Source: Bacteroidales bacterium (lineage in GTDB: Bacteria > Bacteroidota > Bacteroidia > Bacteroidales > UBA1402). From it: a stretch of DNA of 64,000 nt. Positions within the stretch are counted from its first letter, which is position 1. Every line of letters begins with the position of its first letter. This document shows, in pieces, positions 1-64,000 of this stretch. Made by a program: the position numbers and the translations under genes. The DNA is taken from NCBI GenBank assembly GCA_017380635.1, contig JAFODP010000002.1, positions 124,001 to 188,000 of the forward strand, in the 5' to 3' direction. A model generated the notes under the pieces. The model saw only the letters and a list, made by a program, of their open reading frames with translations, was not told the origin of the DNA and ran no database searches.

Positions 1-1976
1 AGGAAGGTTTGTCGGTATTGGAATACTTTATCTCTACCCACGGTGCTCGTAAGTCATTGTCAGATACCGCTTTGAAGACGGCTGACGCCGGTTACTTGAC
101 TCGTCGTTTGGTAGACGTATCGCACGATGTTATCATCAACGAAGAAGACTGTGGTACTTTGCGTGGTCTTACCGCTGTAGGTATCAAGGGTGTATGTACT
201 TTGTACGAACGCATTTTGGGTCGTGTGTCTGTTCACGATATCAACGATCCTGAAACTGATGAACGCATTGTTTCTGCCGGTGAAGAAATTACTGAAAGCA
301 TTGCCGAAAGAATCCAAAAGTCTGGTATCGAACGCGTAGAAATCCGCTCTGTATTGACTTGTGAATCGAAGAAGGGTGTTTGTGCTAAGTGTTATGGCCG
401 TAACTTGGCTACCGGACGTATGGTTCAGAAGGGTGAAGCTGTGGGTGTTATCGCCGCTCAGTCTATCGGTGAACCTGGTACTCAGTTGACGCTCCGTACT
501 TTCCACGCCGGTGGTGTGGCCAAGAGCGATACCATTGCTTCCGATTTGAAGGCCCCTTACGAATGTCGTGTAGAAATCGAAGAACTGCATGTAGTGCCTT
601 CTCACGAAGATCCCAATGCTCAGATCGTTGTTGGCCGTTATGGTGAAATCAAGTTGATCGATACCAAGAGCAATTCTGTAACCACACATCAGTTGTCATA
701 CGGTTCTAAATTGTATGTGAAGCCCGGTGATGTTGTTCCTATGGGAACGCTTATCTGCGAATGGGACAACTACAACGCCGTTATCATTTGTGAAGAATCA
801 GGTAAGCTTGAATTTGAATCAATCATCGATGGTGTAACCTTCCAGACTTATGTGGACGATACCACCAAGGTGAAAGATAAGATTATCATCGAATCGAAAG
901 ACCGTACCAAAGTGCCTGCTATCCATATCTTGGATGCTTCCGGCGAACGTATTCACTCTTACAACTTGCCCGCAGGTGCTCACTTGCTCAAGGAACATGG
1001 TGAATCTATCGAAGCTGGTCAGATTTTGGTGAAGATTCCTCGTGCCGTGGCTAAGGCTGGTGACATCACGGGTGGTTTGCCTCGTGTAACTGAATTGTTC
1101 GAGGCCCGTAATCCATCTAATCCTGCTGTTGTTTCCGAAATCGACGGTGACGTTATTGAATTCGGTCGTATCAAGCGTGGTAACCGTGAAATCGTTATCC
1201 AATCGAAGACCGGTGATATTAAGAAATATCTGGTGCCCCTGTCAAAGCAAGTATTGGTGCAGGTGAACGACGTAGTTCGTGCCGGTACGCCTCTGTCTGA
1301 CGGTGTGATCACTCCTTCTGATATTTTGGCTATCAAGGGTCCGACGGCTGTACAAGAATACATTGTAAACGAAGTTAAGAACGTATATCGTTTGCAGGAT
1401 GTAAAAATCAACGACAAGCACTTCGAAGTTATTGTACGTCAGATGATGCGTAAGGTTGAAATTGTGGACGCCGGTGATACCCGTTTCCTCGAACAACAGG
1501 AAGTGGATAGACACGAGTTCATGGAAGAAAACGACCGCATCTGGGGCAAGAAGGTAGTAGTTGATGCCGGCGATTCTCAAACCATGAAGCCCGGTATGAT
1601 TGTTACCGCTCGCAAATTGCGTGACGAAAACTCAAGCTTGAAACGTCGTGACTTGCGCTTGGTGGAAGTTCGTGATGCTGTTCCCGCTACTTCAAACCAG
1701 ATTTTGCAAGGTATTACCCGTGCTGCATTGCAGACCTCTAGCTTCATGTCTGCTGCATCATTCCAGGAAACCACCAAGGTGCTCAACGAAGCAGCTATCC
1801 AAGGTAAGGTTGACTACCTGGAAGGTATGAAGGAAAATGTAATCACCGGTAACTTGATTCCTGCCGGTACCGGTCAACGTTCGTTCTCGAAGTTGATTGT
1901 TGGTTCTCAGGAAGAACACGATATGATGGAAGCAACCCGCAAAGCAGATGTAACCGATTTGGACGACGTTTTGTAA
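1..1976 (+). CDS. rpoC: DNA-directed RNA polymerase subunit beta', C-terminal part (5' end outside window)
   Basis: This is the C-terminal ~657 residues of the beta' subunit. The reading frame is already open at base 3 and runs back out of the window, so the apparent TTG start at 9 is internal. The second zinc site is complete: a Cys in EEDCGT followed about 70 residues later by C-x6-C-x2-C ([11 protein letters not shown]). The bridge-helix and trigger-loop region follows ([21 protein letters not shown]). The C-terminal end carries the usual conserved block [15 protein letters not shown] and ends in an acidic tail. A strong terminator follows the stop codon, so rpoC ends its transcription unit here. 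Identification is certain. Confidence 0.98.
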
Positions 1977-2009
1977 TGGAATAAATTCCGAATATCATAC
2001 GAACGAAAG

Positions 2010-2044
2010 GCTGTGTCAAAGTTGATTTGGCACAGCTTTTTTTT
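2010..2044 (+). terminator. Intrinsic terminator after rpoC
   Basis: An 11-bp stem with one G-T pair (2010-2020 with 2026-2036), a 5-nt loop, and eight T residues follow the rpoC stop codon by about 34 bases. Confidence 0.85.
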
Positions 2045-2272
2045 CAACGATGCAGTGCATAAGAAAGATAGTTTTTTGTGTGTAAGCTTGCAGCTAAGCT
2101 CTCTTTGAACGTTCTTACCCTAGAAAAGATAATTCAGTAACGAATTGTGGAGTTTTTTTGATAAATAATGCGAATGTTTTGTTGATTAGTATTTTTTTAA
2201 CAACTGAATATGAAGCTATATTTGTGGCCATCATATGGAGATAAACAACCTAATCAATTAAACTAAACAACT
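2045..2272 (+). promoter_or_regulatory. Intergenic region with a Bacteroidetes-type promoter for the 874-residue protein
   Basis: An AT-rich stretch with no gene. TATATTTG at 2217-2224 matches the Bacteroidetes -7 element TAnnTTTG. A clear -33 TTTG at the right distance is missing (only T-runs near 2191). The predicted leader before the ATG at 2273 is about 40 nt. Confidence 0.55.
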
Positions 2273-4897
2273 ATGTATTTATCAACAATCTTTAAACGAA
2301 AGCTATTACTGGCTGCAATGCTGCTTTGTGCCGGTATGCTGAGCATGACAGCTGCGACGGTGGCTGATCTTAAGCCAATCAAAAGCACCTATGTGTATGC
2401 GTTTGATGCTTACACCCAAAATGGGGGGGGGTCTCGTGCTAAAGGTACCCTATTTGGAAACAATTATTTCATAGATGTAACGGGCGGATCTGTATCAACT
2501 GGAAAGGGTTCTATAGATATCTCTAATAGTAAAACATATTCCGCTATCAATGGTGCTGACGTAGATTATTTGTCTGTCAAATACAGCACTTATGGCTCGC
2601 AACTTAAATCTTTACGCCTGAAAAATGCACAAGATGTCATTGCCTTGAAACCGCTAGCCGGTTCTGTTATTTACGTTTTTGGTGAAGGTGGTGGAAAGAC
2701 AGGTGCTGGTGCGCGTATTCCTCGCTTCTCTACCGAGGCCGATTTGGATCCGGCTTTGAATGCTGCTCCCGATGAAAGTCATCCGAAAACCAATAATTAT
2801 GTTTACAAATTTGAGGTGCCGAAAGGTTTTGATGGAGAAGAGGTTTTGTACATTGGATCGTATAACGATGATGCCTATTTTAGCTATATCATTGTAGAAC
2901 TTCCTCCGGTTGAATCACTTTATGAGGTATCAGTGAGCGCCAGCCCCAATGAAGCCGGATTGGCCGCTGTTATCAGTCAGGCACCTGCACAAGAAGCAGG
3001 GAAAGAAGAAGTAATACTCGAAGCTAATCCCAATAAAGGTTATGCATTCAAAGAATGGCAAGATGACCAAGGCAACACTTTGTCGACAAATAATCCTTAT
3101 ACATGTGAAATTGGCGCTGATGCATCTTTCGTGGCTGTATTTGAACTTCGCGCTTTGCCTATTAGTGCAACGCCTGCCACGGTGTTGGTGAAGCATGTGT
3201 ATGATGTTACCGGCTGTAAAACAAAAGGCGAAAATCAGATAATAGATTCTTCTAAAGATGGTCATTATATCAAGTTCGATGTTATTCCTTCAGTAGCTGG
3301 TAAATATAGCTTCACTTCTGGTATTGGTACCAAGAATGATGGTATTGCAGTAACCCTTGGTTATATAGACGGTGCAGGCAATTATATCGAAAAGGAAAAG
3401 AAAAATATTACGAATACAGGCGGCTATAACAATCTAACAGACTATACCTGGGAATTCGACTTGGAAGAGCCTGGTAGTTTGTATACTTTTAAAATGCTTT
3501 GTCACAATGAAGGTAGTGGTTATTGTGTGAATGCCTATGCAATGGATGTTGTCCGTATCGGAGATGTTACTCCTACTTATACTGCTACTTATAGCATTGG
3601 CGATACTGGTGCTGAAGGTGCTGCTCCTGCTACAGAAAGTTTGAAGTCTGGAAAGTCTATCACCATTCCTGCCAACTATACTCTTTACAAAGAAGGCTAC
3701 ACCCTGACCGGATGGACTGACGGAGTAAAAACTTACAAACTGGGCGACAAAATGACGGTCACTGCTAATGTGGCTCTTACGCCTGTCTTTACACAAAACA
3801 ACGTGTCTTTGGCAACAAGAAACGATGCTGTGACCATCACCTGGGACTTCCAACGCAAAAATGGTGCACCCACGGTAGCATGGCAAGGAGGCTCTTATGC
3901 AAATATGGCATGGGTTTCTCAAGTGAAAGTTAATGGTGAAACCATCGATGTGAAAATGGGTGTGAATGCCGCTTCCGGTAAAGTGGCTAATGCCAACTGG
4001 AACGATTGGGCCCAAATCAATAAAGGAACTATTCTGAGTATTCCTGCTTGTAAAGGCGCTACCATCCAAATGGAATCTCATAGTGCCACAACAACTACCA
4101 CTATCGCCGGTGATACTATCGATCAAGGCACTAAAACTCCCTCATATACCTATGAAGGTTCGGATGAACAAGTGAATATTGTCATTGGTGATGGTTCATA
4201 TTGGCGTACAGTAAAGCTTACGCTTCCGGCTCGTACGCTTGATGTTGTCGATCGTGAAGACTTGGTGGCTGAAGGTACTTATGCCCAAGCTACTTATAGC
4301 CGTACGGTGGATCCTGCCTATAACTATGGAACCATCTGCCTGCCTTTCACTCCCGATGCTGAAACTTGTGAAAAATATACTTTCTATACCTTGAGCAAGG
4401 CAAACAGCACATCCATTACCTTTGTAGAAGTGGACGAACCTCAAGCTAATATGCCTTATCTCTACAGAGCAAAAGATAGAGAAGCAACTATACATACCTT
4501 CGCCGGTGGTGAAACCACAGTAAACACCGAAGCCGGAGCACATGTTGTGGGCAATTGGTCATTCGCAGGCGTATTTGCCAAAACTATTTTCAAACCTGCC
4601 GAATTGAACGCCAATCTGTATATTTATAAGCCCACCAGCGGTGAAGATCTCATTGTTGAAGCATTGAACAGCTTGACCATGTGGCCCTATCGTGCTTACT
4701 TCAAGTGTAACCAAGTGGTGGCAGCTTCTGCTCCTATGCTGCGCGTGGTGATCGATGGTGGTGTCACCGGTATTGAAGAAGTCATTACTCCCGACCAAAT
4801 CGAAGGCGCTGTTATCTACGACTTGATGGGCCGTCCTGTACAGCAGATGATTGAAGGTAACTTCTACATTGTTAATGGTGAAAAAGTGCTGTATTAA
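2273..4897 (+). CDS. Secreted InlB-repeat protein with an in-frame G9 tract
   Basis: An 874-residue exported protein of unknown function. The N-terminus has two basic residues, a hydrophobic core and an Ala-rich cleavage region (AATVA), consistent with a signal peptide. Two stretches resemble the InlB/Listeria-Bacteroides repeat fold: about residues 220-292 (EANPNKGYAFKEW) and about 438-510 (GYTLTGWTDG). The C-terminus ends in IYDLMGRPVQ...FYIVNGEKVLY, which looks like the short C-terminal tail of many Bacteroidales surface proteins and resembles type IX sorting domains. Nine G residues in a row at 2423-2431 encode Gly-Gly-Gly near residue 51. A one-base slip there would truncate the protein, so it may be phase variable. 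A 43-residue peptide gene follows 74 bases downstream, before the terminator. No enzymatic domain was recognised. Confidence 0.85.
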   Translation: MYLSTIFKRKLLLAAMLLCAGMLSMTAATVADLKPIKSTYVYAFDAYTQNGGGSRAKGTLFGNNYFIDVTGGSVSTGKGSIDISNSKTYSAINGADVDYLSVKYSTYGSQLKSLRLKNAQDVIALKPLAGSVIYVFGEGGGKTGAGARIPRFSTEADLDPALNAAPDESHPKTNNYVYKFEVPKGFDGEEVLYIGSYNDDAYFSYIIVELPPVESLYEVSVSASPNEAGLAAVISQAPAQEAGKEEVILEANPNKGYAFKEWQDDQGNTLSTNNPYTCEIGADASFVAVFELRALPISATPATVLVKHVYDVTGCKTKGENQIIDSSKDGHYIKFDVIPSVAGKYSFTSGIGTKNDGIAVTLGYIDGAGNYIEKEKKNITNTGGYNNLTDYTWEFDLEEPGSLYTFKMLCHNEGSGYCVNAYAMDVVRIGDVTPTYTATYSIGDTGAEGAAPATESLKSGKSITIPANYTLYKEGYTLTGWTDGVKTYKLGDKMTVTANVALTPVFTQNNVSLATRNDAVTITWDFQRKNGAPTVAWQGGSYANMAWVSQVKVNGETIDVKMGVNAASGKVANANWNDWAQINKGTILSIPACKGATIQMESHSATTTTTIAGDTIDQGTKTPSYTYEGSDEQVNIVIGDGSYWRTVKLTLPARTLDVVDREDLVAEGTYAQATYSRTVDPAYNYGTICLPFTPDAETCEKYTFYTLSKANSTSITFVEVDEPQANMPYLYRAKDREATIHTFAGGETTVNTEAGAHVVGNWSFAGVFAKTIFKPAELNANLYIYKPTSGEDLIVEALNSLTMWPYRAYFKCNQVVAASAPMLRVVIDGGVTGIEEVITPDQIEGAVIYDLMGRPVQQMIEGNFYIVNGEKVLY
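2423..2431 (+). repeat. Homopolymeric G9 tract inside a coding sequence
   Basis: Nine consecutive G residues about 150 nt into the gene for the 874-residue secreted protein. The length given keeps the frame open. Tracts like this are known slipped-strand sites in contingency genes of other bacteria; phase variation here is inferred. Confidence 0.9.
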
Positions 4898-4941
4898 TTT
4901 CTTTCAACTATAGAATAATTTAATAACTAACAATATCCGCA

Positions 4942-4961
4942 GATGCATCGGTTAATGCATC
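4942..4961 (+). promoter_or_regulatory. Small hairpin just upstream of the 43-residue peptide gene
   Basis: A perfect 7-bp inverted repeat (4942-4948 with 4955-4961, 6-nt loop) sits 10 bases before the peptide's ATG. There is no T-run, so it is not an obvious terminator. It might affect translation or mRNA processing between the two genes. Confidence 0.4.
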
Positions 4962-4971
4962 ATTATCAAAT

Positions 4972-5103
4972 ATGAAAAATTATATTGAATACGAAACTCC
5001 CGAAGTACTCGTGGTAGAATGTGAAGTTGAAAATGGTTTTGCTATGTCTTCCCCATCTTTCCGTCATGGTGATCCAGAAGAAGATCCAGAAGGTGAATGG
5101 TGA
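4972..5103 (+). CDS. Small acidic peptide, 43 residues
   Basis: A short open frame starting at ATG 4972 and ending at TGA 5101-5103. It lies between the 874-residue surface protein gene and a strong terminator, so it should be on the same mRNA. The peptide begins MKNYIEYETPEVLVVECEVE, has a central GFAMSSPS and an acidic end (DPEEDPEGEW). It has no signal peptide or membrane segment and one Cys. The layout 'YxxPEVxVVExExExGFxxS' resembles small unannotated peptides that I recall being frequent next to Bacteroidales surface proteins; this family likeness is from memory. It could also be a leader-core type RiPP precursor, but no maturation gene is adjacent. Coding status is likely but unproven. 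Confidence 0.6.
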   Translation: MKNYIEYETPEVLVVECEVENGFAMSSPSFRHGDPEEDPEGEW

Positions 5104-5134
5104 ATATTGAGTAAAAAGATTTTCTTTATAGACA

Positions 5135-5164
5135 AAAGGGCGACTTCTTTCGAAGTCGCCCTTT
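5135..5164. terminator. Bidirectional terminator between peptide gene and gdhA
   Basis: A perfect 13-bp stem (5135-5147 with 5152-5164) with a 4-nt loop. It ends the plus-strand peptide unit and lies just beyond the gdhA stop on the minus strand. A/T runs flank both arms. Confidence 0.9.
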
Positions 5165-5198
5165 GCTTATTTAGATTAATAATAAAAGCAAGAATCTA

Positions 5199-6539
5199 TT
5201 ACATCACACCTTGAGCCATCATGGCTTTGGCCACCTTCATGAAACCGGCCACATTGGCGCCCTTCACGTAGTTGACATAGCCGTCGGCTTCGGTACCATA
5301 TTTTACGCAAGCGTTGTGGATGTCGCTCATGATGCCTTGCAATTTGGCGTCTACTTCTTCGCGGCTCCAACCGTAACGCATAGAGTTTTGCGACATTTCC
5401 AAACCTGATACAGAAACACCACCGGCGTTGGCAGCCTTACCGGGAGCATAAAGAATCTTGGCAGCCAAGAATGCTTCCACGGCTTCGGGAGTAGAGGGCA
5501 TGTTGGCACCTTCAGAAACGGCAATCACACCATTGGCCAACAAAGCTTTGGCATCGTCACCATTCAATTCGTTCTGAGTAGCGCTGGGCAAAGCGATGGT
5601 ACATTTTTCACCCCAAGGACGAGCACCTTCTACATATTTGCAACCATATTTTTCGGCATATTCGCGGATACGACCACGTTGAACGTTCTTCAGTTCGAAG
5701 ATATAAGCCAACTTTTCTTCGTCGATACCATCGGGATCGTAGATATAACCGTTAGAGTCTGACATGGTTACCACTTTACCACCCAATTGCAATACTTTCT
5801 GAGCTGTGTAAGTAGCCACATTACCCGAACCGCTGATGGCACAAACCTGACCTTTCAAATCGGTGTAGCCATATTTGCGTTTCAACATGTTCATCAAGAA
5901 ATAGATGTTACCATAACCGGTAGCTTCGGGACGCACCAAAGAACCGCCGAATTCAAGACCTTTACCCGTGAAAGTGCCGGTGAATTCGTTGCGCAACTTC
6001 TTGTACATACCAAACATATAACCCACTTCGCGAGCGCCCACACCGATATCACCGGCAGGAACATCCGTATCAGGACCGATATGTTTGTTGAGTTCGAGCA
6101 TGAAAGCTTGGCAGAAACGCATCACTTCGGCATTGGATTTACCTCTGGGGCTGAAATCGGAACCACCTTTACCACCACCCATAGGCAAAGTGGTGAGTGA
6201 ATTCTTGAAAGTTTGTTCGAAAGCCAGGAACTTGAGGATACCCAAGTTTACAGAAGCGTGGAAACGGATACCGCCCTTGTAAGGACCGATGGCATTGTTA
6301 TGTTGTACACGGTAACCCATGTTGGTTTGCCAATTACCTTGATCGTCCATCCAAGTGACACGGAAACTATAGATACGATCGGGAATACACAAACGTTCAA
6401 TCAAATTTACCTTGTCAAATTCGGGATGTTTGTTGTATTCGTCTTCGATGGTGTTCAAAACTTCTTCTACCGCCTGAATGTATTCAGGCTCGTTGGGAAA
6501 TCTGCGTTGCAATTTCGCCAATACTTCACTTGTTTTCAT
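5199..6539 (-). CDS. gdhA: NADP-type glutamate dehydrogenase
   Basis: A 446-residue hexameric-type glutamate dehydrogenase that interconverts 2-oxoglutarate plus ammonium and glutamate; in Bacteroidales this is a main ammonium assimilation route. Seen: the substrate-binding block GPYKGGIRFH, the catalytic-lysine region PMGGGKGGSDF, the PAGDIGVGAREVGYMFG segment, and the nucleotide-binding GSGNVA loop. Length equals that of E. coli GdhA (447). The ATG at 6539 is preferred to the TTG at 6548 because it gives MKTSEVL, typical of the family. Monocistronic: divergent from the thioredoxin-like gene, with a terminator after its stop. Specificity for NADP versus NAD is inferred from family resemblance. 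Confidence 0.95.
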   Translation of the reverse strand: MKTSEVLAKLQRRFPNEPEYIQAVEEVLNTIEDEYNKHPEFDKVNLIERLCIPDRIYSFRVTWMDDQGNWQTNMGYRVQHNNAIGPYKGGIRFHASVNLGILKFLAFEQTFKNSLTTLPMGGGKGGSDFSPRGKSNAEVMRFCQAFMLELNKHIGPDTDVPAGDIGVGAREVGYMFGMYKKLRNEFTGTFTGKGLEFGGSLVRPEATGYGNIYFLMNMLKRKYGYTDLKGQVCAISGSGNVATYTAQKVLQLGGKVVTMSDSNGYIYDPDGIDEEKLAYIFELKNVQRGRIREYAEKYGCKYVEGARPWGEKCTIALPSATQNELNGDDAKALLANGVIAVSEGANMPSTPEAVEAFLAAKILYAPGKAANAGGVSVSGLEMSQNSMRYGWSREEVDAKLQGIMSDIHNACVKYGTEADGYVNYVKGANVAGFMKVAKAMMAQGVM

Positions 6540-6575
6540 ATACGTCAATTATAATTAGATTCATATTTGCGGGCG

Positions 6576-6583
6576 CAAAATTA
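6576..6583 (-). promoter_or_regulatory. gdhA promoter, -7 element
   Basis: On the minus strand this reads TAATTTTG, a match to TAnnTTTG, about 37 bases upstream of the gdhA ATG. No perfect -33 TTTG is visible at the expected spacing. Confidence 0.5.
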
Positions 6584-6739
6584 GAAAAAGCATTTTTCTT
6601 CTGCAAGAAAACGATGTATATTGTTGAATAAAATTTGTATATCGTTGTGAATCAGTGGATATAATTATGTATATACTTGTATAATCATTCATAAGGCTGT
6701 ATTTTTTTGATTTTCATTTTTAACTTGTGAAGGATTCTG

Positions 6740-6747
6740 TAATTTTG
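6740..6747 (+). promoter_or_regulatory. Promoter -7 element for the thioredoxin-like/ChrA operon
   Basis: TAATTTTG matches the Bacteroidetes -7 consensus and lies 43 bases before the ATG at 6791. The -33 region is only T-rich. Confidence 0.5.
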
Positions 6748-6790
6748 CAGAAACTTTTGCACACTATTACAACACAAGACCTTATTATAT

Positions 6791-7660
6791 ATGAAGCATA
6801 TACTAATGGCAATATCCCTCATGATATTGCTGCTCTCGTGCGAATCGAATAAACCGACACTGAAATTTCAAACCATAGGAATGGCATCGGCCAAGGCGCA
6901 AGCTCAAAGCGAAGGCAAAGCCATTTTTCTCTTTGTTTACCAGGACGAAGCGAATCCTTATGTGAAGGTTTTTCAGGAGCAAATTTTTAAGGATCAGGCT
7001 ATTGCCGATTATTTCAATGCGCATTTCGTGAATGTTTCGCTCGATGCCAAGGCGCAGCAAAATTGGTGCAATCTGGCCGAGAATTATGGTGTGTATCAGT
7101 CGCCGACGCTTTTGTTGCTCACGCCGCAGGCCGAGGTGATAGCCGAAATTTCGGAATTGGGAGCTTTGGGTTACGATGCCGAAGGTAATTTGCCCTGTCG
7201 TTCGCAAATGTTGCGCATTGCCCGCCTGGCCGCTGCTTATGGTCAAAGTTCCGACAGCGCTTTCTTTTCGAAAGAAAACTGGCAAGACTTGAATCAGATC
7301 AATATGCGCTTGGATTCCGAACTTTTTGCCCGCGTGGCCTCGAACAAAGATTATCTGCGAAGCTTGTATGGCAACGAGTGGGATATGATGATGGATTTCA
7401 ATATGGCTTCGGCTTCCCTGCGTTTGATGATTTACGAAAAAGATAAGGCAGCGCGTTGCAACGATTTTCGCGTCAAGGCCTATTATGCCGCTTTGGAAGC
7501 CTACGATTTTCCTTTGAAAGAGCGCTATCGTCTCTATGCCGATGTGAATATTGCTTATGGTCTGGGCGATATCGTCAAGGCAAGACAAGTGGCTTATCAA
7601 GCTTATAAAGATGGCGTTATCCAGGAAATGGAATACCTGCAACTCTACGATAAATTGTGA
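6791..7660 (+). CDS. Thioredoxin-fold lipoprotein lacking the CxxC motif
   Basis: A 289-residue protein with a lipoprotein signal: a hydrophobic stretch ending in LLLSCES, with Cys16 as the likely lipidated residue. Residues ~30-135 fit a thioredoxin-like (Thioredoxin_7/DUF255-like) fold: IFLFVYQDEANPYVKVF, then a second strand (FVNVSLDA) and a cis-proline loop (YQSPTLLLLTP). At the place where CxxC is expected it has no cysteines, so a disulfide reductase role is unlikely; a scaffolding or sensing role is possible. The C-terminal ~150 residues look helical. The stop overlaps or abuts the first ChrA gene, so it belongs to a three-gene operon. Function unknown. Confidence 0.75.
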   Translation: MKHILMAISLMILLLSCESNKPTLKFQTIGMASAKAQAQSEGKAIFLFVYQDEANPYVKVFQEQIFKDQAIADYFNAHFVNVSLDAKAQQNWCNLAENYGVYQSPTLLLLTPQAEVIAEISELGALGYDAEGNLPCRSQMLRIARLAAAYGQSSDSAFFSKENWQDLNQINMRLDSELFARVASNKDYLRSLYGNEWDMMMDFNMASASLRLMIYEKDKAARCNDFRVKAYYAALEAYDFPLKERYRLYADVNIAYGLGDIVKARQVAYQAYKDGVIQEMEYLQLYDKL

Positions 7661-7662
7661 AT

Positions 7663-8217
7663 ATGATCAGTTTGTGGAATATATTTAGGGTCTTTGCCAA
7701 AATCGGAGCCTTCACCATTGGTGGAGGCATTCCTATGATTGCCGCCATCAAAAGCGAATTGGTGGAAAGACAATGGCTCAAAGACGAAGACTTTATCGAT
7801 ATCATTACCTTGGCTCAAACCGCGCCGGGGCTTTTTGCCGTCAATATCTCCATCCTCACCGGCTATAAACTCAGAGGCACCAAAGGTAGTGTTGTGGCTA
7901 CCATCGGAAGCTGTTTGCCGCCTTTCCTGATTATCTTGTTGGTAGCCATGTTTTTTACCTCATTCAAAGATAACGAATATGTTATCAAGGCATTCAAGGG
8001 CATCAGACCTGTGGTGGTGGCGCTTATCGGTATTCCAATGATTGACATGATAAAATCCACCGATATGAAATGGTGGTCGTGTTTGTTGGTGGTAGCTACC
8101 ATGACGCTGGTTTGTTTCCTGAAAGTATCGCCCATCTACATATTGATATGTGTCATGGTAATGGCATTATTCTTCAGTTGGTATCATCAACAAAAATCCA
8201 AGGAGGATAGGCCATGA
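7663..8217 (+). CDS. Chromate/anion transporter, ChrA half 1
   Basis: A 184-residue membrane protein of the CHR (chromate ion transporter) family, short form. The N-terminus has the family signature FAKIGAFTIGGGIPMI and then the TAPGLFAVNISILTGY block. Short CHR proteins occur as adjacent pairs that together make one transporter, as here. The ATG at 7663 is preferred; a GTG at 7657 overlapping the previous stop is the alternative. Followed with a 4-base ATGA overlap by the second half, which has a clear AGGAGG upstream. Substrate is uncertain: many CHR pairs in anaerobic gut bacteria have no known role in chromate resistance. Confidence 0.88.
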   Translation: MISLWNIFRVFAKIGAFTIGGGIPMIAAIKSELVERQWLKDEDFIDIITLAQTAPGLFAVNISILTGYKLRGTKGSVVATIGSCLPPFLIILLVAMFFTSFKDNEYVIKAFKGIRPVVVALIGIPMIDMIKSTDMKWWSCLLVVATMTLVCFLKVSPIYILICVMVMALFFSWYHQQKSKEDRP

Positions 8218-8762
8218 TTTACTTAGAACTGTTTCTTAGCTTTTTTGTGATAGGCATGTTTACCATCGGTGGTGGCTATGCCATGCTCTCGCTAATTCAG
8301 AACGAAGTGGTGACGGTGCATGGCTGGATTACAGACACTACTTTTACCGATATTGTGGCCATCTCTCAAATGACGCCCGGGCCTATCGGCATCAATTCCG
8401 CTACCTATATTGGATATGAAGTGCTGTCCAAATCTGGGGCTTCGGAATGTATGTGTATCTTGGGTTCGTTTACGGCCACCTTTGCCGTGGTGTTGCCGTC
8501 CTTCATTATTGTGTTGATGCTGTGCAAGGTCTATGAAAAATGGCGACATCACTTTTTATTTCAAGGAGTGCTGAAAGGTCTGCGACCGGCCGTGTTGGGT
8601 TTGGTGGGTACTGCTGCGCTTGGTTTGGCTACGCCCGAAAACTTTATCGACTGGAAAAGTTTTGTCATCTGTTTCGTGGCCTTCCTGGCGCTCTATTTCA
8701 AGAAAGTGGGGCCTTTTGCCATACTCGGTTTAGGGGCGATAGTCGGATTGTTGGTTTACTGA
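8214..8762 (+). CDS. Chromate/anion transporter, ChrA half 2
   Basis: A 182-residue CHR-family membrane protein, partner of the preceding gene. The matching signatures are FFVIGMFTIGGGYAML and AISQMTPGPIGINSATYIGY, with several hydrophobic segments after them. The start ATG at 8214 overlaps the stop of half 1 and has an AGGAGG Shine-Dalgarno sequence about 9 bases upstream, unusual for a Bacteroidetes gene and a sign of translational coupling. A terminator follows. Confidence 0.88.
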   Translation: MIYLELFLSFFVIGMFTIGGGYAMLSLIQNEVVTVHGWITDTTFTDIVAISQMTPGPIGINSATYIGYEVLSKSGASECMCILGSFTATFAVVLPSFIIVLMLCKVYEKWRHHFLFQGVLKGLRPAVLGLVGTAALGLATPENFIDWKSFVICFVAFLALYFKKVGPFAILGLGAIVGLLVY

Positions 8763-8812
8763 TAACTCCATCACTCATCACGATTCAGATTCCGAATGTT
8801 GAGATACAAAAA

Positions 8813-8847
8813 AGTGGCTAATCGGTCGTAAAGACTTTTTAGCCACT
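8813..8847. terminator. Bidirectional terminator between ChrA pair and secA
   Basis: An 8-bp stem (8813-8820 with 8840-8847) lies between the convergent chrA and secA stops, with A-runs before and T-runs after, so it can serve both strands. Confidence 0.7.
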
Positions 8848-8871
8848 CTTTTTATGCATGTTCAAGGTCGA

Positions 8872-12165
<3,294 letters not shown>

Positions 12166-12207
12166 AGTTTTATCTTTAAATTTTTATTTGACGGATGATG
12201 ATAAAGT

Positions 12208-12229
12208 CGCGCGCAACTTTACGCGCGCG
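12208..12229 (-). promoter_or_regulatory. GC-rich hairpin in the secA leader
   Basis: Alternating CG arms (12208-12214 with 12223-12229) around an 8-nt loop, in an otherwise AT-rich 5' leader about 45-65 bases before the secA start. It may be a translational control element; no family was recognised. Confidence 0.4.
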
Positions 12230-12239
12230 TGCGAAGCTG

Positions 12240-12247
12240 CAAACTTA
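12240..12247 (-). promoter_or_regulatory. Probable secA promoter, -7 element
   Basis: Reads TAAGTTTG on the minus strand, matching TAnnTTTG, between the PafA-like gene and secA. The -33 element is not clear. Confidence 0.45.
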
Positions 12248-12261
12248 CGCAAAAAAAGCCG

Positions 12262-13848
12262 TTATGGCAGCATAAATTCGGGTAAAATACGCCCGATATT
12301 CGCAGTAGGCGGACGAATGTATAGTCGGTGGCAGAGCGTGGGCGCAATATCGAAGAGAGAAACTTCGCTCTGTATGGTTTGTGCGGGCGTATGATTGCCG
12401 TAAAATACCAGCAGACTATGCTCTTTGTTGTAGCGCAACTGCTTGTTGTAGTGAGGATATTGACCCCATTCTATGTTACGGCCCTGTTGCAGACGCAAAA
12501 TCAAATCGCCCGAACGACTGTTGTAATGACTGTTCTGAAAATAATCCAGCGGATGGTTTTTGAAATTGAAATCTTGCGCCACGAATACTTGCTCAACGCC
12601 TTCCACTTCGGTAAGGAAGAGCGCTGCATCGTGACACAACTGATTGTAATCCAATCCTTTTTTCTCTATCAGATTTTTATCGAGATAGATTTCGGTGTCG
12701 CTATAGCCTTCTATCCATGCATCGCTGCCGTATTTGGCGCCCAAGTAAAGGTTCAGCAAAGTGGCGCAACGGTCGGGATAGAAACTGGGCGCTTCCTCCT
12801 TGGCCGGATAATGGGTTTCGCCGCTGCCCACTAAATAAACCAGCACATGTTCCATGCCGATTTTCTTGTCCAACTCTTTCAACAGCAGGGCGATGTCTTC
12901 GTCCAGACGGAAGTAGAGATCTTGGATTTCGAGAGAAGCTTGGGCTTGGTTGTCGCTTTGGCTATGTGCTAAATGGAAATGCAGGTTGAGCAAATCGGGT
13001 ACATCGTCTTGCCCCATTCGTTCGATGCCAATGAGTTCGATGGCCATGCGGCAAAGTTCTTCGTTGGCCATGGGGCTGCGCTTATATTGATTCACCTTGT
13101 CGGCCATCAGCGGAATATTGGCCAGGGAATAATGGAAAATCAGCGAAGGTTTCTGATGCGGCATGTGTATGTATTTGCCTATCGGATACTTGGGCTGCCA
13201 TACCATTTTGTCGAAATCCTTGTTGCGCAGTCGGAAGTCGTTCACGTTTTCTATCCAACGAGGCATCGAAGGATAATAAGTACTGCTGCACCACAGGCCG
13301 CTTTGGTTGTCGCGCCAGTAAACGCCGTCGGCATATTGTCCGCCGGAAATGACGCAGGCTTCGGCATCGAGTCCCAAAGAATAGACTTTTGCTTTGTGAT
13401 TGGTGGCCAACTTCAGTTCGTCTGCAAGGGTGGAAGTTTTGATGGATTTCGGCGAATATCGTTCGGTGGTATAATTGCCCAAATAATTGGCATCCGACAT
13501 TATCGATACCAAGTTGTTTTGTCGACGGTCGTAATAATTTTCACTGATGATGCCGTGATAACGCGGCGGACAAGCGCAAACGATACTGGCCACCGTGCTG
13601 GCATCGTCCTTGCGGGCCAATTGATAAGCTACTTGCGGATACACCTTTCCCTCGTGGAGCAACTTCTTGAATCCATCTTCGCAAAAGGCATCCATGAACC
13701 AATGCAGATAATCGCTTTCCAACTGATCGACATGAATGCCCACCACCAATTTAGGATAAGGCAGTTTGCTTTTTTCGGCGGCCGAAAGCTGACTCAGGTA
13801 ACAGAACGCTATCAATAAAGATAACCAATGCGATTTACGGGGAAACAT
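12262..13848 (-). CDS. PafA-family alkaline phosphatase homologue, catalytic residues lost
   Basis: A 528-residue exported protein (signal peptide, AEKSK after the likely cleavage site) clearly in the PafA/alkaline phosphatase superfamily: VVGIHVDQLESDYL near the N-terminus, PPRYHGIISENYYDR, and STLADELKLATNHKAKVYS. The catalytic features known for PafA are not kept. The TYTxPGHAS nucleophile loop reads DDASTVAS; the SLKDR phosphate-binding residues read GLDAE; the TADHG metal motif reads LVGSGE; the SxTDxxGH motif reads HLAHSQS; and the late HGxxYxYD histidine is absent. Only the first Asp (HVDQ) remains. It is therefore probably a pseudoenzyme that binds rather than hydrolyses. It starts 4 bases after the DUF4105 gene stop, within the nhaD-rhaM-DUF4105 operon. 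Confidence 0.8.
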   Translation of the reverse strand: MFPRKSHWLSLLIAFCYLSQLSAAEKSKLPYPKLVVGIHVDQLESDYLHWFMDAFCEDGFKKLLHEGKVYPQVAYQLARKDDASTVASIVCACPPRYHGIISENYYDRRQNNLVSIMSDANYLGNYTTERYSPKSIKTSTLADELKLATNHKAKVYSLGLDAEACVISGGQYADGVYWRDNQSGLWCSSTYYPSMPRWIENVNDFRLRNKDFDKMVWQPKYPIGKYIHMPHQKPSLIFHYSLANIPLMADKVNQYKRSPMANEELCRMAIELIGIERMGQDDVPDLLNLHFHLAHSQSDNQAQASLEIQDLYFRLDEDIALLLKELDKKIGMEHVLVYLVGSGETHYPAKEEAPSFYPDRCATLLNLYLGAKYGSDAWIEGYSDTEIYLDKNLIEKKGLDYNQLCHDAALFLTEVEGVEQVFVAQDFNFKNHPLDYFQNSHYNSRSGDLILRLQQGRNIEWGQYPHYNKQLRYNKEHSLLVFYGNHTPAQTIQSEVSLFDIAPTLCHRLYIRPPTANIGRILPEFMLP

Positions 13849-13851
13849 GGC

Positions 13852-15057
13852 TTAATGACTTTTTGGTGGAACGTAGGCTAAACTGCGTAGCACGAAAATG
13901 GCCACGAGCGGCCAGCAGGCCGGATGGATATGTTGCGGCACGATGATAGCCGCGATAATCATCAGCAGACAAAGCAAGCTGTTGATTTGGGCATAAGCCG
14001 GCGCTATCTTGCTTTTGCGGAAAGCCGGGAAACACAATGCAATGGCATAGCATAGATGCAGCGGTTGCAACCATAATATCAGCCAGTTATGATGCACGGC
14101 GGGGTGTTGCGAATATAAAGCTAAATAACAGAGCAAGAGTCCGGATACACCGGCTATCAGGTAAAGGAAAATATCTATCGGAAAGCACTTTTTTCGGTTT
14201 TTTATCTCGAAGAACATCAGCAACAGATTCAGCGCCAACAGTAGGCACATGCTGGCAAAAACGCTGTCGATGATTTTATTCTTGGGATGATTTTTATCGA
14301 GCGAACTGGCGGTTTGCGAGTCGGGAAAAGAGAGTAAATCGCAACTGCTTTTTACCAAAGGTCGCAGGCTGTCGCCACTGCAAATACTGGCAGTTTGCAA
14401 GGCAATCTGCATCTCGCCCGGAGCATAGAGCAAATCGCTGAAAGAGGCAGGACGGTCGGCTTCGGCGGCAATCAGGAAAGAAATGCCGAAATCGGCCCAG
14501 GGATGTGTGGCCGTGTAATGTTTGAGCGAGGCTCGGAGCGAAGGATAAAGCAAGCAACTGTCGTAGCAGACTTTTCCTTCGATGTTGCGTTCGACGATTT
14601 TTCTGGCGCGGGTGGCGCAGTTGTCGTAGAAGAAATTGTAACGATATTGACGATTTTCTTTTTTGGCATTTTCACGCAAAGCCTGCCATAAGGCTTCTTT
14701 TTCATTGGCACTGAGGTTGAGTGTTTGTTGGTGGATGCTACGGCCTTCGCTGCGATAGTCTTCGATGAAAGTGGCTGTGCGGCAATAACCCAACAGATAA
14801 TCGGTCTGTCCGCTGATGAAACGTCCGGCAAAGTTGGGCGCATTGAAATTGAACAGTCCGTAGTTGAAGCAAAGGTCGATGCCTTTTTCGGGGTCGTGGA
14901 TTCTGATGGCGCTGTGTCCGTAATGCGTCCAAATGGCTTGTCCAGGTGCACAGGTGAGCATTGAGATTTCGGCCGAGCCGCTCAATGAGGCAGTGCTGCT
15001 GGCGGCCTGCGCGCAGGCCGCCAGCAGCACCACAACTGCCATCAGGAATTTTCTCAT
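13852..15057 (-). CDS. DUF4105 (Lnb N-terminal-like) periplasmic/membrane protein
   Basis: A 401-residue protein with a signal peptide, a ~200-residue periplasmic DUF4105 domain (APGQAIWTHYGHSAIRIHDP, then FNYGLFNFNAPNFAGRFISG and the YNFFYDNCATRAR block) and five or so C-terminal membrane helices. The conserved His and Cys (HYGHS, DNCATR) recall NlpC/P60-like fold proteins, so a hydrolase or amide-bond activity is possible but not shown. The ATG at 15057 overlaps the rhaM stop (ATGA). A 38-bp perfect palindrome covers the end of the signal peptide codons. Its neighbour is the phosphatase-like pseudoenzyme. Confidence 0.82.
   Translation of the reverse strand: MRKFLMAVVVLLAACAQAASSTASLSGSAEISMLTCAPGQAIWTHYGHSAIRIHDPEKGIDLCFNYGLFNFNAPNFAGRFISGQTDYLLGYCRTATFIEDYRSEGRSIHQQTLNLSANEKEALWQALRENAKKENRQYRYNFFYDNCATRARKIVERNIEGKVCYDSCLLYPSLRASLKHYTATHPWADFGISFLIAAEADRPASFSDLLYAPGEMQIALQTASICSGDSLRPLVKSSCDLLSFPDSQTASSLDKNHPKNKIIDSVFASMCLLLALNLLLMFFEIKNRKKCFPIDIFLYLIAGVSGLLLCYLALYSQHPAVHHNWLILWLQPLHLCYAIALCFPAFRKSKIAPAYAQINSLLCLLMIIAAIIVPQHIHPACWPLVAIFVLRSLAYVPPKSH
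14993..15030. repeat. 38-bp perfect palindrome within the DUF4105 signal-peptide codons
   Basis: Two 19-base halves (14993-15011 and 15012-15030) are exact reverse complements without a spacer. The transcript would fold into a GC-rich hairpin starting about 27 nt after the start codon. Confidence 0.9.
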
Positions 15058-15446
15058 TTGTACAAATAGAACATTCTGTCCATCAACTGCCATTTCTCAG
15101 CCGACGACAAGCCCGGCTTGGTGTCTTGGAAAATGGCCATATAGTCTTCCCATTCCGCCTGACGAGGCAAGGTGGCCAATTTGGCCATGGCGCTTTCCCA
15201 TTCAAAGTCGATGGGGGTTTCCACTATCATGAACAGACGATTGCCCAGAATATAAATCTCCATTTCAAGGATGCCCACTTGGCGGATGCCTTCGCGAATT
15301 TCGGGCCAAGCATAAGCTTCGCTATGGCGCTTGATATATTCTTCAATCAATTCCGGATTGTCTTTCAAATCCATGGTTTGACAATATCTTTTCACCGGGC
15401 CGTGATACTCTTGTACACGGTAACCTTGTTTTGCAATGTCACTCAT
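15054..15446 (-). CDS. L-rhamnose/L-fucose mutarotase-like protein (RhaM family)
   Basis: A 130-residue protein of the RhaM (DUF718) sugar mutarotase family, which interconverts anomers of deoxysugars. Seen: RYCQTMDLKDNPELIEEY, a HSEAYAWPEI segment with the family His, GILEMEIYILGNRLFMIVE, and the end block LPRQAEWEDYM. It has about 15 extra residues at its N-terminus compared with E. coli RhaM. It sits between an NhaD-like antiporter gene (3-base gap) and DUF4105 (ATGA overlap), with no other rhamnose or fucose gene nearby, so the substrate is open. Confidence 0.85.
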   Translation of the reverse strand: MSDIAKQGYRVQEYHGPVKRYCQTMDLKDNPELIEEYIKRHSEAYAWPEIREGIRQVGILEMEIYILGNRLFMIVETPIDFEWESAMAKLATLPRQAEWEDYMAIFQDTKPGLSSAEKWQLMDRMFYLYK

Positions 15447-15449
15447 ATG

Positions 15450-16766
15450 TTAGAAAAAGAAAAATACTAATTGAACAAGAATGTAGATGGGAATCAATAC
15501 TCTGAAAGAGAATTTCCACATGTATCCAAAGAAGCTGGGCATACGGAAGCCATTTTCTTCGGCGATGGCTTTTACCATAAAGTTGGGGCCGTTACCGATA
15601 TAAGTCATAGCACCGAACATTACCGCACCCATAGAAATAGCTTCGAGCAAAATTTCGGGAATGCCGGCCACTTCGGCCACAGCTGCGCCGCTATCCACCA
15701 AACCACTGGCAACGCCATGGAAAGCCAAGGCTGTAGGCGCATTGTCCAGGAACGAACTCAACAGACCGGAAGCATAGAAAAATTGCCAAGGTTGCGAAAT
15801 GCCGAAACCGGCTGCGTGAGCTTTCAAATACAACATGGCAGGCGTCATGGTAACGAAAATGCCCAAGAAAACTACCGCCACTTCGATAATGGGATTCCAG
15901 GTAAAATGGTTATCGACACGAATCTTACGATGGGTGAAAATCAAGGAGAAAGCAATAAGAGCTACCAAAGCAATTTCGCGCAGATATTTCAAGAGCGCAG
16001 GCGCATGTTCTTCGCCCATGGCAGGAATATAACTCGGGTTGATGAATGCCACCGACAATATGATGCCTAACAGGAAAACAAAGTTGATGCAACCTTTGAT
16101 GCGGATGGGCTGACGATTCATTACATCCGATTTCAGACGACTCAGGCTTTCTTGCTTGAACCAATGAGAATCGAGAATGTAGTAAATGGTAAGCAAGAGA
16201 ATGCCCACCAACAACCAAGCCGGGAACATTTTCAAAAACCAGGTGAATTCGGCACCGCGCAGATAGAGCAAAAAGAGTGGGGGATCGCCCAGCGGGGTGA
16301 GCAAACCACCGCAGTTGGCTACGGCTGCAATGAAAAACAATACAGTGTGCGTGGTGTATTTACGTTCCTTGTTGGTTTCGAGCAAAGGACGAATCAGCAG
16401 CATGGCGGCGCCGGTGGTTCCGGTAAACGAGGCCAATACATAACCGATAGCCAAAATAGCCGTGTTGGTGGAAGGACGCGCCACCAGGTTGCCCTGCATG
16501 TGAATACCTCCGGTCACCACAAACAAGGCGGCCAACAAAATAATAAAAGGTACATAATCGTACAGCATCTGATGTTCCAATTGGTGTCCCAATCCGGCAA
16601 CAATCAAGTAAATAGCAGTAGGAACGCCCAAAATAAGCGATACGATCAGTTTGTTTGAATTCTTTTCCCACCAGGATTCAGCGATCAATGGTGCGATGGC
16701 GATGGTCATCAGCATCAATACGAAGGGAATCAGTGTCCACAAGGGTAAGTTGACAAGTGTTTCCAT
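15450..16766 (-). CDS. nhaD: NhaD-type Na+/H+ antiporter
   Basis: A 438-residue polytopic membrane protein of the ion transporter superfamily, NhaD type. About 11-12 hydrophobic segments are visible. Signature stretches are FTGTTGAAMLLIRPLL, ANCGGLLTPLGDPPLFLLYL and LLSSFLDNAPTALAF, plus TYIGNGPNFMVKAIAE. Expected role: export of Na+ in exchange for H+, which fits an organism with an Rnf ion pump. It is the first gene of the minus-strand run nhaD-rhaM-DUF4105-PafA-like. It diverges from the thiamine operon, with about 100 bases to that operon's promoter. Confidence 0.88.
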   Translation of the reverse strand: METLVNLPLWTLIPFVLMLMTIAIAPLIAESWWEKNSNKLIVSLILGVPTAIYLIVAGLGHQLEHQMLYDYVPFIILLAALFVVTGGIHMQGNLVARPSTNTAILAIGYVLASFTGTTGAAMLLIRPLLETNKERKYTTHTVLFFIAAVANCGGLLTPLGDPPLFLLYLRGAEFTWFLKMFPAWLLVGILLLTIYYILDSHWFKQESLSRLKSDVMNRQPIRIKGCINFVFLLGIILSVAFINPSYIPAMGEEHAPALLKYLREIALVALIAFSLIFTHRKIRVDNHFTWNPIIEVAVVFLGIFVTMTPAMLYLKAHAAGFGISQPWQFFYASGLLSSFLDNAPTALAFHGVASGLVDSGAAVAEVAGIPEILLEAISMGAVMFGAMTYIGNGPNFMVKAIAEENGFRMPSFFGYMWKFSFRVLIPIYILVQLVFFFF

Positions 16767-16866
16767 TACAATTGAAGTTTAAACTTTAGAATCGGCAAAT
16801 GTCGTATTTTATCTTCGTTAATCCAACCACTGAGCCTTGAATTTTTTTAGAAAAAAGAATCGTGGC

Positions 16867-16897
16867 TTGCACATATCGAAAATGCAAATTAATTTTG
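16867..16897 (+). promoter_or_regulatory. Promoter of the thiamine-uptake operon
   Basis: TTG at 16867-16869, a 20-base gap, then TAATTTTG at 16890-16897 (TAnnTTTG). The predicted start of transcription falls right before the TPP riboswitch. Confidence 0.65.
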
Positions 16898-16904
16898 CCC
16901 CCGA

Positions 16905-17030
16905 TTTTTTTAGGGGTGCTGAGTTGCGCCGGAAAAGATATAGAGCATGCATGTATCTGGAAGGTGTAGCGAGGCTGAGATTAGACCCATTGTACCGGAC
17001 ACGGGTAATGCCGACACCGGGATCGGATTT
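16905..17030 (+). ncRNA. TPP riboswitch (THI element)
   Basis: The conserved core is visible: GGGGTGCTGAG near 16913, then after a variable P3 arm GCTGAGATTAGACCC (16974-16988), ATTG, ACCGGACACGGGTAATGCC (16993-17011), and CACCGGGA (17015-17022). This matches the thi-box consensus (CTGAGA...ACCTGATCTGGATAATGCC...GGGA). No terminator hairpin is evident before the ATG at 17070, so control is likely on translation initiation. It precedes a TonB receptor and a PnuT-type transporter, a known TPP-controlled arrangement in Bacteroidetes. Confidence 0.92.
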
Positions 17031-17069
17031 ATCTTATAGAGCCCCTTTTCAACTTTAACAATAACAAGT

Positions 17070-19313
17070 ATGAAAAGGTTTTTTTGTTTTATGACCCTAG
17101 CGTCATCGATGGCCGCATTGTTTGCCTCCCAGCCATCTTCCCAACTCGACACAACACGTATTTACGAACTCGATGTGGTAGAAATCGTTACCACACAAGC
17201 CCGACAGACCACGCCCGTGGCCCACGAAAACATCAGTCCGGAGACGATGCTTCGCAACAGTTACGGCAACGATTTGCCTTCCACTTTGGCATTGACTCCT
17301 TCGATGATTGCCACCAACGAAAGCGGTATCGGCATTGGCGCCACTTCTATCCGTCTGAGAGGTAGCGATGCCACGCGTATCAATGTTACCCTGAACGACG
17401 TTTCCTTGAATAATCCCGATTCACACTCCATGTACTGGTACGACACGCCCGACCTTATCTCGTCGGTAGGATCGATACAGGTACAGCGCGGTGCAGGTGT
17501 TTCAACCAATGGTAGCGGGGCTTTCGGTGGCGCCGTTTCTATGCGTACCGATGCGCTCAGTCCCGATTTTCAAGGTTCTGCTTCGATGTCTTATGGTTCG
17601 TACAACACCAACAAGCAAGCCGTGCAACTGTCTTCGGGCCTTTTGCGCGATCGTTGGGTGCTGGATGCCCGCTTGTCGCATATCGGATCGGATGGTTATA
17701 TCGACCGCGCTTCGACCAATTTGAGTAGCTATATGGCACAAGTAGGTTATTATGGCGACAAGACACGTTTGAAATTGCTTTCTTTCGGCGGAACAGCCAA
17801 GACTTACCTTACTTATAATGGTGTGTCGCGCGAAGAAATGGAACTCTACGGACGTCGTTATCATAGTTCAGGACAATACGAAACAACGGCAGGCCCGCAC
17901 GTGCTGGCCGACGGAACCCATGTGGATTATCACGACGACGAAACAGACAACTATCTGCAAATCAACAATCAATTGGTGTTGAATCATCGTATCGACGAAC
18001 ATTGGCAGTATCATAGCACCTTGTTTTATACCTACGGTTACGGCTATTACAACCAATACAAGGACGATGCCTATTTGGCTTCTTATCTGCCTTTGAATAT
18101 TCAAGACGGACAAGCCGATTTGATCCGCAACAAGATTATGCTCAATCATTTGGGCGGTTTGAATGCTTCGGCATCTTATCAGAACGAGTCGCTCGATTTG
18201 CGTTTCGGTGGTTCTTGGTCGTATTATACTTGTCCGCACTGGGGCGAACTTACCTGGGTAGATGGTTTGGACGCTGATGCTTTGCAAGGTCGTTGGTACG
18301 ATAATGATGTCAACAAGCAGGATGCCAATGTGTTTGCTCGAGCCGATTGGGCAGTTTGGCAAGCTTCACGTCATCAGGCGCTTCATCTTTTCAGCGATTT
18401 GCAATATCGTTATGTCGATTACAAAGCCTGGGGCTGCAACGACAATGCCGTTTGGGGCGACGAAGGCGTGTATATGCAGGAAATCAACGTGGATAAGCAA
18501 TATCATTTCTTCAATCCTCGTTTCGGTTTGAATTACCAACATCAAAAGCATCAGGCATTTGCATCGGTGGCCGTGGCGCATCGCGAGCCCACGCGTTCCG
18601 ATTTTACCGATCGTTATATGTTTGCTGCCGACGATACTTATCCCGAACCCGAACGCCTCATCGACTACGAATTGGGCTATTCTTACAAAAGCTCTTCTTT
18701 GGCCTTAGGTATCAATCTCTATTACATGGATTATCACAATCAGTTGGTTGCCACCGGTATGGTGAACGATGGCGATGATGCTTTGAATGTGAATGTCGAC
18801 AAAAGTTTCCGTCGAGGCGTGGAATTGATGGCAACTTGGAAAAGCACTAAATGGCTCGATTTGTCGGCCAATGCCACCTTCTCGCAAAACAAAATCCGCG
18901 ATTATGTGGATGCCTTGCGCGATAGTCCTACCTACGGCATGAACCTGGGTGACATGACCATTTCTTATTCGCCTTCGGCGATGGCTAATTTCTCTGCCGA
19001 TTTCCATGTAAAGGGCTTCAATGCGGTATGGAATACGCAATATGTTGGTAAACAATATTTTACCAATAACGAGATTGAAGCTTTGTCGCTGGATGCCTAC
19101 ACGGTGAGCAACCTAGATTTGTCTTACACCTTCGATTATCAGAAAACGAATACCGTACGTTTTGGTTTGAGTATCTACAATGTTTTCTCAGCCCAGTATG
19201 AATCGAATGGTTATGGCTATTCTTATATGTGGGATGGCGTACGCTACGACGAGGCTTTTTATTTCCCGCAAGCGCCGAGACATGTTTTGGCTAATGTGAC
19301 GGTAAATTTCTAA
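17070..19313 (+). CDS. TonB-dependent outer membrane receptor, thiamine-regulated
   Basis: A 747-residue TonB-dependent receptor. A signal peptide (MKRFFCFMTLASSMAALFAS) is followed by a TonB-box-like segment (LDVVEIVTTQ), a plug domain (SIRLRGSDATRINVTLNDV, GSIQVQRGAGVSTNGSGAFGG) and a 22-strand barrel ending in the usual C-terminal Phe (NVTVNF). There is no SusD partner and no N-terminal carboxypeptidase-like domain. The TPP riboswitch upstream and the PnuT-type gene 13 bases downstream imply that it takes up thiamine or its phosphates across the outer membrane. Substrate is inferred from context. Confidence 0.92.
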   Translation: MKRFFCFMTLASSMAALFASQPSSQLDTTRIYELDVVEIVTTQARQTTPVAHENISPETMLRNSYGNDLPSTLALTPSMIATNESGIGIGATSIRLRGSDATRINVTLNDVSLNNPDSHSMYWYDTPDLISSVGSIQVQRGAGVSTNGSGAFGGAVSMRTDALSPDFQGSASMSYGSYNTNKQAVQLSSGLLRDRWVLDARLSHIGSDGYIDRASTNLSSYMAQVGYYGDKTRLKLLSFGGTAKTYLTYNGVSREEMELYGRRYHSSGQYETTAGPHVLADGTHVDYHDDETDNYLQINNQLVLNHRIDEHWQYHSTLFYTYGYGYYNQYKDDAYLASYLPLNIQDGQADLIRNKIMLNHLGGLNASASYQNESLDLRFGGSWSYYTCPHWGELTWVDGLDADALQGRWYDNDVNKQDANVFARADWAVWQASRHQALHLFSDLQYRYVDYKAWGCNDNAVWGDEGVYMQEINVDKQYHFFNPRFGLNYQHQKHQAFASVAVAHREPTRSDFTDRYMFAADDTYPEPERLIDYELGYSYKSSSLALGINLYYMDYHNQLVATGMVNDGDDALNVNVDKSFRRGVELMATWKSTKWLDLSANATFSQNKIRDYVDALRDSPTYGMNLGDMTISYSPSAMANFSADFHVKGFNAVWNTQYVGKQYFTNNEIEALSLDAYTVSNLDLSYTFDYQKTNTVRFGLSIYNVFSAQYESNGYGYSYMWDGVRYDEAFYFPQAPRHVLANVTVNF

Positions 19314-19326
19314 TAAATAATAAGGT

Positions 19327-19917
19327 ATGACACTTTCTCTTTTGCTTCAAATTGTTGGAACGGCCCTCGGGCTTTGGTATCTGTGGCTGGAATATCATGC
19401 GAATATCTGGCTGTGGATAGTGGGCGCCATCATGCCCATGGTACATGGACTTTTGTATCTGAGCAGCGGTATCTATGCCGATGCGGCCATGCAACTTTAT
19501 TACGTCCTGGCCGGCATCTATGGCCTGATGGTGTGGCGTCGCAGGCCGAAAAACAAAAGCGAAGGAAAGATTGTGCATACGCCTCTTAAGTGGCTGCCGG
19601 TCTTGCTCGTTGTGTATGCGCTGCTGCACTTCTTGCTCTATTTCCTACTGACGGAATTTACCGACAGCCGCGTACCTTTCTTCGATGCCATGTCTACCGC
19701 TTTGAGCATGGTGGCCATGTGGATGCTGTCGCGACGTTTGGTGGAACAATGGTTGGTTTGGTTGGTAGTAGACATGATCAGCGTGGGCCTCTACCTCTAT
19801 AAACAGATCCCCATCACCGCCGGCTTGTATACCATCTATTGCATCCTGGCAGTGGTCGGTTACCTGCGCTGGCGCAAACTGGCCAAAACCGCCAAAGAGG
19901 AAGTGCTACAAGGATAG
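19327..19917 (+). CDS. pnuT: PnuC/PnuT-family transporter, probable thiamine transporter
   Basis: A 196-residue inner membrane protein with seven or so hydrophobic segments. It has the PnuC-family features: WYLWLEYHANIWLWIVGA at the N-terminus and LVWLVVDMISVGLYLYK near the C-terminus. PnuC proteins carry nicotinamide riboside by facilitated diffusion; the PnuT subgroup carries thiamine and is typically under TPP riboswitch control in Bacteroidetes. The thiamine pyrophosphokinase gene that often follows is not here: the next gene is on the other strand, and the two coding ends overlap by 12 bases. Confidence 0.88.
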   Translation: MTLSLLLQIVGTALGLWYLWLEYHANIWLWIVGAIMPMVHGLLYLSSGIYADAAMQLYYVLAGIYGLMVWRRRPKNKSEGKIVHTPLKWLPVLLVVYALLHFLLYFLLTEFTDSRVPFFDAMSTALSMVAMWMLSRRLVEQWLVWLVVDMISVGLYLYKQIPITAGLYTIYCILAVVGYLRWRKLAKTAKEEVLQG

Positions 19918-20739
19918 TAGTTTTTCAAGAAATTTCTGTATCAACTGGTTAATTAACGCGGGCGCGTCGGTATTGGCGTTGTGGCCCGCGTTTTTTATCC
20001 ATATCAGTGGAATGCCGCTCATTTTGTGCCATCTTTTGTTGTAGCCGATGCAAGAGCCCGCATGATCTTTTTCTCCGCAGATAAGCAGCGCCGGACATTT
20101 TATTTCGTAAGGCAGATCGGCCTCCATGGCTTCGGCCAGCATACGATAACCGTGACCGCAAATCTTGGCATATCTGTCTTGTTGGCCGTCGTAGTGCATC
20201 ATGATGTCGCGCATCAATGCTCTGCCGTAGGCCGAAGTGGACACGCCATTACTGCCAAGTTTCAGTAGCGATTTCCAGGGATAATAACGATACACCGGCT
20301 CCATTTTTTTCAGCAGCCAAATTTCCAAAGCTGTGACATATGCTCTTTGCAAAGGCGCCGAGTCGATGGAAATGAAGCCACGCAGTTTGTCGGGAAAGAG
20401 TTGCGCATACATTTGTCCCACATAGCCGCCCATGGATTGACCGACAATGACAGGCGCCTCGATATGTTCTTTTTGCAAGATTTCGTCCAGCCAGATGGCT
20501 TTGTCTTTCAGCGTGAACGAGAAGTCGAAAGGCCAGGAAGCGGCATGCGCCGGTGCATCCCACACCAACACGCGATAGCCTTGCTCGAAAAAAGCAATCT
20601 GTTGTTCGAACAAACGATGATCGGCCGTCAGGCCCGGCAAAAATATCAATGCCAAAGACGAAGCCTGAAGGCTATCGCAGGAGTTGTTCGTCCAATAGTG
20701 AATTTCTCCGCAAGTTGTAGGGTGTGTTTTTTCTATCAT
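19906..20739 (-). CDS. Alpha/beta hydrolase, last gene of the PqqD/HPrK-like operon
   Basis: A 277-residue alpha/beta hydrolase. The nucleophile elbow is GQSMGG (Ser), the acid is in ICGEKDHAG, and the His in NAGHNANTD; the oxyanion-region motif is LIFLPGLTADHRLF. There is no signal peptide, so it acts in the cytoplasm. The ATG at 20739 overlaps the stop of the S26 peptidase gene (ATGA), which argues against the longer upstream frame. It ends the six-gene operon and overlaps pnuT's end by 12 bases. Substrate unknown; an esterase, thioesterase or peptidase role on the operon's product is possible. Confidence 0.85.
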   Translation of the reverse strand: MIEKTHPTTCGEIHYWTNNSCDSLQASSLALIFLPGLTADHRLFEQQIAFFEQGYRVLVWDAPAHAASWPFDFSFTLKDKAIWLDEILQKEHIEAPVIVGQSMGGYVGQMYAQLFPDKLRGFISIDSAPLQRAYVTALEIWLLKKMEPVYRYYPWKSLLKLGSNGVSTSAYGRALMRDIMMHYDGQQDRYAKICGHGYRMLAEAMEADLPYEIKCPALLICGEKDHAGSCIGYNKRWHKMSGIPLIWIKNAGHNANTDAPALINQLIQKFLEKLLSL

Positions 20740-21206
20740 GCTTGTTTGGATGCCTTTGTTTGTCTGTCGAAAAAGAAGTGCAAAAAGCGAAGCAGCAAAG
20801 ATCTGAGCAGTCCGCTTTTGGGCCAAAGTCGGCTGGCCAATGTCCAACGACAATTTGTCACCTCGATTACTTTGCCCGAAGGGCGCACGAGGGCCTGCAT
20901 TTTTCCTACCACCTCCTCGCGCAAACAAGTCTCCTTGGCTATATAAGAACCATCGCCCTGTATGCAAAGTTTGTCATTGTCTATGTGGATGATACGATGC
21001 AAAAGATGTTTTCCTTTGTAACGAAACAGTACCACGTCGCGCACGCGTAATTCTTCGGCACGACAAGGCGCCAGCACCACTTCGTCTTTTTGGTTGCGGA
21101 GCAGGGGAAACATCGAAACACCTTTCAGGCGGAAACGGACGCTTCTGCCGGCGGCAATTTCACTCTCCACCCAGGCAAAGAACATATCGTTGGGAATATT
21201 TTTCAT
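20736..21206 (-). CDS. S26-family signal-peptidase-like serine protease (Ser-His type)
   Basis: A 156-residue protein of the S24/S26 peptidase fold. The serine box is LKGVSMFPLL. The second box, VRDVVLFRYKGKHLLHRIIH, has His where bacterial signal peptidase I has Lys, as in the ER/archaeal (SEC11/SipW) subgroup. The end of the protein has a hydrophobic, basic segment (RLWPKSGLLRSLLLRFLHFFF) that may attach it to the membrane; no N-terminal membrane anchor is visible. The start at 21206 overlaps the HPrK-like gene's stop (ATGA). In this operon it is a candidate for cleaving a leader peptide. Confidence 0.82.
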   Translation of the reverse strand: MKNIPNDMFFAWVESEIAAGRSVRFRLKGVSMFPLLRNQKDEVVLAPCRAEELRVRDVVLFRYKGKHLLHRIIHIDNDKLCIQGDGSYIAKETCLREEVVGKMQALVRPSGKVIEVTNCRWTLASRLWPKSGLLRSLLLRFLHFFFDRQTKASKQA

Positions 21207-22066
21207 GCTTCGTTGGGGAAAATGCTTTGGCAAGAAAGTTGGGCGGCTTCGGCGTTGGGCAAGCAAGACAAATGGTAAAAACGCGTGCTCGAGAGCAAAT
21301 GGTTGATAAAACTTCCCACGTGGTCGTAGAGCTTATTGTCGTAGGCGAATTCCGGCGGACAAGAGGGATGAATGGCACCATAAGCCTGCAATACCGACAA
21401 CTTTTTGATGATGTTTTCGGGGCCTTGCGATAGTCTGACGCAAGCAGTCAGTTCGTGACGTTCGGCTTTGTAGCATGGCGTTTTTCCGCTCCAGGGGCTG
21501 CCGTAGGCCCAAACTTTTCCCTCTTCTATGCGGATGATGGGACTGTCGTCGTTGAGAAGCGTGGCGCCGGCAATGTGTTCGCGCCACAAACGCGTGTGTG
21601 TGCTTTTGCCTGTGCCGCTTTCGCCCAAAAACAGCACCGCTTTGCCTTGGTACAGAATGCAACTGCTATGAATGGTCACCGTGTGGTAGGGCAAGGTCAT
21701 CAGGCCAAAACCAAGCCATAAGGCAAAACGATACAAGTACACTTCCCACAGTCCATTCATCTGTACATCCTTGTCGCCATCCCGATGCCAAAGGCAAAAG
21801 GCTTCTTTGTCTTGAGGTTGAAGATGAAGCAGATAGCCTTCGTTGTAACGCCCAAAAATGCCATGCACATCTTCGTAATCGAAATGATACAAGGCTTGTT
21901 GCATGAGTGGCGCTGTCTGGCCTTCCACGAAACGGAAAAGCGGCTCCGATGTGTTGTCTTTGTCCAAAAGAAAAGGTTTGAAGCCGGCAATCTGCGATAC
22001 CATGCGGCAAATTTTGTCACCTTCCACGCCGAAGATGTGTCCTGCTACCGAATATTTTTGAATCAT
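21203..22066 (-). CDS. HPr-kinase-like P-loop protein
   Basis: A 287-residue protein with the C-terminal kinase fold of HPr kinase/phosphorylase. Walker A is GESGTGKST at about residue 152; the next conserved block is LLNDDSPIIR, then YGSPWSGKTPCY, a motif I associate with the HPrK-like proteins of RiPP and PqqD clusters. The N-terminal ~130 residues carry no recognised domain. Family precedent: a homologue in the paeninodin cluster phosphorylates a lasso peptide. The start 4 bases after the ABC transporter stop shows tight coupling. Confidence 0.82.
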   Translation of the reverse strand: MIQKYSVAGHIFGVEGDKICRMVSQIAGFKPFLLDKDNTSEPLFRFVEGQTAPLMQQALYHFDYEDVHGIFGRYNEGYLLHLQPQDKEAFCLWHRDGDKDVQMNGLWEVYLYRFALWLGFGLMTLPYHTVTIHSSCILYQGKAVLFLGESGTGKSTHTRLWREHIAGATLLNDDSPIIRIEEGKVWAYGSPWSGKTPCYKAERHELTACVRLSQGPENIIKKLSVLQAYGAIHPSCPPEFAYDNKLYDHVGSFINHLLSSTRFYHLSCLPNAEAAQLSCQSIFPNEA

Positions 22067-22069
22067 AAT

Positions 22070-23695
22070 TTAGTCTAAATGAATGATGCGGTCGCAATAA
22101 GACAAAGAACTGTCGCGATGCGCAATAGATAATATACAGAGTTTGGGATAGTCTTTTTTCAAGTTCGACAGGCAAAGATTGATGTCTTGTTCGCTTTGGT
22201 TGTCGAGGGCCGAGGTGGCTTCGTCGAGGAAGAGTACGGCGGCTTGTTTGTACAAAGCGCGTGCAATGCCGATGCGCTGTTTTTGTCCGCCCGAAAGTTT
22301 GGCGCCCGCTTCGCTCATGCGCGTGTGAATGCCCTCCGGCAAGCTTTCCAGCCATTGACCCAAGCCCACCTGAAAGACGATTTCTCTGACGCGCTCTTCG
22401 TCGATGTTTTGGCATCCCAGGGCAATGTTTTCGGCCAGGTTTCCGTTGAAAATGAAAACTTCCTGCGGCACGTAACCGATGCTTTTCATCCACGAGCTGC
22501 GATGCTGTCTGTCTAATACGACATCGTCTATTAGGATTTTTCCCGACAAGGGTTCCAGAAAACCGAGCAAGATATTGAACAGCGTCGATTTACCCGCACC
22601 GCTGGCGCCGCAAATGCCCACATATTCTCCCGGACGAATGCAAGCATTGAATTGGTTCAATACCAGATTGCCATCCGGATAAGCATAAGAAAGATCTTGT
22701 ATCTGAATAAGTTTTTCGAACTTTATTTCGTGCCAATCTTCCGCTTCGTTTTCGTTGTAGTTTTTCAAGCCATCTTCGATGGTGTCCAGGCAATGCGAAG
22801 CGTTCTGAATCTGGGTCCAAGACGATAGAATGTTTCTCAGCGCGGGCAAAAGACGAAAAGCGGCGATGGCGAAAACGCCCACCATCATGCTGATATCGCC
22901 TTGGGCAAACAATAGCAACAAGCACAGCCCAAGCACCACCGACAGTTCGGATAGAAACATGGGAAGTCGCATCAGGTTGTCCAGTTTGATGCGCGTCTGG
23001 CTAATTTTGTCCATGCCTTCCAGAAAGGACGCTTGTCGCGAGGCGAAGGCGCCGTTCACTTCCATGTCGATGTAGCCTCTGAAAGTGTCCATCACGATGC
23101 GCGCTTGTTCTCGCTTGACATTCAAATCGTCTTTGCCGTATTGTTGTACGCGTTTTCTTACCACCAAAAAATAAAGGCCCATAAAAGGAATGAAGGCCAA
23201 AAAGAGCAGCAAAACTAGTTTGCCTTTCCAGCAAAGCAAGGCGATAGTGATAAGCAGTACGAGCAAAATATCTCCGGCCATGCGGCAGATAGGCGCCAAC
23301 AAACTGTGGCTGAAGGCGTAGCAAATGGCGTTGATTTCGTGTCCCAACTTGTTGCTGCCATGTTCGCGGATAAACAATAATCCTCGCTGATAATAAGACG
23401 AAAACAAGTGAAAACTAAGCCTGCGGTAGAACGAGAGCAGACATTGGTTCTGATAACGCAAGAGGTAGGTGCCGAGCAGGTATTTCAACAACACCACGCC
23501 AAAGGCCAATAGGCAGAAAAACAGGGCCGCTTGTTTTTGGCTGTTTTCTTCGAGCAGAAAATACAGCACAGGCAAGAGCATCGCCAAACTTAGAAAGTTG
23601 AGCAAGGCATTAAAGAACACGCCCAAAGCCATCTTAAACAATTGTTTGCGTTCTTTTTCCTGCAAAAGTCGATAGATTCTGCCTAACATCGTCAT
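22070..23695 (-). CDS. ABC exporter (fused membrane and ATPase domains)
   Basis: A 541-residue half-transporter: six membrane segments (residues ~20-300) followed by an ATPase domain. Walker A is GICGASGAGKSTLFN, the signature LSGGQKQRIGIARAL, Walker B AVLFLDEATSALD and the H-loop SIAHRDSS. There is no N-terminal C39 peptidase domain, so any leader removal must come from another protein such as the adjacent S26 peptidase. It resembles the McjD/PglK/LapB-type exporters found in lasso-peptide and polysaccharide clusters. ATG at 23695 used; an ATG at 23689 is possible. Confidence 0.88.
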   Translation of the reverse strand: MTMLGRIYRLLQEKERKQLFKMALGVFFNALLNFLSLAMLLPVLYFLLEENSQKQAALFFCLLAFGVVLLKYLLGTYLLRYQNQCLLSFYRRLSFHLFSSYYQRGLLFIREHGSNKLGHEINAICYAFSHSLLAPICRMAGDILLVLLITIALLCWKGKLVLLLFLAFIPFMGLYFLVVRKRVQQYGKDDLNVKREQARIVMDTFRGYIDMEVNGAFASRQASFLEGMDKISQTRIKLDNLMRLPMFLSELSVVLGLCLLLLFAQGDISMMVGVFAIAAFRLLPALRNILSSWTQIQNASHCLDTIEDGLKNYNENEAEDWHEIKFEKLIQIQDLSYAYPDGNLVLNQFNACIRPGEYVGICGASGAGKSTLFNILLGFLEPLSGKILIDDVVLDRQHRSSWMKSIGYVPQEVFIFNGNLAENIALGCQNIDEERVREIVFQVGLGQWLESLPEGIHTRMSEAGAKLSGGQKQRIGIARALYKQAAVLFLDEATSALDNQSEQDINLCLSNLKKDYPKLCILSIAHRDSSLSYCDRIIHLD

Positions 23696-23701
23696 AGTCG
23701 T

Positions 23702-24805
23702 TTATCTGAAAATGCTCTCCGGTTTTTTGAGGTGAATCAAGAACGATTGCCAGAATTCATGCCAGAAACTTACCGAAATAATCTTGTGCTGCAGACGATT
23801 GCGATGAATCAGGCGACGAAGTTTGTAGATGAATATGGCCACTTTATTTTTGTGCGGGCAGTTGTTGACGTACAATGGATGAAGCATTTCGCCTATCATT
23901 TCCTGGGCAATGGCCTGCGCTTTTGGATTGTCTATCGGGATTTGGCAGCCTAAGTATTCGTTGCAAAGATACGTGAAGGCGCCGATGCCGTCGATGAGTT
24001 TTTGGTCTTTTACTTCCTTGGGTAGCTGCAAACTATATCGGCGCAGCAAGATGGCCCAGTCGCAAAGATGATGCAGGCTCAGTCCGGCACAATAATGTTG
24101 CGTGGCATGAAACGACAGGAACAAGGTGTTGAAAGCATTCGAAGGTCTGAGAATTTCTCCTTCGGCCAGCGCCACGGGTTCGGGTTGCATATTCTTGCGC
24201 AGCAACTCATTTATTCTACTGGCCGTTTGACTGCTTTTGACATTGAGAAAAGTTTTATGATTCTCGATGGGAACGCCTTGGTAAAAGAAATGGCTGTGCT
24301 TGTAATATTCTATGTCAACCTCTATTCCTTGCTCTTGCATAAGTCTGTCGGCTAGGGCGTTGGCTTCTTCGTGCGAGATGATGTCGGTGTTGGCCGAATA
24401 GGTAAAAATGTCGATGTCGCCGCCTTCGCGATGCGAAGGATTAGGGTAGAGCGTAGAAACGGCTAAACCTTTCATCACCATGGTTTGGATGTGATGCTGT
24501 GCATAAAAACGCGTAAGGCTGTCTATACAACGGCAGTAACGGAGATAAGTCTGTTCGTAACGTTCAACGTGCGCGGCCCAAGTGAGTTTGATGGCTTTGT
24601 CGGGTTGCAGATTCTTGGGCAAGTGGAGCAGCGCATCCCAAGCCAAGGCCATAACACCATGTTTACAAGCCAATTGAAAACAATTTCGCCAATCTTCCTG
24701 GCTGCCGTTTTCAAAAGGAAGTGTCGCTACTTCTTTTTCGTGCAAAGATGCGCTGAGCAATGCAAACAGCATTTGCTCTTGTTTGTTCGGGCTAAAAATC
24801 TTCAT
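23702..24805 (-). CDS. Nucleotidyltransferase family protein (NTP_transf_5-like)
   Basis: A 367-residue protein resembling the uncharacterised nucleotidyltransferase family found with lasso-peptide and polysaccharide clusters. The metal-binding motif is HREGGDIDIFTYS, with the preceding helix QTMVMKGLAVSTLYP; CAGLSLHHLCDWAILLRRY follows. Both catalytic Asp residues (DID) are present, so it may be active. The ATG at 24805 is preferred over the TTG at 24811. It begins 9 bases after the PqqD-like stop. Substrate unknown: it may modify a peptide or a small molecule. Confidence 0.82.
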   Translation of the reverse strand: MKIFSPNKQEQMLFALLSASLHEKEVATLPFENGSQEDWRNCFQLACKHGVMALAWDALLHLPKNLQPDKAIKLTWAAHVERYEQTYLRYCRCIDSLTRFYAQHHIQTMVMKGLAVSTLYPNPSHREGGDIDIFTYSANTDIISHEEANALADRLMQEQGIEVDIEYYKHSHFFYQGVPIENHKTFLNVKSSQTASRINELLRKNMQPEPVALAEGEILRPSNAFNTLFLSFHATQHYCAGLSLHHLCDWAILLRRYSLQLPKEVKDQKLIDGIGAFTYLCNEYLGCQIPIDNPKAQAIAQEMIGEMLHPLYVNNCPHKNKVAIFIYKLRRLIHRNRLQHKIISVSFWHEFWQSFLIHLKKPESIFR

Positions 24806-24814
24806 GAACAATCT

Positions 24815-25081
24815 TTATTCGATGATGCCACATTTTTGCAGGCCGCTTATCCATTTGGCGGCGTCTGTCAGGGCTTGTTCCTGGCTAATTTGGTAGGTGT
24901 CTACCAAAACTTTGGCAACATCTTCTGTTTCGAAATCCTTGCCTTGCAAAGCTTCGTAAAGGGTACGTGCCGATTCGTTGAGCGAGATGATTCTGGTCAT
25001 GCTCACTTGTTCGGTGCCTTGGTTTACCACGATGCATTCGCCGGCAATGTCGCGCAATTTATAGTTGTTATCGATTTTCAT
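24815..25081 (-). CDS. PqqD-like peptide chaperone (RRE domain)
   Basis: An 88-residue PqqD-family protein. The winged-helix fold is indicated by VVNQGTEQVSMTRIISLNESARTLYEAL, then DFETEDVAKVLVDTYQIS and a last helix KWISGLQKCGIIE. PqqD domains bind the leader of ribosomal peptides and present it to modifying enzymes. First gene of the operon, with a likely promoter directly upstream. No precursor peptide gene is seen between it and the GH63-like gene. Confidence 0.85.
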   Translation of the reverse strand: MKIDNNYKLRDIAGECIVVNQGTEQVSMTRIISLNESARTLYEALQGKDFETEDVAKVLVDTYQISQEQALTDAAKWISGLQKCGIIE

Positions 25082-25112
25082 AGCTTTTGTTGATGTTTGC
25101 GTTAAGAGGAAA

Positions 25113-25120
25113 CAAAGGTA
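25113..25120 (-). promoter_or_regulatory. Promoter -7 element of the PqqD/HPrK-like operon
   Basis: Reads TACCTTTG on the minus strand (TAnnTTTG), 32 bases upstream of the PqqD-like ATG. No clear -33 element is visible. Confidence 0.5.
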
Positions 25121-25152
25121 AGAAAAGTCTTCCGATAATTGATTAGTTGCTT

Positions 25153-26526
25153 TTAGAATTCAAGCACGCGTTCTCTGTTTTCTATCCAGGCAATCATGTT
25201 GATGACCAGATAATTCCAATTTTGAAAACCCGGGTTGATGATGCCTTCTCCGCTTTCGGGATGATAATATTCGTGCAACAGGCCGTTTTGCTGCAAGTCT
25301 TTGCCGTACAAAGCGATGGTTTTTTCGGCCAGCTGACGCGCTTGTTTGTCGTAACCATATTTTACCAATCCGCTGAATACCATATAATTGGAAATGCCCC
25401 AAATGGGCCCTTGCCAGTTGGACGGATTGTGTGTGGCTTTCAAGTTGTACATTTTCTCCCATTTGGCCAAAGTGCGGATGCCGTAGGGCGCCCAGAAACC
25501 ATCCTCGTCGAGTAGGTTTTCGCGGACCATTCTTTCGGCTTGTTCTTCGGTGGCCACGCCGGCCCAAAGCGCCATGAATCCCGACCACGAGCCAAGACGC
25601 TGTATCAGACAAGGATAATCGCGAGGCGCGCCCTGGTGCAGTACAAAGGGTTTCCCGAAAATAATTTCTGGTTTGCCCGTATAAGGAAGCAAGTTTAAAT
25701 CGACTGAATAATACATGCCGTCTTTTTCGTCCCAACAATGTTGGCGGATGGCTTGCAGCAAATCTTCGGCCCAAGTTTGATAAAGCTGGGCATCTTCTTT
25801 CAATTGTAGCAGCGAAGCAATATGGCTCATGGCTTGCAATTCTTTGTACATCATGCAATTCAGGTAGATGGATGCCGAGCTTTTCTTCGGACGGAAAAAG
25901 CTGGATGGATCGTTGTCGACACCGATGGCCAAGTCGTCTTGCCAATAGTAGAGGCCACTGGCCTGGTGACGATGATGTTCGTGGTAATTGGCCATGAAAG
26001 CCTGCATGCGATGAAAATCCTTGCGCAACCATTCGGCATCGTTTTGTTGTTGCTCGATGAGGAAGGCGGCGTGTTGTGCAATGCAAGGTTTGTGCATGTT
26101 GGTGGCGTAAATGTCGGCGGGCTTGATCTTGTCGGGATCGGTTTCGGCGTCCACCACCATGGGCATGTAGCCATCGTCGGGAGAAGTGTAGTGCAGGTAG
26201 TTGAGCACGCAGCCTTGTTCGTAGCGGGCGGCCTCGCTTCGCTCGGCCACGCCCCCGGCATCGGCCAAAATCTGACGCAGCGCCACATTGGCCCACCAGG
26301 AATCCCAGTCCCAAAGCACGGCGGCGTATTGCTTGCTGCCCGGCGCGATGTAGGGAAATTTGAAGGCTATGCCCGAAGGCTCGCGGTACATGTTTTCGAA
26401 ATCGCTGTAGATGTGCTCTTTGATGAGTTCGCGATACATTTTCTGTTGGCTTTTGCGAAAATCTTTCTGCGCCATCAGCGGCAGAGAAAAGAGCCAGAGA
26501 ATCAGGAGAAAAGAAGTTTTATTCAT
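25153..26526 (-). CDS. Secreted GH63/GH37-like (clan GH-G) glycoside hydrolase
   Basis: A 457-residue exported (alpha/alpha)6-barrel hydrolase. Signal peptide SFLLILWLFSLPLMAQ. Conserved blocks are WDWDSWWANVALRQ, the mid-domain YWQDDLAIGVDNDP, PSNWQGPIWGISNYM, and the C-terminal HEYYHPESGEG plus NPGFQNWN that carries a catalytic Glu in GH63/GH37 proteins. Probably releases glucose or mannose from alpha-linked oligosaccharides in the periplasm; exact substrate unknown. The ATG at 26526 is used since the signal peptide begins there. It ends 71 bases before the PqqD-like gene start. Confidence 0.85.
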   Translation of the reverse strand: MNKTSFLLILWLFSLPLMAQKDFRKSQQKMYRELIKEHIYSDFENMYREPSGIAFKFPYIAPGSKQYAAVLWDWDSWWANVALRQILADAGGVAERSEAARYEQGCVLNYLHYTSPDDGYMPMVVDAETDPDKIKPADIYATNMHKPCIAQHAAFLIEQQQNDAEWLRKDFHRMQAFMANYHEHHRHQASGLYYWQDDLAIGVDNDPSSFFRPKKSSASIYLNCMMYKELQAMSHIASLLQLKEDAQLYQTWAEDLLQAIRQHCWDEKDGMYYSVDLNLLPYTGKPEIIFGKPFVLHQGAPRDYPCLIQRLGSWSGFMALWAGVATEEQAERMVRENLLDEDGFWAPYGIRTLAKWEKMYNLKATHNPSNWQGPIWGISNYMVFSGLVKYGYDKQARQLAEKTIALYGKDLQQNGLLHEYYHPESGEGIINPGFQNWNYLVINMIAWIENRERVLEF

Positions 26527-26544
26527 GCGTTTGGAAGATTTCCG

Positions 26545-26552
26545 CAAAAATA
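26545..26552 (-). promoter_or_regulatory. Promoter -7 element for the GH63-like gene
   Basis: Reads TATTTTTG on the minus strand, 19 bases upstream of the ATG. The short leader and lack of a clear -33 keep confidence low. Confidence 0.4.
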
Positions 26553-26592
26553 GCAGATTATTTTGGCAACAGAATCTATTGTGTAAAAATAC

Positions 26593-26627
26593 TTCGGTCG
26601 GGACAGCCTCGCGCTGTCCCGACCGAA
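26593..26627 (-). terminator. Strong palindromic hairpin, terminator or REP-like element
   Basis: A perfect 15-bp GC-rich stem (26593-26607 with 26613-26627) and a 5-nt loop lie after the barrel gene's stop on the minus strand, followed by TATTTTT. It can act as terminator. Its unusual GC content in an AT-rich gap suggests a dispersed repeat. Confidence 0.7.
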
Positions 26628-26671
26628 CTCATAAATAGTGATAAATTAATGGTGATGAAAGAGAGATGTTC

Positions 26672-27175
26672 TTAGAAGTTGAAGGCAAGTCCGCATTTAA
26701 CATGATGCTTGCTCACACCGTCGTTGTAGCGCCAAAAGCCCAATTGGTATTCGTAACCGCCCTTGATGGTAAAGCGTCCGATATTCACACCGATGGCCGG
26801 ATTGACAAAGGCACGCAAACCAATGTTGGTCACGTCGATATACGAACCGGCTCTGAGCGAAATCACGGGGCTGGCCAGACAGTTGAGAAAGCTGAACTTG
26901 ACATCGGCAAACACGGGTGTCATCATGGTAGCATTGCTTTTGAGATTGGGCACATATTCGGCCGAGAAACCGGCGCCACCACCCACATAGAGACCATTGC
27001 CGAAAGCATAACCGTGCGAAGTGCTGAAATGCCAGATTTCGTGAATGTTGCAAGAAAGTTCCACATCGGCGCGATAACCTTCTTTATAATGGACACTCTT
27101 GGCGTTTTCGGCCTTCACAGAAGACATGCCAAACAAACAAGCCATACAGGCAAAAAGGATAAAATTTTTCTTCAT
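26672..27175 (-). CDS. Exported small beta-barrel-like protein
   Basis: A 167-residue protein with a signal peptide (MKKNFILFACMACLFGMSSVKA) and a body rich in alternating hydrophobic/polar strands with Gly-Tyr pairs (GNGLYVGGGAGFSAEY, FTIKGGYEYQLGFW), ending in Phe (LAFNF). This fits a small outer membrane beta-barrel. No family was recognised. It is the last of a three-gene minus-strand unit with the 63-residue and 109-residue proteins. Confidence 0.75.
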   Translation of the reverse strand: MKKNFILFACMACLFGMSSVKAENAKSVHYKEGYRADVELSCNIHEIWHFSTSHGYAFGNGLYVGGGAGFSAEYVPNLKSNATMMTPVFADVKFSFLNCLASPVISLRAGSYIDVTNIGLRAFVNPAIGVNIGRFTIKGGYEYQLGFWRYNDGVSKHHVKCGLAFNF

Positions 27176-27198
27176 TGATGTTAGTTGTTTTCTGATGA

Positions 27199-27390
27199 TT
27201 ATTCTTCGGTGGCGTCCTTCTTCTCTTCGAGAAAAGTATCTACAAATATGTCTTCGATTTTTTGGTACGTACCCACCACAGCGTCTTCCACAGACTGATA
27301 AGCGTCAACCACAGCATTTTCTATAGATTTATAGGTGTTCACTACTTTTTCTTCGATCTTGCCACCTTTCAGTTTGTATTCCTTGCTCAT
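27199..27390 (-). CDS. 63-residue helical repeat protein
   Basis: A small soluble protein made of three ~14-residue repeats: VVNTYKSIEN, VVDAYQSVED, VVGTYQKIED, ending in an acidic tail. It resembles a common uncharacterised gut-bacterial family with the pattern VVGxYKKIEDxFVDxFL. Probably an amphipathic helix that binds membranes or partner helices; function unknown. The ATG at 27390 overlaps the stop of the upstream exported protein gene (ATGA). Confidence 0.8.
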   Translation of the reverse strand: MSKEYKLKGGKIEEKVVNTYKSIENAVVDAYQSVEDAVVGTYQKIEDIFVDTFLEEKKDATEE

Positions 27391-27716
27391 TTTCCGATTT
27401 TTTTGGCGGCTTCTACTTTGGCTTTGGCTTCTTCCACACGCTGGTTGGCAGCTTCAAGTTCCTTTTGCATACGTTCTTTTTCGGCGGCCGTGCGCACAGA
27501 AGGTTTAGAAAGACGTTTTTGCTCTTCGAAGAAGGCCTTGGTTTCCAATTTGGTAGCCTGATAATTAGCCTTGTCGATTTGATGTTGCAACTTGGCGCTT
27601 TCTTTCATGTCGCGGAAAGCTCTTTTGAAAAATCCGTCTTTTTCTTCCGCATTCACATTAAGGCTGCATCCCAACGCGATGGTGGCGATGCCAAGGGTTT
27701 TCATCAATTTGTTCAT
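27387..27716 (-). CDS. Exported coiled-coil small protein
   Basis: A 109-residue protein with signal peptide (KTLGIATIALGCSLNVNA) and a charged helical body (FFKRAFRDMKESAKLQHQI, then AEKERMQKELEAANQRVEEA) typical of a coiled coil. The ATG at 27716 is chosen because the signal peptide follows at once. First gene of the three-gene unit. Function unknown. Confidence 0.75.
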   Translation of the reverse strand: MNKLMKTLGIATIALGCSLNVNAEEKDGFFKRAFRDMKESAKLQHQIDKANYQATKLETKAFFEEQKRLSKPSVRTAAEKERMQKELEAANQRVEEAKAKVEAAKKIGK

Positions 27717-27767
27717 TGTTGTCGTATTTAAAAAGTTAATAAATGATCGTGATGAATTTTCACGCTG

Positions 27768-27775
27768 CAAAAGTA
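27768..27775 (-). promoter_or_regulatory. Promoter -7 element for the three small genes
   Basis: Reads TACTTTTG on the minus strand, 52 bases before the ATG at 27716. Confidence 0.45.
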
Positions 27776-27872
27776 TGGTGGAATTCTCAGATAGATTTGT
27801 CGATATTTCCCGTGAATTGGTATATATTTCCGAAGATTGCTTTTTTGCTGCTTGTTTTTGCGATTTTAAGAG

Positions 27873-27880
27873 TATTTTTG
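27873..27880 (+). promoter_or_regulatory. Promoter -7 element for the AraC pair
   Basis: TATTTTTG (TAnnTTTG), with CTTG at 27851-27854 as a weak -33. It is very close to the ATG at 27896, implying a very short leader. Confidence 0.4.
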
Positions 27881-27895
27881 CGAAAAAATTACAGA

Positions 27896-28762
27896 ATGGA
27901 GATACCATATTTCGATTGGAGAGAATCCTTGAACCACCGCGTGGCTGAAAACCGACGCATTGGCGACGATCTTATTATATTGGATTCGGACGATTCTATC
28001 CATGCCATGAACCATCCGCGTAAAGTGGAGGTTTCAACCTTTATATTAGTAGAAAAGGGCGAGAGTCGTGTGCTGATAGATGGCAAGGAATATCGTTTGC
28101 AGGCGCCATGCATTGCGGTGGTGATGCCCAACCAAACTTATCATTTGCTGGAAGTATCTGCCGATATGAGCTTTCGCGCTGTTATCATGTCGCGCCGTTT
28201 CACCGATGCTTTGTTTGGCATGTATCATCAGTCGCATCAATTGTACCGCATGATAGAGGAGAATCCGATTATCGATGTCAGCAGCGACAAAGTTTCTTTT
28301 CATACTTTTTTCAAGATATTGCAACAAAGCGTGGCTGTGACGCACAATCCCATGCGATTGGAATCGGCCAAGCATCTGACGCTTTCCATGTTGTATCATT
28401 ATGCGCGTCGTTTGGAAGGTGTGGATGCAGCTAAACGAAAGAAAGATTTGGTGTATGAACGCTTTTGTGAAGAGGCGCGAAAGTTCTTTCCCACGCAGCA
28501 TCATTTGTTGTTTTATGCGGCCCGTCTGGGCGTGAGCGGAAAATATCTTACCGAAGTATGCAAGGAAAAATGCGGCAAAACTGCTGCCGACTATATTGAT
28601 GCGTTGCTTTTGACGGAATGTCAGGCCTTATTGCTTTCTACCGATTTGACTGTCAATCAGATTGCGCGTCGATTGCATTTTCCTTCGCCCTCGGTGTTCG
28701 GCAAATTTTTCAAACGTCTTTGTGGCATGACGCCCACGCAATATAGGGAGGAAACAAGATGA
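27896..28762 (+). CDS. AraC-family transcription regulator 1
   Basis: A 288-residue regulator with an N-terminal cupin-like domain (VEVSTFILVEKGESRVLIDG, then APCIAVVMPNQTYHLLE) and a C-terminal AraC double helix-turn-helix (LFYAARLGVSGKYLTEVC and LTVNQIARRLHFPSPSVFGK, ending GMTPTQYREE). The ATG at 27896 gives the normal start of these proteins; the open frame runs further up but the extra residues are hydrophobic junk-like sequence. TATTTTTG at 27873-27880 may be the -7 element. The stop overlaps the next AraC gene. Confidence 0.9.
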   Translation: MEIPYFDWRESLNHRVAENRRIGDDLIILDSDDSIHAMNHPRKVEVSTFILVEKGESRVLIDGKEYRLQAPCIAVVMPNQTYHLLEVSADMSFRAVIMSRRFTDALFGMYHQSHQLYRMIEENPIIDVSSDKVSFHTFFKILQQSVAVTHNPMRLESAKHLTLSMLYHYARRLEGVDAAKRKKDLVYERFCEEARKFFPTQHHLLFYAARLGVSGKYLTEVCKEKCGKTAADYIDALLLTECQALLLSTDLTVNQIARRLHFPSPSVFGKFFKRLCGMTPTQYREETR

Positions 28763-29661
28763 GCGGCAAGATTTCATACCTAAAGTGGCGCAATCGTTTG
28801 GAAGAAATTACGCCCGCCGATCATCGTATCGGAACAGATGTGTTGCTTATCGAAGATGGCGATGCCACCCGTGCCGAATGGGCTTTGCAGAGCGATTCTT
28901 TCAAGTTGGATATGACCATGGCCATCATTTACGAAAAAGGCCAAGCCGATTTGCGCATTAATATGAAAGAATATCATGTGCAGGCGCCCGCCGTGCTGAT
29001 TGTCCTTTTCGACCAGATTTACCAGCCGCTGGGCCACTCCGACGATTTGCAATCGCGCATTATCCTGATGTCCAAGTCGTTTTCGGATAGTCTTTTTACC
29101 AATGCCGGCGAAGTTTTGCCTTTACAGTCGCAGGTGATGAGGCAGCCGGTGCTCGCTATCGATAATGAGGAGAATGTGTTTGGTCAATTTTTTCAGCTTT
29201 TGCTCAATGTGGCGGCTTCGCCTCGTCCTGACTACAAACTCGATGTGGCCCGCCATCTGACCTTGTCTATGTTTTACGGATATTCCAACCAGAAACACGA
29301 ACTTTTGGATTCGCAGTCGAAAGCCTCATCGCGTCAGGAGCAACTCTATGTGCACTTTATCGATTTGTTGTCGAAGTATCATACCCGACAGCGCGAAATT
29401 GCCTTTTATGCCGACAAAATGTGCATCACGCCCAAATACTTGTCGCAGGCGGTGAAACTTTATTCCGGTCGGACGGCTTCCGATATCATCGACGAATATG
29501 TGTTGGCCGAATGTAAGTCCTTGCTTCTCTCGGGCAATATGAGTATTCAGCAGATTTCCGACGAACTGAATTTTCCTTCGCAATCGGTGTTCGGCAAATA
29601 CTTTAAGCGTCTCAGCGGCCTCTCGCCCAAAGACTATCGTCGTCAGCGTTACAAAAAATAG
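28759..29661 (+). CDS. AraC-family transcription regulator 2
   Basis: A 300-residue paralogue of the upstream gene. N-terminal cupin-like domain (DMTMAIIYEKGQADLRINM, then APAVLIVLFDQIYQPLG) and C-terminal AraC DNA-binding domain (FYADKMCITPKYLSQAVKL, MSIQQISDELNFPSQSVFGK, LSPKDYRRQRY). The order of domains and many residues match regulator 1, so a tandem duplication is likely. ATGA overlap implies co-translation. Targets unknown; the SDR gene starts 106 bases downstream with its own promoter. Confidence 0.9.
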   Translation: MSGKISYLKWRNRLEEITPADHRIGTDVLLIEDGDATRAEWALQSDSFKLDMTMAIIYEKGQADLRINMKEYHVQAPAVLIVLFDQIYQPLGHSDDLQSRIILMSKSFSDSLFTNAGEVLPLQSQVMRQPVLAIDNEENVFGQFFQLLLNVAASPRPDYKLDVARHLTLSMFYGYSNQKHELLDSQSKASSRQEQLYVHFIDLLSKYHTRQREIAFYADKMCITPKYLSQAVKLYSGRTASDIIDEYVLAECKSLLLSGNMSIQQISDELNFPSQSVFGKYFKRLSGLSPKDYRRQRYKK

Positions 29662-29739
29662 GGAACAGTCGCGTGTCTGCCGTAGTTGTTTGTGATGTAT
29701 GATAGCGAAGCTTTTCTTTAACGAGAAGGATTTTTACGC

Positions 29740-29747
29740 TACATTTG
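29740..29747 (+). promoter_or_regulatory. Promoter -7 element for the SDR gene
   Basis: TACATTTG matches TAnnTTTG and lies 21 bases before the ATG. Confidence 0.5.
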
Positions 29748-29767
29748 CGCCGTTAAATGTAAAAACT

Positions 29768-30529
29768 ATGAAAAGACTTAAAGATCATGTTACCCTTATC
29801 ACGGGAGGTGGTAAAGGTATTGGATATGGGCTGGCTGAGGCTTTTGCAGAAGAAGGCTCGAATTTGGTATTGACGGGAAGAACGGAGTCAAGACTTGTTG
29901 CCGCCAAAGAAAAACTCGAAGAAAAGTATGGTATAAAAGTCTTGCCCATCGTGGCTGACGGTGCCGACGAGGAAGCTATTCGCGGCGTTGTTCAGAAAAC
30001 GATAGAGACTTTCGGTAAAATCAACACTTTGGTGAATAATGCTCAGGTGTCAAAGTCGGGCATGCCCTTGGTGGAACATTCCAAAGAAGATTTCGATCTG
30101 GCTATTTACTCCGGCTTGTACGCGGCTTTCTTCTATATGCGCGAATGTCATCCTTATTTGAAACAGACCAAAGGCGCTGTTATCAATTTTGCTTCGGGCG
30201 CCGGCTTGTTCGGCAAACTGGGTCAGGCATCGTATGCGGCTGCCAAAGAAGGTATCAGAGGTTTGTCGCGCGTGGCGGCCGCCGAGTGGGGGCCCGATGG
30301 TATCAGGGTGAATGTTATCTGTCCTTTGGCCATGACCGAGAGCTTGCAACAATGGAAGGAAAATTTCCCCGAACTCTACGAAAAAACCATTCAAGGCATT
30401 CCTTTGGGCCATTTTGCAGATCCTAAGGGCGATATCGGTCGCGTTTGCGTTTTTCTCGCCAGCGAAGATGCAGAATACGTTACGGGCGAAACCATCACCC
30501 TTCAAGGTGGCAGCGGCCTGAGACCCTAA
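29768..30529 (+). CDS. Short-chain dehydrogenase/reductase
   Basis: A 253-residue classical SDR. The nucleotide-binding motif is TGGGKGIGYG (residues ~12-21), the NNAG position reads NNAQ, the catalytic Ser is in INFASGAG and the Tyr/Lys pair in YAAAKEG. The C-terminal motif SEDAEYVTGETITLQGG is typical. Arg in VLTGRTES after the second strand suggests NADP(H). Substrate unknown. It starts at ATG 29768, consistent with the -7 element. It is followed 16 bases later by a YeiH-like permease, so they may be cotranscribed. Confidence 0.9.
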   Translation: MKRLKDHVTLITGGGKGIGYGLAEAFAEEGSNLVLTGRTESRLVAAKEKLEEKYGIKVLPIVADGADEEAIRGVVQKTIETFGKINTLVNNAQVSKSGMPLVEHSKEDFDLAIYSGLYAAFFYMRECHPYLKQTKGAVINFASGAGLFGKLGQASYAAAKEGIRGLSRVAAAEWGPDGIRVNVICPLAMTESLQQWKENFPELYEKTIQGIPLGHFADPKGDIGRVCVFLASEDAEYVTGETITLQGGSGLRP

Positions 30530-30545
30530 TCATGTTAGCTAGAAA

Positions 30546-31466
30546 ATGAAAAGTATGATGCTTAAGATAGTTTTTATCGCCTTGCTCGCCCTTTCGGCTT
30601 TTTTGTCACCGGCATTGTCGCTGTTGATGGGTATTGTCATGGCGCTGGTTTTAGGTAATCCCTTTCCGCTGTTTTCCAAGAAGGCTTCGAAAAAGGCTTT
30701 GCAAGTGTCTGTTGTCGGACTAGGATTCGGTATGAATCTTTTTGAGTCGCTTGCGGCCGGAAAGCAGGGAATGCTCTTCACTATTGTCTCTGTCGTTGGC
30801 GTCATGTGTATAGGCGTACTGATAGGGAAGTGGATGAAAGTCAATCGTAAAAGTGCTTATCTGATAGCCACCGGAACCGCTATATGCGGCGGAAGTGCCA
30901 TCGCGGCAGTGGGCCCGGTTATAGATGCCGACGACGACCAGATGTCCATGTCGCTGGCTACCATATTCATATTAAACGCGATAGCCTTGTTTGTATTTCC
31001 GCCTATCGGCCGATGGATAGGGCTGTCTCAGGAACAGTTCGGTCTGTGGGCGGCCATAGCGATTCACGATACCAGCTCTGTTGTTGGGGCGGGGGCGGCC
31101 TACGGTGAGGAAGCTCTGCAGATTGCCACCACCGTCAAACTGACCCGTGCATTGTGGATTATCCCTCTGGCTTTGGTTTCCTCCCTGATATTCCGAGCCA
31201 AAGGAAAGAAAGTTAGTATACCTTGGTTCATTCTACTTTTTGTGTTGGCCATGGTCTTGAATACTTTCTTGCCCATTCCGAGTGCTGCGACAGGCCTTAT
31301 TGTGATGTTGTCGAGAAAGCTTCTTTGCATGACGCTGTTTCTCATTGGCTGCGGTCTTTCCCTTTCTTCCATCAAAAAAGTAGGCGCGCGTCCATTGGCC
31401 TTGGGTATGCTTCTCTGGATTGTTATCTCCATCAGTACTTTAGCGGTAGCATGCTTGCTATCATGA
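30546..31466 (+). CDS. YeiH/UPF0324-family membrane protein (putative sulfate/sulfite exporter)
   Basis: A 306-residue membrane protein with about ten hydrophobic segments, of the YeiH family. Signatures: ALQVSVVGLGFGMNL, TAICGGSAIAAVGPVI, the HDTSSVVGAGAAYGEEAL block and VKLTRALWIIPLAL. The family includes proteins annotated as putative sulfate exporters and taurine/sulfonate-related permeases; the substrate here is not known. A start at 30555 is also possible. No terminator is evident before the next gene. Confidence 0.85.
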   Translation: MKSMMLKIVFIALLALSAFLSPALSLLMGIVMALVLGNPFPLFSKKASKKALQVSVVGLGFGMNLFESLAAGKQGMLFTIVSVVGVMCIGVLIGKWMKVNRKSAYLIATGTAICGGSAIAAVGPVIDADDDQMSMSLATIFILNAIALFVFPPIGRWIGLSQEQFGLWAAIAIHDTSSVVGAGAAYGEEALQIATTVKLTRALWIIPLALVSSLIFRAKGKKVSIPWFILLFVLAMVLNTFLPIPSAATGLIVMLSRKLLCMTLFLIGCGLSLSSIKKVGARPLALGMLLWIVISISTLAVACLLS

Positions 31467-31503
31467 TGCTGACAGACTAATATGCTTTTTTATAATAAAT
31501 TAT

Positions 31504-32367
31504 ATGGCACGCGAGATTTATATTAAAAATACGCGTTTACTGAAACGTGCTTTGAAGATTGAAGAGATACTTGCCAAAAAAGAATCTTGGCATTATGGTT
31601 ATGCAGACGAGCATGGCCGCATGACCTTTTCAGAAAAAGATAAAGATGCTCAGTTGATGTTGTTTGATTCCGATATGATTGGACGGGGTATACAGATTGT
31701 CGACAGCAATCGTCATGAAGTTCACTTGGCCTTGTCTATGCCGGCCACTAAAGAAGATGTGGTGATGCTTTATGAGGTGGCTAGACAAGTGGCAAACTTA
31801 TGGAAGACAGATAGTATAATGGTGGAAGAGGATACCGTCTCTCTCTCGGCAATTGAATCCAATATCGATTGGGATATAAAAGAATGTATCAAGTGTCTTG
31901 AAAATAGTCGTGAAACCTTTCATCAAAGCAAGTGTGTGATACTGCCTTGTGCCATATATCCCTTGCATTTTTCTTTGGAACAACTAATGGATTTTTCGAC
32001 AGATTATGATCGGTTTTCTGTCTATTTGCACGAAAAACAAAGCATGGGCGCTTTTATGTCTTCAGCTATTTATGCGGGATCTGACGGCGCCTATGCTGTA
32101 TTTTATGTGGTATATCCTGGCGGCGCAATAATATTGCCTAAAGAACCTGCCATGAAGTTTTCTGCTAACGGAGAAAGTTATACTTGTGCAGAGGCTTTGG
32201 TGGCAGCATCCGGTTTGTTCCCCGGAGGAAATGCTCCTCAAATGGATTATCAGGATTTTCTACAAAAGCTTTCTTCCGATAAAATTACAGACTTCGATGA
32301 AGGACGAATCCTTGTTGGCCCCTTTACACGCGAAGAATTGATAGAAATCTTCAAGCAAAACAATTGA
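31504..32367 (+). CDS. Hypothetical protein, possibly DUF4299
   Basis: A 287-residue soluble protein. The N-terminus (YIKNTRLLKRALKIEEIL) and general layout resemble the DUF4299 family as I remember it. No signal peptide, membrane segment or catalytic motif is seen. It contains a Cys-rich helix (DWDIKECIKCLENSRE) and a GGAIILPKEPAMKF strand pair. The gene stands alone and ends at a strong terminator. Function unknown; the family label is tentative. Confidence 0.65.
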   Translation: MAREIYIKNTRLLKRALKIEEILAKKESWHYGYADEHGRMTFSEKDKDAQLMLFDSDMIGRGIQIVDSNRHEVHLALSMPATKEDVVMLYEVARQVANLWKTDSIMVEEDTVSLSAIESNIDWDIKECIKCLENSRETFHQSKCVILPCAIYPLHFSLEQLMDFSTDYDRFSVYLHEKQSMGAFMSSAIYAGSDGAYAVFYVVYPGGAIILPKEPAMKFSANGESYTCAEALVAASGLFPGGNAPQMDYQDFLQKLSSDKITDFDEGRILVGPFTREELIEIFKQNN

Positions 32368-32394
32368 TTCTTCATTGCTTTTGCAAACAAAAAA

Positions 32395-32425
32395 AACTCC
32401 TGTAATCGCTTGGACTACAGGAGTT
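32395..32425. terminator. Bidirectional terminator
   Basis: A perfect 10-bp stem (32395-32404 with 32416-32425) with A-run before and T-run after, between the DUF4299-like gene (plus) and the GGGtGRT gene (minus). Confidence 0.88.
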
Positions 32426-32448
32426 TTGTTATTGAGTGATGATTGAAA

Positions 32449-33459
32449 TTACTTGCTGAGAGCAGTAGCAACGTCAACAGCCACAGCAACGGTGCAACCT
32501 ACCATGGGGTTGTTACCGATACCGAGGAAGCCCATCATTTCAACGTGAGCGGGAACTGATGAAGAACCAGCAAACTGAGCATCAGAGTGCATACGACCCA
32601 TCGTGTCCGTCATGCCGTAAGAGGCGGGGCCAGCGGCCATGTTGTCGGGATGCAAGGTACGACCCGTACCACCACCTGAAGCTACTGAGAAATAAGGCTT
32701 ACCGGCCAACACGCGTTCCTTCTTGTAAGTACCTGCAACAGGATGTTGGAAGCGAGTGGGGTTGGTAGAGTTACCCGTGATAGAAACGTCAACGCCTTCT
32801 TTCCACATGATGGCAACGCCTTCGCGAACATCGTCGGCACCATAGCAATTAACCTTGGCACGAGGACCTTCGCTGTAAGCGATACGTTGAACTTCTTTCA
32901 ATTCGCCGGTGAAATAATCGAATTCGGTCTGAACATAGGTGAAACCATTGATACGGCTGATGATTTGTGCAGCGTCTTTACCCAAACCGTTCAAGATAAC
33001 GCGCAAAGGTTCTTGACGAACTTTGTCGGCTTTAGCAGCAATCTTGATAGCACCTTCGGCAGCAGCGAAAGATTCGTGACCGGCCAAGAAAGCGAAACAT
33101 TTGGTTTCTTCGCGCAACAAACGGGCAGCCAAGTTACCGTGGCCCAAACCAACCTTACGGTCGTCGGCTACAGAACCGGGGATACAGAAAGCCTGCAAAC
33201 CTTCACCGATAGCTTCGGCAGCGTCAGCAGCATTCTTGCAACCTTTCTTCAATGCGATGGCAGCACCTACTACATAAGCCCACTTAGCGTTTTCGAAACA
33301 GATGGGCTGGGTTTCTTCACAAGTTTTATAAGGATCGATACCGGCAGCGTCGCAAATAGCGTTGGCTTCTTCGATGTCTTTGATACCGTTAGCGTTCAAT
33401 ACAGCAGTGATTTGCTTGATACGACGGTCTTGGCTTTCGAATTTTACTTCTCTAATCAT
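32449..33459 (-). CDS. GGGtGRT protein
   Basis: A 336-residue member of the GGGtGRT family, named for its motif, seen as SVASGGGTGRTLHPDN. The next conserved stretch is SDAQFAGSSSVPAHVEMMGF. Earlier blocks are GSVADDRKVGLGHGNLAARL and FLAGHESFAAAEGA. No signal peptide. The family is of unknown function and occurs in strict anaerobes next to a NifU-like protein, as here. A near-perfect Shine-Dalgarno (AAGGAGG) precedes the ATG, rare in Bacteroidetes, which suggests high expression. It follows the NifU-like gene by 17 bases and ends at a terminator. Confidence 0.92.
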   Translation of the reverse strand: MIREVKFESQDRRIKQITAVLNANGIKDIEEANAICDAAGIDPYKTCEETQPICFENAKWAYVVGAAIALKKGCKNAADAAEAIGEGLQAFCIPGSVADDRKVGLGHGNLAARLLREETKCFAFLAGHESFAAAEGAIKIAAKADKVRQEPLRVILNGLGKDAAQIISRINGFTYVQTEFDYFTGELKEVQRIAYSEGPRAKVNCYGADDVREGVAIMWKEGVDVSITGNSTNPTRFQHPVAGTYKKERVLAGKPYFSVASGGGTGRTLHPDNMAAGPASYGMTDTMGRMHSDAQFAGSSSVPAHVEMMGFLGIGNNPMVGCTVAVAVDVATALSK

Positions 33460-33476
33460 AGTTGTATCCTCCTTAA

Positions 33477-34178
33477 TTATTCGTGACGTGGGTCGATTTT
33501 CTTAACAGCACCGGCTTCTTCGGTAACGCGGCCATAAGTGCCGGTCACTTTCTTCAAAGCTTCGTTAGCATCGGTACCTTTCTTGATTTCATCCATGAAT
33601 TTGCCCATGTGAACGAATTCATAACCGCAGATTTGGTCGTTCTTGTCGAGGAAGATGTTCTTGATGTAACCTTCTGCCATTTCCAAGTAACGAGGACCTT
33701 TAGCCAAAGTACCATACAAAGTACCAACCTGGCTACGCAAGCCCTTACCCAAGTCTTCCAAACCGGCACCGATGGTCAGACCGCCTTCAGAGAAAGCAGA
33801 TTGAGTACGACCGTAAACGATTTGCAAGAACAATTCGCGCATGGCGGTGTTGATAGCGTCGCAAACGAGGTCGGTGTTCAATGCTTCGAGGATGGTCTTG
33901 CCGGGAAGAATTTCAGAAGCCATAGCGGCTGAGTGAGTCATACCTGAACAACCGATGGTTTCAACCAAAGCTTCTTGGATGATACCTTCTTTTACGTTCA
34001 AGGTAAGTTTGCAAGCACCTTGTTGAGGAGCACACCAACCGATACCGTGGGTCAAACCGGAGATATCCTTGATTTCTTTAGATTTTACCCATTTGCCTTC
34101 TTCAGGAATGGGAGCGGGACCGTGGTTAGGACCCTTCTGTACGCAACACATTTGTTGCACTTCGTGAGTGTAAACCAT
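33477..34178 (-). CDS. NifU-like Fe-S scaffold-type protein
   Basis: A 233-residue protein with a NifU N-terminal-like (IscU-type) domain: the Cys residues lie in GIGWCAPQQGACKLTL, ETIGCSGMTHSAAMASEIL and DLVCDAINTAM. This matches IscU's three-Cys scaffold layout loosely, with GCSG and AMASE in the expected places. An additional CC pair is at the N-terminus (MCCVQKG). The ATG at 34178 is preferred to a TTG at 34187. It is cotranscribed with the GGGtGRT gene, and the two very probably work together; the reaction is unknown. Confidence 0.88.
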   Translation of the reverse strand: MVYTHEVQQMCCVQKGPNHGPAPIPEEGKWVKSKEIKDISGLTHGIGWCAPQQGACKLTLNVKEGIIQEALVETIGCSGMTHSAAMASEILPGKTILEALNTDLVCDAINTAMRELFLQIVYGRTQSAFSEGGLTIGAGLEDLGKGLRSQVGTLYGTLAKGPRYLEMAEGYIKNIFLDKNDQICGYEFVHMGKFMDEIKKGTDANEALKKVTGTYGRVTEEAGAVKKIDPRHE

Positions 34179-34235
34179 GTTAATCAAATTTATAATGCAA
34201 TTGGTAATGCGAAATTGATATAGCTAAATTGTCTG

Positions 34236-34267
34236 CAAAAATAGAAAACTGTTTTGTATTTGCCAAC
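34236..34267 (-). promoter_or_regulatory. Promoter of the NifU-like/GGGtGRT operon
   Basis: On the minus strand, GTTG at 34264-34267, a 20-base gap, then TATTTTTG at 34236-34243. Spacing and -7 match Bacteroidetes promoters. Confidence 0.55.
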
Positions 34268-34325
34268 AGATTATTCTACCAAAAAAAAGAAGATTACTAT
34301 TGTAAAAAAAAGAAAATATTGTGAC

Positions 34326-34359
34326 TTTTGCAAATTCCTGTATATTCGGGATAATTTTG
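34326..34359 (+). promoter_or_regulatory. pfp promoter
   Basis: TTTTG at 34326-34330, a 21-base gap, and TAATTTTG at 34352-34359. A good full match to TTTG-N19-21-TAnnTTTG, 32 bases before the ATG. Confidence 0.7.
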
Positions 34360-34391
34360 AATATTCAATAATTATTAATCAAGATAAAGTT

Positions 34392-36044
34392 ATGAACAAG
34401 AGTGCTTTACAAATTGCGCGCGCCGCGTATCAACCCAAAATGCCAACCGCTTTGTTGGGTGCAGTGAAAGTAAATGAAGGTGCCGCTACCCAATCGGTAG
34501 CCGACCAGGAAGATATCCAGGCTTTGTTTCCCAATACTTACGGACAGCCTTATATCACCTTCGAACCCAGCGACAAGCAGGAAAAATTTGAACCTATCAA
34601 TGTGGGTGTTATCTTGTCTGGTGGACAGGCTCCCGGTGGACACAATGTGATTGCCGGTTTGTTTGACGGTATCAAGAACATTCATCCCGATTCTCGTCTG
34701 TATGGTTTTATTCTTGGCCCTGGTGGTTTGGTAGATCATAACTACATCGAACTCACCGCCGACATCGTGAACGAATACCGCAACACCGGTGGTTTCGACA
34801 TCATCGGCTCTGGTCGTACCAAATTGGAAAAGAAAGAACAATTCGACAAAGGTTTGGTTATTTTGAAAGCTCTCGATATCAAGGCTTTGGTTATTATTGG
34901 TGGTGACGACTCAAATACCAACGCTTGCGTATTGGCCGAATATTACAAATCTATCGATGCCGGTGTTCAGGTAATCGGTTGTCCCAAGACCATCGACGGC
35001 GACTTGAAGAACGAAATGATTGAAACTTCTTTCGGTTTCGATACCGCTTGTAAGGTGTATTCAGAAGTAATCGGTAACATTCAGCGCGACTGTAATTCGG
35101 CTCGTAAATACTGGCACTTCATCAAGTTGATGGGTCGTTCGGCTTCGCATATCGCATTGGAATGTGCTTTGCAGGTACAACCCAACGTTTGCTTGATTTC
35201 GGAAGAAGTTCAGGCTAAGAACCAATCGTTGGATACCATCGTTACCGATATCGCCAATACTGTTGCCAATCGTGCTGCCCAAGGTCATAACTTCGGTACC
35301 GTTCTTATTCCTGAAGGTTTGATTGAATTCATTCCCGAAATGAACAACTTGATTGCCGAATTGAACGAAATCTTGGCTGCTCATCCCGAATACAAGATGA
35401 TTCGTAAATCGGAACAACGCAACTATATTATCGAAAAATTGTCTGAAGACAATGCGGCTGTATTCAAATCTTTGCCCGAAGGTGTTGCCATGCAGCTTAC
35501 TTTGGATCGTGACCCTCACGGCAACGTTCAAGTGTCTGCCATCGAAACCGAAAAACTTTTGGCCGAAATGGTTGGCGTAAAATTGGCTCAATGGAAGCAA
35601 GATGGTTTGTTTGTAGGTAAATTTGCTACCCAGACTCACTTCTTCGGTTACGAAGGTCGTTGTGCTGCTCCTTCTAACTACGATGCTGACTATTGCTATT
35701 CTTTGGGTTATACCGCTGCTGCTCTGATTGCTTTCGGTAAAACCGGTTATATGTCGTCTGTGCGCAATACCACGGCTCCTGCCAAGGATTGGATTGCCGG
35801 TGGTGTGCCCATCACCATGATGATGAACATGGAACGTCGTAACGGTGAAATGAAGCCTGTTATCCAAAAAGCGCTCGTTCAGCTCGATGGTGCTCCTTTC
35901 CGTCGTTTTGCAGCCAAGCGTGCTGCCTGGGCTATCAGTACCGACTACATCTATCCCGGTCCTATCCAATACTTTGGTCCCACCGAAGTGTGCGATCAGC
36001 CTACCAAGACTTTGCAGCTCGAAGCTAAGGCTAAGTGTAAATAA
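34392..36044 (+). CDS. pfp: PPi-dependent 6-phosphofructokinase (long type)
   Basis: A 550-residue diphosphate--fructose-6-phosphate 1-phosphotransferase, a reversible glycolytic enzyme that uses PPi. Seen: VGVILSGGQAPGGHNVI, GGDDSNTNA (the second Asp, in place of Gly, marks PPi use), PKTIDGDL with the catalytic Asp, and LMGRSASHIALEC. The length is that of the long (plant/Bacteroidetes) class. The ATG at 34392 is chosen since it fits the promoter and the family start (MNKSALQIARAAYQ). The stop TAA (36042-36044) directly abuts a 67-bp tandem repeat, and the first terminator is 270 bases further. Confidence 0.96.
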   Translation: MNKSALQIARAAYQPKMPTALLGAVKVNEGAATQSVADQEDIQALFPNTYGQPYITFEPSDKQEKFEPINVGVILSGGQAPGGHNVIAGLFDGIKNIHPDSRLYGFILGPGGLVDHNYIELTADIVNEYRNTGGFDIIGSGRTKLEKKEQFDKGLVILKALDIKALVIIGGDDSNTNACVLAEYYKSIDAGVQVIGCPKTIDGDLKNEMIETSFGFDTACKVYSEVIGNIQRDCNSARKYWHFIKLMGRSASHIALECALQVQPNVCLISEEVQAKNQSLDTIVTDIANTVANRAAQGHNFGTVLIPEGLIEFIPEMNNLIAELNEILAAHPEYKMIRKSEQRNYIIEKLSEDNAAVFKSLPEGVAMQLTLDRDPHGNVQVSAIETEKLLAEMVGVKLAQWKQDGLFVGKFATQTHFFGYEGRCAAPSNYDADYCYSLGYTAAALIAFGKTGYMSSVRNTTAPAKDWIAGGVPITMMMNMERRNGEMKPVIQKALVQLDGAPFRRFAAKRAAWAISTDYIYPGPIQYFGPTEVCDQPTKTLQLEAKAKCK

Positions 36045-36177
36045 GCTTCCAAGCGTAAATAAGCATTGATCTGCCGCGCCCGCTTCGGATCGTCCTCGGT
36101 CACGTACTTTAGCTTCCAAGTGCAAATAAGCATCGATCTGCCGCGCCCGCTTCGGCTCGTCCTCGGTCACGTGCTTC
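36044..36177 (+). repeat. Two tandem copies of a 67-bp repeat downstream of pfp
   Basis: Unit 1 is 36044-36110 and unit 2 is 36111-36177, differing at a handful of positions. The core ATCTGCCGCGCCCGCT and CTCGGTCACGT recurs twice more at 50529-50702. GC content is far above the flanks. After unit 2 the sequence runs on (AGTACGCTCCCGTCGTC) exactly as in the second locus. Not a CRISPR: there are no unique spacers. Confidence 0.9.
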
Positions 36178-36312
36178 AGTACGCTCCCGTCGTCCTCGCC
36201 TCGCGGACGCGCCATCTCAAAGCTTCTTTCCACTTGGGGTTGAGCGGATGAGCGGGCTGGTGTAGAAGTATCGACTTATACGTTAGAAAGCCCCGCTTTG
36301 ACAAATTTAAAG

Positions 36313-36350
36313 GCATCCTGAAATCTTTGTGTTTCGGGATGCTTTCTTTT
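36313..36350 (+). terminator. Terminator of the pfp transcript
   Basis: An 11-bp stem with one G-T pair (36313-36323 with 36332-36342) and a T-rich tail. If this is the only terminator, the pfp mRNA carries both repeats in its 3' UTR. Confidence 0.75.
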
Positions 36351-36541
36351 ATTTATTCGCGTTGCGACATGTGATTAGATTAACGAATATGTAAAGTAAA
36401 ACACTTGGACCAATGGATGAGTGTAAACTGGTTCAGAGAAGCTGGAAACAAGATTAGTTAAACCGCCTTTAAAATTTCAATTTGTTACAAGTGATCTAAA
36501 TAATAAATTAACAATAAGGTAACAAAGTGTAAAAGAATTTA

Positions 36542-36549
36542 TATATTTG
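36542..36549 (+). promoter_or_regulatory. Promoter -7 element of the toxin-antitoxin pair
   Basis: TATATTTG, 35 bases before the toxin ATG at 36584. Confidence 0.5.
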
Positions 36550-36583
36550 CGCTTGAAAAATGACCATGAAAAATTTTGTATAG

Positions 36584-36961
36584 ATGAAACTAATTAGTTA
36601 CTTTTGCCAGCGCTTGCCAATGGATATGAGGCGGGAGTTGATTTATTCTACGGAGTATATGGAATTCGTAGACTCGCTTTCTGAGAATGAGCAAGAAAAG
36701 ATGTTTTATGCGGTAACTGTTTTGGGAACCTTGAAGTCCTTATCGACCAAGTTTGTTAAAAAGTTGATAAATACAGTCTTTTATGAATTGAGGGTTTCGG
36801 TTTTGGATAAAGAATTGCGAGTCGTTTTGTTTCCTGTCGATTCGGAGAATATCAATATGGCAAGTCAGATTGTAATGCTTAATGGATTTGTGAAAAAATC
36901 AACTAAGGATTATGAAAAGGAAATAAGAAAGGCAGTTAAAATCTTAAAAAGAGTATTATGA
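36584..36961 (+). CDS. RelE/HigB-type toxin
   Basis: A 125-residue protein of the Gp49/HigB-like branch of RelE/ParE toxins, which cleave mRNA at the ribosome. The family features are FYELRVSVLDKELRVVLF and IVMLNGFVKKSTKDYEKEI. The first 12 residues may not be native: an ATG at 36620 (MDMRREL begins slightly before) would give a more typical length. The stop overlaps the start of the downstream helix-turn-helix gene (ATGA), the usual toxin-first order of HigBA-like modules. Confidence 0.85.
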   Translation: MKLISYFCQRLPMDMRRELIYSTEYMEFVDSLSENEQEKMFYAVTVLGTLKSLSTKFVKKLINTVFYELRVSVLDKELRVVLFPVDSENINMASQIVMLNGFVKKSTKDYEKEIRKAVKILKRVL

Positions 36962-37314
36962 AAACAGCTGAAAATCAATTGAGTCGAGAAGAGTTGCAGC
37001 GCTTGAGGCAGACCGATTTTAAGCGCGTGCCGGGTTTTGCTGATGCTGAGGATCTTTTGACGGCGGAAAATGGAGCGCCGGGGACTGCAGCGCGTGCTGA
37101 TTTTGAGGCTAAGGCGCATGCCTGGTATTTTGGAGAAATATTGAGAGCCCGTCGTAAGGAGTTGGGGATGACGCAAAAAGAACTGGCAGAGAATATTGGT
37201 CGCGAGCGCACATATATTAATCGCATAGAAAAAGGCGAAACCGATATGCAGTTGTCGTCGTTTATCCGCATTGCTGAGGCTTTGGGCTTTAGCCTACGCT
37301 TGGATTCAAAGTAA
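36958..37314 (+). CDS. HigA-like XRE antitoxin
   Basis: A 118-residue protein with a C-terminal XRE helix-turn-helix: RRKELGMTQKELAENIGRER, then TYINRIEKGETDMQLSSFIR (residues ~60-105). The N-terminal half would be the toxin-binding part. It should neutralise the adjacent toxin and repress their shared promoter. ATGA overlap with the toxin; a good terminator follows. Confidence 0.87.
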   Translation: MKTAENQLSREELQRLRQTDFKRVPGFADAEDLLTAENGAPGTAARADFEAKAHAWYFGEILRARRKELGMTQKELAENIGRERTYINRIEKGETDMQLSSFIRIAEALGFSLRLDSK

Positions 37315-37434
37315 TAAATTTAGTCCGGGCTGTTGCAATGGCGATTAATTGTCGTCTCTTTGCCAAGTCGTTGAGGATATGGTAGAAGGGATGACAATTC
37401 TTGTCAAGTATTTGATTCTGAGCCTCACGTTATA

Positions 37435-37458
37435 GCCATCGTTATCGGTGGCTTTTTT
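37435..37458 (+). terminator. Terminator of the toxin-antitoxin operon
   Basis: A 7-bp stem (37435-37441 with 37446-37452), 4-nt loop, then six T residues. It overlaps the end of the DUF2442 region on the other strand. Confidence 0.7.
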
Positions 37459-37459
37459 G

Positions 37460-37888
37460 CTACTCGATTGTGCTGAGGCGGTACTCGCTTAGTTCTTTGC
37501 CTAGGCGATGGATGTATTCTTCGATTTGCTTCAGTCGCTCGGCCGATGGTTTTTTGTGCCCATCAACGTACTGTTGTAGAAGCGTGGTGTTCAGGCCGGC
37601 GCTTTTGGCTACTTGCCTGAGGTTGAGTTCGGGATATTCGAAAAAGAGTTTGCATAAAGCGGAATTGTTTTTGGGATGATTCTCGGTTAGAAAAAATCCT
37701 TCGAACGACAGATCTTCGTCCAATTTTGGCCAATGAATGCCCATGGGAGAGAAGTAGTAATCTTGCAATTGCTCGTGGCTTGCATTGTAAAGTCTTGGAT
37801 ACAAACGAATAGGGAGTTTTCCTTCGCGCTTGTCTCTCGTCGTCAGATGTATGTATCCGTTTTCAAAACTAATCTTTGGATCTTGCAT
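37460..37888 (-). CDS. DUF2442 protein with C-terminal helix-turn-helix
   Basis: A 142-residue protein. Residues ~6-70 are a DUF2442 domain (ENGYIHLTTRDKREGKLPIR, then MGIHWPKLDEDLSFEGFF); residues ~85-135 look like an HTH (LRQVAKSAGLNTTLLQQYVD, then GHKKPSAERLKQIEEYIHRL). DUF2442 is often paired with DUF4160, as here, in small modules thought to be toxin-antitoxin-like. The HTH suggests it is the DNA-binding, antitoxin-side partner. It lies 11 bases after the DUF4160 gene. Confidence 0.85.
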   Translation of the reverse strand: MQDPKISFENGYIHLTTRDKREGKLPIRLYPRLYNASHEQLQDYYFSPMGIHWPKLDEDLSFEGFFLTENHPKNNSALCKLFFEYPELNLRQVAKSAGLNTTLLQQYVDGHKKPSAERLKQIEEYIHRLGKELSEYRLSTIE

Positions 37889-37899
37889 TGTGAGTGTTA

Positions 37900-38136
37900 T
37901 TATTGATTAAAGAATTCTTTCCATTGCCTTGTGATAATATCGCGATTGTCTTCAATTGCTTTAATGGCGATTCTGATATCTCTGGCTTTAAGCCCGTGGT
38001 TTTCAATCATCTTTGTTGTTGGAGTGATGTTGAATTTTGCTTCTGCTTGCCCTGTTGAAACATGTACGTGAATTGGTTCGTGCTCATTTGAATAAAAATA
38101 GAATTTCAGATGTAAATAATAAAATAATACAGGCAT
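37900..38136 (-). CDS. DUF4160 protein
   Basis: A 78-residue DUF4160 protein: FYFYSNEHEPIHVHVSTGQA is the family core with its His cluster, then AKFNI. The ATG at 38136 starts the conserved domain (MPVLFYYLHL); further upstream the frame is AT-rich and non-native. It is first in a two-gene unit with the DUF2442-HTH gene. The role is unknown; the pairing suggests a toxin-like partner, but no activity is established for the family. Confidence 0.82.
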   Translation of the reverse strand: MPVLFYYLHLKFYFYSNEHEPIHVHVSTGQAEAKFNITPTTKMIENHGLKARDIRIAIKAIEDNRDIITRQWKEFFNQ

Positions 38137-38158
38137 AGAAATATAGGTTAAAGGTTTG

Positions 38159-38236
38159 CAAATATAGGTATTAAAATTAATACTAATTGTGTTTTGTAAA
38201 AAAATATTTTTCGAAATTTTCAGCCTTGCAAATATA
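38159..38236 (-). promoter_or_regulatory. Two candidate -7 elements upstream of the DUF4160 gene
   Basis: CAAATATA at 38159-38166 and 38229-38236 each read TATATTTG on the minus strand. Either or both could drive the DUF4160/DUF2442 unit. Confidence 0.45.
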
Positions 38237-38507
38237 GGGTTGATTTTGTAAGAATCAATGTTTAATTGATGAAAAATTAATATAAACATTTGGTTTATTT
38301 AAAGCTGCTTGTGGGTTTTGGACGGTGAAAATGTTGTCGTTTTTTGAAGCGAAGATTATCGAAAACCCAAGTCGAAAACCATCGAGAATCCAAGGTAAGA
38401 ATCATCGAAATTTTGAGGTGAATAATAAGCTGATTTTCTGATGGAAATCTCTTGGTTTTTGGCGAAATTGTTAAAAATGCGGAGAATGTTAATAATCTGA
38501 AAGATTC

Positions 38508-38541
38508 TTTTGGATTTTGTAACATTTTGGCTGTATATTTG
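38508..38541 (+). promoter_or_regulatory. Promoter of the secreted-protein operon
   Basis: TTTTG at 38508-38512, a 21-base gap, and TATATTTG at 38534-38541: a full Bacteroidetes promoter match, 60 bases before the ATG. Confidence 0.7.
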
Positions 38542-38601
38542 CGTGTTATTATCTTCACTCTTATTTAGGGGTTTATTTTGAATCTATATCGCTCAAAATC
38601 A

Positions 38602-40629
38602 ATGCGTAAAAACATATTATTTTTCATATTTTTTGTGTGCGCCCAATGGATGTTGGCGCAAAGTGTCAGTGTGGCTTCGTTCCGTGCTTTGGAAAACGAT
38701 TTGACGGCCAATACTTATGGCACGATGGAAAAAGACCAAAACGGCGAAATCGCTGCCCTGATTAAAATCGTGACCAACGAAACCGGTTTCCTCTTCGACG
38801 GTGGTATGACCGGTATTGTGCGTGTGAAACAAGATGTTGGCGAAGTGTGGGTGTATGTGCCTCACGGCATCAAGCGTATCACCATCAAGCATCCGCAGCT
38901 GGGCGTTTTGCGCGACTATTATTTCCCCATTCCCATTGCCAAGGCTCGTACTTACGAAATGGTTCTTTCTACCGGAAAGGTGCAGACTATTGTGCAACAT
39001 TCTGTGAATAAGCAATATGTCATCTTCAATGTGGAGCCTGCCAATGCGGTGGTGGAACTTGGCGATGAAATTTTGAGTGTCAGCGAAGATGGATATGCCC
39101 AGAAAAGTGTGGGCTACGGCAAATACAATTATCGTGTTTCTTGTGCCAATTATCATACGCAAGCCGGTGTGGTTCAAGTGACTTCCAAGGGTAAAGCGGT
39201 GGTGAACGTGGCACTGAAGCCGAATTTCGGTTGGATGCAGTTGACGGCTCCCGAAGACCAACAAGGCGCGTATGTGTATTTGAACAACGAACGTGTGGGA
39301 CAGATTCCTTTCATGTCGCAACCCTTGAAGAGCGGTGATTATCAGCTGCGTGTCATCAAGCCGATGTACAAACCTTATGTGCGTCAATTGACGGTTTCCG
39401 ACAACGATACCATCAAGCAGGAAGTGACGCTCGATCCTAACTTTGCTGTGGTGACTTTGAATACTTCCGAAAATGCTGAAATTTGGGTGGATGGTCAGAT
39501 GAAGGCTCGCGGCACTTGGACCGGTCCGCTGGAAACCGGCGACTATACGGTGGAAGTGAAGCAGGAATCGCATCGTCCTCGTTCGCAGATTCTTTCTATC
39601 AACGATTACGAAGCCAGAACGGTGCAATTGCCCGCGCCCGATCCTATCTGTGGTAGTTTGGATATCAGTTCGTCGCCTTCGTTGGTGAAAGTGTTCATCG
39701 ATGGCGAAGAATTGGGCGAAACGCCTCTTATTCAGAACGATGTCTTGGTGGGTACGCGCGAATTGATTTTCCGTAAACGTGGCTACAACGATGTGCTCAG
39801 AACTATCGAAGTGAAAGAAAACGAAACGACTACGCTGAATGTGCGAATGACCAAGGGTTCTGTCAGATTGGAATCGGAAGTAGTAAGGAAGCGCGAAGAA
39901 GCTCGCTTGGCCGAAGAAGCTCGTTTGGCAGCCGAGGCCGACTCTGCCGCACAAGCGGAATCACAAGCTGCGCAAGAAGCGGTACAAGAAACTGTTCAAG
40001 AACAAGTTCCCGTGGAAACGCCGAGTCAAGATGTTGCCGAACCTCAAATGGAAACGCCTGTCGCTCAGCCGCAAACAACTCCCGTGGTAGAGCAGCCCAA
40101 GTTGAAACCTTCTCCGGTAAGTTCTTATCGCAAAGCTGCTTTCTATCTGGAAGGCAATGGTACATATTGGCGTAATACCGTATCGACTTATGCTACAATC
40201 GACTATGGTTTCGGTGCCGGTGTTTATCTGGGCGGACTGAATCTCCATGTGGCTACTCAATTTGGAGGACTTCCGCAACTTCAGCTGAAAACAGGTTTCT
40301 CGATGCCATTGGGTTCTTATCTGTTGGTAACGCCTCAGGTGGGCTTGCTCAATCTTTTCGATGTTCAGACCAGTGAATGGGTTTCTTATACCGACAGCCA
40401 TGGCGATTTCTATCTGATTGAACATAAAGAATCTAAAGATATTCGCGCTTTGTCTTTGGCTTGTCGTGTTCAGTTGTGTCTGACGAAAAATATTGCCCTT
40501 GCGGTGACACCCGAATACCATATCTACGACAAGGCTTCGCTGGAAAATTTGGATACGGACTATATTCCTGGTTTCGGTGTACGTGCGTCATTGGTGCTGA
40601 ATTTTGGCGTGGATGCTAGAAAATATTAA
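38602..40629 (+). CDS. PEGA-domain secreted protein
   Basis: A 675-residue exported protein. The start is ATG 38602 (MRKNILFFIFFVCAQWMLAQ, a signal peptide) rather than the TTG at 38578. Residues ~25-130 form a conserved N-terminal region. Repeated PEGA-type segments follow (~150-420; for example AYVYLNNERVGQIPFMSQPL and SLVKVFIDGEELGETPLI). A charged helical/low-complexity linker is rich in Ala-Glu-Gln (EEARLAEEARLAAEADSAAQ), and the end is a beta-rich, Gly/Tyr region that could be a small barrel (ASLVLNFGVDARKY). PEGA domains are surface-associated in other organisms. First gene of a five-gene operon of exported proteins. Confidence 0.85.
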   Translation: MRKNILFFIFFVCAQWMLAQSVSVASFRALENDLTANTYGTMEKDQNGEIAALIKIVTNETGFLFDGGMTGIVRVKQDVGEVWVYVPHGIKRITIKHPQLGVLRDYYFPIPIAKARTYEMVLSTGKVQTIVQHSVNKQYVIFNVEPANAVVELGDEILSVSEDGYAQKSVGYGKYNYRVSCANYHTQAGVVQVTSKGKAVVNVALKPNFGWMQLTAPEDQQGAYVYLNNERVGQIPFMSQPLKSGDYQLRVIKPMYKPYVRQLTVSDNDTIKQEVTLDPNFAVVTLNTSENAEIWVDGQMKARGTWTGPLETGDYTVEVKQESHRPRSQILSINDYEARTVQLPAPDPICGSLDISSSPSLVKVFIDGEELGETPLIQNDVLVGTRELIFRKRGYNDVLRTIEVKENETTTLNVRMTKGSVRLESEVVRKREEARLAEEARLAAEADSAAQAESQAAQEAVQETVQEQVPVETPSQDVAEPQMETPVAQPQTTPVVEQPKLKPSPVSSYRKAAFYLEGNGTYWRNTVSTYATIDYGFGAGVYLGGLNLHVATQFGGLPQLQLKTGFSMPLGSYLLVTPQVGLLNLFDVQTSEWVSYTDSHGDFYLIEHKESKDIRALSLACRVQLCLTKNIALAVTPEYHIYDKASLENLDTDYIPGFGVRASLVLNFGVDARKY

Positions 40630-40665
40630 TCAAACAATAATTACTCATTCTTAAAACTTACTATT

Positions 40666-41307
40666 ATGAAAAAATTAGTTCCTTTCCTGTTGATGGCAGC
40701 TATGTTGTTTAGTTGTCCTATGCTGAGTGCTCAATCTAAGGCAATGGAAAAAGCTCGTGCTAAAGAGTATAAAGCTAAAATGAAAGAATACAAGAAAGAA
40801 GGTTGGACTTTGTTCGGCAGTTCTCGTAGCTTGGATATGGCTTTGCTCAACCACTACGAAAAGTTGAACCAAGGTGGTGAAAATGTGAGAGAAGTGGTAG
40901 GTATTGCTACTCGTTTCAAATCGAAAAATGTTGGTCATCAGATGGCTGTAAACAGTGCTTGTCTCACTTATTCTCAGCAAGCCGGTAGCTACGTGAAAGG
41001 TCGCGTGGTAAGCGATATGGCCGGTGATGGTATCGATGCTGAAAAGGAATTCGAACATTTTTATGCTGCTTACGAACGCTTGGTTGAAAAAGAAATCAAG
41101 GGTGAAATGAGAGAATCTTACAGCGTTATCCGTGACAATGGTGACGGTACTTTCGAAATGCAGACTTTCTTTATCATCGACGAAGATGCTGCTACCGAAG
41201 CTCGTATCCGTGCTTACGAAAATGCTATGCGTGAAACCGAAGCTGCTCAGAAGCATGCACAGAAAGTGGCCGATTTCGTAAGAGCTGGTTTTCCTGTAAC
41301 TCAATAA
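40666..41307 (+). CDS. LPP20-like exported protein
   Basis: A 213-residue exported protein. The signal peptide is followed by a Lys-rich helix (AKEYKAKMKEYKKEGWTLFG). The body resembles the LPP20/FlgT-like fold of the next gene's N-terminus: a helix with ACLTYSQQAGSYVKGRVVSD, then VEKEIKGEMRESYSVIRDNG and FEMQTFFIIDEDAATEARIR. The likeness to LPP20 is moderate and from memory. Function unknown; part of the operon by spacing (36 bases before, 24 after). Confidence 0.75.
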   Translation: MKKLVPFLLMAAMLFSCPMLSAQSKAMEKARAKEYKAKMKEYKKEGWTLFGSSRSLDMALLNHYEKLNQGGENVREVVGIATRFKSKNVGHQMAVNSACLTYSQQAGSYVKGRVVSDMAGDGIDAEKEFEHFYAAYERLVEKEIKGEMRESYSVIRDNGDGTFEMQTFFIIDEDAATEARIRAYENAMRETEAAQKHAQKVADFVRAGFPVTQ

Positions 41308-41331
41308 TTTTTAATACAATACACAGTGCCA

Positions 41332-43209
41332 ATGAGGAGGGTATATTGCACTCTCCTCATCCTGTTTTCTCTGACGATGCCTATCTGCGCGCAAATGAGC
41401 GTAGAAGAAATCAAGGGAAATCCCGAATATCTGACGGGCGAGGGATGGGGAGAATCGAATAAAGCGGCTAACAACGCAGCCTTGCAAGATTTGATTTCGA
41501 AGATTTCAGTATCGGTAGAATCTCAGTTCGAGAATATCGAAGAGGAAGTTACCGATGGAACATCTGTCGATTCGCATTCTGCATGTAAATCGGTGGTGAA
41601 TACGTATTCGCAAGCCACTATTCAAAATACGGAATGTATCTATATCAGTCATGAACCGGATGCTCACGTGTTCCGTTATGTGAAGCGTAGCGATGTGGAC
41701 AAGATTTTCGATTCGCGTCGTCAGAAAGTGTTCGATATGGCTGCCAGTGCGGCTCGCGCCAGAGAAAAATCCAAGATTGACGATGCCTTGCGTTATTACT
41801 ATTGGGCTTATTGTCTTTTGCAGAGTATTCCCAACGCCAATGCCGTGGTGGATGAACAAGGCCATGTGCTCACTCATTGGATTCCCGAACAAATCAACGA
41901 AATTTTCAGTCTTATCGAAGCGCACAAAGTGAGCGAAGCGGACAATGTGGCTGAAATTCGTGTGCTGTTCAACGGCGAACCTGTTACTTCGATGGACTAT
42001 ACTTATTTCGATGGTATGGATTGGAGTAACCTTTACGGCGCCAAGGATGGTCGTGGTTTTGTGGAACTGCGTCCCGGTATGACTACCGACAATTTGCGTA
42101 TCAAATGCGAATACGAATACAGCGGCGAAGCGCATATCGACAAGGAAATTTCTACCGTGGTGAATGTAATGAAGGGTAAAGTGTTCCGCGATGCTTACAT
42201 CATGTTGTCTGATGCCCCCGCACCTGCACCTAAAAAAGAAGAACCTCAGGCCGAACCTGAAGCCGAACCCGAAGCCTTGGCTGCTGCTCAAACGGAAGCG
42301 CAAAGCACCGAATCTGCCGATGTTGTGGCCAAGGTTGAGGCTTTGCCTAAGAACGATATTACCGAATTGTCGGCCGAAGAAGCTGCACCTTATCGCAAGA
42401 GCATCGATGCAGTGCTTGCAGCTATCCGCAGCGGCAATTACAACAGCGTAGATACGCTTTTCTCGCCCGATGGTAAGGATATGTATCGTCGTCTTATCAG
42501 TTATGGTAACGCGCGCATCATGAGCGAACCCCAGTTAAGTTTTTATATGGTGGGTGCTCAAAAAGATGTTACTTGTCGCAGTGTGGCTATGTCTTTCTCT
42601 TTCCGCAACAACAATCGTAAGTTTGTGGAAGACGTGACTTTTACTTTCAATGCCGATAAGAAAATCGACTGTCTGGCTTTCGGTTTGGATAAGAATTCTA
42701 CCGACGATATTCTCAAACACGATATGTGGAGCGAATATGCGCGTACGGTTTTAGCAGAATTCTTGGAAAATTACAAAACGGCTTATGCCTTGAAACGTTT
42801 GGATTACATTCGTAGTATTTTCGACGATAACGCTGTGATTATCACCGGTAAAGTGACAACTCGTATGACCGGTACCGACAATGCGAATGTATCTCTGATG
42901 AACAACAAATACGTGCAGTTCACACGTCAGAACAAAGAACAATATTTGCGCAATCTGGAACGTTGTTTCGATAGTAACGAATATATCAACATCCGTTTTG
43001 CCAACAACGATATCGTAAAAGCTGGTGTGGGTGGTGAAGTATATGGTATCCAAATCAAACAGGATTACTACTCAACTAATTACGGTGACACCGGTTACCT
43101 CTTCTTGATGGTCGATTTGAACGACCCCAAGAAACCGATTATCAAAGTTCGTTCATGGCAGCCTGAGCGCGACCCGAACTTTGGTTTGGTTGATTTGTCT
43201 CATTTTTAA
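41332..43209 (+). CDS. LPP20-domain exported protein, 625 residues
   Basis: An exported protein (signal peptide ILFSLTMPICAQ; the ATG at 41332 is preferred over GTG 41326). The N-terminal domain resembles LPP20 (YLTGEGWGESNKAANNAALQ, then DLISKISVSVESQFENIEEE). The middle has DAASAARAREKSKIDDALRYY-type helices and an Ala/Glu/Pro-rich low-complexity linker (~residues 295-345). The C-terminal ~230 residues resemble a SnoaL/NTF2-like half-barrel organisation (YKTAYALKRLDYIRSIFDD). No catalytic motif was recognised. In the five-gene secreted-protein operon. Confidence 0.78.
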   Translation: MRRVYCTLLILFSLTMPICAQMSVEEIKGNPEYLTGEGWGESNKAANNAALQDLISKISVSVESQFENIEEEVTDGTSVDSHSACKSVVNTYSQATIQNTECIYISHEPDAHVFRYVKRSDVDKIFDSRRQKVFDMAASAARAREKSKIDDALRYYYWAYCLLQSIPNANAVVDEQGHVLTHWIPEQINEIFSLIEAHKVSEADNVAEIRVLFNGEPVTSMDYTYFDGMDWSNLYGAKDGRGFVELRPGMTTDNLRIKCEYEYSGEAHIDKEISTVVNVMKGKVFRDAYIMLSDAPAPAPKKEEPQAEPEAEPEALAAAQTEAQSTESADVVAKVEALPKNDITELSAEEAAPYRKSIDAVLAAIRSGNYNSVDTLFSPDGKDMYRRLISYGNARIMSEPQLSFYMVGAQKDVTCRSVAMSFSFRNNNRKFVEDVTFTFNADKKIDCLAFGLDKNSTDDILKHDMWSEYARTVLAEFLENYKTAYALKRLDYIRSIFDDNAVIITGKVTTRMTGTDNANVSLMNNKYVQFTRQNKEQYLRNLERCFDSNEYINIRFANNDIVKAGVGGEVYGIQIKQDYYSTNYGDTGYLFLMVDLNDPKKPIIKVRSWQPERDPNFGLVDLSHF

Positions 43210-43235
43210 TAAGGTATAGATAGGGAAGTGTCGTT

Positions 43236-45038
43236 ATGAAGTTTCGTGCCTTTGTTTGGAGTCTGTTGCTTTTGTCGGTTTCTGCTGTGCAAGCGCAATC
43301 GGAAGATTTTGAGTCGTTTCGTCAACGTTTGTTGAACGATTATGATGCATTTCGTCAGGGTGTCTTGGATCAGTATGAGAATTTTTTGGATGAAGCTTGG
43401 GCCGGGTTCGAAACTTTTGCCGGCGACAAGCGTAGCGAAGATCCCAAGCCTACGGCACCTCCCACTTTCAAACCTTCCGATTTGCCAGCGCTGCCATCGC
43501 CGCCACAAGTGCCGACACTGAAGCCCGTGAAACTACCGAAAGTGCCTTCGGTGCCTTCGGTTCCGAGTTCGCCGAGTGTGCCTTCAGTTCCGAGTTCGCC
43601 TATCGCTTCAGTGCCTTCGGTGCCAAGCAAGCCGAGTGTTCCTTCCGTGCCAAGCGTTCCGACAAGACCCGCCGCGCCGAGTTCGCCTATTGCATCGCTG
43701 CCCTCGGTTCCAAGCAAGCCGAGTGTGCCTTCGGTGCCCGCAACACCATCAACACCTTCGGCTCCAAGTTCGCCGAGTGTGCCCACGACACCGACTCAAC
43801 CTGTGACGCCAGCTCCGACTAAACCGGCTGCTCCGGCAAGTCCTGTTGTGCCGGCATCACCCGCATCTTCGCCAATCCCTGCGACTCCTGCCGTGCCGAC
43901 AGCTCCCGAAAAACCGGCAGCTCCTGTGGCTCCTGCAACACCGGTGAAGCCAGCCGCCAATACCATCAATTACAGCTTGTACGGATTGCAAATGTCGGTG
44001 CCCAAGCCTGCCATTGCGCCCAACCTGACTAGCGGTGCGCAAAAGGAAGTGGTGGCATTCTGGAAAGAAATCAAGGAAAGCGACACCAAGGCTATTGTCA
44101 AGAGTTTCAAGGACGCAGCCGTTAATTATCGTTTGGGCGACTGGTGCAGCTTGAAAGCGGTGGAAAAATATGCCGAAATCTGGGCTAAAGGCAATGTTAA
44201 TGCCGCCCGCGTGATGACGCAATTTCTGATGATGAGTATGGGTTACGATTTGCGCATGGCATCGGCCAATAACGAAGTGTACCTATTGTTGCCATTCCAG
44301 CAGCAAGTGTATGCCAATACTTTTATCCGCATCGACGACAACAAGTATTATGTGTATCCCAACTCCATGCCGGCCAACAGTTCTATCTACACTTGTCGCG
44401 TGCCGGCCGATGTGGACTGTGGGCAGACGATAAATCTGGTGATCAATCCGGCGTATCTGTTGCCAAAGAAAGATCAGGCTTTCAAAGTGTCTCATGCGGA
44501 TTTGTCAATCGAAGGAAATATCAACCGTAATATTATCGATTTGCAGCAGGAATATCCCTCGATGGATATCAGTTGTTATGCGGCTTCCATTGCCGACGAA
44601 GACTTGCGCAAAAACATCCTTACGCAGTTGCGAGGTCAATTGGAAGGAAAATCGGAAATGGATGCGGCCAATGCTATTTTGCATTTTGTGCAGGAAGGTT
44701 TTGCTTACAAAACTGATGGTCAGCAGTTTGGACAAGGCGTGGAAAAATGTTTCTTCTTCGACGAATTGCTGTATTTCCCCTTCTGCGATTGCGAAGACCG
44801 ATCTATTTTCTTTGCTTATTTGGTGAAAGAAATTTTGGGTCTGGATGTGCTGCTGGTAGGCTATCCCGGCCATGAATGTACGGCTGTGGCTTTGTCGGAA
44901 GCGCCGCAGCGTCATACCAGTTTGAATTATAAAGGTAAGAACTATTATATCTGCGATCCCACCTATATGGGCGCTGATGTGGGTATGTGTATGCCTAAAT
45001 ACGTGAATGTCAATCCCGAAGTTGAAGAATGGTATTAA
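43236..45038 (+). CDS. Proline-rich exported transglutaminase-like protein
   Basis: A 600-residue exported protein. Signal peptide (MKFRAFVWSLLLLSVSAVQA), a helical segment to ~65, then a low-complexity Pro/Ser/Val-rich linker at ~70-242 made of PSVPS-type repeats. The C-terminal domain has a transglutaminase/protease-like triad: Cys519 in CDCEDRSIFFAYL, His546 in GYPGHECTAVAL and Asp574 in YYICDPTYMG. The catalytic residues look complete, so it may be a thiol peptidase or a cross-linking enzyme in the periplasm or on the surface. The linker may span the peptidoglycan. Neighbours are LPP20-like proteins and the 1817-residue lipoprotein. Confidence 0.8.
   Translation: MKFRAFVWSLLLLSVSAVQAQSEDFESFRQRLLNDYDAFRQGVLDQYENFLDEAWAGFETFAGDKRSEDPKPTAPPTFKPSDLPALPSPPQVPTLKPVKLPKVPSVPSVPSSPSVPSVPSSPIASVPSVPSKPSVPSVPSVPTRPAAPSSPIASLPSVPSKPSVPSVPATPSTPSAPSSPSVPTTPTQPVTPAPTKPAAPASPVVPASPASSPIPATPAVPTAPEKPAAPVAPATPVKPAANTINYSLYGLQMSVPKPAIAPNLTSGAQKEVVAFWKEIKESDTKAIVKSFKDAAVNYRLGDWCSLKAVEKYAEIWAKGNVNAARVMTQFLMMSMGYDLRMASANNEVYLLLPFQQQVYANTFIRIDDNKYYVYPNSMPANSSIYTCRVPADVDCGQTINLVINPAYLLPKKDQAFKVSHADLSIEGNINRNIIDLQQEYPSMDISCYAASIADEDLRKNILTQLRGQLEGKSEMDAANAILHFVQEGFAYKTDGQQFGQGVEKCFFFDELLYFPFCDCEDRSIFFAYLVKEILGLDVLLVGYPGHECTAVALSEAPQRHTSLNYKGKNYYICDPTYMGADVGMCMPKYVNVNPEVEEWY
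43443..43962 (+). repeat. Pro/Ser/Val tandem repeats in the transglutaminase-like gene
   Basis: About 170 codons of short PSVPS, SKPSVPS and APxxPAxP units with near-identical DNA (for example GTGCCTTCGGTGCC), a substrate for copy-number change by recombination or slippage. Confidence 0.9.
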
Positions 45039-45058
45039 TATCGTCATTACAATATATT

Positions 45059-48000
45059 ATGAATATGCTCAAAAGAATTCCTATATTACTGCTCGTGGCA
45101 GCCTTGTTTACGGCTTGTATCGAACCGCAAACAGAAGTGATGCAGAGCTTCGATAGTTCGGTGTCGTCCATGACGCAAAACTCGGTGGTGTTGACTTGCA
45201 ATATCCATATTACGGATGCTTCGCAGTACGAATCGTTGGAATATGGTGTGTTTTATTCCGATGTCAAATCGAATGTGCAACAGCATCAGAAGGTAAAACG
45301 TGTCAAGGGAACGTCGCTTTCTTCGGGGAAATTCAAGGTAACTTTGAAAAATTTGTCGCCGGGTAAGACCTATTACTACAATGTTTGGTTGTGCACCAAC
45401 GGCAAGAATTATACTTTTGGACAGGTTAAGTCGTTCTCTACCAATGCGGCAGCCGAAAATGGTCATGATTATGTCGACTTGGGTTTGTCGGTGATGTGGG
45501 CCACGGTAAATGTGGGAGATAATGATTATTTTGCTTGGGGCGAAGTGACACCTAAGGATGTTTATTCCGAAGAAAATTATTCGCTTGAAACGATAGGTGA
45601 ATTTTTGCCTTTGTCGAAAGACGCTGCCCGTTACCAATGGGGCGGCAGATGGCGTATGCCTAAGTCTGATGAATGGGCAGAATTGGTGGATATGTGTGAA
45701 TGGCATTATCTGTCGGATGGGATTTGGCAAGTGACTGGTCCGTCTGGCAAGAGTATTCTTCTTCAATCGCCCGGCTTTTACGAACAAGATGGCATTTATG
45801 AAGCCGGTTCTGCCGCATATTATTGGGCAAATCAGGTGTACGACATAGACGGTCCTGTTGCTTATGCATTCGGACGCGATTACTCGGGAAATTTGGGTTT
45901 CTATGCCATGCCTGGTTATCGGGGTCTGAATATTCGTCCGGTATTCAAGAACGAAGGGGCCTATGTGGTAAGTTACGATGCCAATGGAGGCGAGGGCTAT
46001 ATGCCGGAACAAATCAATGCCGGTAATGATACCTATGTAATGGAAGAAAATCTCTTCACCCGTGAAAATCACACCTTTATCGGATGGAATACCCAGGCCG
46101 ATGGCAGTGGAGAATCTTTGCAACCCGGTGAATGGTATGGTTTTGCCGATGATATTACTTTCTATGCCCAGTGGAAACGCGAAAGCAGCGGTTCGGACAA
46201 TGGCTATTCTTATGTGGATATGGGCTTGTCGGTGATGTGGGCTACCTGTAATGTGGGCGCCAGCGTTCCCGAACAATATGGTTTGCATTACTCTTGGGGA
46301 GAAACCTATCCCAAAGATAGTTACGATTGGTCTTTCTATACCTATGGTAACAATTACGACGCCCTCACCAAATATTGCAACAACGACTATTATGGCTATA
46401 ACGGCTTCGTAGACAATATCATGCAATTGGAAGCTCAGGACGATGCTGCTACGCATGTGATGGGCGAAAATTGGCGTACGCCTACCTACGACGAAATGCG
46501 TGAACTTATCGATCAATGTTCTTGGTATTGGACCGACAGAAACGGCGTTTATGGTTACGAAGTGACGAGTCCTCACACGGGTAATAGTATTTTCTTGCCG
46601 GCTGCCGGATATTATAACGGAACTTCGTTCAATCAATCGCAAAGTGTGGGTAATTATTGGACATCAAGTGTTTACGAAAGCAATCCGGCCAATGCTCACA
46701 TGTTGAAATTCGGCCATTACGAAGTGACGACCGATCGTTTCTACCGTTATTATGGCGAAAGTGTTCGTGCGGTGTATGTGGGTGAAGGTCCTAAGGAAGA
46801 TGGCAATCCCAAAGATATCCGCGGTACCTATACGGCTCAAGGTCAAGTTTATACAACGGATGATGGTACGGCTACGGCTACTTGGATCGTGGAAGTGACG
46901 CAAGATGCCACAGATGCTAATTGCTATTACTTCAAAAACTTGGGTGCCTTCGATCAGATTCTTGGAGCAGGTGATATCGCTCTTGTGGCTTATTATGATG
47001 CCGCCGGCAATTATTATCGTATTCCTACCAAGCAATATATCGGCAGTACATCGAAGTATGCGGTCTTTATTGAAGCGATGAATGTGGTTGATGGCAACTT
47101 GCAAAGTTTTGCCAACGAAGATTTGATCGTTACGTTCGATGAAAATGGCGATATGCATCTGAATCATGCCTTGGCAGTAACGGGGTATAACGATCCTGAT
47201 GGAATTGTGTATGCCGGCTATTTCGGTTATGCATATGATTTCTCTATTAAAAAGGGTGGAAATGCCGATACGCCCGGAACGGATCCCGATACGCCTGAAA
47301 CTCCTTCGTACGAATTGAGCGTGTCCGGTTCGGAAAATGGTTTCAATTATGTGGACTTGGGTTTGCCCAGCGGTTTGAAATGGGCTACGTGCAATGTTGG
47401 GGCCGGTACAGATCCTACTGCTACTGGTTGTTATTTTGCATGGGCCGAAACCGAAGAAAAAATAGACGAGGGGGGCTTCACTTGGGACAATTATAAATAT
47501 GGAAACCCGACAAGTGGTTTCAGCAAATACAATGCCAGCGATATGCTTAACGTGCTCGACCTTTCCGACGATGCGGCGAATGTTCATATGGGTGGAAAAT
47601 GGCGTATGCCCACCCTCAACGATATGAACGAACTGCTGGAATACTGTACTTGGACTTGGGTTCAACGCGAAGGAGCGTTTAACGGCTACGATGTGACAGG
47701 TCCGAATGGTAACAGCATGTTCTTGCCGGCGGCCGGTTATTATGATGCTGATAATCATTACATTCATAATACACATGGCTTGTATTGGACCTCTTTTTTG
47801 AGTGAAGACCGTGTTGCCTTTCATTTGAATTTTGGTGTGGGCGAAGGTGTTACGATGGTTGTTGGCGATCGTTTTTACGGTCGAAGCGTGCGTGGCGTTT
47901 TCTCGGATGATGCTAATCAAAATCCGGATGCCTCCTATGCTACCATTTACTTTAATGCCAACGATGCCGAAGGCAGTATGTCGTCGATGCAAGTGGAAAT

Positions 48001-50512
48001 AGGTGTTCCTACCAAATTGCCCAAACTTGGTTTTAGTATGCAGGATCACGATTTCGTTTGTTGGGCCTTGTCTCCCAATGGAGGTGAAATTACATATGCC
48101 GACGAAGCCTACATTACAGCCACGGGCGATATGACGCTTTATGCCATATGGAATTGGTATTATATTAACACGGGCTCTGAAAGCGGGCATCTTTATGTAG
48201 ATTTGGGTTTGCCTAGCGGTATAAAATGGGCTTCCTATAATCTGGGTTCCGCAGAACCTTATCCAAGTAATGCCGATTATGGCAATTATTATGCTTGGGG
48301 TGAAATCTCTCCCAAAAACGATTATTCTTGGGAAACTTATCAACATGGTACGCAGAACGCTTTGTTCAAGTATACCACTTCGCCCGACTATGATGCTGAT
48401 GGTTATTACGATGGTAGAACCCAATTGAGTGCCTCCGACGATGCCGCGCATGCCGCATGGGGCGGAAATTGGCGAATGCCTACCAGAGAGGAAATGAACG
48501 AATTGAAACAACATTGTACATGGATTGAAACTACCTTGGATGGTGCAAAGGGCTATCGCGTAAAAGGTCCTAATGGCAGAAGTATTTTCTTGCCGGCAGC
48601 CGGCGCGATAGATGGCCAAAGTGCGATTCACACCGGTGTAGGTGGCTCGTATTGGACTAGTACACTTAATGAATCGCCCAATTATGGTGCTATTTGTTGC
48701 GATTTTGGTTCTTCTGTGGGGCTCTATTACAGCTCTCGTGATTTTGGATATTCGGTGCGTCCCGTTTTATCGGACAAAGCGCCTGCCGAGTTTCATTCCA
48801 TCCAGTTTAATCCTAATGGCGGCAGTGGACGCATGGAACCGCTGGTGGTAGAACAAGGTTTTTATGCATCTTTGCCGGTTTGTACTTTTACGCATGCCAA
48901 TTCATCTGTTACTTTCAAGGAATGGAACACCCAGGCTGATGGCCAAGGTATTTCTTATGCAAATACCACTACCATAGAGCCTTACCAGGACATGACTCTT
49001 TATGCGCAATGGGCTACGCCCGAAGTTACTGTTTCTGTGTCGGGTAATTACAATGGCTACGATTATGTCGATTTGGGTTTGCCCAGCGGAACCATGTGGG
49101 CAACTAGCAATTTGGGATCTTCTGCGCCAGAATCTTATGGCAACTACTACATGTGGGGCGATACTCGCCCGGTCGATGTTAATGGCGGTTCCTATACGGC
49201 GGGTTTGGACAATTATCCCTATTACAAAGATGGAAGATATACCAAGTACTTGATGTATCAACCTGAATCGGGAGGTAATATCGACAAGAAGATGAAGCTT
49301 ACCAGCGGAGACGATGCGGCCCATATGACCATGCGTGGCCACTGGCGTATGCCCGATCTTGACGATATCGAGGAATTGCTCAACAATTGTACACGCCAAT
49401 ATACCAGCATCAATGGGGTGAATGGACTGATGTTTATAGGCCCCAATGGCAATAGCGTTTTCTTTCCCTGCACCGGCTGCTATATCGATGGTAGAAATAA
49501 TTTTGCCGGCACCACCGGCGATTATTGGACATCTCTCGCATATTACGATAATGGAGCAGCGGAAGCCGTTTATATGACGGTGCGATATCAGGAAACCGGA
49601 GAAACATCCATACTTACCAACAACCGAGCTCAGGCTCGTCCCATTCGTGCCGTTTATCGCGCAGAAGAAACCGTGGTTGACGAATTTACCGTTACTTATT
49701 TTGCCAATGGCGGCGTAGATGATTATAATGGCGATATTTTTTGGCAAGACTTTGCGGCCGAAGAAATGAAAGCCTTGGTAGATATTGATGCCAATGATGC
49801 TTCGCCTTTGTTCCAACGCGATGGCCATGCTTTTGCCGGATGGAACACTCAGCCCGATGGTTCCGGTACTTATTATGCGGGCGGTAGCGAAGTGGCGCTC
49901 TTTCGCAATGTGGTGCTCTATGCGCAGTGGATTCCCGTCAGTGGCAAGTTGAGTTCATATTATTACGTGGATCTTGGTCTGCCCAGCGGCATTAAGTGGG
50001 CCGCATACAACGTGGGTACAGATTCTCCCTACGAATACGGCGATTACTTCGCCTGGGGCGAAACGACTCCGAAAACGGAATACTCGTGGAATACGTATAA
50101 GTATGGTGCCGATAGTATTCCTACCAAATACAATAGTACCGATGGTTTGGTAAGTCTCGAAGCTTCCGACGATGCCGCTCGCGCCAATTGGAAACGTACT
50201 TGGCGCATGCCAACCCAAGCTGAACAAGAAGAATTAATAAACAACTGTACTTGGACTTGGACTACTCAAAACGGAGTAAATGGATACACAGTGACAAGCA
50301 AAACCAACGGAAACAGCATTTTCCTGCCGGCGGCCGGCTACCGCGATGGCACTTCTGTCAGCTATGTCGGCTTGTACGGCAACTATTGGTCGAGTTCACT
50401 CAACGAGAGCATTCCGGACATCGCGTACTACTTGTACTTCTATTCGGGCAATGTGTACTTGTACAACTACTATCGCAACTACGGTCGCACGGTTCGCGCA
50501 GTCTGCCCCTAA
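45059..50512 (+). CDS. Giant lipoprotein with six FISUMP-type and four InlB-type repeats
   Basis: An 1817-residue lipoprotein (LFTACIE lipobox, Cys near residue 20; ATG 45059 or 45065). An Fn3-like stretch (~25-130) is followed by six ~160-residue copies of the Fibrobacter paralogous (FISUMP) domain, each with YVDLGL...WA..NVG, DDAA, W.MP and SVRAV or similar. They begin near bases 45469, 46211, 47349, 48194, 49064 and 49964. InlB-type B-repeats (ending FYAQWK, LYAIWN, LYAQWA, LYAQWI) separate copies 1-2, 3-4, 4-5 and 5-6. A different ~130-residue domain (~residues 585-745) sits between copies 2 and 3. Surface display and adhesion or glycan binding are inferred. The stop abuts the dispersed repeat at 50513. 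Confidence 0.88.
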   Translation: MNMLKRIPILLLVAALFTACIEPQTEVMQSFDSSVSSMTQNSVVLTCNIHITDASQYESLEYGVFYSDVKSNVQQHQKVKRVKGTSLSSGKFKVTLKNLSPGKTYYYNVWLCTNGKNYTFGQVKSFSTNAAAENGHDYVDLGLSVMWATVNVGDNDYFAWGEVTPKDVYSEENYSLETIGEFLPLSKDAARYQWGGRWRMPKSDEWAELVDMCEWHYLSDGIWQVTGPSGKSILLQSPGFYEQDGIYEAGSAAYYWANQVYDIDGPVAYAFGRDYSGNLGFYAMPGYRGLNIRPVFKNEGAYVVSYDANGGEGYMPEQINAGNDTYVMEENLFTRENHTFIGWNTQADGSGESLQPGEWYGFADDITFYAQWKRESSGSDNGYSYVDMGLSVMWATCNVGASVPEQYGLHYSWGETYPKDSYDWSFYTYGNNYDALTKYCNNDYYGYNGFVDNIMQLEAQDDAATHVMGENWRTPTYDEMRELIDQCSWYWTDRNGVYGYEVTSPHTGNSIFLPAAGYYNGTSFNQSQSVGNYWTSSVYESNPANAHMLKFGHYEVTTDRFYRYYGESVRAVYVGEGPKEDGNPKDIRGTYTAQGQVYTTDDGTATATWIVEVTQDATDANCYYFKNLGAFDQILGAGDIALVAYYDAAGNYYRIPTKQYIGSTSKYAVFIEAMNVVDGNLQSFANEDLIVTFDENGDMHLNHALAVTGYNDPDGIVYAGYFGYAYDFSIKKGGNADTPGTDPDTPETPSYELSVSGSENGFNYVDLGLPSGLKWATCNVGAGTDPTATGCYFAWAETEEKIDEGGFTWDNYKYGNPTSGFSKYNASDMLNVLDLSDDAANVHMGGKWRMPTLNDMNELLEYCTWTWVQREGAFNGYDVTGPNGNSMFLPAAGYYDADNHYIHNTHGLYWTSFLSEDRVAFHLNFGVGEGVTMVVGDRFYGRSVRGVFSDDANQNPDASYATIYFNANDAEGSMSSMQVEIGVPTKLPKLGFSMQDHDFVCWALSPNGGEITYADEAYITATGDMTLYAIWNWYYINTGSESGHLYVDLGLPSGIKWASYNLGSAEPYPSNADYGNYYAWGEISPKNDYSWETYQHGTQNALFKYTTSPDYDADGYYDGRTQLSASDDAAHAAWGGNWRMPTREEMNELKQHCTWIETTLDGAKGYRVKGPNGRSIFLPAAGAIDGQSAIHTGVGGSYWTSTLNESPNYGAICCDFGSSVGLYYSSRDFGYSVRPVLSDKAPAEFHSIQFNPNGGSGRMEPLVVEQGFYASLPVCTFTHANSSVTFKEWNTQADGQGISYANTTTIEPYQDMTLYAQWATPEVTVSVSGNYNGYDYVDLGLPSGTMWATSNLGSSAPESYGNYYMWGDTRPVDVNGGSYTAGLDNYPYYKDGRYTKYLMYQPESGGNIDKKMKLTSGDDAAHMTMRGHWRMPDLDDIEELLNNCTRQYTSINGVNGLMFIGPNGNSVFFPCTGCYIDGRNNFAGTTGDYWTSLAYYDNGAAEAVYMTVRYQETGETSILTNNRAQARPIRAVYRAEETVVDEFTVTYFANGGVDDYNGDIFWQDFAAEEMKALVDIDANDASPLFQRDGHAFAGWNTQPDGSGTYYAGGSEVALFRNVVLYAQWIPVSGKLSSYYYVDLGLPSGIKWAAYNVGTDSPYEYGDYFAWGETTPKTEYSWNTYKYGADSIPTKYNSTDGLVSLEASDDAARANWKRTWRMPTQAEQEELINNCTWTWTTQNGVNGYTVTSKTNGNSIFLPAAGYRDGTSVSYVGLYGNYWSSSLNESIPDIAYYLYFYSGNVYLYNYYRNYGRTVRAVCP
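45469..50509 (+). repeat. Six tandem coding repeats of the FISUMP domain
   Basis: Six divergent copies of ~480-500 bp. Recurring protein blocks are YVDLGLPSG, FAWGE, DDAA, WRMPT, CTWxW, GNSIFLPAAGY, YW(T/S)S and RAV. Copies 1 and 2 have YVDLGLSVMWAT in place of LPSGxxWA and form a subgroup. Confidence 0.85.
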
Positions 50513-50702
50513 TTCCAAAATTGTATAGCGCGCGATCTGCCGCGCCCGCTGCGGCTCATCCTCGGTCACGTACTTCAGTACGCTCCCATCGTCTTCGCCT
50601 TGTAGCCGCGACATCTCACGCACTCTCCAATTTTGGTTCCAAGTCTGTATAGCGCGCAATCTGCCGCGCCCGCTGCGGCTCATCCTCGGTCACGTACTTG
50701 AG
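50513..50702 (+). repeat. Second locus of the 67-bp dispersed repeat
   Basis: Copy 1 at about 50513-50635 (full-length, with the tail AGTACGCTCCCATCGTC) and copy 2 at about 50637-50702. The core CTGCCGCGCCCGCTGCGGCTC and CCTCGGTCACGTACTT matches the repeat after pfp. It starts right after the stop codon of the giant lipoprotein gene. Confidence 0.9.
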
Positions 50703-50741
50703 CAGAAATGCTGTTTTGAACAACTGCCACCAAACTCGAGA

Positions 50742-50821
50742 GCCAATCCCGAGCGAAGGCGGAGGGATTGGCGGAAAATCGGCAAAGCGCAACAGACGCG
50801 AGCGAAGGCGCAGGGATTGGC
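50742..50821. repeat. Short hairpin and direct repeat pair
   Basis: A 9-bp perfect stem (50742-50750 with 50764-50772) and two 22-base direct copies (50751-50772, 50800-50821; one mismatch) of GAGCGAAGGCGGAGGGATTGG-type sequence. No T-run, so it is not an obvious terminator. Confidence 0.75.
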
Positions 50822-50840
50822 AAGCAGCGCAATAGTTTTT

Positions 50841-52535
50841 TTACCAGAAATAAGTGAAACCGAAGCTAAGGAATTCTTTCAACTGAATGAGTTTTTTTCC
50901 TTCGCCACGCTTGAACTCACGGTCGTTGAGTTTGGTGTGGATAAAGAGCTGCGTGCTCAGATATTGGTTTACCTTGAAGTTGATGGTATTCTTCCATTCC
51001 GTATCAATGTAGCTGAAATCGGAATAGTAGTACAAGTAAGAGTTACCCGAAATGTCCTCGCTCAATTTCCAGTCGTAGTTGGCTGTCACCTTGAAACCGA
51101 ATTCATGACCGATACGCTTGCCCGGGTCGATACCATAGCTGGACGGACTGAAGTTGATAGTGTCCATCAGGAAGTTCATACGATAGGTGAGAGGTGTCAT
51201 CAACACAGACAGTTTGTGCTTGCCATTCTGACTGTTTTTCTTGAAGTCCATACCGACAGAAACGAAGAGCTTCGCCGGCGAGAGCAAGGCGCTTTTCGGC
51301 GTGTAAGTGTTGGTCTGGTAGTTGGTGAGCGTCTGCGTAATAAATTCAGCCTGAGCAGAATAGTACCAATTTTTTACCGCCTTGATACCCAGTTTTGAAC
51401 TTAATTGCAATTGGTCGGTGCTGATGTTGTAACCACGCAGCGTATCGGCTTCGTTGCTATTGACGCCCACTTTCCAGTCGACGAAATTGTCAAACTGAAT
51501 GTTCTTTTTATCGTCGTAATTGGCTTTCCAATAAATAGATGCCAAGCCGGACATATTGCTTTCGCCCCCGCTCGACCAGTTTTTCGAAATGTAGGTTTGC
51601 GTCATCTGAGCGGTCATGCGGCCACGGAATTTCCAATAGGTATATTCGGGACGGATTTGATGCACCGTTTGACGCACCGGATTGATGTTCAGCGTTGGCA
51701 TAGATTCAATCTGCATCGGCTTTTTGGCTTCGAGCAAGATTTCAATGCGTTCGTATTCAGGGATATCGTTGCTGCAATATTCAAACTGATAAAGATGTTC
51801 TCTTTCCAACTGACGCATCAACTGACTGCGGAGTTTTTTGGTGTAATCGTCGTTGGGAATGCTATGGCGATGTTTCGGCAAGTGCCAATGGTCTTTGTCT
51901 TCGATTCGGCCAATCTTGCATTCGGGTATGTCCATCTTCTCTTTGAACGAGTTGAAAACCAGCGGCATAAACAAAGGATTGGCGGCCGGATATTCGTAAT
52001 CGATGCTGTCGGGAAGTTGGGCGGCTCTAGGGCGAACGCGCGTCTTCATCAAATCGTAACGACGATAGTAACGCATGATGTCGCTCGGTTCGCGCGAACC
52101 GCTGTAAGGCAATATCTGTGAGGCCAGAACGTTCAAGATAGAATCGTTCTGAAAAATCTGTTTTTCGAGTGCTTGGGTGAATTGCAACTGACTTTCCGGA
52201 AGATGATAACGGTTTTCTTCGCGCATCAAACTATCGAGTATCGCCACACTGTCAATGCGGGCAATGCTGTCGATGTGGGCTGAATTCACGGGAAGCGTGG
52301 TGGTTGTGGGCAGGCTTTCAGCGATGGTGGCCGCTTTGTCTTCCTCCTTGGAAACAGCCGTGTTAACATCCTCTAAATTTTCTTTGGGAGTTTCTTTGGA
52401 TGCATCAGAAGGATCGGGAGACGACATGGATTGCGTATAGGCTCTGAACAACTCGGATGCACTGTGTTGAGCGAAACTTTCCATACAGAAAAGAATCGCT
52501 AAAAAACTTACTATCAAGACTTTTGTTTTTCGCAT
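50841..52535 (-). CDS. DUF3078-type outer membrane beta-barrel protein
   Basis: A 564-residue exported protein. Signal peptide (VLIVSFLAILFCMESFAQ), a low-complexity N-terminal segment, a helical middle with KKLRSQLMRQLEREHLYQFE, and a C-terminal ~280-residue beta-rich domain with the DUF3078-type start YISKNWSSGGESNMSGLAS, FDNFVDWKVGVNSNE and an end in FGFTYFW. Probably an outer membrane barrel of unknown cargo. It diverges from yidC; each has a -7 element in the 96-base gap. Confidence 0.82.
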   Translation of the reverse strand: MRKTKVLIVSFLAILFCMESFAQHSASELFRAYTQSMSSPDPSDASKETPKENLEDVNTAVSKEEDKAATIAESLPTTTTLPVNSAHIDSIARIDSVAILDSLMREENRYHLPESQLQFTQALEKQIFQNDSILNVLASQILPYSGSREPSDIMRYYRRYDLMKTRVRPRAAQLPDSIDYEYPAANPLFMPLVFNSFKEKMDIPECKIGRIEDKDHWHLPKHRHSIPNDDYTKKLRSQLMRQLEREHLYQFEYCSNDIPEYERIEILLEAKKPMQIESMPTLNINPVRQTVHQIRPEYTYWKFRGRMTAQMTQTYISKNWSSGGESNMSGLASIYWKANYDDKKNIQFDNFVDWKVGVNSNEADTLRGYNISTDQLQLSSKLGIKAVKNWYYSAQAEFITQTLTNYQTNTYTPKSALLSPAKLFVSVGMDFKKNSQNGKHKLSVLMTPLTYRMNFLMDTINFSPSSYGIDPGKRIGHEFGFKVTANYDWKLSEDISGNSYLYYYSDFSYIDTEWKNTINFKVNQYLSTQLFIHTKLNDREFKRGEGKKLIQLKEFLSFGFTYFW

Positions 52536-52556
52536 AACTTGGCCTCAAAATTTGTG

Positions 52557-52564
52557 CAAAGATA
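52557..52564 (-). promoter_or_regulatory. Promoter -7 element of the DUF3078 gene
   Basis: Reads TATCTTTG on the minus strand, 22 bases from the ATG. Confidence 0.5.
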
Positions 52565-52588
52565 ATGCTTTTCCATGGAAAAAATTAC

Positions 52589-52596
52589 TAACTTTG
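52589..52596 (+). promoter_or_regulatory. Promoter -7 element of the yidC-rnf operon
   Basis: TAACTTTG matches TAnnTTTG and lies 36 bases before the yidC ATG. No exact -33 TTTG. Confidence 0.5.
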
Positions 52597-52631
52597 CGGC
52601 TTAAAAAGATTTTAACAAAAATTACATAAAT

Positions 52632-54521
52632 ATGGATAGACAAACAGTCATAGGATTTATTCTCATTTTCCTTATTTTGATGGGATCGTATTTCTTCAAC
52701 AAGCCTACGGCGGCCCAGTTGGAAGAAGCTCGCAGACAAGATTCCATCGCCATGATTCAAGCAGAATTGGCGCGTCAGGAAGCATTGGTGCGCGAAGCCA
52801 TGGAACAACAAAACTTGCATCAACTCGATGCGCAACAACAAGAAAATCTGGACATTCAACTCAACAAGCAGTTTGGCGCTTACGCTGCCTTGGTGAAAGG
52901 CGAAAACCAGCATTACACTTTCGAAAACGATTTGATGGAATTGACGATGGCTTCCAAAGGAGGTCGTATTGCTTCGGTTCGTCTGAAAGATTATGTTACC
53001 GGCGATTCGCTTCCTTTGATTCTTTTCGACGAAGAAACTTCTGAATTTGCCATGACGCTGATTACCCACGAAAGCCGTGTGGTAAGAACCTCCGATTTGT
53101 TTTTCGAAAAAGTGGAAAGTGCTAATCCGATGGAATTTATCTTCCGTCTGAATGTGGCCGACAACAACTATTTGGATTTCGTGTACACCTTGCAGCCCGA
53201 CAACTACATGATGAACTTCGATGTTAGAGGTCAAGGTTTGGAAAATATGCTTTCTATGGGCACCAACAGCATCGATATCGATTGGAACGTGAAAATGCGC
53301 GCTCAGGAAAGAGGCCGTAAGTTTGCCAATCGTTACGCTATGTTGCAGTACAAATACGAAGGCGACGATGTGGAAAAACTGAGCGAAGCCAAAGATTCTC
53401 ACAAAGATATCAGCAGCCGATTGTCTTGGGTGGCTTTCAAGGATCAGTTCTTTGCCGCTGTGTTTATCAACAAGGATGGTTTTTCTTCCAACGAACTCAG
53501 TTCGCAGATGGAAAGCGAACAATCTCCCTACATCAAGAGCTATATGATGCGTTCGCAGGCTGCGTTCAATATGCGTGGCGATCGCGAAGCTAATTTTCAA
53601 TTCTATTTCGGTCCCAGCAAATACGACATTCTGAAATCTTACGATAAGGGTGTGGATAAGGAAGCTCGTCTGGAACTCGATCGTTTGGTGCCGCTGGGTG
53701 GTAACATTATCCGTTGGGTGAGCACTTGGTTGGTATTGCCCATGTTTAAATTCTTCGGTAAGTTTATCGGCAACGCCGGTATCATCATTATGTTGATGAC
53801 GCTATGTATCAAGATTTTGATTTTCCCGCTTACCTATAAATCTTTGATGTCGTCTACCAAAACGCGTCTGCTTAAACCGCAGATCGATGCCATCAATGCC
53901 AAATATCCTGGCGATAGCAAAGCGGCCGAACGTTCGCAAGCTACCATGGATCTGTATAAAAAGGCCGGTGTGAATCCTATGGGTGGTTGTGTGCCGATGT
54001 TGTTGCAGTTCCCCGTGCTTATCGCCATGTTCTGGTTCTTCCCGGCTTCTATCGAATTGCGTCAGGAAAGTTTCCTTTGGGCACAAGACCTCTCTACCTA
54101 CGATGCCATTATTTCGTGGAAAGCGCATATTCCCCTTATCAGCGGATTGTTGGGCAACCATATCTCGCTCTTCTGTTTGTTGATGACGGTAACCAATATC
54201 CTCAGCACCAAGATTTCTTCGGCCGGTACCGATAACAGTATGCCGGGCATGAAGATGATGATGTATATGATGCCGGTGATGTTCTTGTTCATTTTCAACC
54301 AATATGCTGCCGGTTTGAGTTTCTACTATTTCTTCTCGTCTTTGCTTACCATTGCGCAGACTTATCTTTTCCGTTTGTTTATCAACGAAGACAAGATTAA
54401 GGCTCAGATGGTGATCAATCAGAACAAACCTGTGAAGAAATCGGCTTTCCAGCAACGTTTGGAAGAAGCGCAGAAATATCAGCGTGAACAAGCTAAATTG
54501 CAGGCTAAGAAACGTAAATAA
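52632..54521 (+). CDS. yidC: Membrane protein insertase YidC
   Basis: A 629-residue YidC/Oxa1 insertase of the Bacteroidetes/Gram-negative type. An N-terminal membrane anchor (IGFILIFLILMGSYFF) precedes a large periplasmic beta-domain (~90-340) and the conserved C-terminal insertase core: KILIFPLTYKSLMSSTKTR, YKKAGVNPMGGCVPMLLQFP and MMMYMMPVMFLFIFNQYAAG. A charged, Lys-rich cytoplasmic tail follows. Its stop overlaps the next start by one base, coupling it to rseC and the rnf genes, whose membrane products it may help insert. Confidence 0.96.
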   Translation: MDRQTVIGFILIFLILMGSYFFNKPTAAQLEEARRQDSIAMIQAELARQEALVREAMEQQNLHQLDAQQQENLDIQLNKQFGAYAALVKGENQHYTFENDLMELTMASKGGRIASVRLKDYVTGDSLPLILFDEETSEFAMTLITHESRVVRTSDLFFEKVESANPMEFIFRLNVADNNYLDFVYTLQPDNYMMNFDVRGQGLENMLSMGTNSIDIDWNVKMRAQERGRKFANRYAMLQYKYEGDDVEKLSEAKDSHKDISSRLSWVAFKDQFFAAVFINKDGFSSNELSSQMESEQSPYIKSYMMRSQAAFNMRGDREANFQFYFGPSKYDILKSYDKGVDKEARLELDRLVPLGGNIIRWVSTWLVLPMFKFFGKFIGNAGIIIMLMTLCIKILIFPLTYKSLMSSTKTRLLKPQIDAINAKYPGDSKAAERSQATMDLYKKAGVNPMGGCVPMLLQFPVLIAMFWFFPASIELRQESFLWAQDLSTYDAIISWKAHIPLISGLLGNHISLFCLLMTVTNILSTKISSAGTDNSMPGMKMMMYMMPVMFLFIFNQYAAGLSFYYFFSSLLTIAQTYLFRLFINEDKIKAQMVINQNKPVKKSAFQQRLEEAQKYQREQAKLQAKKRK

Positions 54522-54961
54522 TGGACAAAATCAGCCATATAGGAATTGTAGAAGAAATCAAGGGACAGGCGGTGCAAGTGCGTATTCAGCAGGCATCAGC
54601 CTGTGACTTGTGTCATGCCAAATCGATTTGTTCGTCGGCCGATACCAAGGAAAAGTTTATCGAGCTGAAAGCGCCCGTCGGATCGGTGGCTGTCGGTGAC
54701 AAGGTGATGGTGGAAGGCTCCGCTTCGATGGGCATGAAGGCGGTGTTCCTGGCTTACGTCTTGCCGTTGATTCTCCTGGTTTTGGCAATGGTGATTTGTT
54801 TGGCTTGGATTGCTCCCGGCAATGAGTTGCTGGCCGCGCTCGCTTCGCTCGCGACGCTCATCCCTTACGCTCTGATTATCTACGCTTTGCGTCATAAATT
54901 AACGCGTGAATTCCGTTTCGAGCTCCGCTCTCTGTTGTCTCACGAAGAGAGGCAGGAGTAG
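54521..54961 (+). CDS. rseC: RseC-family protein
   Basis: A 146-residue RseC/MucC-type membrane protein. The N-terminal domain carries the family's Cys set (ASACDLCHAKSICSSAD), followed by VAVGDKVMVEG and two membrane helices (about 80-135). RseC is associated with the reduction of SoxR and with Rnf/Rsx complexes; in Bacteroidetes it precedes rnfB, as here. Four Cys residues suggest metal or Fe-S binding. Start overlaps the yidC stop; gap to rnfB 48 bases. Confidence 0.92.
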   Translation: MDKISHIGIVEEIKGQAVQVRIQQASACDLCHAKSICSSADTKEKFIELKAPVGSVAVGDKVMVEGSASMGMKAVFLAYVLPLILLVLAMVICLAWIAPGNELLAALASLATLIPYALIIYALRHKLTREFRFELRSLLSHEERQE

Positions 54962-55009
54962 GGCTTTAATTATTTGATAGAGATTACACTAACTGAATTA
55001 TTAATAATT

Positions 55010-55957
55010 ATGAATGCGATTGTAATTGCACTGATTGTGTTGGGAAGCATCGGTTTGCTTCTCGCCTTGGTTTTGTTTTTGGCAGCCAAGGCCTTTTATG
55101 TGGAAGAAGATCCTCGCATCGATCAGGTTCAAGAAGTTTTGCCTGGTGCCAATTGTGGCGGTTGCGGTTATCCCGGTTGTAGGGGCTTTGCCGAAGCCTG
55201 CGTCAAGAGCAGCAGTTTGGACTCTATGCTTTGCCCCGTGGGTGGAGCAGAAACCATGAGCAAGATTGGTGAAATCCTGGGTATGGCTTCCGTCGCTGCA
55301 GCTCCTAAGGTGGCTGTGTTGCGTTGTAACGGCTCTTGTGCCAATCGTCCTAAAGTGAATCACTACGACAGCGCTTCGTCTTGTGCGGTGGCTGCTGCTC
55401 TGTATGGTGGTGAAACTGCTTGTAGCTACGGCTGCTTGGGAATGGGCGACTGCGTGGATGTTTGTCAATTCGGCGCTTTGGCTATCAATCCTGAAACCGG
55501 ATTGCCCGAAATCGACGAAGAAAAATGTACCGCATGTGGTGCTTGTGTGAAAGCTTGTCCCAAAATGTTGCTTGAATTGCGCAACAAGGGTCCCAAGTCG
55601 AGAAGAATTTACGTGGCTTGTCGCAATCACGACAAGGGTGCCGTGGCCAAGAAGGCTTGTGCCGCTGCTTGTATCGGTTGCTCTAAGTGTCAGAAAGTGT
55701 GTGAATTCGAAGCTATCACCATGGACAACAACGTGGCATACATCGATTACAACAAGTGTCGTTTGTGTCGTAAGTGCGAAGAAGCTTGTCCCACCGGTGC
55801 CATCCATGCTTTGAACTTCCCGCCTCGCAAGCCCAAGGCTGAAAAGCCCGCTGCCGAAGCTACTGCCAAGCCTGTGACACCCAAGGTAGTAAAAGCTGAA
55901 GCTGCTCCTGCCGAAGCTCCCAAGGCTGCCGAAACTGAAACTCCAAAAGCTGAATAA
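55010..55957 (+). CDS. rnfB: Rnf complex subunit B (Fe-S ferredoxin-type)
   Basis: A 315-residue electron-transfer subunit. One N-terminal membrane helix (IVIALIVLGSIGLLLALVLF), a 4Fe-4S motif of the RnfB type (NCGGCGYPGCRGFAEAC), then four ferredoxin-like clusters: CLGMGDCVDVCQFGAL, CTACGACVKACPK, CIGCSKCQKVCEFEAI and CRLCRKCEEACPTGAI. An Ala/Pro/Lys-rich C-terminal tail follows. The ATG at 55010 is chosen; it starts the membrane anchor. Receives electrons from ferredoxin and passes them to RnfC. Confidence 0.95.
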   Translation: MNAIVIALIVLGSIGLLLALVLFLAAKAFYVEEDPRIDQVQEVLPGANCGGCGYPGCRGFAEACVKSSSLDSMLCPVGGAETMSKIGEILGMASVAAAPKVAVLRCNGSCANRPKVNHYDSASSCAVAAALYGGETACSYGCLGMGDCVDVCQFGALAINPETGLPEIDEEKCTACGACVKACPKMLLELRNKGPKSRRIYVACRNHDKGAVAKKACAAACIGCSKCQKVCEFEAITMDNNVAYIDYNKCRLCRKCEEACPTGAIHALNFPPRKPKAEKPAAEATAKPVTPKVVKAEAAPAEAPKAAETETPKAE

Positions 55958-55973
55958 TTAAAACATTACCATA

Positions 55974-57302
55974 ATGAGAACTTTTACTATAGGTGGTATT
56001 CATCCCCCAGAATGTAAACTGACTGCCGGCAAGTCTATTGTCGATATGCCACTTCCCAAACAGGCAGTGGTGTTGCTCGGTCAGCATATCGGTGCGCCTA
56101 CCCAGGCTGTGGTAGAAAAAGGCGCTATGGTCAAGACAGGACAATTGTTGGCTAAAGCCGGTGGTTTCGTATCGGCCAATATCCACTCTCCTGTTTCAGG
56201 TAAAGTAAACAAGATTGCCGAAGTGGTTGATGCCAGCGGTTATCCGCGTCCCGCTATCTTCATCGATGTGGAAGGTGACGAATGGATGGAAGGTATCGAT
56301 CGTAGCGAAGATTTGATTAGCGAATGCGATCTCGAACCTGCTGCTATCGTACAGAAAATCAACGAAGCCGGTATTGTAGGTATGGGTGGTGCATGTTTCC
56401 CCGCTCATGTTAAATTGACGCCTCCTCCCGGTAAGAAAGCCGAAATCTTGGTGGTAAATGGTGTAGAATGTGAACCTTACCTCACCGCCGACCATCGTCT
56501 GATGTTGGAAAAAGCGCCCGAAATCATCGTGGGTATCCGCATTTTGATGAAGGCTTTGAACGTGGATAAAGCAGTTATCGGTATCGAATGCAACAAGCCC
56601 GATGCTATCGAATTGTTGCAGCATATTGCCAAACCTTATCCCGCTATCGAAGTGATGCCTTTGCAAATGCATTATCCTCAAGGTGGTGAAAAACAATTGA
56701 TTGAAGCTACTACCGGTCGTCAGGTGCCTTCGGGTTGTCTGCCTATCGAAGTGGGTGCTGTGGTACAAAACGTGGGTACTATTTTCGCTATTTACGAAGC
56801 CGTACAAAAGAACAAGCCTTTGTTCGAACGTATCGTTACCGTTACCGGTAAGTCTTTGAGCAATGCCGGCAACTTCCGTGTACGTATGGGTACGCCTATC
56901 AAGGAATTGCTCGATTTCGCCGGTGGTCTGCCCGAAAATGCAGGCAAGGTGATTTCCGGTGGTCCGATGATGGGTAAGGCTTTGGCTAGTTTGGATGCTC
57001 CTGTTGCCAAGGGTACTTCTGGTGTTCTGGTGATGGACGAAGCTGACAGCAAACGTGGTCAGGCTAGCGATTGTATCCGTTGTGCCAAGTGTGTGGCTGC
57101 TTGTCCTATGGGCCTGGAACCTTATCTTTTGGGTGCGCTCAGCGAACACAAAGATTGGGAAGGCGCTGAAAAACAACACATGATGGATTGTATTGAATGT
57201 GGTTGCTGTACTTTTACTTGTCCCGCAAATCGTCCTTTGTTGGATTATTTGCGTATCGGTAAGGCAAAAGTCGGTGCTTTGATTCGTTCACGTAAACAAT
57301 AA
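55974..57302 (+). CDS. rnfC: Rnf complex subunit C (NADH-binding)
   Basis: A 442-residue peripheral subunit that binds NAD(H) and FMN. The N-terminal half has MGGACFPAHVKLTPPPGKKA (NADH site) and LVVNGVECEPYLTADHRLML; the C-terminal part has two 4Fe-4S motifs, CIRCAKCVAACPMGLEPYLL and CIECGCCTFTCPANRPLL. No signal peptide. The stop overlaps the start of rnfD by one base. Confidence 0.96.
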   Translation: MRTFTIGGIHPPECKLTAGKSIVDMPLPKQAVVLLGQHIGAPTQAVVEKGAMVKTGQLLAKAGGFVSANIHSPVSGKVNKIAEVVDASGYPRPAIFIDVEGDEWMEGIDRSEDLISECDLEPAAIVQKINEAGIVGMGGACFPAHVKLTPPPGKKAEILVVNGVECEPYLTADHRLMLEKAPEIIVGIRILMKALNVDKAVIGIECNKPDAIELLQHIAKPYPAIEVMPLQMHYPQGGEKQLIEATTGRQVPSGCLPIEVGAVVQNVGTIFAIYEAVQKNKPLFERIVTVTGKSLSNAGNFRVRMGTPIKELLDFAGGLPENAGKVISGGPMMGKALASLDAPVAKGTSGVLVMDEADSKRGQASDCIRCAKCVAACPMGLEPYLLGALSEHKDWEGAEKQHMMDCIECGCCTFTCPANRPLLDYLRIGKAKVGALIRSRKQ

Positions 57303-58309
57303 TGACTATGGCAAATAAATTATATGTGTCAATGTCGCCGCACTTCCATAGTGGCGACAGCGTATCCAAGAATATGTACAACGTGCTGATTGCCCTTATT
57401 CCGGCATTGGCTGTTTCTTTGATATTCTTCGGATGGAGCGCTTTGTTGGTGACAGCTGTGGCTATCGCATCTTGCGTGTTGTTCGAATGGCTGATTACCA
57501 AATTTATCATGAAACGTCCTTGTACCATTGGCGATGGTTCTGCTATCCTCACCGGTTTGTTGTTGGCTTTCAACTTGCCTTCTAACCTCGATTGGTGGAT
57601 TATCGTGATTGGTGCTCTGGTGGCTATCGGTGTGGCTAAAATGTCCTTCGGTGGCTTGGGTAACAATATTTTCAACCCCGCTTTGGTGGGTCGTGTGTTC
57701 TTGCTGGTTTCTTTCCCGCAACAGATGACTACCTGGCCCAAAACCGTGTTCCAATTGAAGGCGCAGGCTGCCGACGCTTTGTCTGGTGCTACGGCTGCTG
57801 CTGATGCTACTACCGGTGCAACTCCTCTGGGCTTGATTCAAGCCGGTATGACGGAATGGTTGCCTTCTACCTGGGATATGTTTATCGGTAATGTCGGTGG
57901 TAGTATGGGTGAAGTTGGTGCTTTGGCTATCCTTATCGGTTTGATTTACTTGTTGGTTACCAAAACCATCACTTGGCATATTCCGGTATCGATTTTTGCC
58001 ACCGTATTCATCTTTGCCGGCATCTTGCATTTGGCTAATCCCGAAGCTTATGTCGATCCTATTACTCACTTGCTCACCGGTGGTTTGATGTTGGGTGCTT
58101 GCTTTATGGCTACCGACTACGTTACTTCGCCGATGTCCAAGAAGGGTCAGCTTATCTATGGTGCAGGTATCGGTATTCTTACCATTTGTATCCGTACATT
58201 CGGTGCTTATCCCGAAGGCGTTTCTTTCGCTATTCTGATTATGAATGCGGTAACTCCTCTGATTAATGTATATTGTAAACCTAAACGTTTTGGGAGATTG
58301 AAAAAATGA
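57302..58309 (+). CDS. rnfD: Rnf complex subunit D (membrane, FMN-binding)
   Basis: A 335-residue membrane subunit with eight or so hydrophobic segments. The covalent FMN site is recognisable as TTGATPLGLIQ; the start ATG overlaps the rnfC stop (a second ATG at 57308 is an alternative). GDGSAILTGLLLAFNLPSNL and LTGGLMLGACFMATDYVTSP are conserved family blocks. Part of the ion-translocating core. Confidence 0.95.
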   Translation: MTMANKLYVSMSPHFHSGDSVSKNMYNVLIALIPALAVSLIFFGWSALLVTAVAIASCVLFEWLITKFIMKRPCTIGDGSAILTGLLLAFNLPSNLDWWIIVIGALVAIGVAKMSFGGLGNNIFNPALVGRVFLLVSFPQQMTTWPKTVFQLKAQAADALSGATAAADATTGATPLGLIQAGMTEWLPSTWDMFIGNVGGSMGEVGALAILIGLIYLLVTKTITWHIPVSIFATVFIFAGILHLANPEAYVDPITHLLTGGLMLGACFMATDYVTSPMSKKGQLIYGAGIGILTICIRTFGAYPEGVSFAILIMNAVTPLINVYCKPKRFGRLKK

Positions 58310-58911
58310 AAAAACTGCCGTCAACATTAACAAATATGGTTATGGTGCTGGGCATCATTGCCATCGTAGCAGCAACTCTCTTGGCTTGGGTGAATCAATT
58401 GACTGCTGAACCTATCAAGGCTGCAGAACTGGCCAAGCAACAAGCTGCCATCAAAGAAGTGACTCCCGCATTCGATGCTGTTGGCCAGGTGATTGCCTTT
58501 ACCGACGAAGCCGGCCAAAGCATCAGCTGTTATCCTGCTTTGAGCAATGGTCAGTGTGTGGGCATAGCCGTAGAAAGTTACACCAATGCCGGTTTCAACG
58601 GTTATATTCAAGTAATGGTTGGTTTCGATATGAATGGTAATATTGTGAACTATTCTGTATTGAAACAAGCTGAAACGCCCGGTTTGGGTACTAAGATGGT
58701 CGATTGGTTCAAAACAGAAAAGGCCAACCAGAGCATTCTTGGCAAGAACCTTCAGAACGGCGAGTTGAAAGTGAGCAAGGATGGTGGTCAGGTGGATGCT
58801 ATCACCGCTGCAACCATTTCTTCACGTGCTTTCCTCGATGCTGTGAACCGTGCATATACCTATTATCAACAAGCGCAGGCTTCTTTGCAAGCCCCTGCTG
58901 CTCAAAATTAA
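58306..58911 (+). CDS. rnfG: Rnf complex subunit G (FMN-carrying)
   Basis: A 201-residue membrane-anchored subunit. One N-terminal helix (MVMVLGIIAIVAATLLAWV), then a periplasmic FMN domain with the covalent FMN threonine in VDAITAATISSRAF. GLGTKMVDWFK is the other family block. The ATG overlaps the rnfD stop (ATGA). Confidence 0.95.
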   Translation: MKKLPSTLTNMVMVLGIIAIVAATLLAWVNQLTAEPIKAAELAKQQAAIKEVTPAFDAVGQVIAFTDEAGQSISCYPALSNGQCVGIAVESYTNAGFNGYIQVMVGFDMNGNIVNYSVLKQAETPGLGTKMVDWFKTEKANQSILGKNLQNGELKVSKDGGQVDAITAATISSRAFLDAVNRAYTYYQQAQASLQAPAAQN

Positions 58912-58927
58912 TGACAGGAGGTAATAT

Positions 58928-59521
58928 ATGAAAAAGAATAAATTTGGAATTATCCTTAACGGATTGATTACCGAAAACCCAACCTTCGTCTTGATGTTGG
59001 GTATGTGTCCTACCTTGGCCACCACCACTTCTGCGGTGAACGGTTTGGGTATGGGTGCCGCAACGATGTTTGTGCTTATCTGTTCCAACTTGGTGGTATC
59101 TTTGCTTAAGAGTCTCATCCCCGACAATGTGCGCATTCCTTCGTTTATCGTGATTATTGCCACCTTCGTTACCTTGCTCGAAATGTTGATGAAGGCTTAT
59201 GTTCCTTCGCTGTATGAAAGCTTGGGTCTGTTTATTCCGCTTATCGTGGTAAACTGCGTGGTATTGGGTCGTGCCGAATCTTTCGCTTCCAAGAACAATC
59301 CTTTCGATTCGTTGTTGGACGGTCTGGGTATCGGTTTGGGCTTTACCTTCGCTTTGACTCTTCTGGGTATGGTGCGTGAATTGCTGGGTTCCGGTAAGTT
59401 GTTCGGTCTGACTATCTTCCCCGAACAATACGGTGCATTGGTATTCATTTTGGCACCTGGTGCTTTTATTACGCTGGCATACTTGTTGGCTATTATGAAT
59501 AAACTAAGAAAACAGTCATGA
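58928..59521 (+). CDS. rnfE: Rnf complex subunit E
   Basis: A 197-residue integral membrane subunit with six hydrophobic segments; LGMCPTLATTTSAVNGLGMG is the family signature, with RAESFASKNNPFDSLLDGLG later. A Shine-Dalgarno-like AGGAGG precedes the ATG. The stop overlaps the rnfA start. Confidence 0.95.
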   Translation: MKKNKFGIILNGLITENPTFVLMLGMCPTLATTTSAVNGLGMGAATMFVLICSNLVVSLLKSLIPDNVRIPSFIVIIATFVTLLEMLMKAYVPSLYESLGLFIPLIVVNCVVLGRAESFASKNNPFDSLLDGLGIGLGFTFALTLLGMVRELLGSGKLFGLTIFPEQYGALVFILAPGAFITLAYLLAIMNKLRKQS

Positions 59522-60096
59522 TCTATATTTTTATGTTCATCGCAGCGGTGTTTGTAAACAACATCGTGCTGTCCCAATTCTTGGGTATTTGCCCCTTCTT
59601 GGGTGTTTCGAAAAAAGTGAATACGGCCGTAGGTATGTCTGGTGCAGTGGCTTTCGTGTTGACACTGTCCACTATCATTACCTGGTTGGTGTATACCTTC
59701 TTGTTGGAACCTTTCAACTTGGGTTATCTGCAGACTATTTCATTCATCTTGATTATCGCCTCGCTTGTGCAATTGGTGGAAATCGTGTTGAAGAAAATCT
59801 CGCCTGCTTTGTATCAGTCTTTGGGTGTGTTCCTGCCTTTGATTTCGACCAACTGCTGTATTCTTGGTGTGGCCATCTTGGTAATCCAGAAAGACTATAA
59901 CTTGTTGGAATCTGTGGTATATGCTATCTCTACCGCTATCGGTTTCGGTTTGGCTTTGGTACTCTTTGCCGGTATCCGCGAACAATTGGCTTTGCTTCGC
60001 GTGCCCAAGGGTATGCAAGGTATGCCTATCGCGCTTTTGTCGGCAGGTTTGTTGGCATTGGCATTCATGGGTTTCTCAGGTATCGTAAAATTGTAA
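59518..60096 (+). CDS. rnfA: Rnf complex subunit A
   Basis: A 192-residue integral membrane subunit, paralogous to RnfE and inserted in inverted topology. Signature FVNNIVLSQFLGICPFLGVS near the N-terminus and FLPLISTNCCILGVAILVIQ in the middle; the conserved Cys residues bind the membrane Fe-S cluster with RnfE. Starts with ATGA overlap; six bases before galE. Confidence 0.96.
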   Translation: MIYIFMFIAAVFVNNIVLSQFLGICPFLGVSKKVNTAVGMSGAVAFVLTLSTIITWLVYTFLLEPFNLGYLQTISFILIIASLVQLVEIVLKKISPALYQSLGVFLPLISTNCCILGVAILVIQKDYNLLESVVYAISTAIGFGLALVLFAGIREQLALLRVPKGMQGMPIALLSAGLLALAFMGFSGIVKL

Positions 60097-60102
60097 TTAA
60101 TT

Positions 60103-61125
60103 ATGGCAACGAAGATTCTTGTAACAGGTGGAACGGGTTATATCGGCTCGCATACCACCGTCGAGCTGCAGCAAGCCGGTTACGAAGTGGTTATTGTGGA
60201 TAATCTGTCCAATTCCAATATCAAGGTGTTGGATGGCATCCAGGCTATCACCGGCATTCGTCCCGCTTTCGAAGAAGTGGATTGTACGGATAAGCCCGCG
60301 TTGAAGGCGGTTTTCGAAAAATATCCCGGTATCAAGGCTATTATCAACTTTGCAGCCAGCAAGGCAGTAGGGGAATCGGTGCAAAAGCCTTTGCTCTATT
60401 ATCGCAACAACCTCGACACTCTGATCAATCTCTTGGAATTGATGCCTGAATTTGGCGTGGAAGGCTTTGTATTCTCTTCGTCTTGTACGGTGTATGGCCA
60501 GCCCGAGGTTTTGCCTGTTACCGAAGATACGCCTAGACAGACGGCTACTTCTCCTTACGGAAACACCAAGAAAATCTGCGAAGATATCATTACCGATGCG
60601 GTGCATGCCGATGCGCCTTACAAGGCTATTTTGCTGCGTTATTTCAATCCTATCGGTGCGCATCCTTCTGCTAAAATTGGCGAATTGCCCTTGGGCGTTC
60701 CTCAGAACCTGATTCCTTTCGTTACACAGACGGCTGCCGGCATTCGCGAGCAATTGAGCGTTTTCGGCGACGATTACAACACCCCCGATGGTTCTTGTAT
60801 CCGCGACTATATCAATGTGGTGGATTTGGCCAAAGCTCACGTGGTGGCTGTGGAAAGAATGCTCAGCGGTAAGTCTTTGGAAAATGTAGAAGTGTTCAAC
60901 GTGGGCACCGGACGTGGTTTGTCTGTGTTGGAAATCGTGGAAACTTTCCAGAAGGTGACCGGCGTGAAGCTCAACTACAAGATTGTGGGCCGTCGCGAAG
61001 GCGATATCGAACAGGTTTGGGCCGATCCTACCAAAGCCAATCAGGTGTTGGGCTGGAAAGCCGAAGCAAGCGTAGAAGAAACGCTTTTGTCGGCTTGGCG
61101 TTGGCAAGAATCTTTAGCTAAGTAA
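60103..61125 (+). CDS. galE: UDP-glucose 4-epimerase
   Basis: A 340-residue extended SDR that interconverts UDP-glucose and UDP-galactose. NAD-binding TGGTGYIGSH at the N-terminus; SSSCTVYGQP with the catalytic Ser; and the Tyr/Lys pair in SPYGNTKK. RDYINVVDLAKAHV and the C-terminal ADPTKANQVLGWKAE are typical. Only 6 bases separate it from rnfA, so it is read from the rnf transcript, as in other Bacteroidales. A very strong terminator follows. Confidence 0.96.
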   Translation: MATKILVTGGTGYIGSHTTVELQQAGYEVVIVDNLSNSNIKVLDGIQAITGIRPAFEEVDCTDKPALKAVFEKYPGIKAIINFAASKAVGESVQKPLLYYRNNLDTLINLLELMPEFGVEGFVFSSSCTVYGQPEVLPVTEDTPRQTATSPYGNTKKICEDIITDAVHADAPYKAILLRYFNPIGAHPSAKIGELPLGVPQNLIPFVTQTAAGIREQLSVFGDDYNTPDGSCIRDYINVVDLAKAHVVAVERMLSGKSLENVEVFNVGTGRGLSVLEIVETFQKVTGVKLNYKIVGRREGDIEQVWADPTKANQVLGWKAEASVEETLLSAWRWQESLAK

Positions 61126-61145
61126 GTACTACTTACACGATATGA

Positions 61146-61177
61146 GATGGGCAAGGTCAATTTTGACCTTGCCCATC
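61146..61177 (+). terminator. Terminator after galE
   Basis: A perfect 14-bp stem (61146-61159 with 61164-61177), 4-nt loop, and a T-run. It ends the yidC-rnf-galE operon. Confidence 0.9.
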
Positions 61178-61248
61178 TTTTGTTTCATCATTTGACATCC
61201 TGTCCATCTTAATAACTCAATGTGAACTTCAATCCAACAGATTAAAAA

Positions 61249-61280
61249 AAATACCGCCCTCGCGATGAGGACGGTATTTC
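61249..61280 (-). terminator. Terminator of the sus-like operon
   Basis: A 13-bp stem with one mismatch (61249-61261 with 61268-61280). On the minus strand it is followed by a run of T residues, just beyond the SusD stop. Confidence 0.82.
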
Positions 61281-61305
61281 GAGTAAGATATGTAATCTGT
61301 CAATA

Positions 61306-62907
61306 TTACATGATAGGCGTGGGAGAAACGGGATCTTCTCTCAACAAATTAACGTCGATACCCTTGTTAGCTTCACGTTCTTTTTCAGGAATAGAATAGA
61401 TGAAAATGGGTGATTCTGCGGGCAAGTTGTAAGTAACGTTAGCAGAGAAGTTTGAGTTGGTACGGTCGATACCTTTCTTCAGACGGAGCACGTCGAACAA
61501 AGAGAAACCTTCGCCCCACAATTCCACGCGACGTTGGAACCAGATTTCGTCGATGAAAGCATTCAGATCGCCAGCTTGGCAAGTGTAAGCAGGGTCACGA
61601 TAAGTCTTCACGAAATTTTCCAAAGCAGCTTTACCATCGGCCAAGTTTACGCGACCGAGAGCTTCAGCTTGGATGAGCAACATTTCTTCTGCACGCATGA
61701 TGGGCCAGTCTTCTGAGTTTTCAGCATCCAAGATGTCACCTTGGTTACCAAACTTAACGTTGGTATAAGGAGCCATAGAGCAAACAGGAGGAAGCTGAGC
61801 GGCAATACCGGCGCCAAAAGCATTTACCAAGAGGGGAGAAGCCATGTTTTCGTCGATCCACCAACCTTTACGAACGTCGGTAGCAGGAATCTTGGCCCAC
61901 AAGTTAGAGTTGATACGCTTGTGACAGTCGGGGATACCGATACCGGTGGTATAACCATTACCGGTCATAGAGCAAAGGTGAGAAGGCCAGTTGATGATAC
62001 CGGTCATAACCACATCGTTGTTGGCGGTGATGATGTTACCCCAAATCCAAGAGTTAGCGCTGGCTTCGTTGAAAGAAGGAACAGACACTTCGGCAATAGT
62101 GTAGGGAGTAGCACCTGATACTTCGAGTGCGCTGGCAGCATCGTTGGCAGCAGCTTCCCAGTTGCCCATCAAGAGGTTGGCACGAGCACGCAAACCATAA
62201 GCAGCACCGGCGGTAAGGGTAGCCTTGTCGCAAGTGATAGGATTGTTTTCCAACAAAGGAATAGCCGTGTTCAAGTCGTTCATGATCTGGGTATATACAT
62301 CGCTAACAGTCTGCAAAGGATTGTTCATGGCTTCTTCGTCACTCATGGTTTCGGTGATGATAGGCAAAGCATATTCATCTTCGTGACCAATGTAAGTGAA
62401 TTGATAAGTCTGAACCAATTGCAAGTAGTCGAATGCACGAGCAGCATAAGCCTGACCGATGTAGTTGGCGATTTCACCTTCGGGTGCTTCGTCGGTAACC
62501 AACATCTTGAGAATGTCGTTAGCGGCTTTGATGTGCTGGTGGTGAAGTTTCCAGAAGAAAAGAGCGTCAGAGCTGGTTTTGATACGGTCGTTGAAAATCA
62601 ACTGATAGCTGAACCAGTTGTAACCAACGTTTTCAGAAACCATATCCTGACCTGCATTATCGTATTTCAAACAAGCTGCGGGATAACCGAAGTCGTCGTG
62701 ATAGCTGTCGCTGATGGTAGCGAATTGGATCAAAATATCTTTCAAAGCGTTCATATCGCTTGAAATCTTTTCGGGATTGTCAAGGGCTACTTCGCTTTTT
62801 TGTTCAGCAGTAACAACGCCACCCTGGAGTGCGTCCTCTACTTCTTGACAAGCCGAAAGCATCAGAACAGATGCAAGGGCCAAGCCGAAATATTTATTAA
62901 TTTTCAT
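61306..62907 (-). CDS. SusD/RagB-family lipoprotein
   Basis: A 533-residue nutrient-binding lipoprotein. Lipobox LMLSACQ with Cys about residue 20; a helical TPR-like body (GQAYAARAFDYLQLVQTYQF; ARANLLMGNWEAAANDAASA); the RAEEMLLIQAEALGRVN block and the C-terminal RRVELWGEGFSLFDVLRLKK, both SusD hallmarks; a final IYSIPEKEREAN segment. It caps the SusC porin encoded next upstream. The substrate cannot be told. Ends at a terminator. Confidence 0.95.
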   Translation of the reverse strand: MKINKYFGLALASVLMLSACQEVEDALQGGVVTAEQKSEVALDNPEKISSDMNALKDILIQFATISDSYHDDFGYPAACLKYDNAGQDMVSENVGYNWFSYQLIFNDRIKTSSDALFFWKLHHQHIKAANDILKMLVTDEAPEGEIANYIGQAYAARAFDYLQLVQTYQFTYIGHEDEYALPIITETMSDEEAMNNPLQTVSDVYTQIMNDLNTAIPLLENNPITCDKATLTAGAAYGLRARANLLMGNWEAAANDAASALEVSGATPYTIAEVSVPSFNEASANSWIWGNIITANNDVVMTGIINWPSHLCSMTGNGYTTGIGIPDCHKRINSNLWAKIPATDVRKGWWIDENMASPLLVNAFGAGIAAQLPPVCSMAPYTNVKFGNQGDILDAENSEDWPIMRAEEMLLIQAEALGRVNLADGKAALENFVKTYRDPAYTCQAGDLNAFIDEIWFQRRVELWGEGFSLFDVLRLKKGIDRTNSNFSANVTYNLPAESPIFIYSIPEKEREANKGIDVNLLREDPVSPTPIM

Positions 62908-62930
62908 AGAATTCTATTGTTATGTGGTTA

Positions 62931-64000
62931 TTAGAAAGTCATGGTTATACCACCTGAAACAGTCTTCATGGGAGAGTAGGTGTCGTTACCTGATGCAGAA
63001 TAACCTTGACGGGGGTCAAGACCCTGACGGGCTGCGAATACTGCAACATTGTCGGCAGCTACATACAGACGCAAGTTCTGGATGCCCATGGCCTTTACAA
63101 CAGATTTAGGCAAGGTGTAACCGAAGGTGATGTTGTTGATGCTCAAGTAATCAGAGCTGGTCAAGAAACGGGTTGACAAAGAGTTGGCATAACCCTGACC
63201 GCTGTAGTTAAGCATAGGAACGTCGGTGTCGGTGTTGTCGGGAGTCCAAGCATTCAAGATGTCGCGGTGCCAGTTAGAACCCATGTTGCTTGAACGACCT
63301 TCGTGCATCAAAGCAGCGTAAGTGTTGTCGTAGATGCGACCGCCCAATTGATAAGCGAATGAAATACCGAAATCGAAACCATAAACGTTCAAGTTGGTAC
63401 CGAAACCACCATAGAGCTTAGGCAAGATATCGCCGGTAGCATAACGGGTAGCGTTACTCCAAACGTCGGTAGTTTCCTTGGTGGTGAGTTGGTTGCCTTC
63501 TGCATCCAGGATAGGCTGGCCGGCTTCGTCCACTTGAGGAGTATCGATGTAATACAAAGCTTTACCGGTTTCAGCATCTACACCCGCGTATTCGCGCAAG
63601 TACATGTTGTAGTAAGATTCACCTTCGGTGTAAATATAGTTGCCGCTAATCCATTCGCCTTCGAGGTCGGGGTGAAGTTCGAGGATTTTGTTCTTAACGG
63701 TAGTAGCGTTGCCATTAACAGACCAAACAATGTTCTTGGTACGGATAAGGTCGATACCCAATTCCAATTCGTAACCACTATTTTGCATAGAACCGATGTT
63801 CATAGGCAATGCGCTATAACCCAATGAAGGAGCAACGGGACGTTCGTACAACATATCAACAGTTTTACGAGAGAAGTATTCAACGGTACCTCTTACACGG
63901 TTCTTGAAGAAACCGAAATCGAAACCGGTGTTGAAGTTGTGTGAGCTTTCCCAAGTAAGATCTTTGTTACCCTTGAAAGACAATGACAAAGCGAAATCGC
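62931..64000 (-). CDS. SusC/RagA-family TonB-linked outer membrane protein, C-terminal part (5' end outside window)
   Basis: The last ~355 residues of a SusC-type transporter. The frame stays open to the window edge, so the apparent start at 63989 is internal. Seen: NKDLTWESSHNFNTGFDFGF, GTVEYFSRKTVDMLYERPVA, KLYGGFGTNLNVYGFDFGIS, TFGYTLPKSVVKAMGIQNLR and a C-terminal SGGITMTF ending in Phe. It forms a pair with the SusD gene 23 bases downstream. Glycan or peptide substrate unknown. Confidence 0.95.
   Translation of the reverse strand, partial: DFALSLSFKGNKDLTWESSHNFNTGFDFGFFKNRVRGTVEYFSRKTVDMLYERPVAPSLGYSALPMNIGSMQNSGYELELGIDLIRTKNIVWSVNGNATTVKNKILELHPDLEGEWISGNYIYTEGESYYNMYLREYAGVDAETGKALYYIDTPQVDEAGQPILDAEGNQLTTKETTDVWSNATRYATGDILPKLYGGFGTNLNVYGFDFGISFAYQLGGRIYDNTYAALMHEGRSSNMGSNWHRDILNAWTPDNTDTDVPMLNYSGQGYANSLSTRFLTSSDYLSINNITFGYTLPKSVVKAMGIQNLRLYVAADNVAVFAARQGLDPRQGYSASGNDTYSPMKTVSGGITMTF

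Follow-up and report, generated by a model that had tools for sequence, protein, structure and literature searches.

The window analysed here, a 64,000-nucleotide stretch of a Bacteroidales contig, carries six minus-strand genes at positions 19906–25081, all confirmed by profile searches and, for the kinase and S26 genes, by fold comparison (Table 1). As a preliminary description of this DNA had stated, they form one tight unit: the PqqD-type gene is separated from the nucleotidyltransferase gene by 9 bp (3 bp if an alternative TTG start is used), the latter from the ABC exporter gene by 6 bp, and the exporter gene from the HPrK-like kinase gene by 3 bp, with 4-bp overlaps between the kinase and S26 genes and between the S26 and alpha/beta hydrolase genes. 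The same cyclase-free gene set recurs in many Bacteroidales genera, including Bacteroides, Phocaeicola, and Alistipes (100 related loci, with at least 522 kinase relatives in one scan). The kinase gene adjoins the S26 gene in 90 of these 100 loci, and the window's exact order (PqqD-NTP-ABC-HPrK-S26) is kept in 11, i.e., it is not unique to this strain. Given this adjacency and the shared five-gene order, the grouping exceeds chance. An apparent lack of PqqD in Alistipes-type loci was rejected, as PqqD was found elsewhere in the genome in all 20 genomes tested whose loci lack it beside the kinase. The sixth gene behaves differently: its strand and its overlap with the S26 gene would fit the earlier proposal that the hydrolase belongs to the pathway and completes or detoxifies the product, but none of the 100 related loci has it, nor do the closest relatives, which makes a six-gene pathway very unlikely. 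The hydrolase is a local hitchhiker beside a five-gene set.

Table 1 Positions of the operon genes, the candidate precursor, and its putative partner in the window
Feature	Position	Strand	Support
Secreted 874-aa InlB-type repeat protein, putative partner	2273..4897	+	PF18998 4.2e-10, PF09479 1.1e-6
Candidate precursor MKNYIEYETPEVLVVECEVENGFAMSSPSFRHGDPEEDPEGEW	4972..5103	+	Profiles of operon-adjacent peptides from other genomes
Alpha/beta hydrolase, co-transcribed, not a conserved component	19906..20739	-	PF00561 1.6e-15
S26 signal-peptidase-like leader peptidase (putative), LppS-like	20736..21206	-	TIGR02228, fold
HPrK-fold kinase, LppK-like	21203..22066	-	TIGR04352 2.5e-4 (weak by sequence); fold from model
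MsbA-type ABC exporter, LppD-like	22070..23695	-	PF00005 1.8e-32
NTP_transf_5 nucleotidyltransferase, LppN/PsmN-like	23702..24805	-	PF14907 2.5e-43
PqqD-type discrete RRE, LppB-like	24815..25081	-	PF05402 42.3 bits, over cut-off

The five conserved components resemble those encoded by the lppA-K-B-S-D-N cluster of Paenibacillus alginolyticus, which makes linear polyphosphorylated peptides (LPP), a RiPP family of Paenibacillus (Popov et al. Nat Commun 2026, PMC13381572). For the PqqD protein, a PDB search with the single sequence yielded no useful relative, and a profile was needed to retrieve TfuB1 (6jx3), TbiB1, PbaB1 (9x90), and LppB (9x8z), with TfuB1 (5.4e-8) scoring above LppB (0.003). 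The LPP RREs form a monophyletic clade in Bacillota, of which this Bacteroidales protein is at most a tentative member. Residues N35 (conserved in 46 of 47 sequences of the family alignment) and D73 (47/47) share alignment columns with N33 and D70 of LppB, the residues that contact its YxxP leader, YxxP being a known RRE ligand motif. The nucleotidyltransferase, a single copy in this genome, contains GGDIDIF, a metal-binding-type motif, and both the membrane and ATPase halves of the exporter align to MsbA/PglK families, with no C39 peptidase domain detected in profile searches. The kinase required a fold comparison, since a PDB search with its sequence profile returned no useful relative: its AlphaFold2 model (pLDDT 97.4) matched the PEPCK/HPrK superfamily in Foldseek, including 1knx, 1kkm, and 3tqf, with probability 1.0, and the P-loop GESGTGKST is accompanied by H133, K154, D173, and D174, all invariant in 66 sequences. 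For the S26 protein, the best match is the archaeal-type signal peptidase I model TIGR02228 (3.3e-7, below cut-off), and its model (pLDDT 94.3) has a fold like SpsB (4wvh) and SipA (4n31). Its catalytic residues S31 (72/72), H70 (72/72), and D85 (70/72) are conserved and correspond to the Ser/His/Asp of LppS, with the same Ser–His spacing of 39 as S29/H68. By analogy with LppS, the earlier proposal that the S26 protein takes the leader-peptidase role is thus probably right.

An RRE, an HPrK-like kinase, a nucleotidyltransferase, and an exporter are also common to lasso-peptide clusters of the paeninodin/pseudomycoidin type (PadeK, PsmK, PsmN), which share a YxxP/WxxP-type leader as well, and the locus could in principle be such a cluster, or a remnant of one, with its cyclase and B2 protease encoded elsewhere. 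However, neither the macrolactam synthetase nor the transglutaminase-like B2 protease is found anywhere in this 97%-complete assembly: the only matches to Asn_synthase (PF00733) are MnmA and GuaA, and no protein matches Transglut_core3 (PF13471) at E ≤ 10. The absence of these enzymes, first noted for the operon, therefore extends to the whole genome and, together with the recurrence of the cyclase-free set across many genera, renders a lasso pathway extremely unlikely.

Many relatives encode, beside the operon, peptides of 40–60 aa with a leader of the form YxxP...VExGFAx(S/T), so that conserved gene order and a small neighbouring peptide gene occur in Bacteroidales, the combination named beforehand as support for a peptide-modification system. 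After YxxPx(V/I), this leader reads E(V/I)(V/I)E(V)xVExGFAx(S/T), and it is followed by a variable, mostly acidic core of about 9–27 residues. The Ser/Thr of GFAx(S/T) is present in 28 of 28 peptides, and none of the operon-adjacent candidates tested matches a Pfam or NCBIfam model. Such peptides also lie beside operons outside the profile training set (e.g., L055, L057, L062, L063, L066, L068, L074, and L093). In this genome, a profile mixing distant leader types (A2) found no match, and the homogeneous profile A3 matched a candidate precursor in the window (6.2e-7; 3.0e-7 with profile A4), about 16–20 kb from the operon. Two further copies lie elsewhere in the genome (G000:C26, 15106–15234 and 8164–8295). 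The operon itself has no room for a precursor, since PqqD lies 72 bp from its neighbouring gene. The precursor gene described earlier as absent is accordingly missing from the operon only, and the genome holds three candidates, one of them in the window. Since the layout is unlinked and multi-precursor, neighbourhood-based RiPP miners would miss the system.

Peptide presence tracks the kinase. With profile A4 (peptides from other records), peptides were detected in 9 of 58 kinase-bearing genomes vs 2 of 335 sampled genomes without kinase (p=8e-7), and with profile A7 in 10 of 58 vs 3 of 335. Among 50 genomes chosen for the kinase, 45 encode peptides, amounting to 237 copies with up to 20 dispersed in one genome. 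No A7-type peptide was found in 48 of the 58 kinase-bearing genomes, especially the divergent ones, which suggests that substrates there differ or were missed. Three genomes (G166, G239, and G293) have peptides and no detected kinase.

The gene following the peptide gene encodes a lipoprotein in 18 of 24 cases, compared to 76 of 1180 in the background (p=2e-16), and 4 of the 6 remaining next genes are the kinase gene. These lipoproteins are of fimbrillin-like, LRR, or BACON types, and many share a fimbrillin-like N-terminal domain, including two of this genome's copies. Fimbrillin-like (Mfa_like_1, PF13149) and BspA-type LRR lipoproteins, the kinds encoded beside the peptides, are not known to be paired with a RiPP-like peptide; our literature search found no paper linking fimbrillins with RiPPs. 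For the window precursor, the putative partner is the InlB-type repeat protein, which has an N-terminal signal sequence and whose gene lies directly upstream, 74 bp before the peptide ATG. Because most peptide genes lie 10–80 bp upstream of lipoprotein genes, they might instead be regulatory leader ORFs, i.e., translational attenuators of these genes, with the five-gene set acting on another substrate. We consider this quite improbable: in L032/L130, L093, and L094, the peptide gene directly precedes the kinase gene and there is no lipoprotein, peptide presence tracks the kinase, YxxP is the known RRE ligand motif and its contact residues on the RRE side are retained, and the peptides are conserved at the amino-acid level with a variable tail. 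It also seems improbable that the true targets of the enzymes are the surface lipoproteins, or envelope glycans, with the peptide serving simply as adaptor or guide. Such a role would suit the tight pairing with lipoproteins and the location of LPP clusters in polysaccharide loci in Bacilli (PMC13381572), but in Bacillota it is the peptide that the homologous enzymes modify and cleave (PMC13381572), and the peptides look like substrates, with an invariant leader and Ser/Thr followed by a core that varies.

Taken together, the computational evidence (the genes and their order, the protein folds, the residues for catalysis and leader binding, the peptide family, its co-occurrence with the system, and its pairing with lipoproteins) makes it likely that PqqD-NTP-ABC-HPrK-S26 corresponds in Bacteroidota to the LPP machinery and works in trans on dispersed precursors. 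By homology, we infer that the PqqD protein would bind the YxxP leader, that the kinase would phosphorylate the invariant Ser/Thr of GFAx(S/T) at the leader–core junction, that the S26 peptidase would remove the leader near GFAxS, and that the MsbA-type transporter would export the core. The nucleotidyltransferase may add a group onto the phosphate, e.g., a sugar as PsmN does; in this scheme, the step order, exact cut site, NTP-derived group, and function are tentative. The original guess that phosphorylation and nucleotidylation replace cyclisation would, by analogy, be essentially right for a cyclase-free set with a kinase and a nucleotidyltransferase. Since most precursor genes directly precede a surface-lipoprotein gene, that lipoprotein is probably the partner or the target of the mature peptide. 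More tentatively, one enzyme set may serve many peptide and lipoprotein cassettes. Its products would be linear peptides that carry one or more phosphates and perhaps a sugar, and they would activate or label fimbrillin-like/LRR surface proteins or assemble on them; this would be a RiPP pathway for surface-protein biology and not for secreted antibiotics. LPP had no known role, and the machinery and likely substrates found in Bacteroidales would extend the family to major gut bacteria, with the precursor–lipoprotein pairing as a first testable handle on function.

The system was initially taken as undescribed, which is wrong because the same five-component core has already been described biochemically in Bacillota, to which LPP were reported as restricted (PMC13381572). 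The two share a discrete RRE, an HPrK-like kinase, an S26 archaeal-type signal peptidase, a nucleotidyltransferase, an MsbA-type exporter, the lack of a cyclase, a YxxP leader, and the conserved catalytic Ser/His/Asp and RRE Asn/Asp. Deletions in the LPP cluster showed that LppK phosphorylates and that LppS cleaves with LppB; in B. subtilis, no effect of LppN was seen (PMC13381572), so that the nucleotidyl transfer step is putative even there. New here are the host phylum, Bacteroidota instead of Bacillota, the leader, in which GFAx(S/T) replaces the HQxIxFETxxS of the LPP consensus YxxPxVLxHQxIxFETxxS, the use of multiple dispersed precursors (up to 20 per genome), and their coupling to surface lipoproteins; the LPP core is also longer, at 45 aa, than the acidic Bacteroidales cores. 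Within Bacillota, a cluster on plasmid pNP243 of Butyrivibrio fibrisolvens (L178) is matched by the window-family profiles of all five families (kinase 1.6e-48, S26 2.8e-29, PqqD 1.3e-22, NTP 4e-31, ABC 3.8e-95). It differs in its Cys/Pro-rich core, two PqqD genes, split ABC gene, and accompanying glycosyltransferases and two-component system, and resembles the Bacteroidales system in encoding a YVKPEL peptide, located between kinase and PqqD.

All six minus-strand genes that the preliminary description had read as one tight unit are present, with gaps or overlaps of <10 bp, and five could be firmly identified. Sequence evidence was weak for the kinase and the S26 peptidase, and structural models settled their identities: in structure comparisons, the kinase (pLDDT 97.4) displayed a PEPCK/HPrK fold (1knx, 1kkm, and 3tqf), and the S26 peptidase (pLDDT 94.3) resembled SpsB and SipA, both type I signal peptidases, in its fold. 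About 30 bp ahead of the PqqD start, TACCTTTG fits the -7 box consensus of Bacteroides, TAnnTTTG, and is a possible operon promoter. The operon is convergent with a PnuC-type transporter gene located downstream of a TonB-dependent receptor.

Kinase searches covered 149 genomes from this order as well as GTDB contigs, the latter providing at least 522 relatives, from which 80 named loci were retained. Across the 100 loci compared, kinase and S26 genes were adjacent in 90, and the exact order PqqD-NTP-ABC-HPrK-S26 recurred in 11, the remaining loci displaying a shuffled order or a split five-gene set. When PqqD was away from the kinase, it was located elsewhere in the same genome (20/20 tested). 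The alpha/beta hydrolase, proposed as a sixth component, did not recur among these 100 loci, and genes following S26 in the closest relatives are unrelated to it; the original observation is confirmed for five genes, not six. At one related locus (L074), the ABC and kinase genes each seem split across frames, reflecting either sequencing error or a decayed locus.

A precursor peptide had been described as absent, yet in relatives a short ORF adjoins the operon. The encoded peptides share the leader YxxPx(V/I)E(V/I)(V/I)E(V)xVExGFAx(S/T); their tails vary, are mostly acidic, and frequently end in Trp/Phe/Tyr. Profiles from other genomes' peptides recovered three copies of this candidate precursor in the source genome, one inside the window and two on another contig (C26). 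A later profile built from 28 peptides matched members in loci outside its training set, among them L055 and L057, which are close relatives. Across all 28 peptides, Y, P, Gly, and one Glu never vary, and GFAx is followed by Ser (25) or Thr (3). Some members of the order with divergent kinases carry a related yet distinct leader, YIKPxIxEIxID...ISLIM, near or between PqqD and kinase; large secreted proteins adjoin several of these peptides.

Coordinates of the operon, candidate precursors, and associated features in the window and in related loci (L-numbers)
Location	Coordinates	Feature
Window	4972-5103	Candidate precursor peptide
Window	17070-19313	TonB-dependent receptor
Window	19327-19917	PnuC-type nicotinamide riboside transporter
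Window	19906-25081 (minus)	Six-gene operon
Window	25113-25120 (minus)	TACCTTTG, possible promoter
L043	10774-10959	YIKP-type leader peptide
L044	8823-8981	YIKP-type leader peptide
L045	18324-18512	YIKP-type leader peptide
L046	10943-11113	YIKP-type leader peptide
L074 (Phocaeicola sartorii JCM 17136)	8360-10408	ABC and kinase genes, seemingly split
L164 (source genome, C26)	5289-8138	BspA-type LRR lipoprotein, 949 aa
L164 (source genome, C26)	8389-15084	BspA-type LRR lipoprotein, 2231 aa
L178 (Butyrivibrio fibrisolvens pNP243)	8578-10601	Kinase, 57-aa YVKPEL Cys/Pro-rich peptide, PqqD, S26

The gene after the peptide was a predicted lipoprotein in 18/24 cases (background 76/1180 genes; p=2e-16), and four of the other six were the kinase. 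These lipoproteins have a common N-terminal domain, whose profile from other genomes matched both peptide-neighbour lipoproteins on C26 (1.8e-21 and 3.6e-17), two large proteins each with a precursor-like peptide gene directly ahead. Some partners match Mfa_like_1 (fimbrillin-like), while others add adhesive BspA LRR, BACON, or pectate-lyase-like domains; in the window, the gene ahead of the peptide encodes a secreted protein of 874 aa that carries InlB-type repeats. We hypothesize that the peptides act together with surface lipoproteins.

Among 393 genomes of the order, the kinase (E<=1e-10) was found in 58. Peptides matching A4, a profile made from other records, occurred in 9/58 genomes with the kinase vs 2/335 without (p=8e-7); A7, a less independent test as it contains peptides from some tested genomes, gave 10/58 vs 3/335. 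Peptides were found in 45 of 50 genomes chosen for having the kinase (237 in total, up to 20 per genome). No A7 peptide was found in most divergent-kinase genomes of the order sample, and three genomes (G166, G239, and G293) had precursor-like peptides with no kinase detected at this threshold.

By homology and conserved contact residues, the RRE would bind the leader YxxP. The kinase, also by homology, would phosphorylate the invariant Ser/Thr, and the NTP transferase, as PsmN suggests, may decorate the phosphate. S26 would cut at GFA/x/S, recognizing either Phe at -3, as in linear polyphosphorylated peptides (LPPs), or A-x-S in signal-peptidase style, and the homology of the ABC transporter points to product export.

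LPP systems combine SpI, RRE, HPrK-like kinase, NTP transferase, and MsbA-type exporter with no cyclase; SpI cleavage requires the RRE, whose Asn33/Asp70 contact the leader (YxxPxVLxHQxIxFETxxS), core Ser3 (poly)phosphorylation depends on the kinase, and LppN, the NTP transferase, was inactive in a heterologous host (Popov et al., PMC13381572). The window set contains all five parts, the S26 Ser/His/Asp are conserved in its family, and the PqqD Asn/Asp are likewise conserved, falling in the LppB (9x8z) columns of a profile alignment. The window set's leader diverges beyond YxxP, and its precursors are dispersed and paired with surface lipoproteins. Since the leader departs from the LPP consensus, with LPP-clade membership only a possibility, we consider the set homologous in its parts and predicted to work in an LPP-like manner, but not LPP sensu stricto. 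The preliminary interpretation was right about the five-part set, which matches LPP parts, and wrong about the sixth gene and the missing precursor; nor is the system undescribed, since the family of which it is a variant was reported in 2026 (PMC13381572). LPPs were stated to be restricted to Bacillota, with Bacteroidota unmentioned (PMC13381572). Within Bacillota, a Butyrivibrio plasmid locus (L178) carries a homologous set; its kinase and peptide are annotated as hypothetical. What is new here is a Bacteroidota variant of the LPP family and its link to surface proteins.
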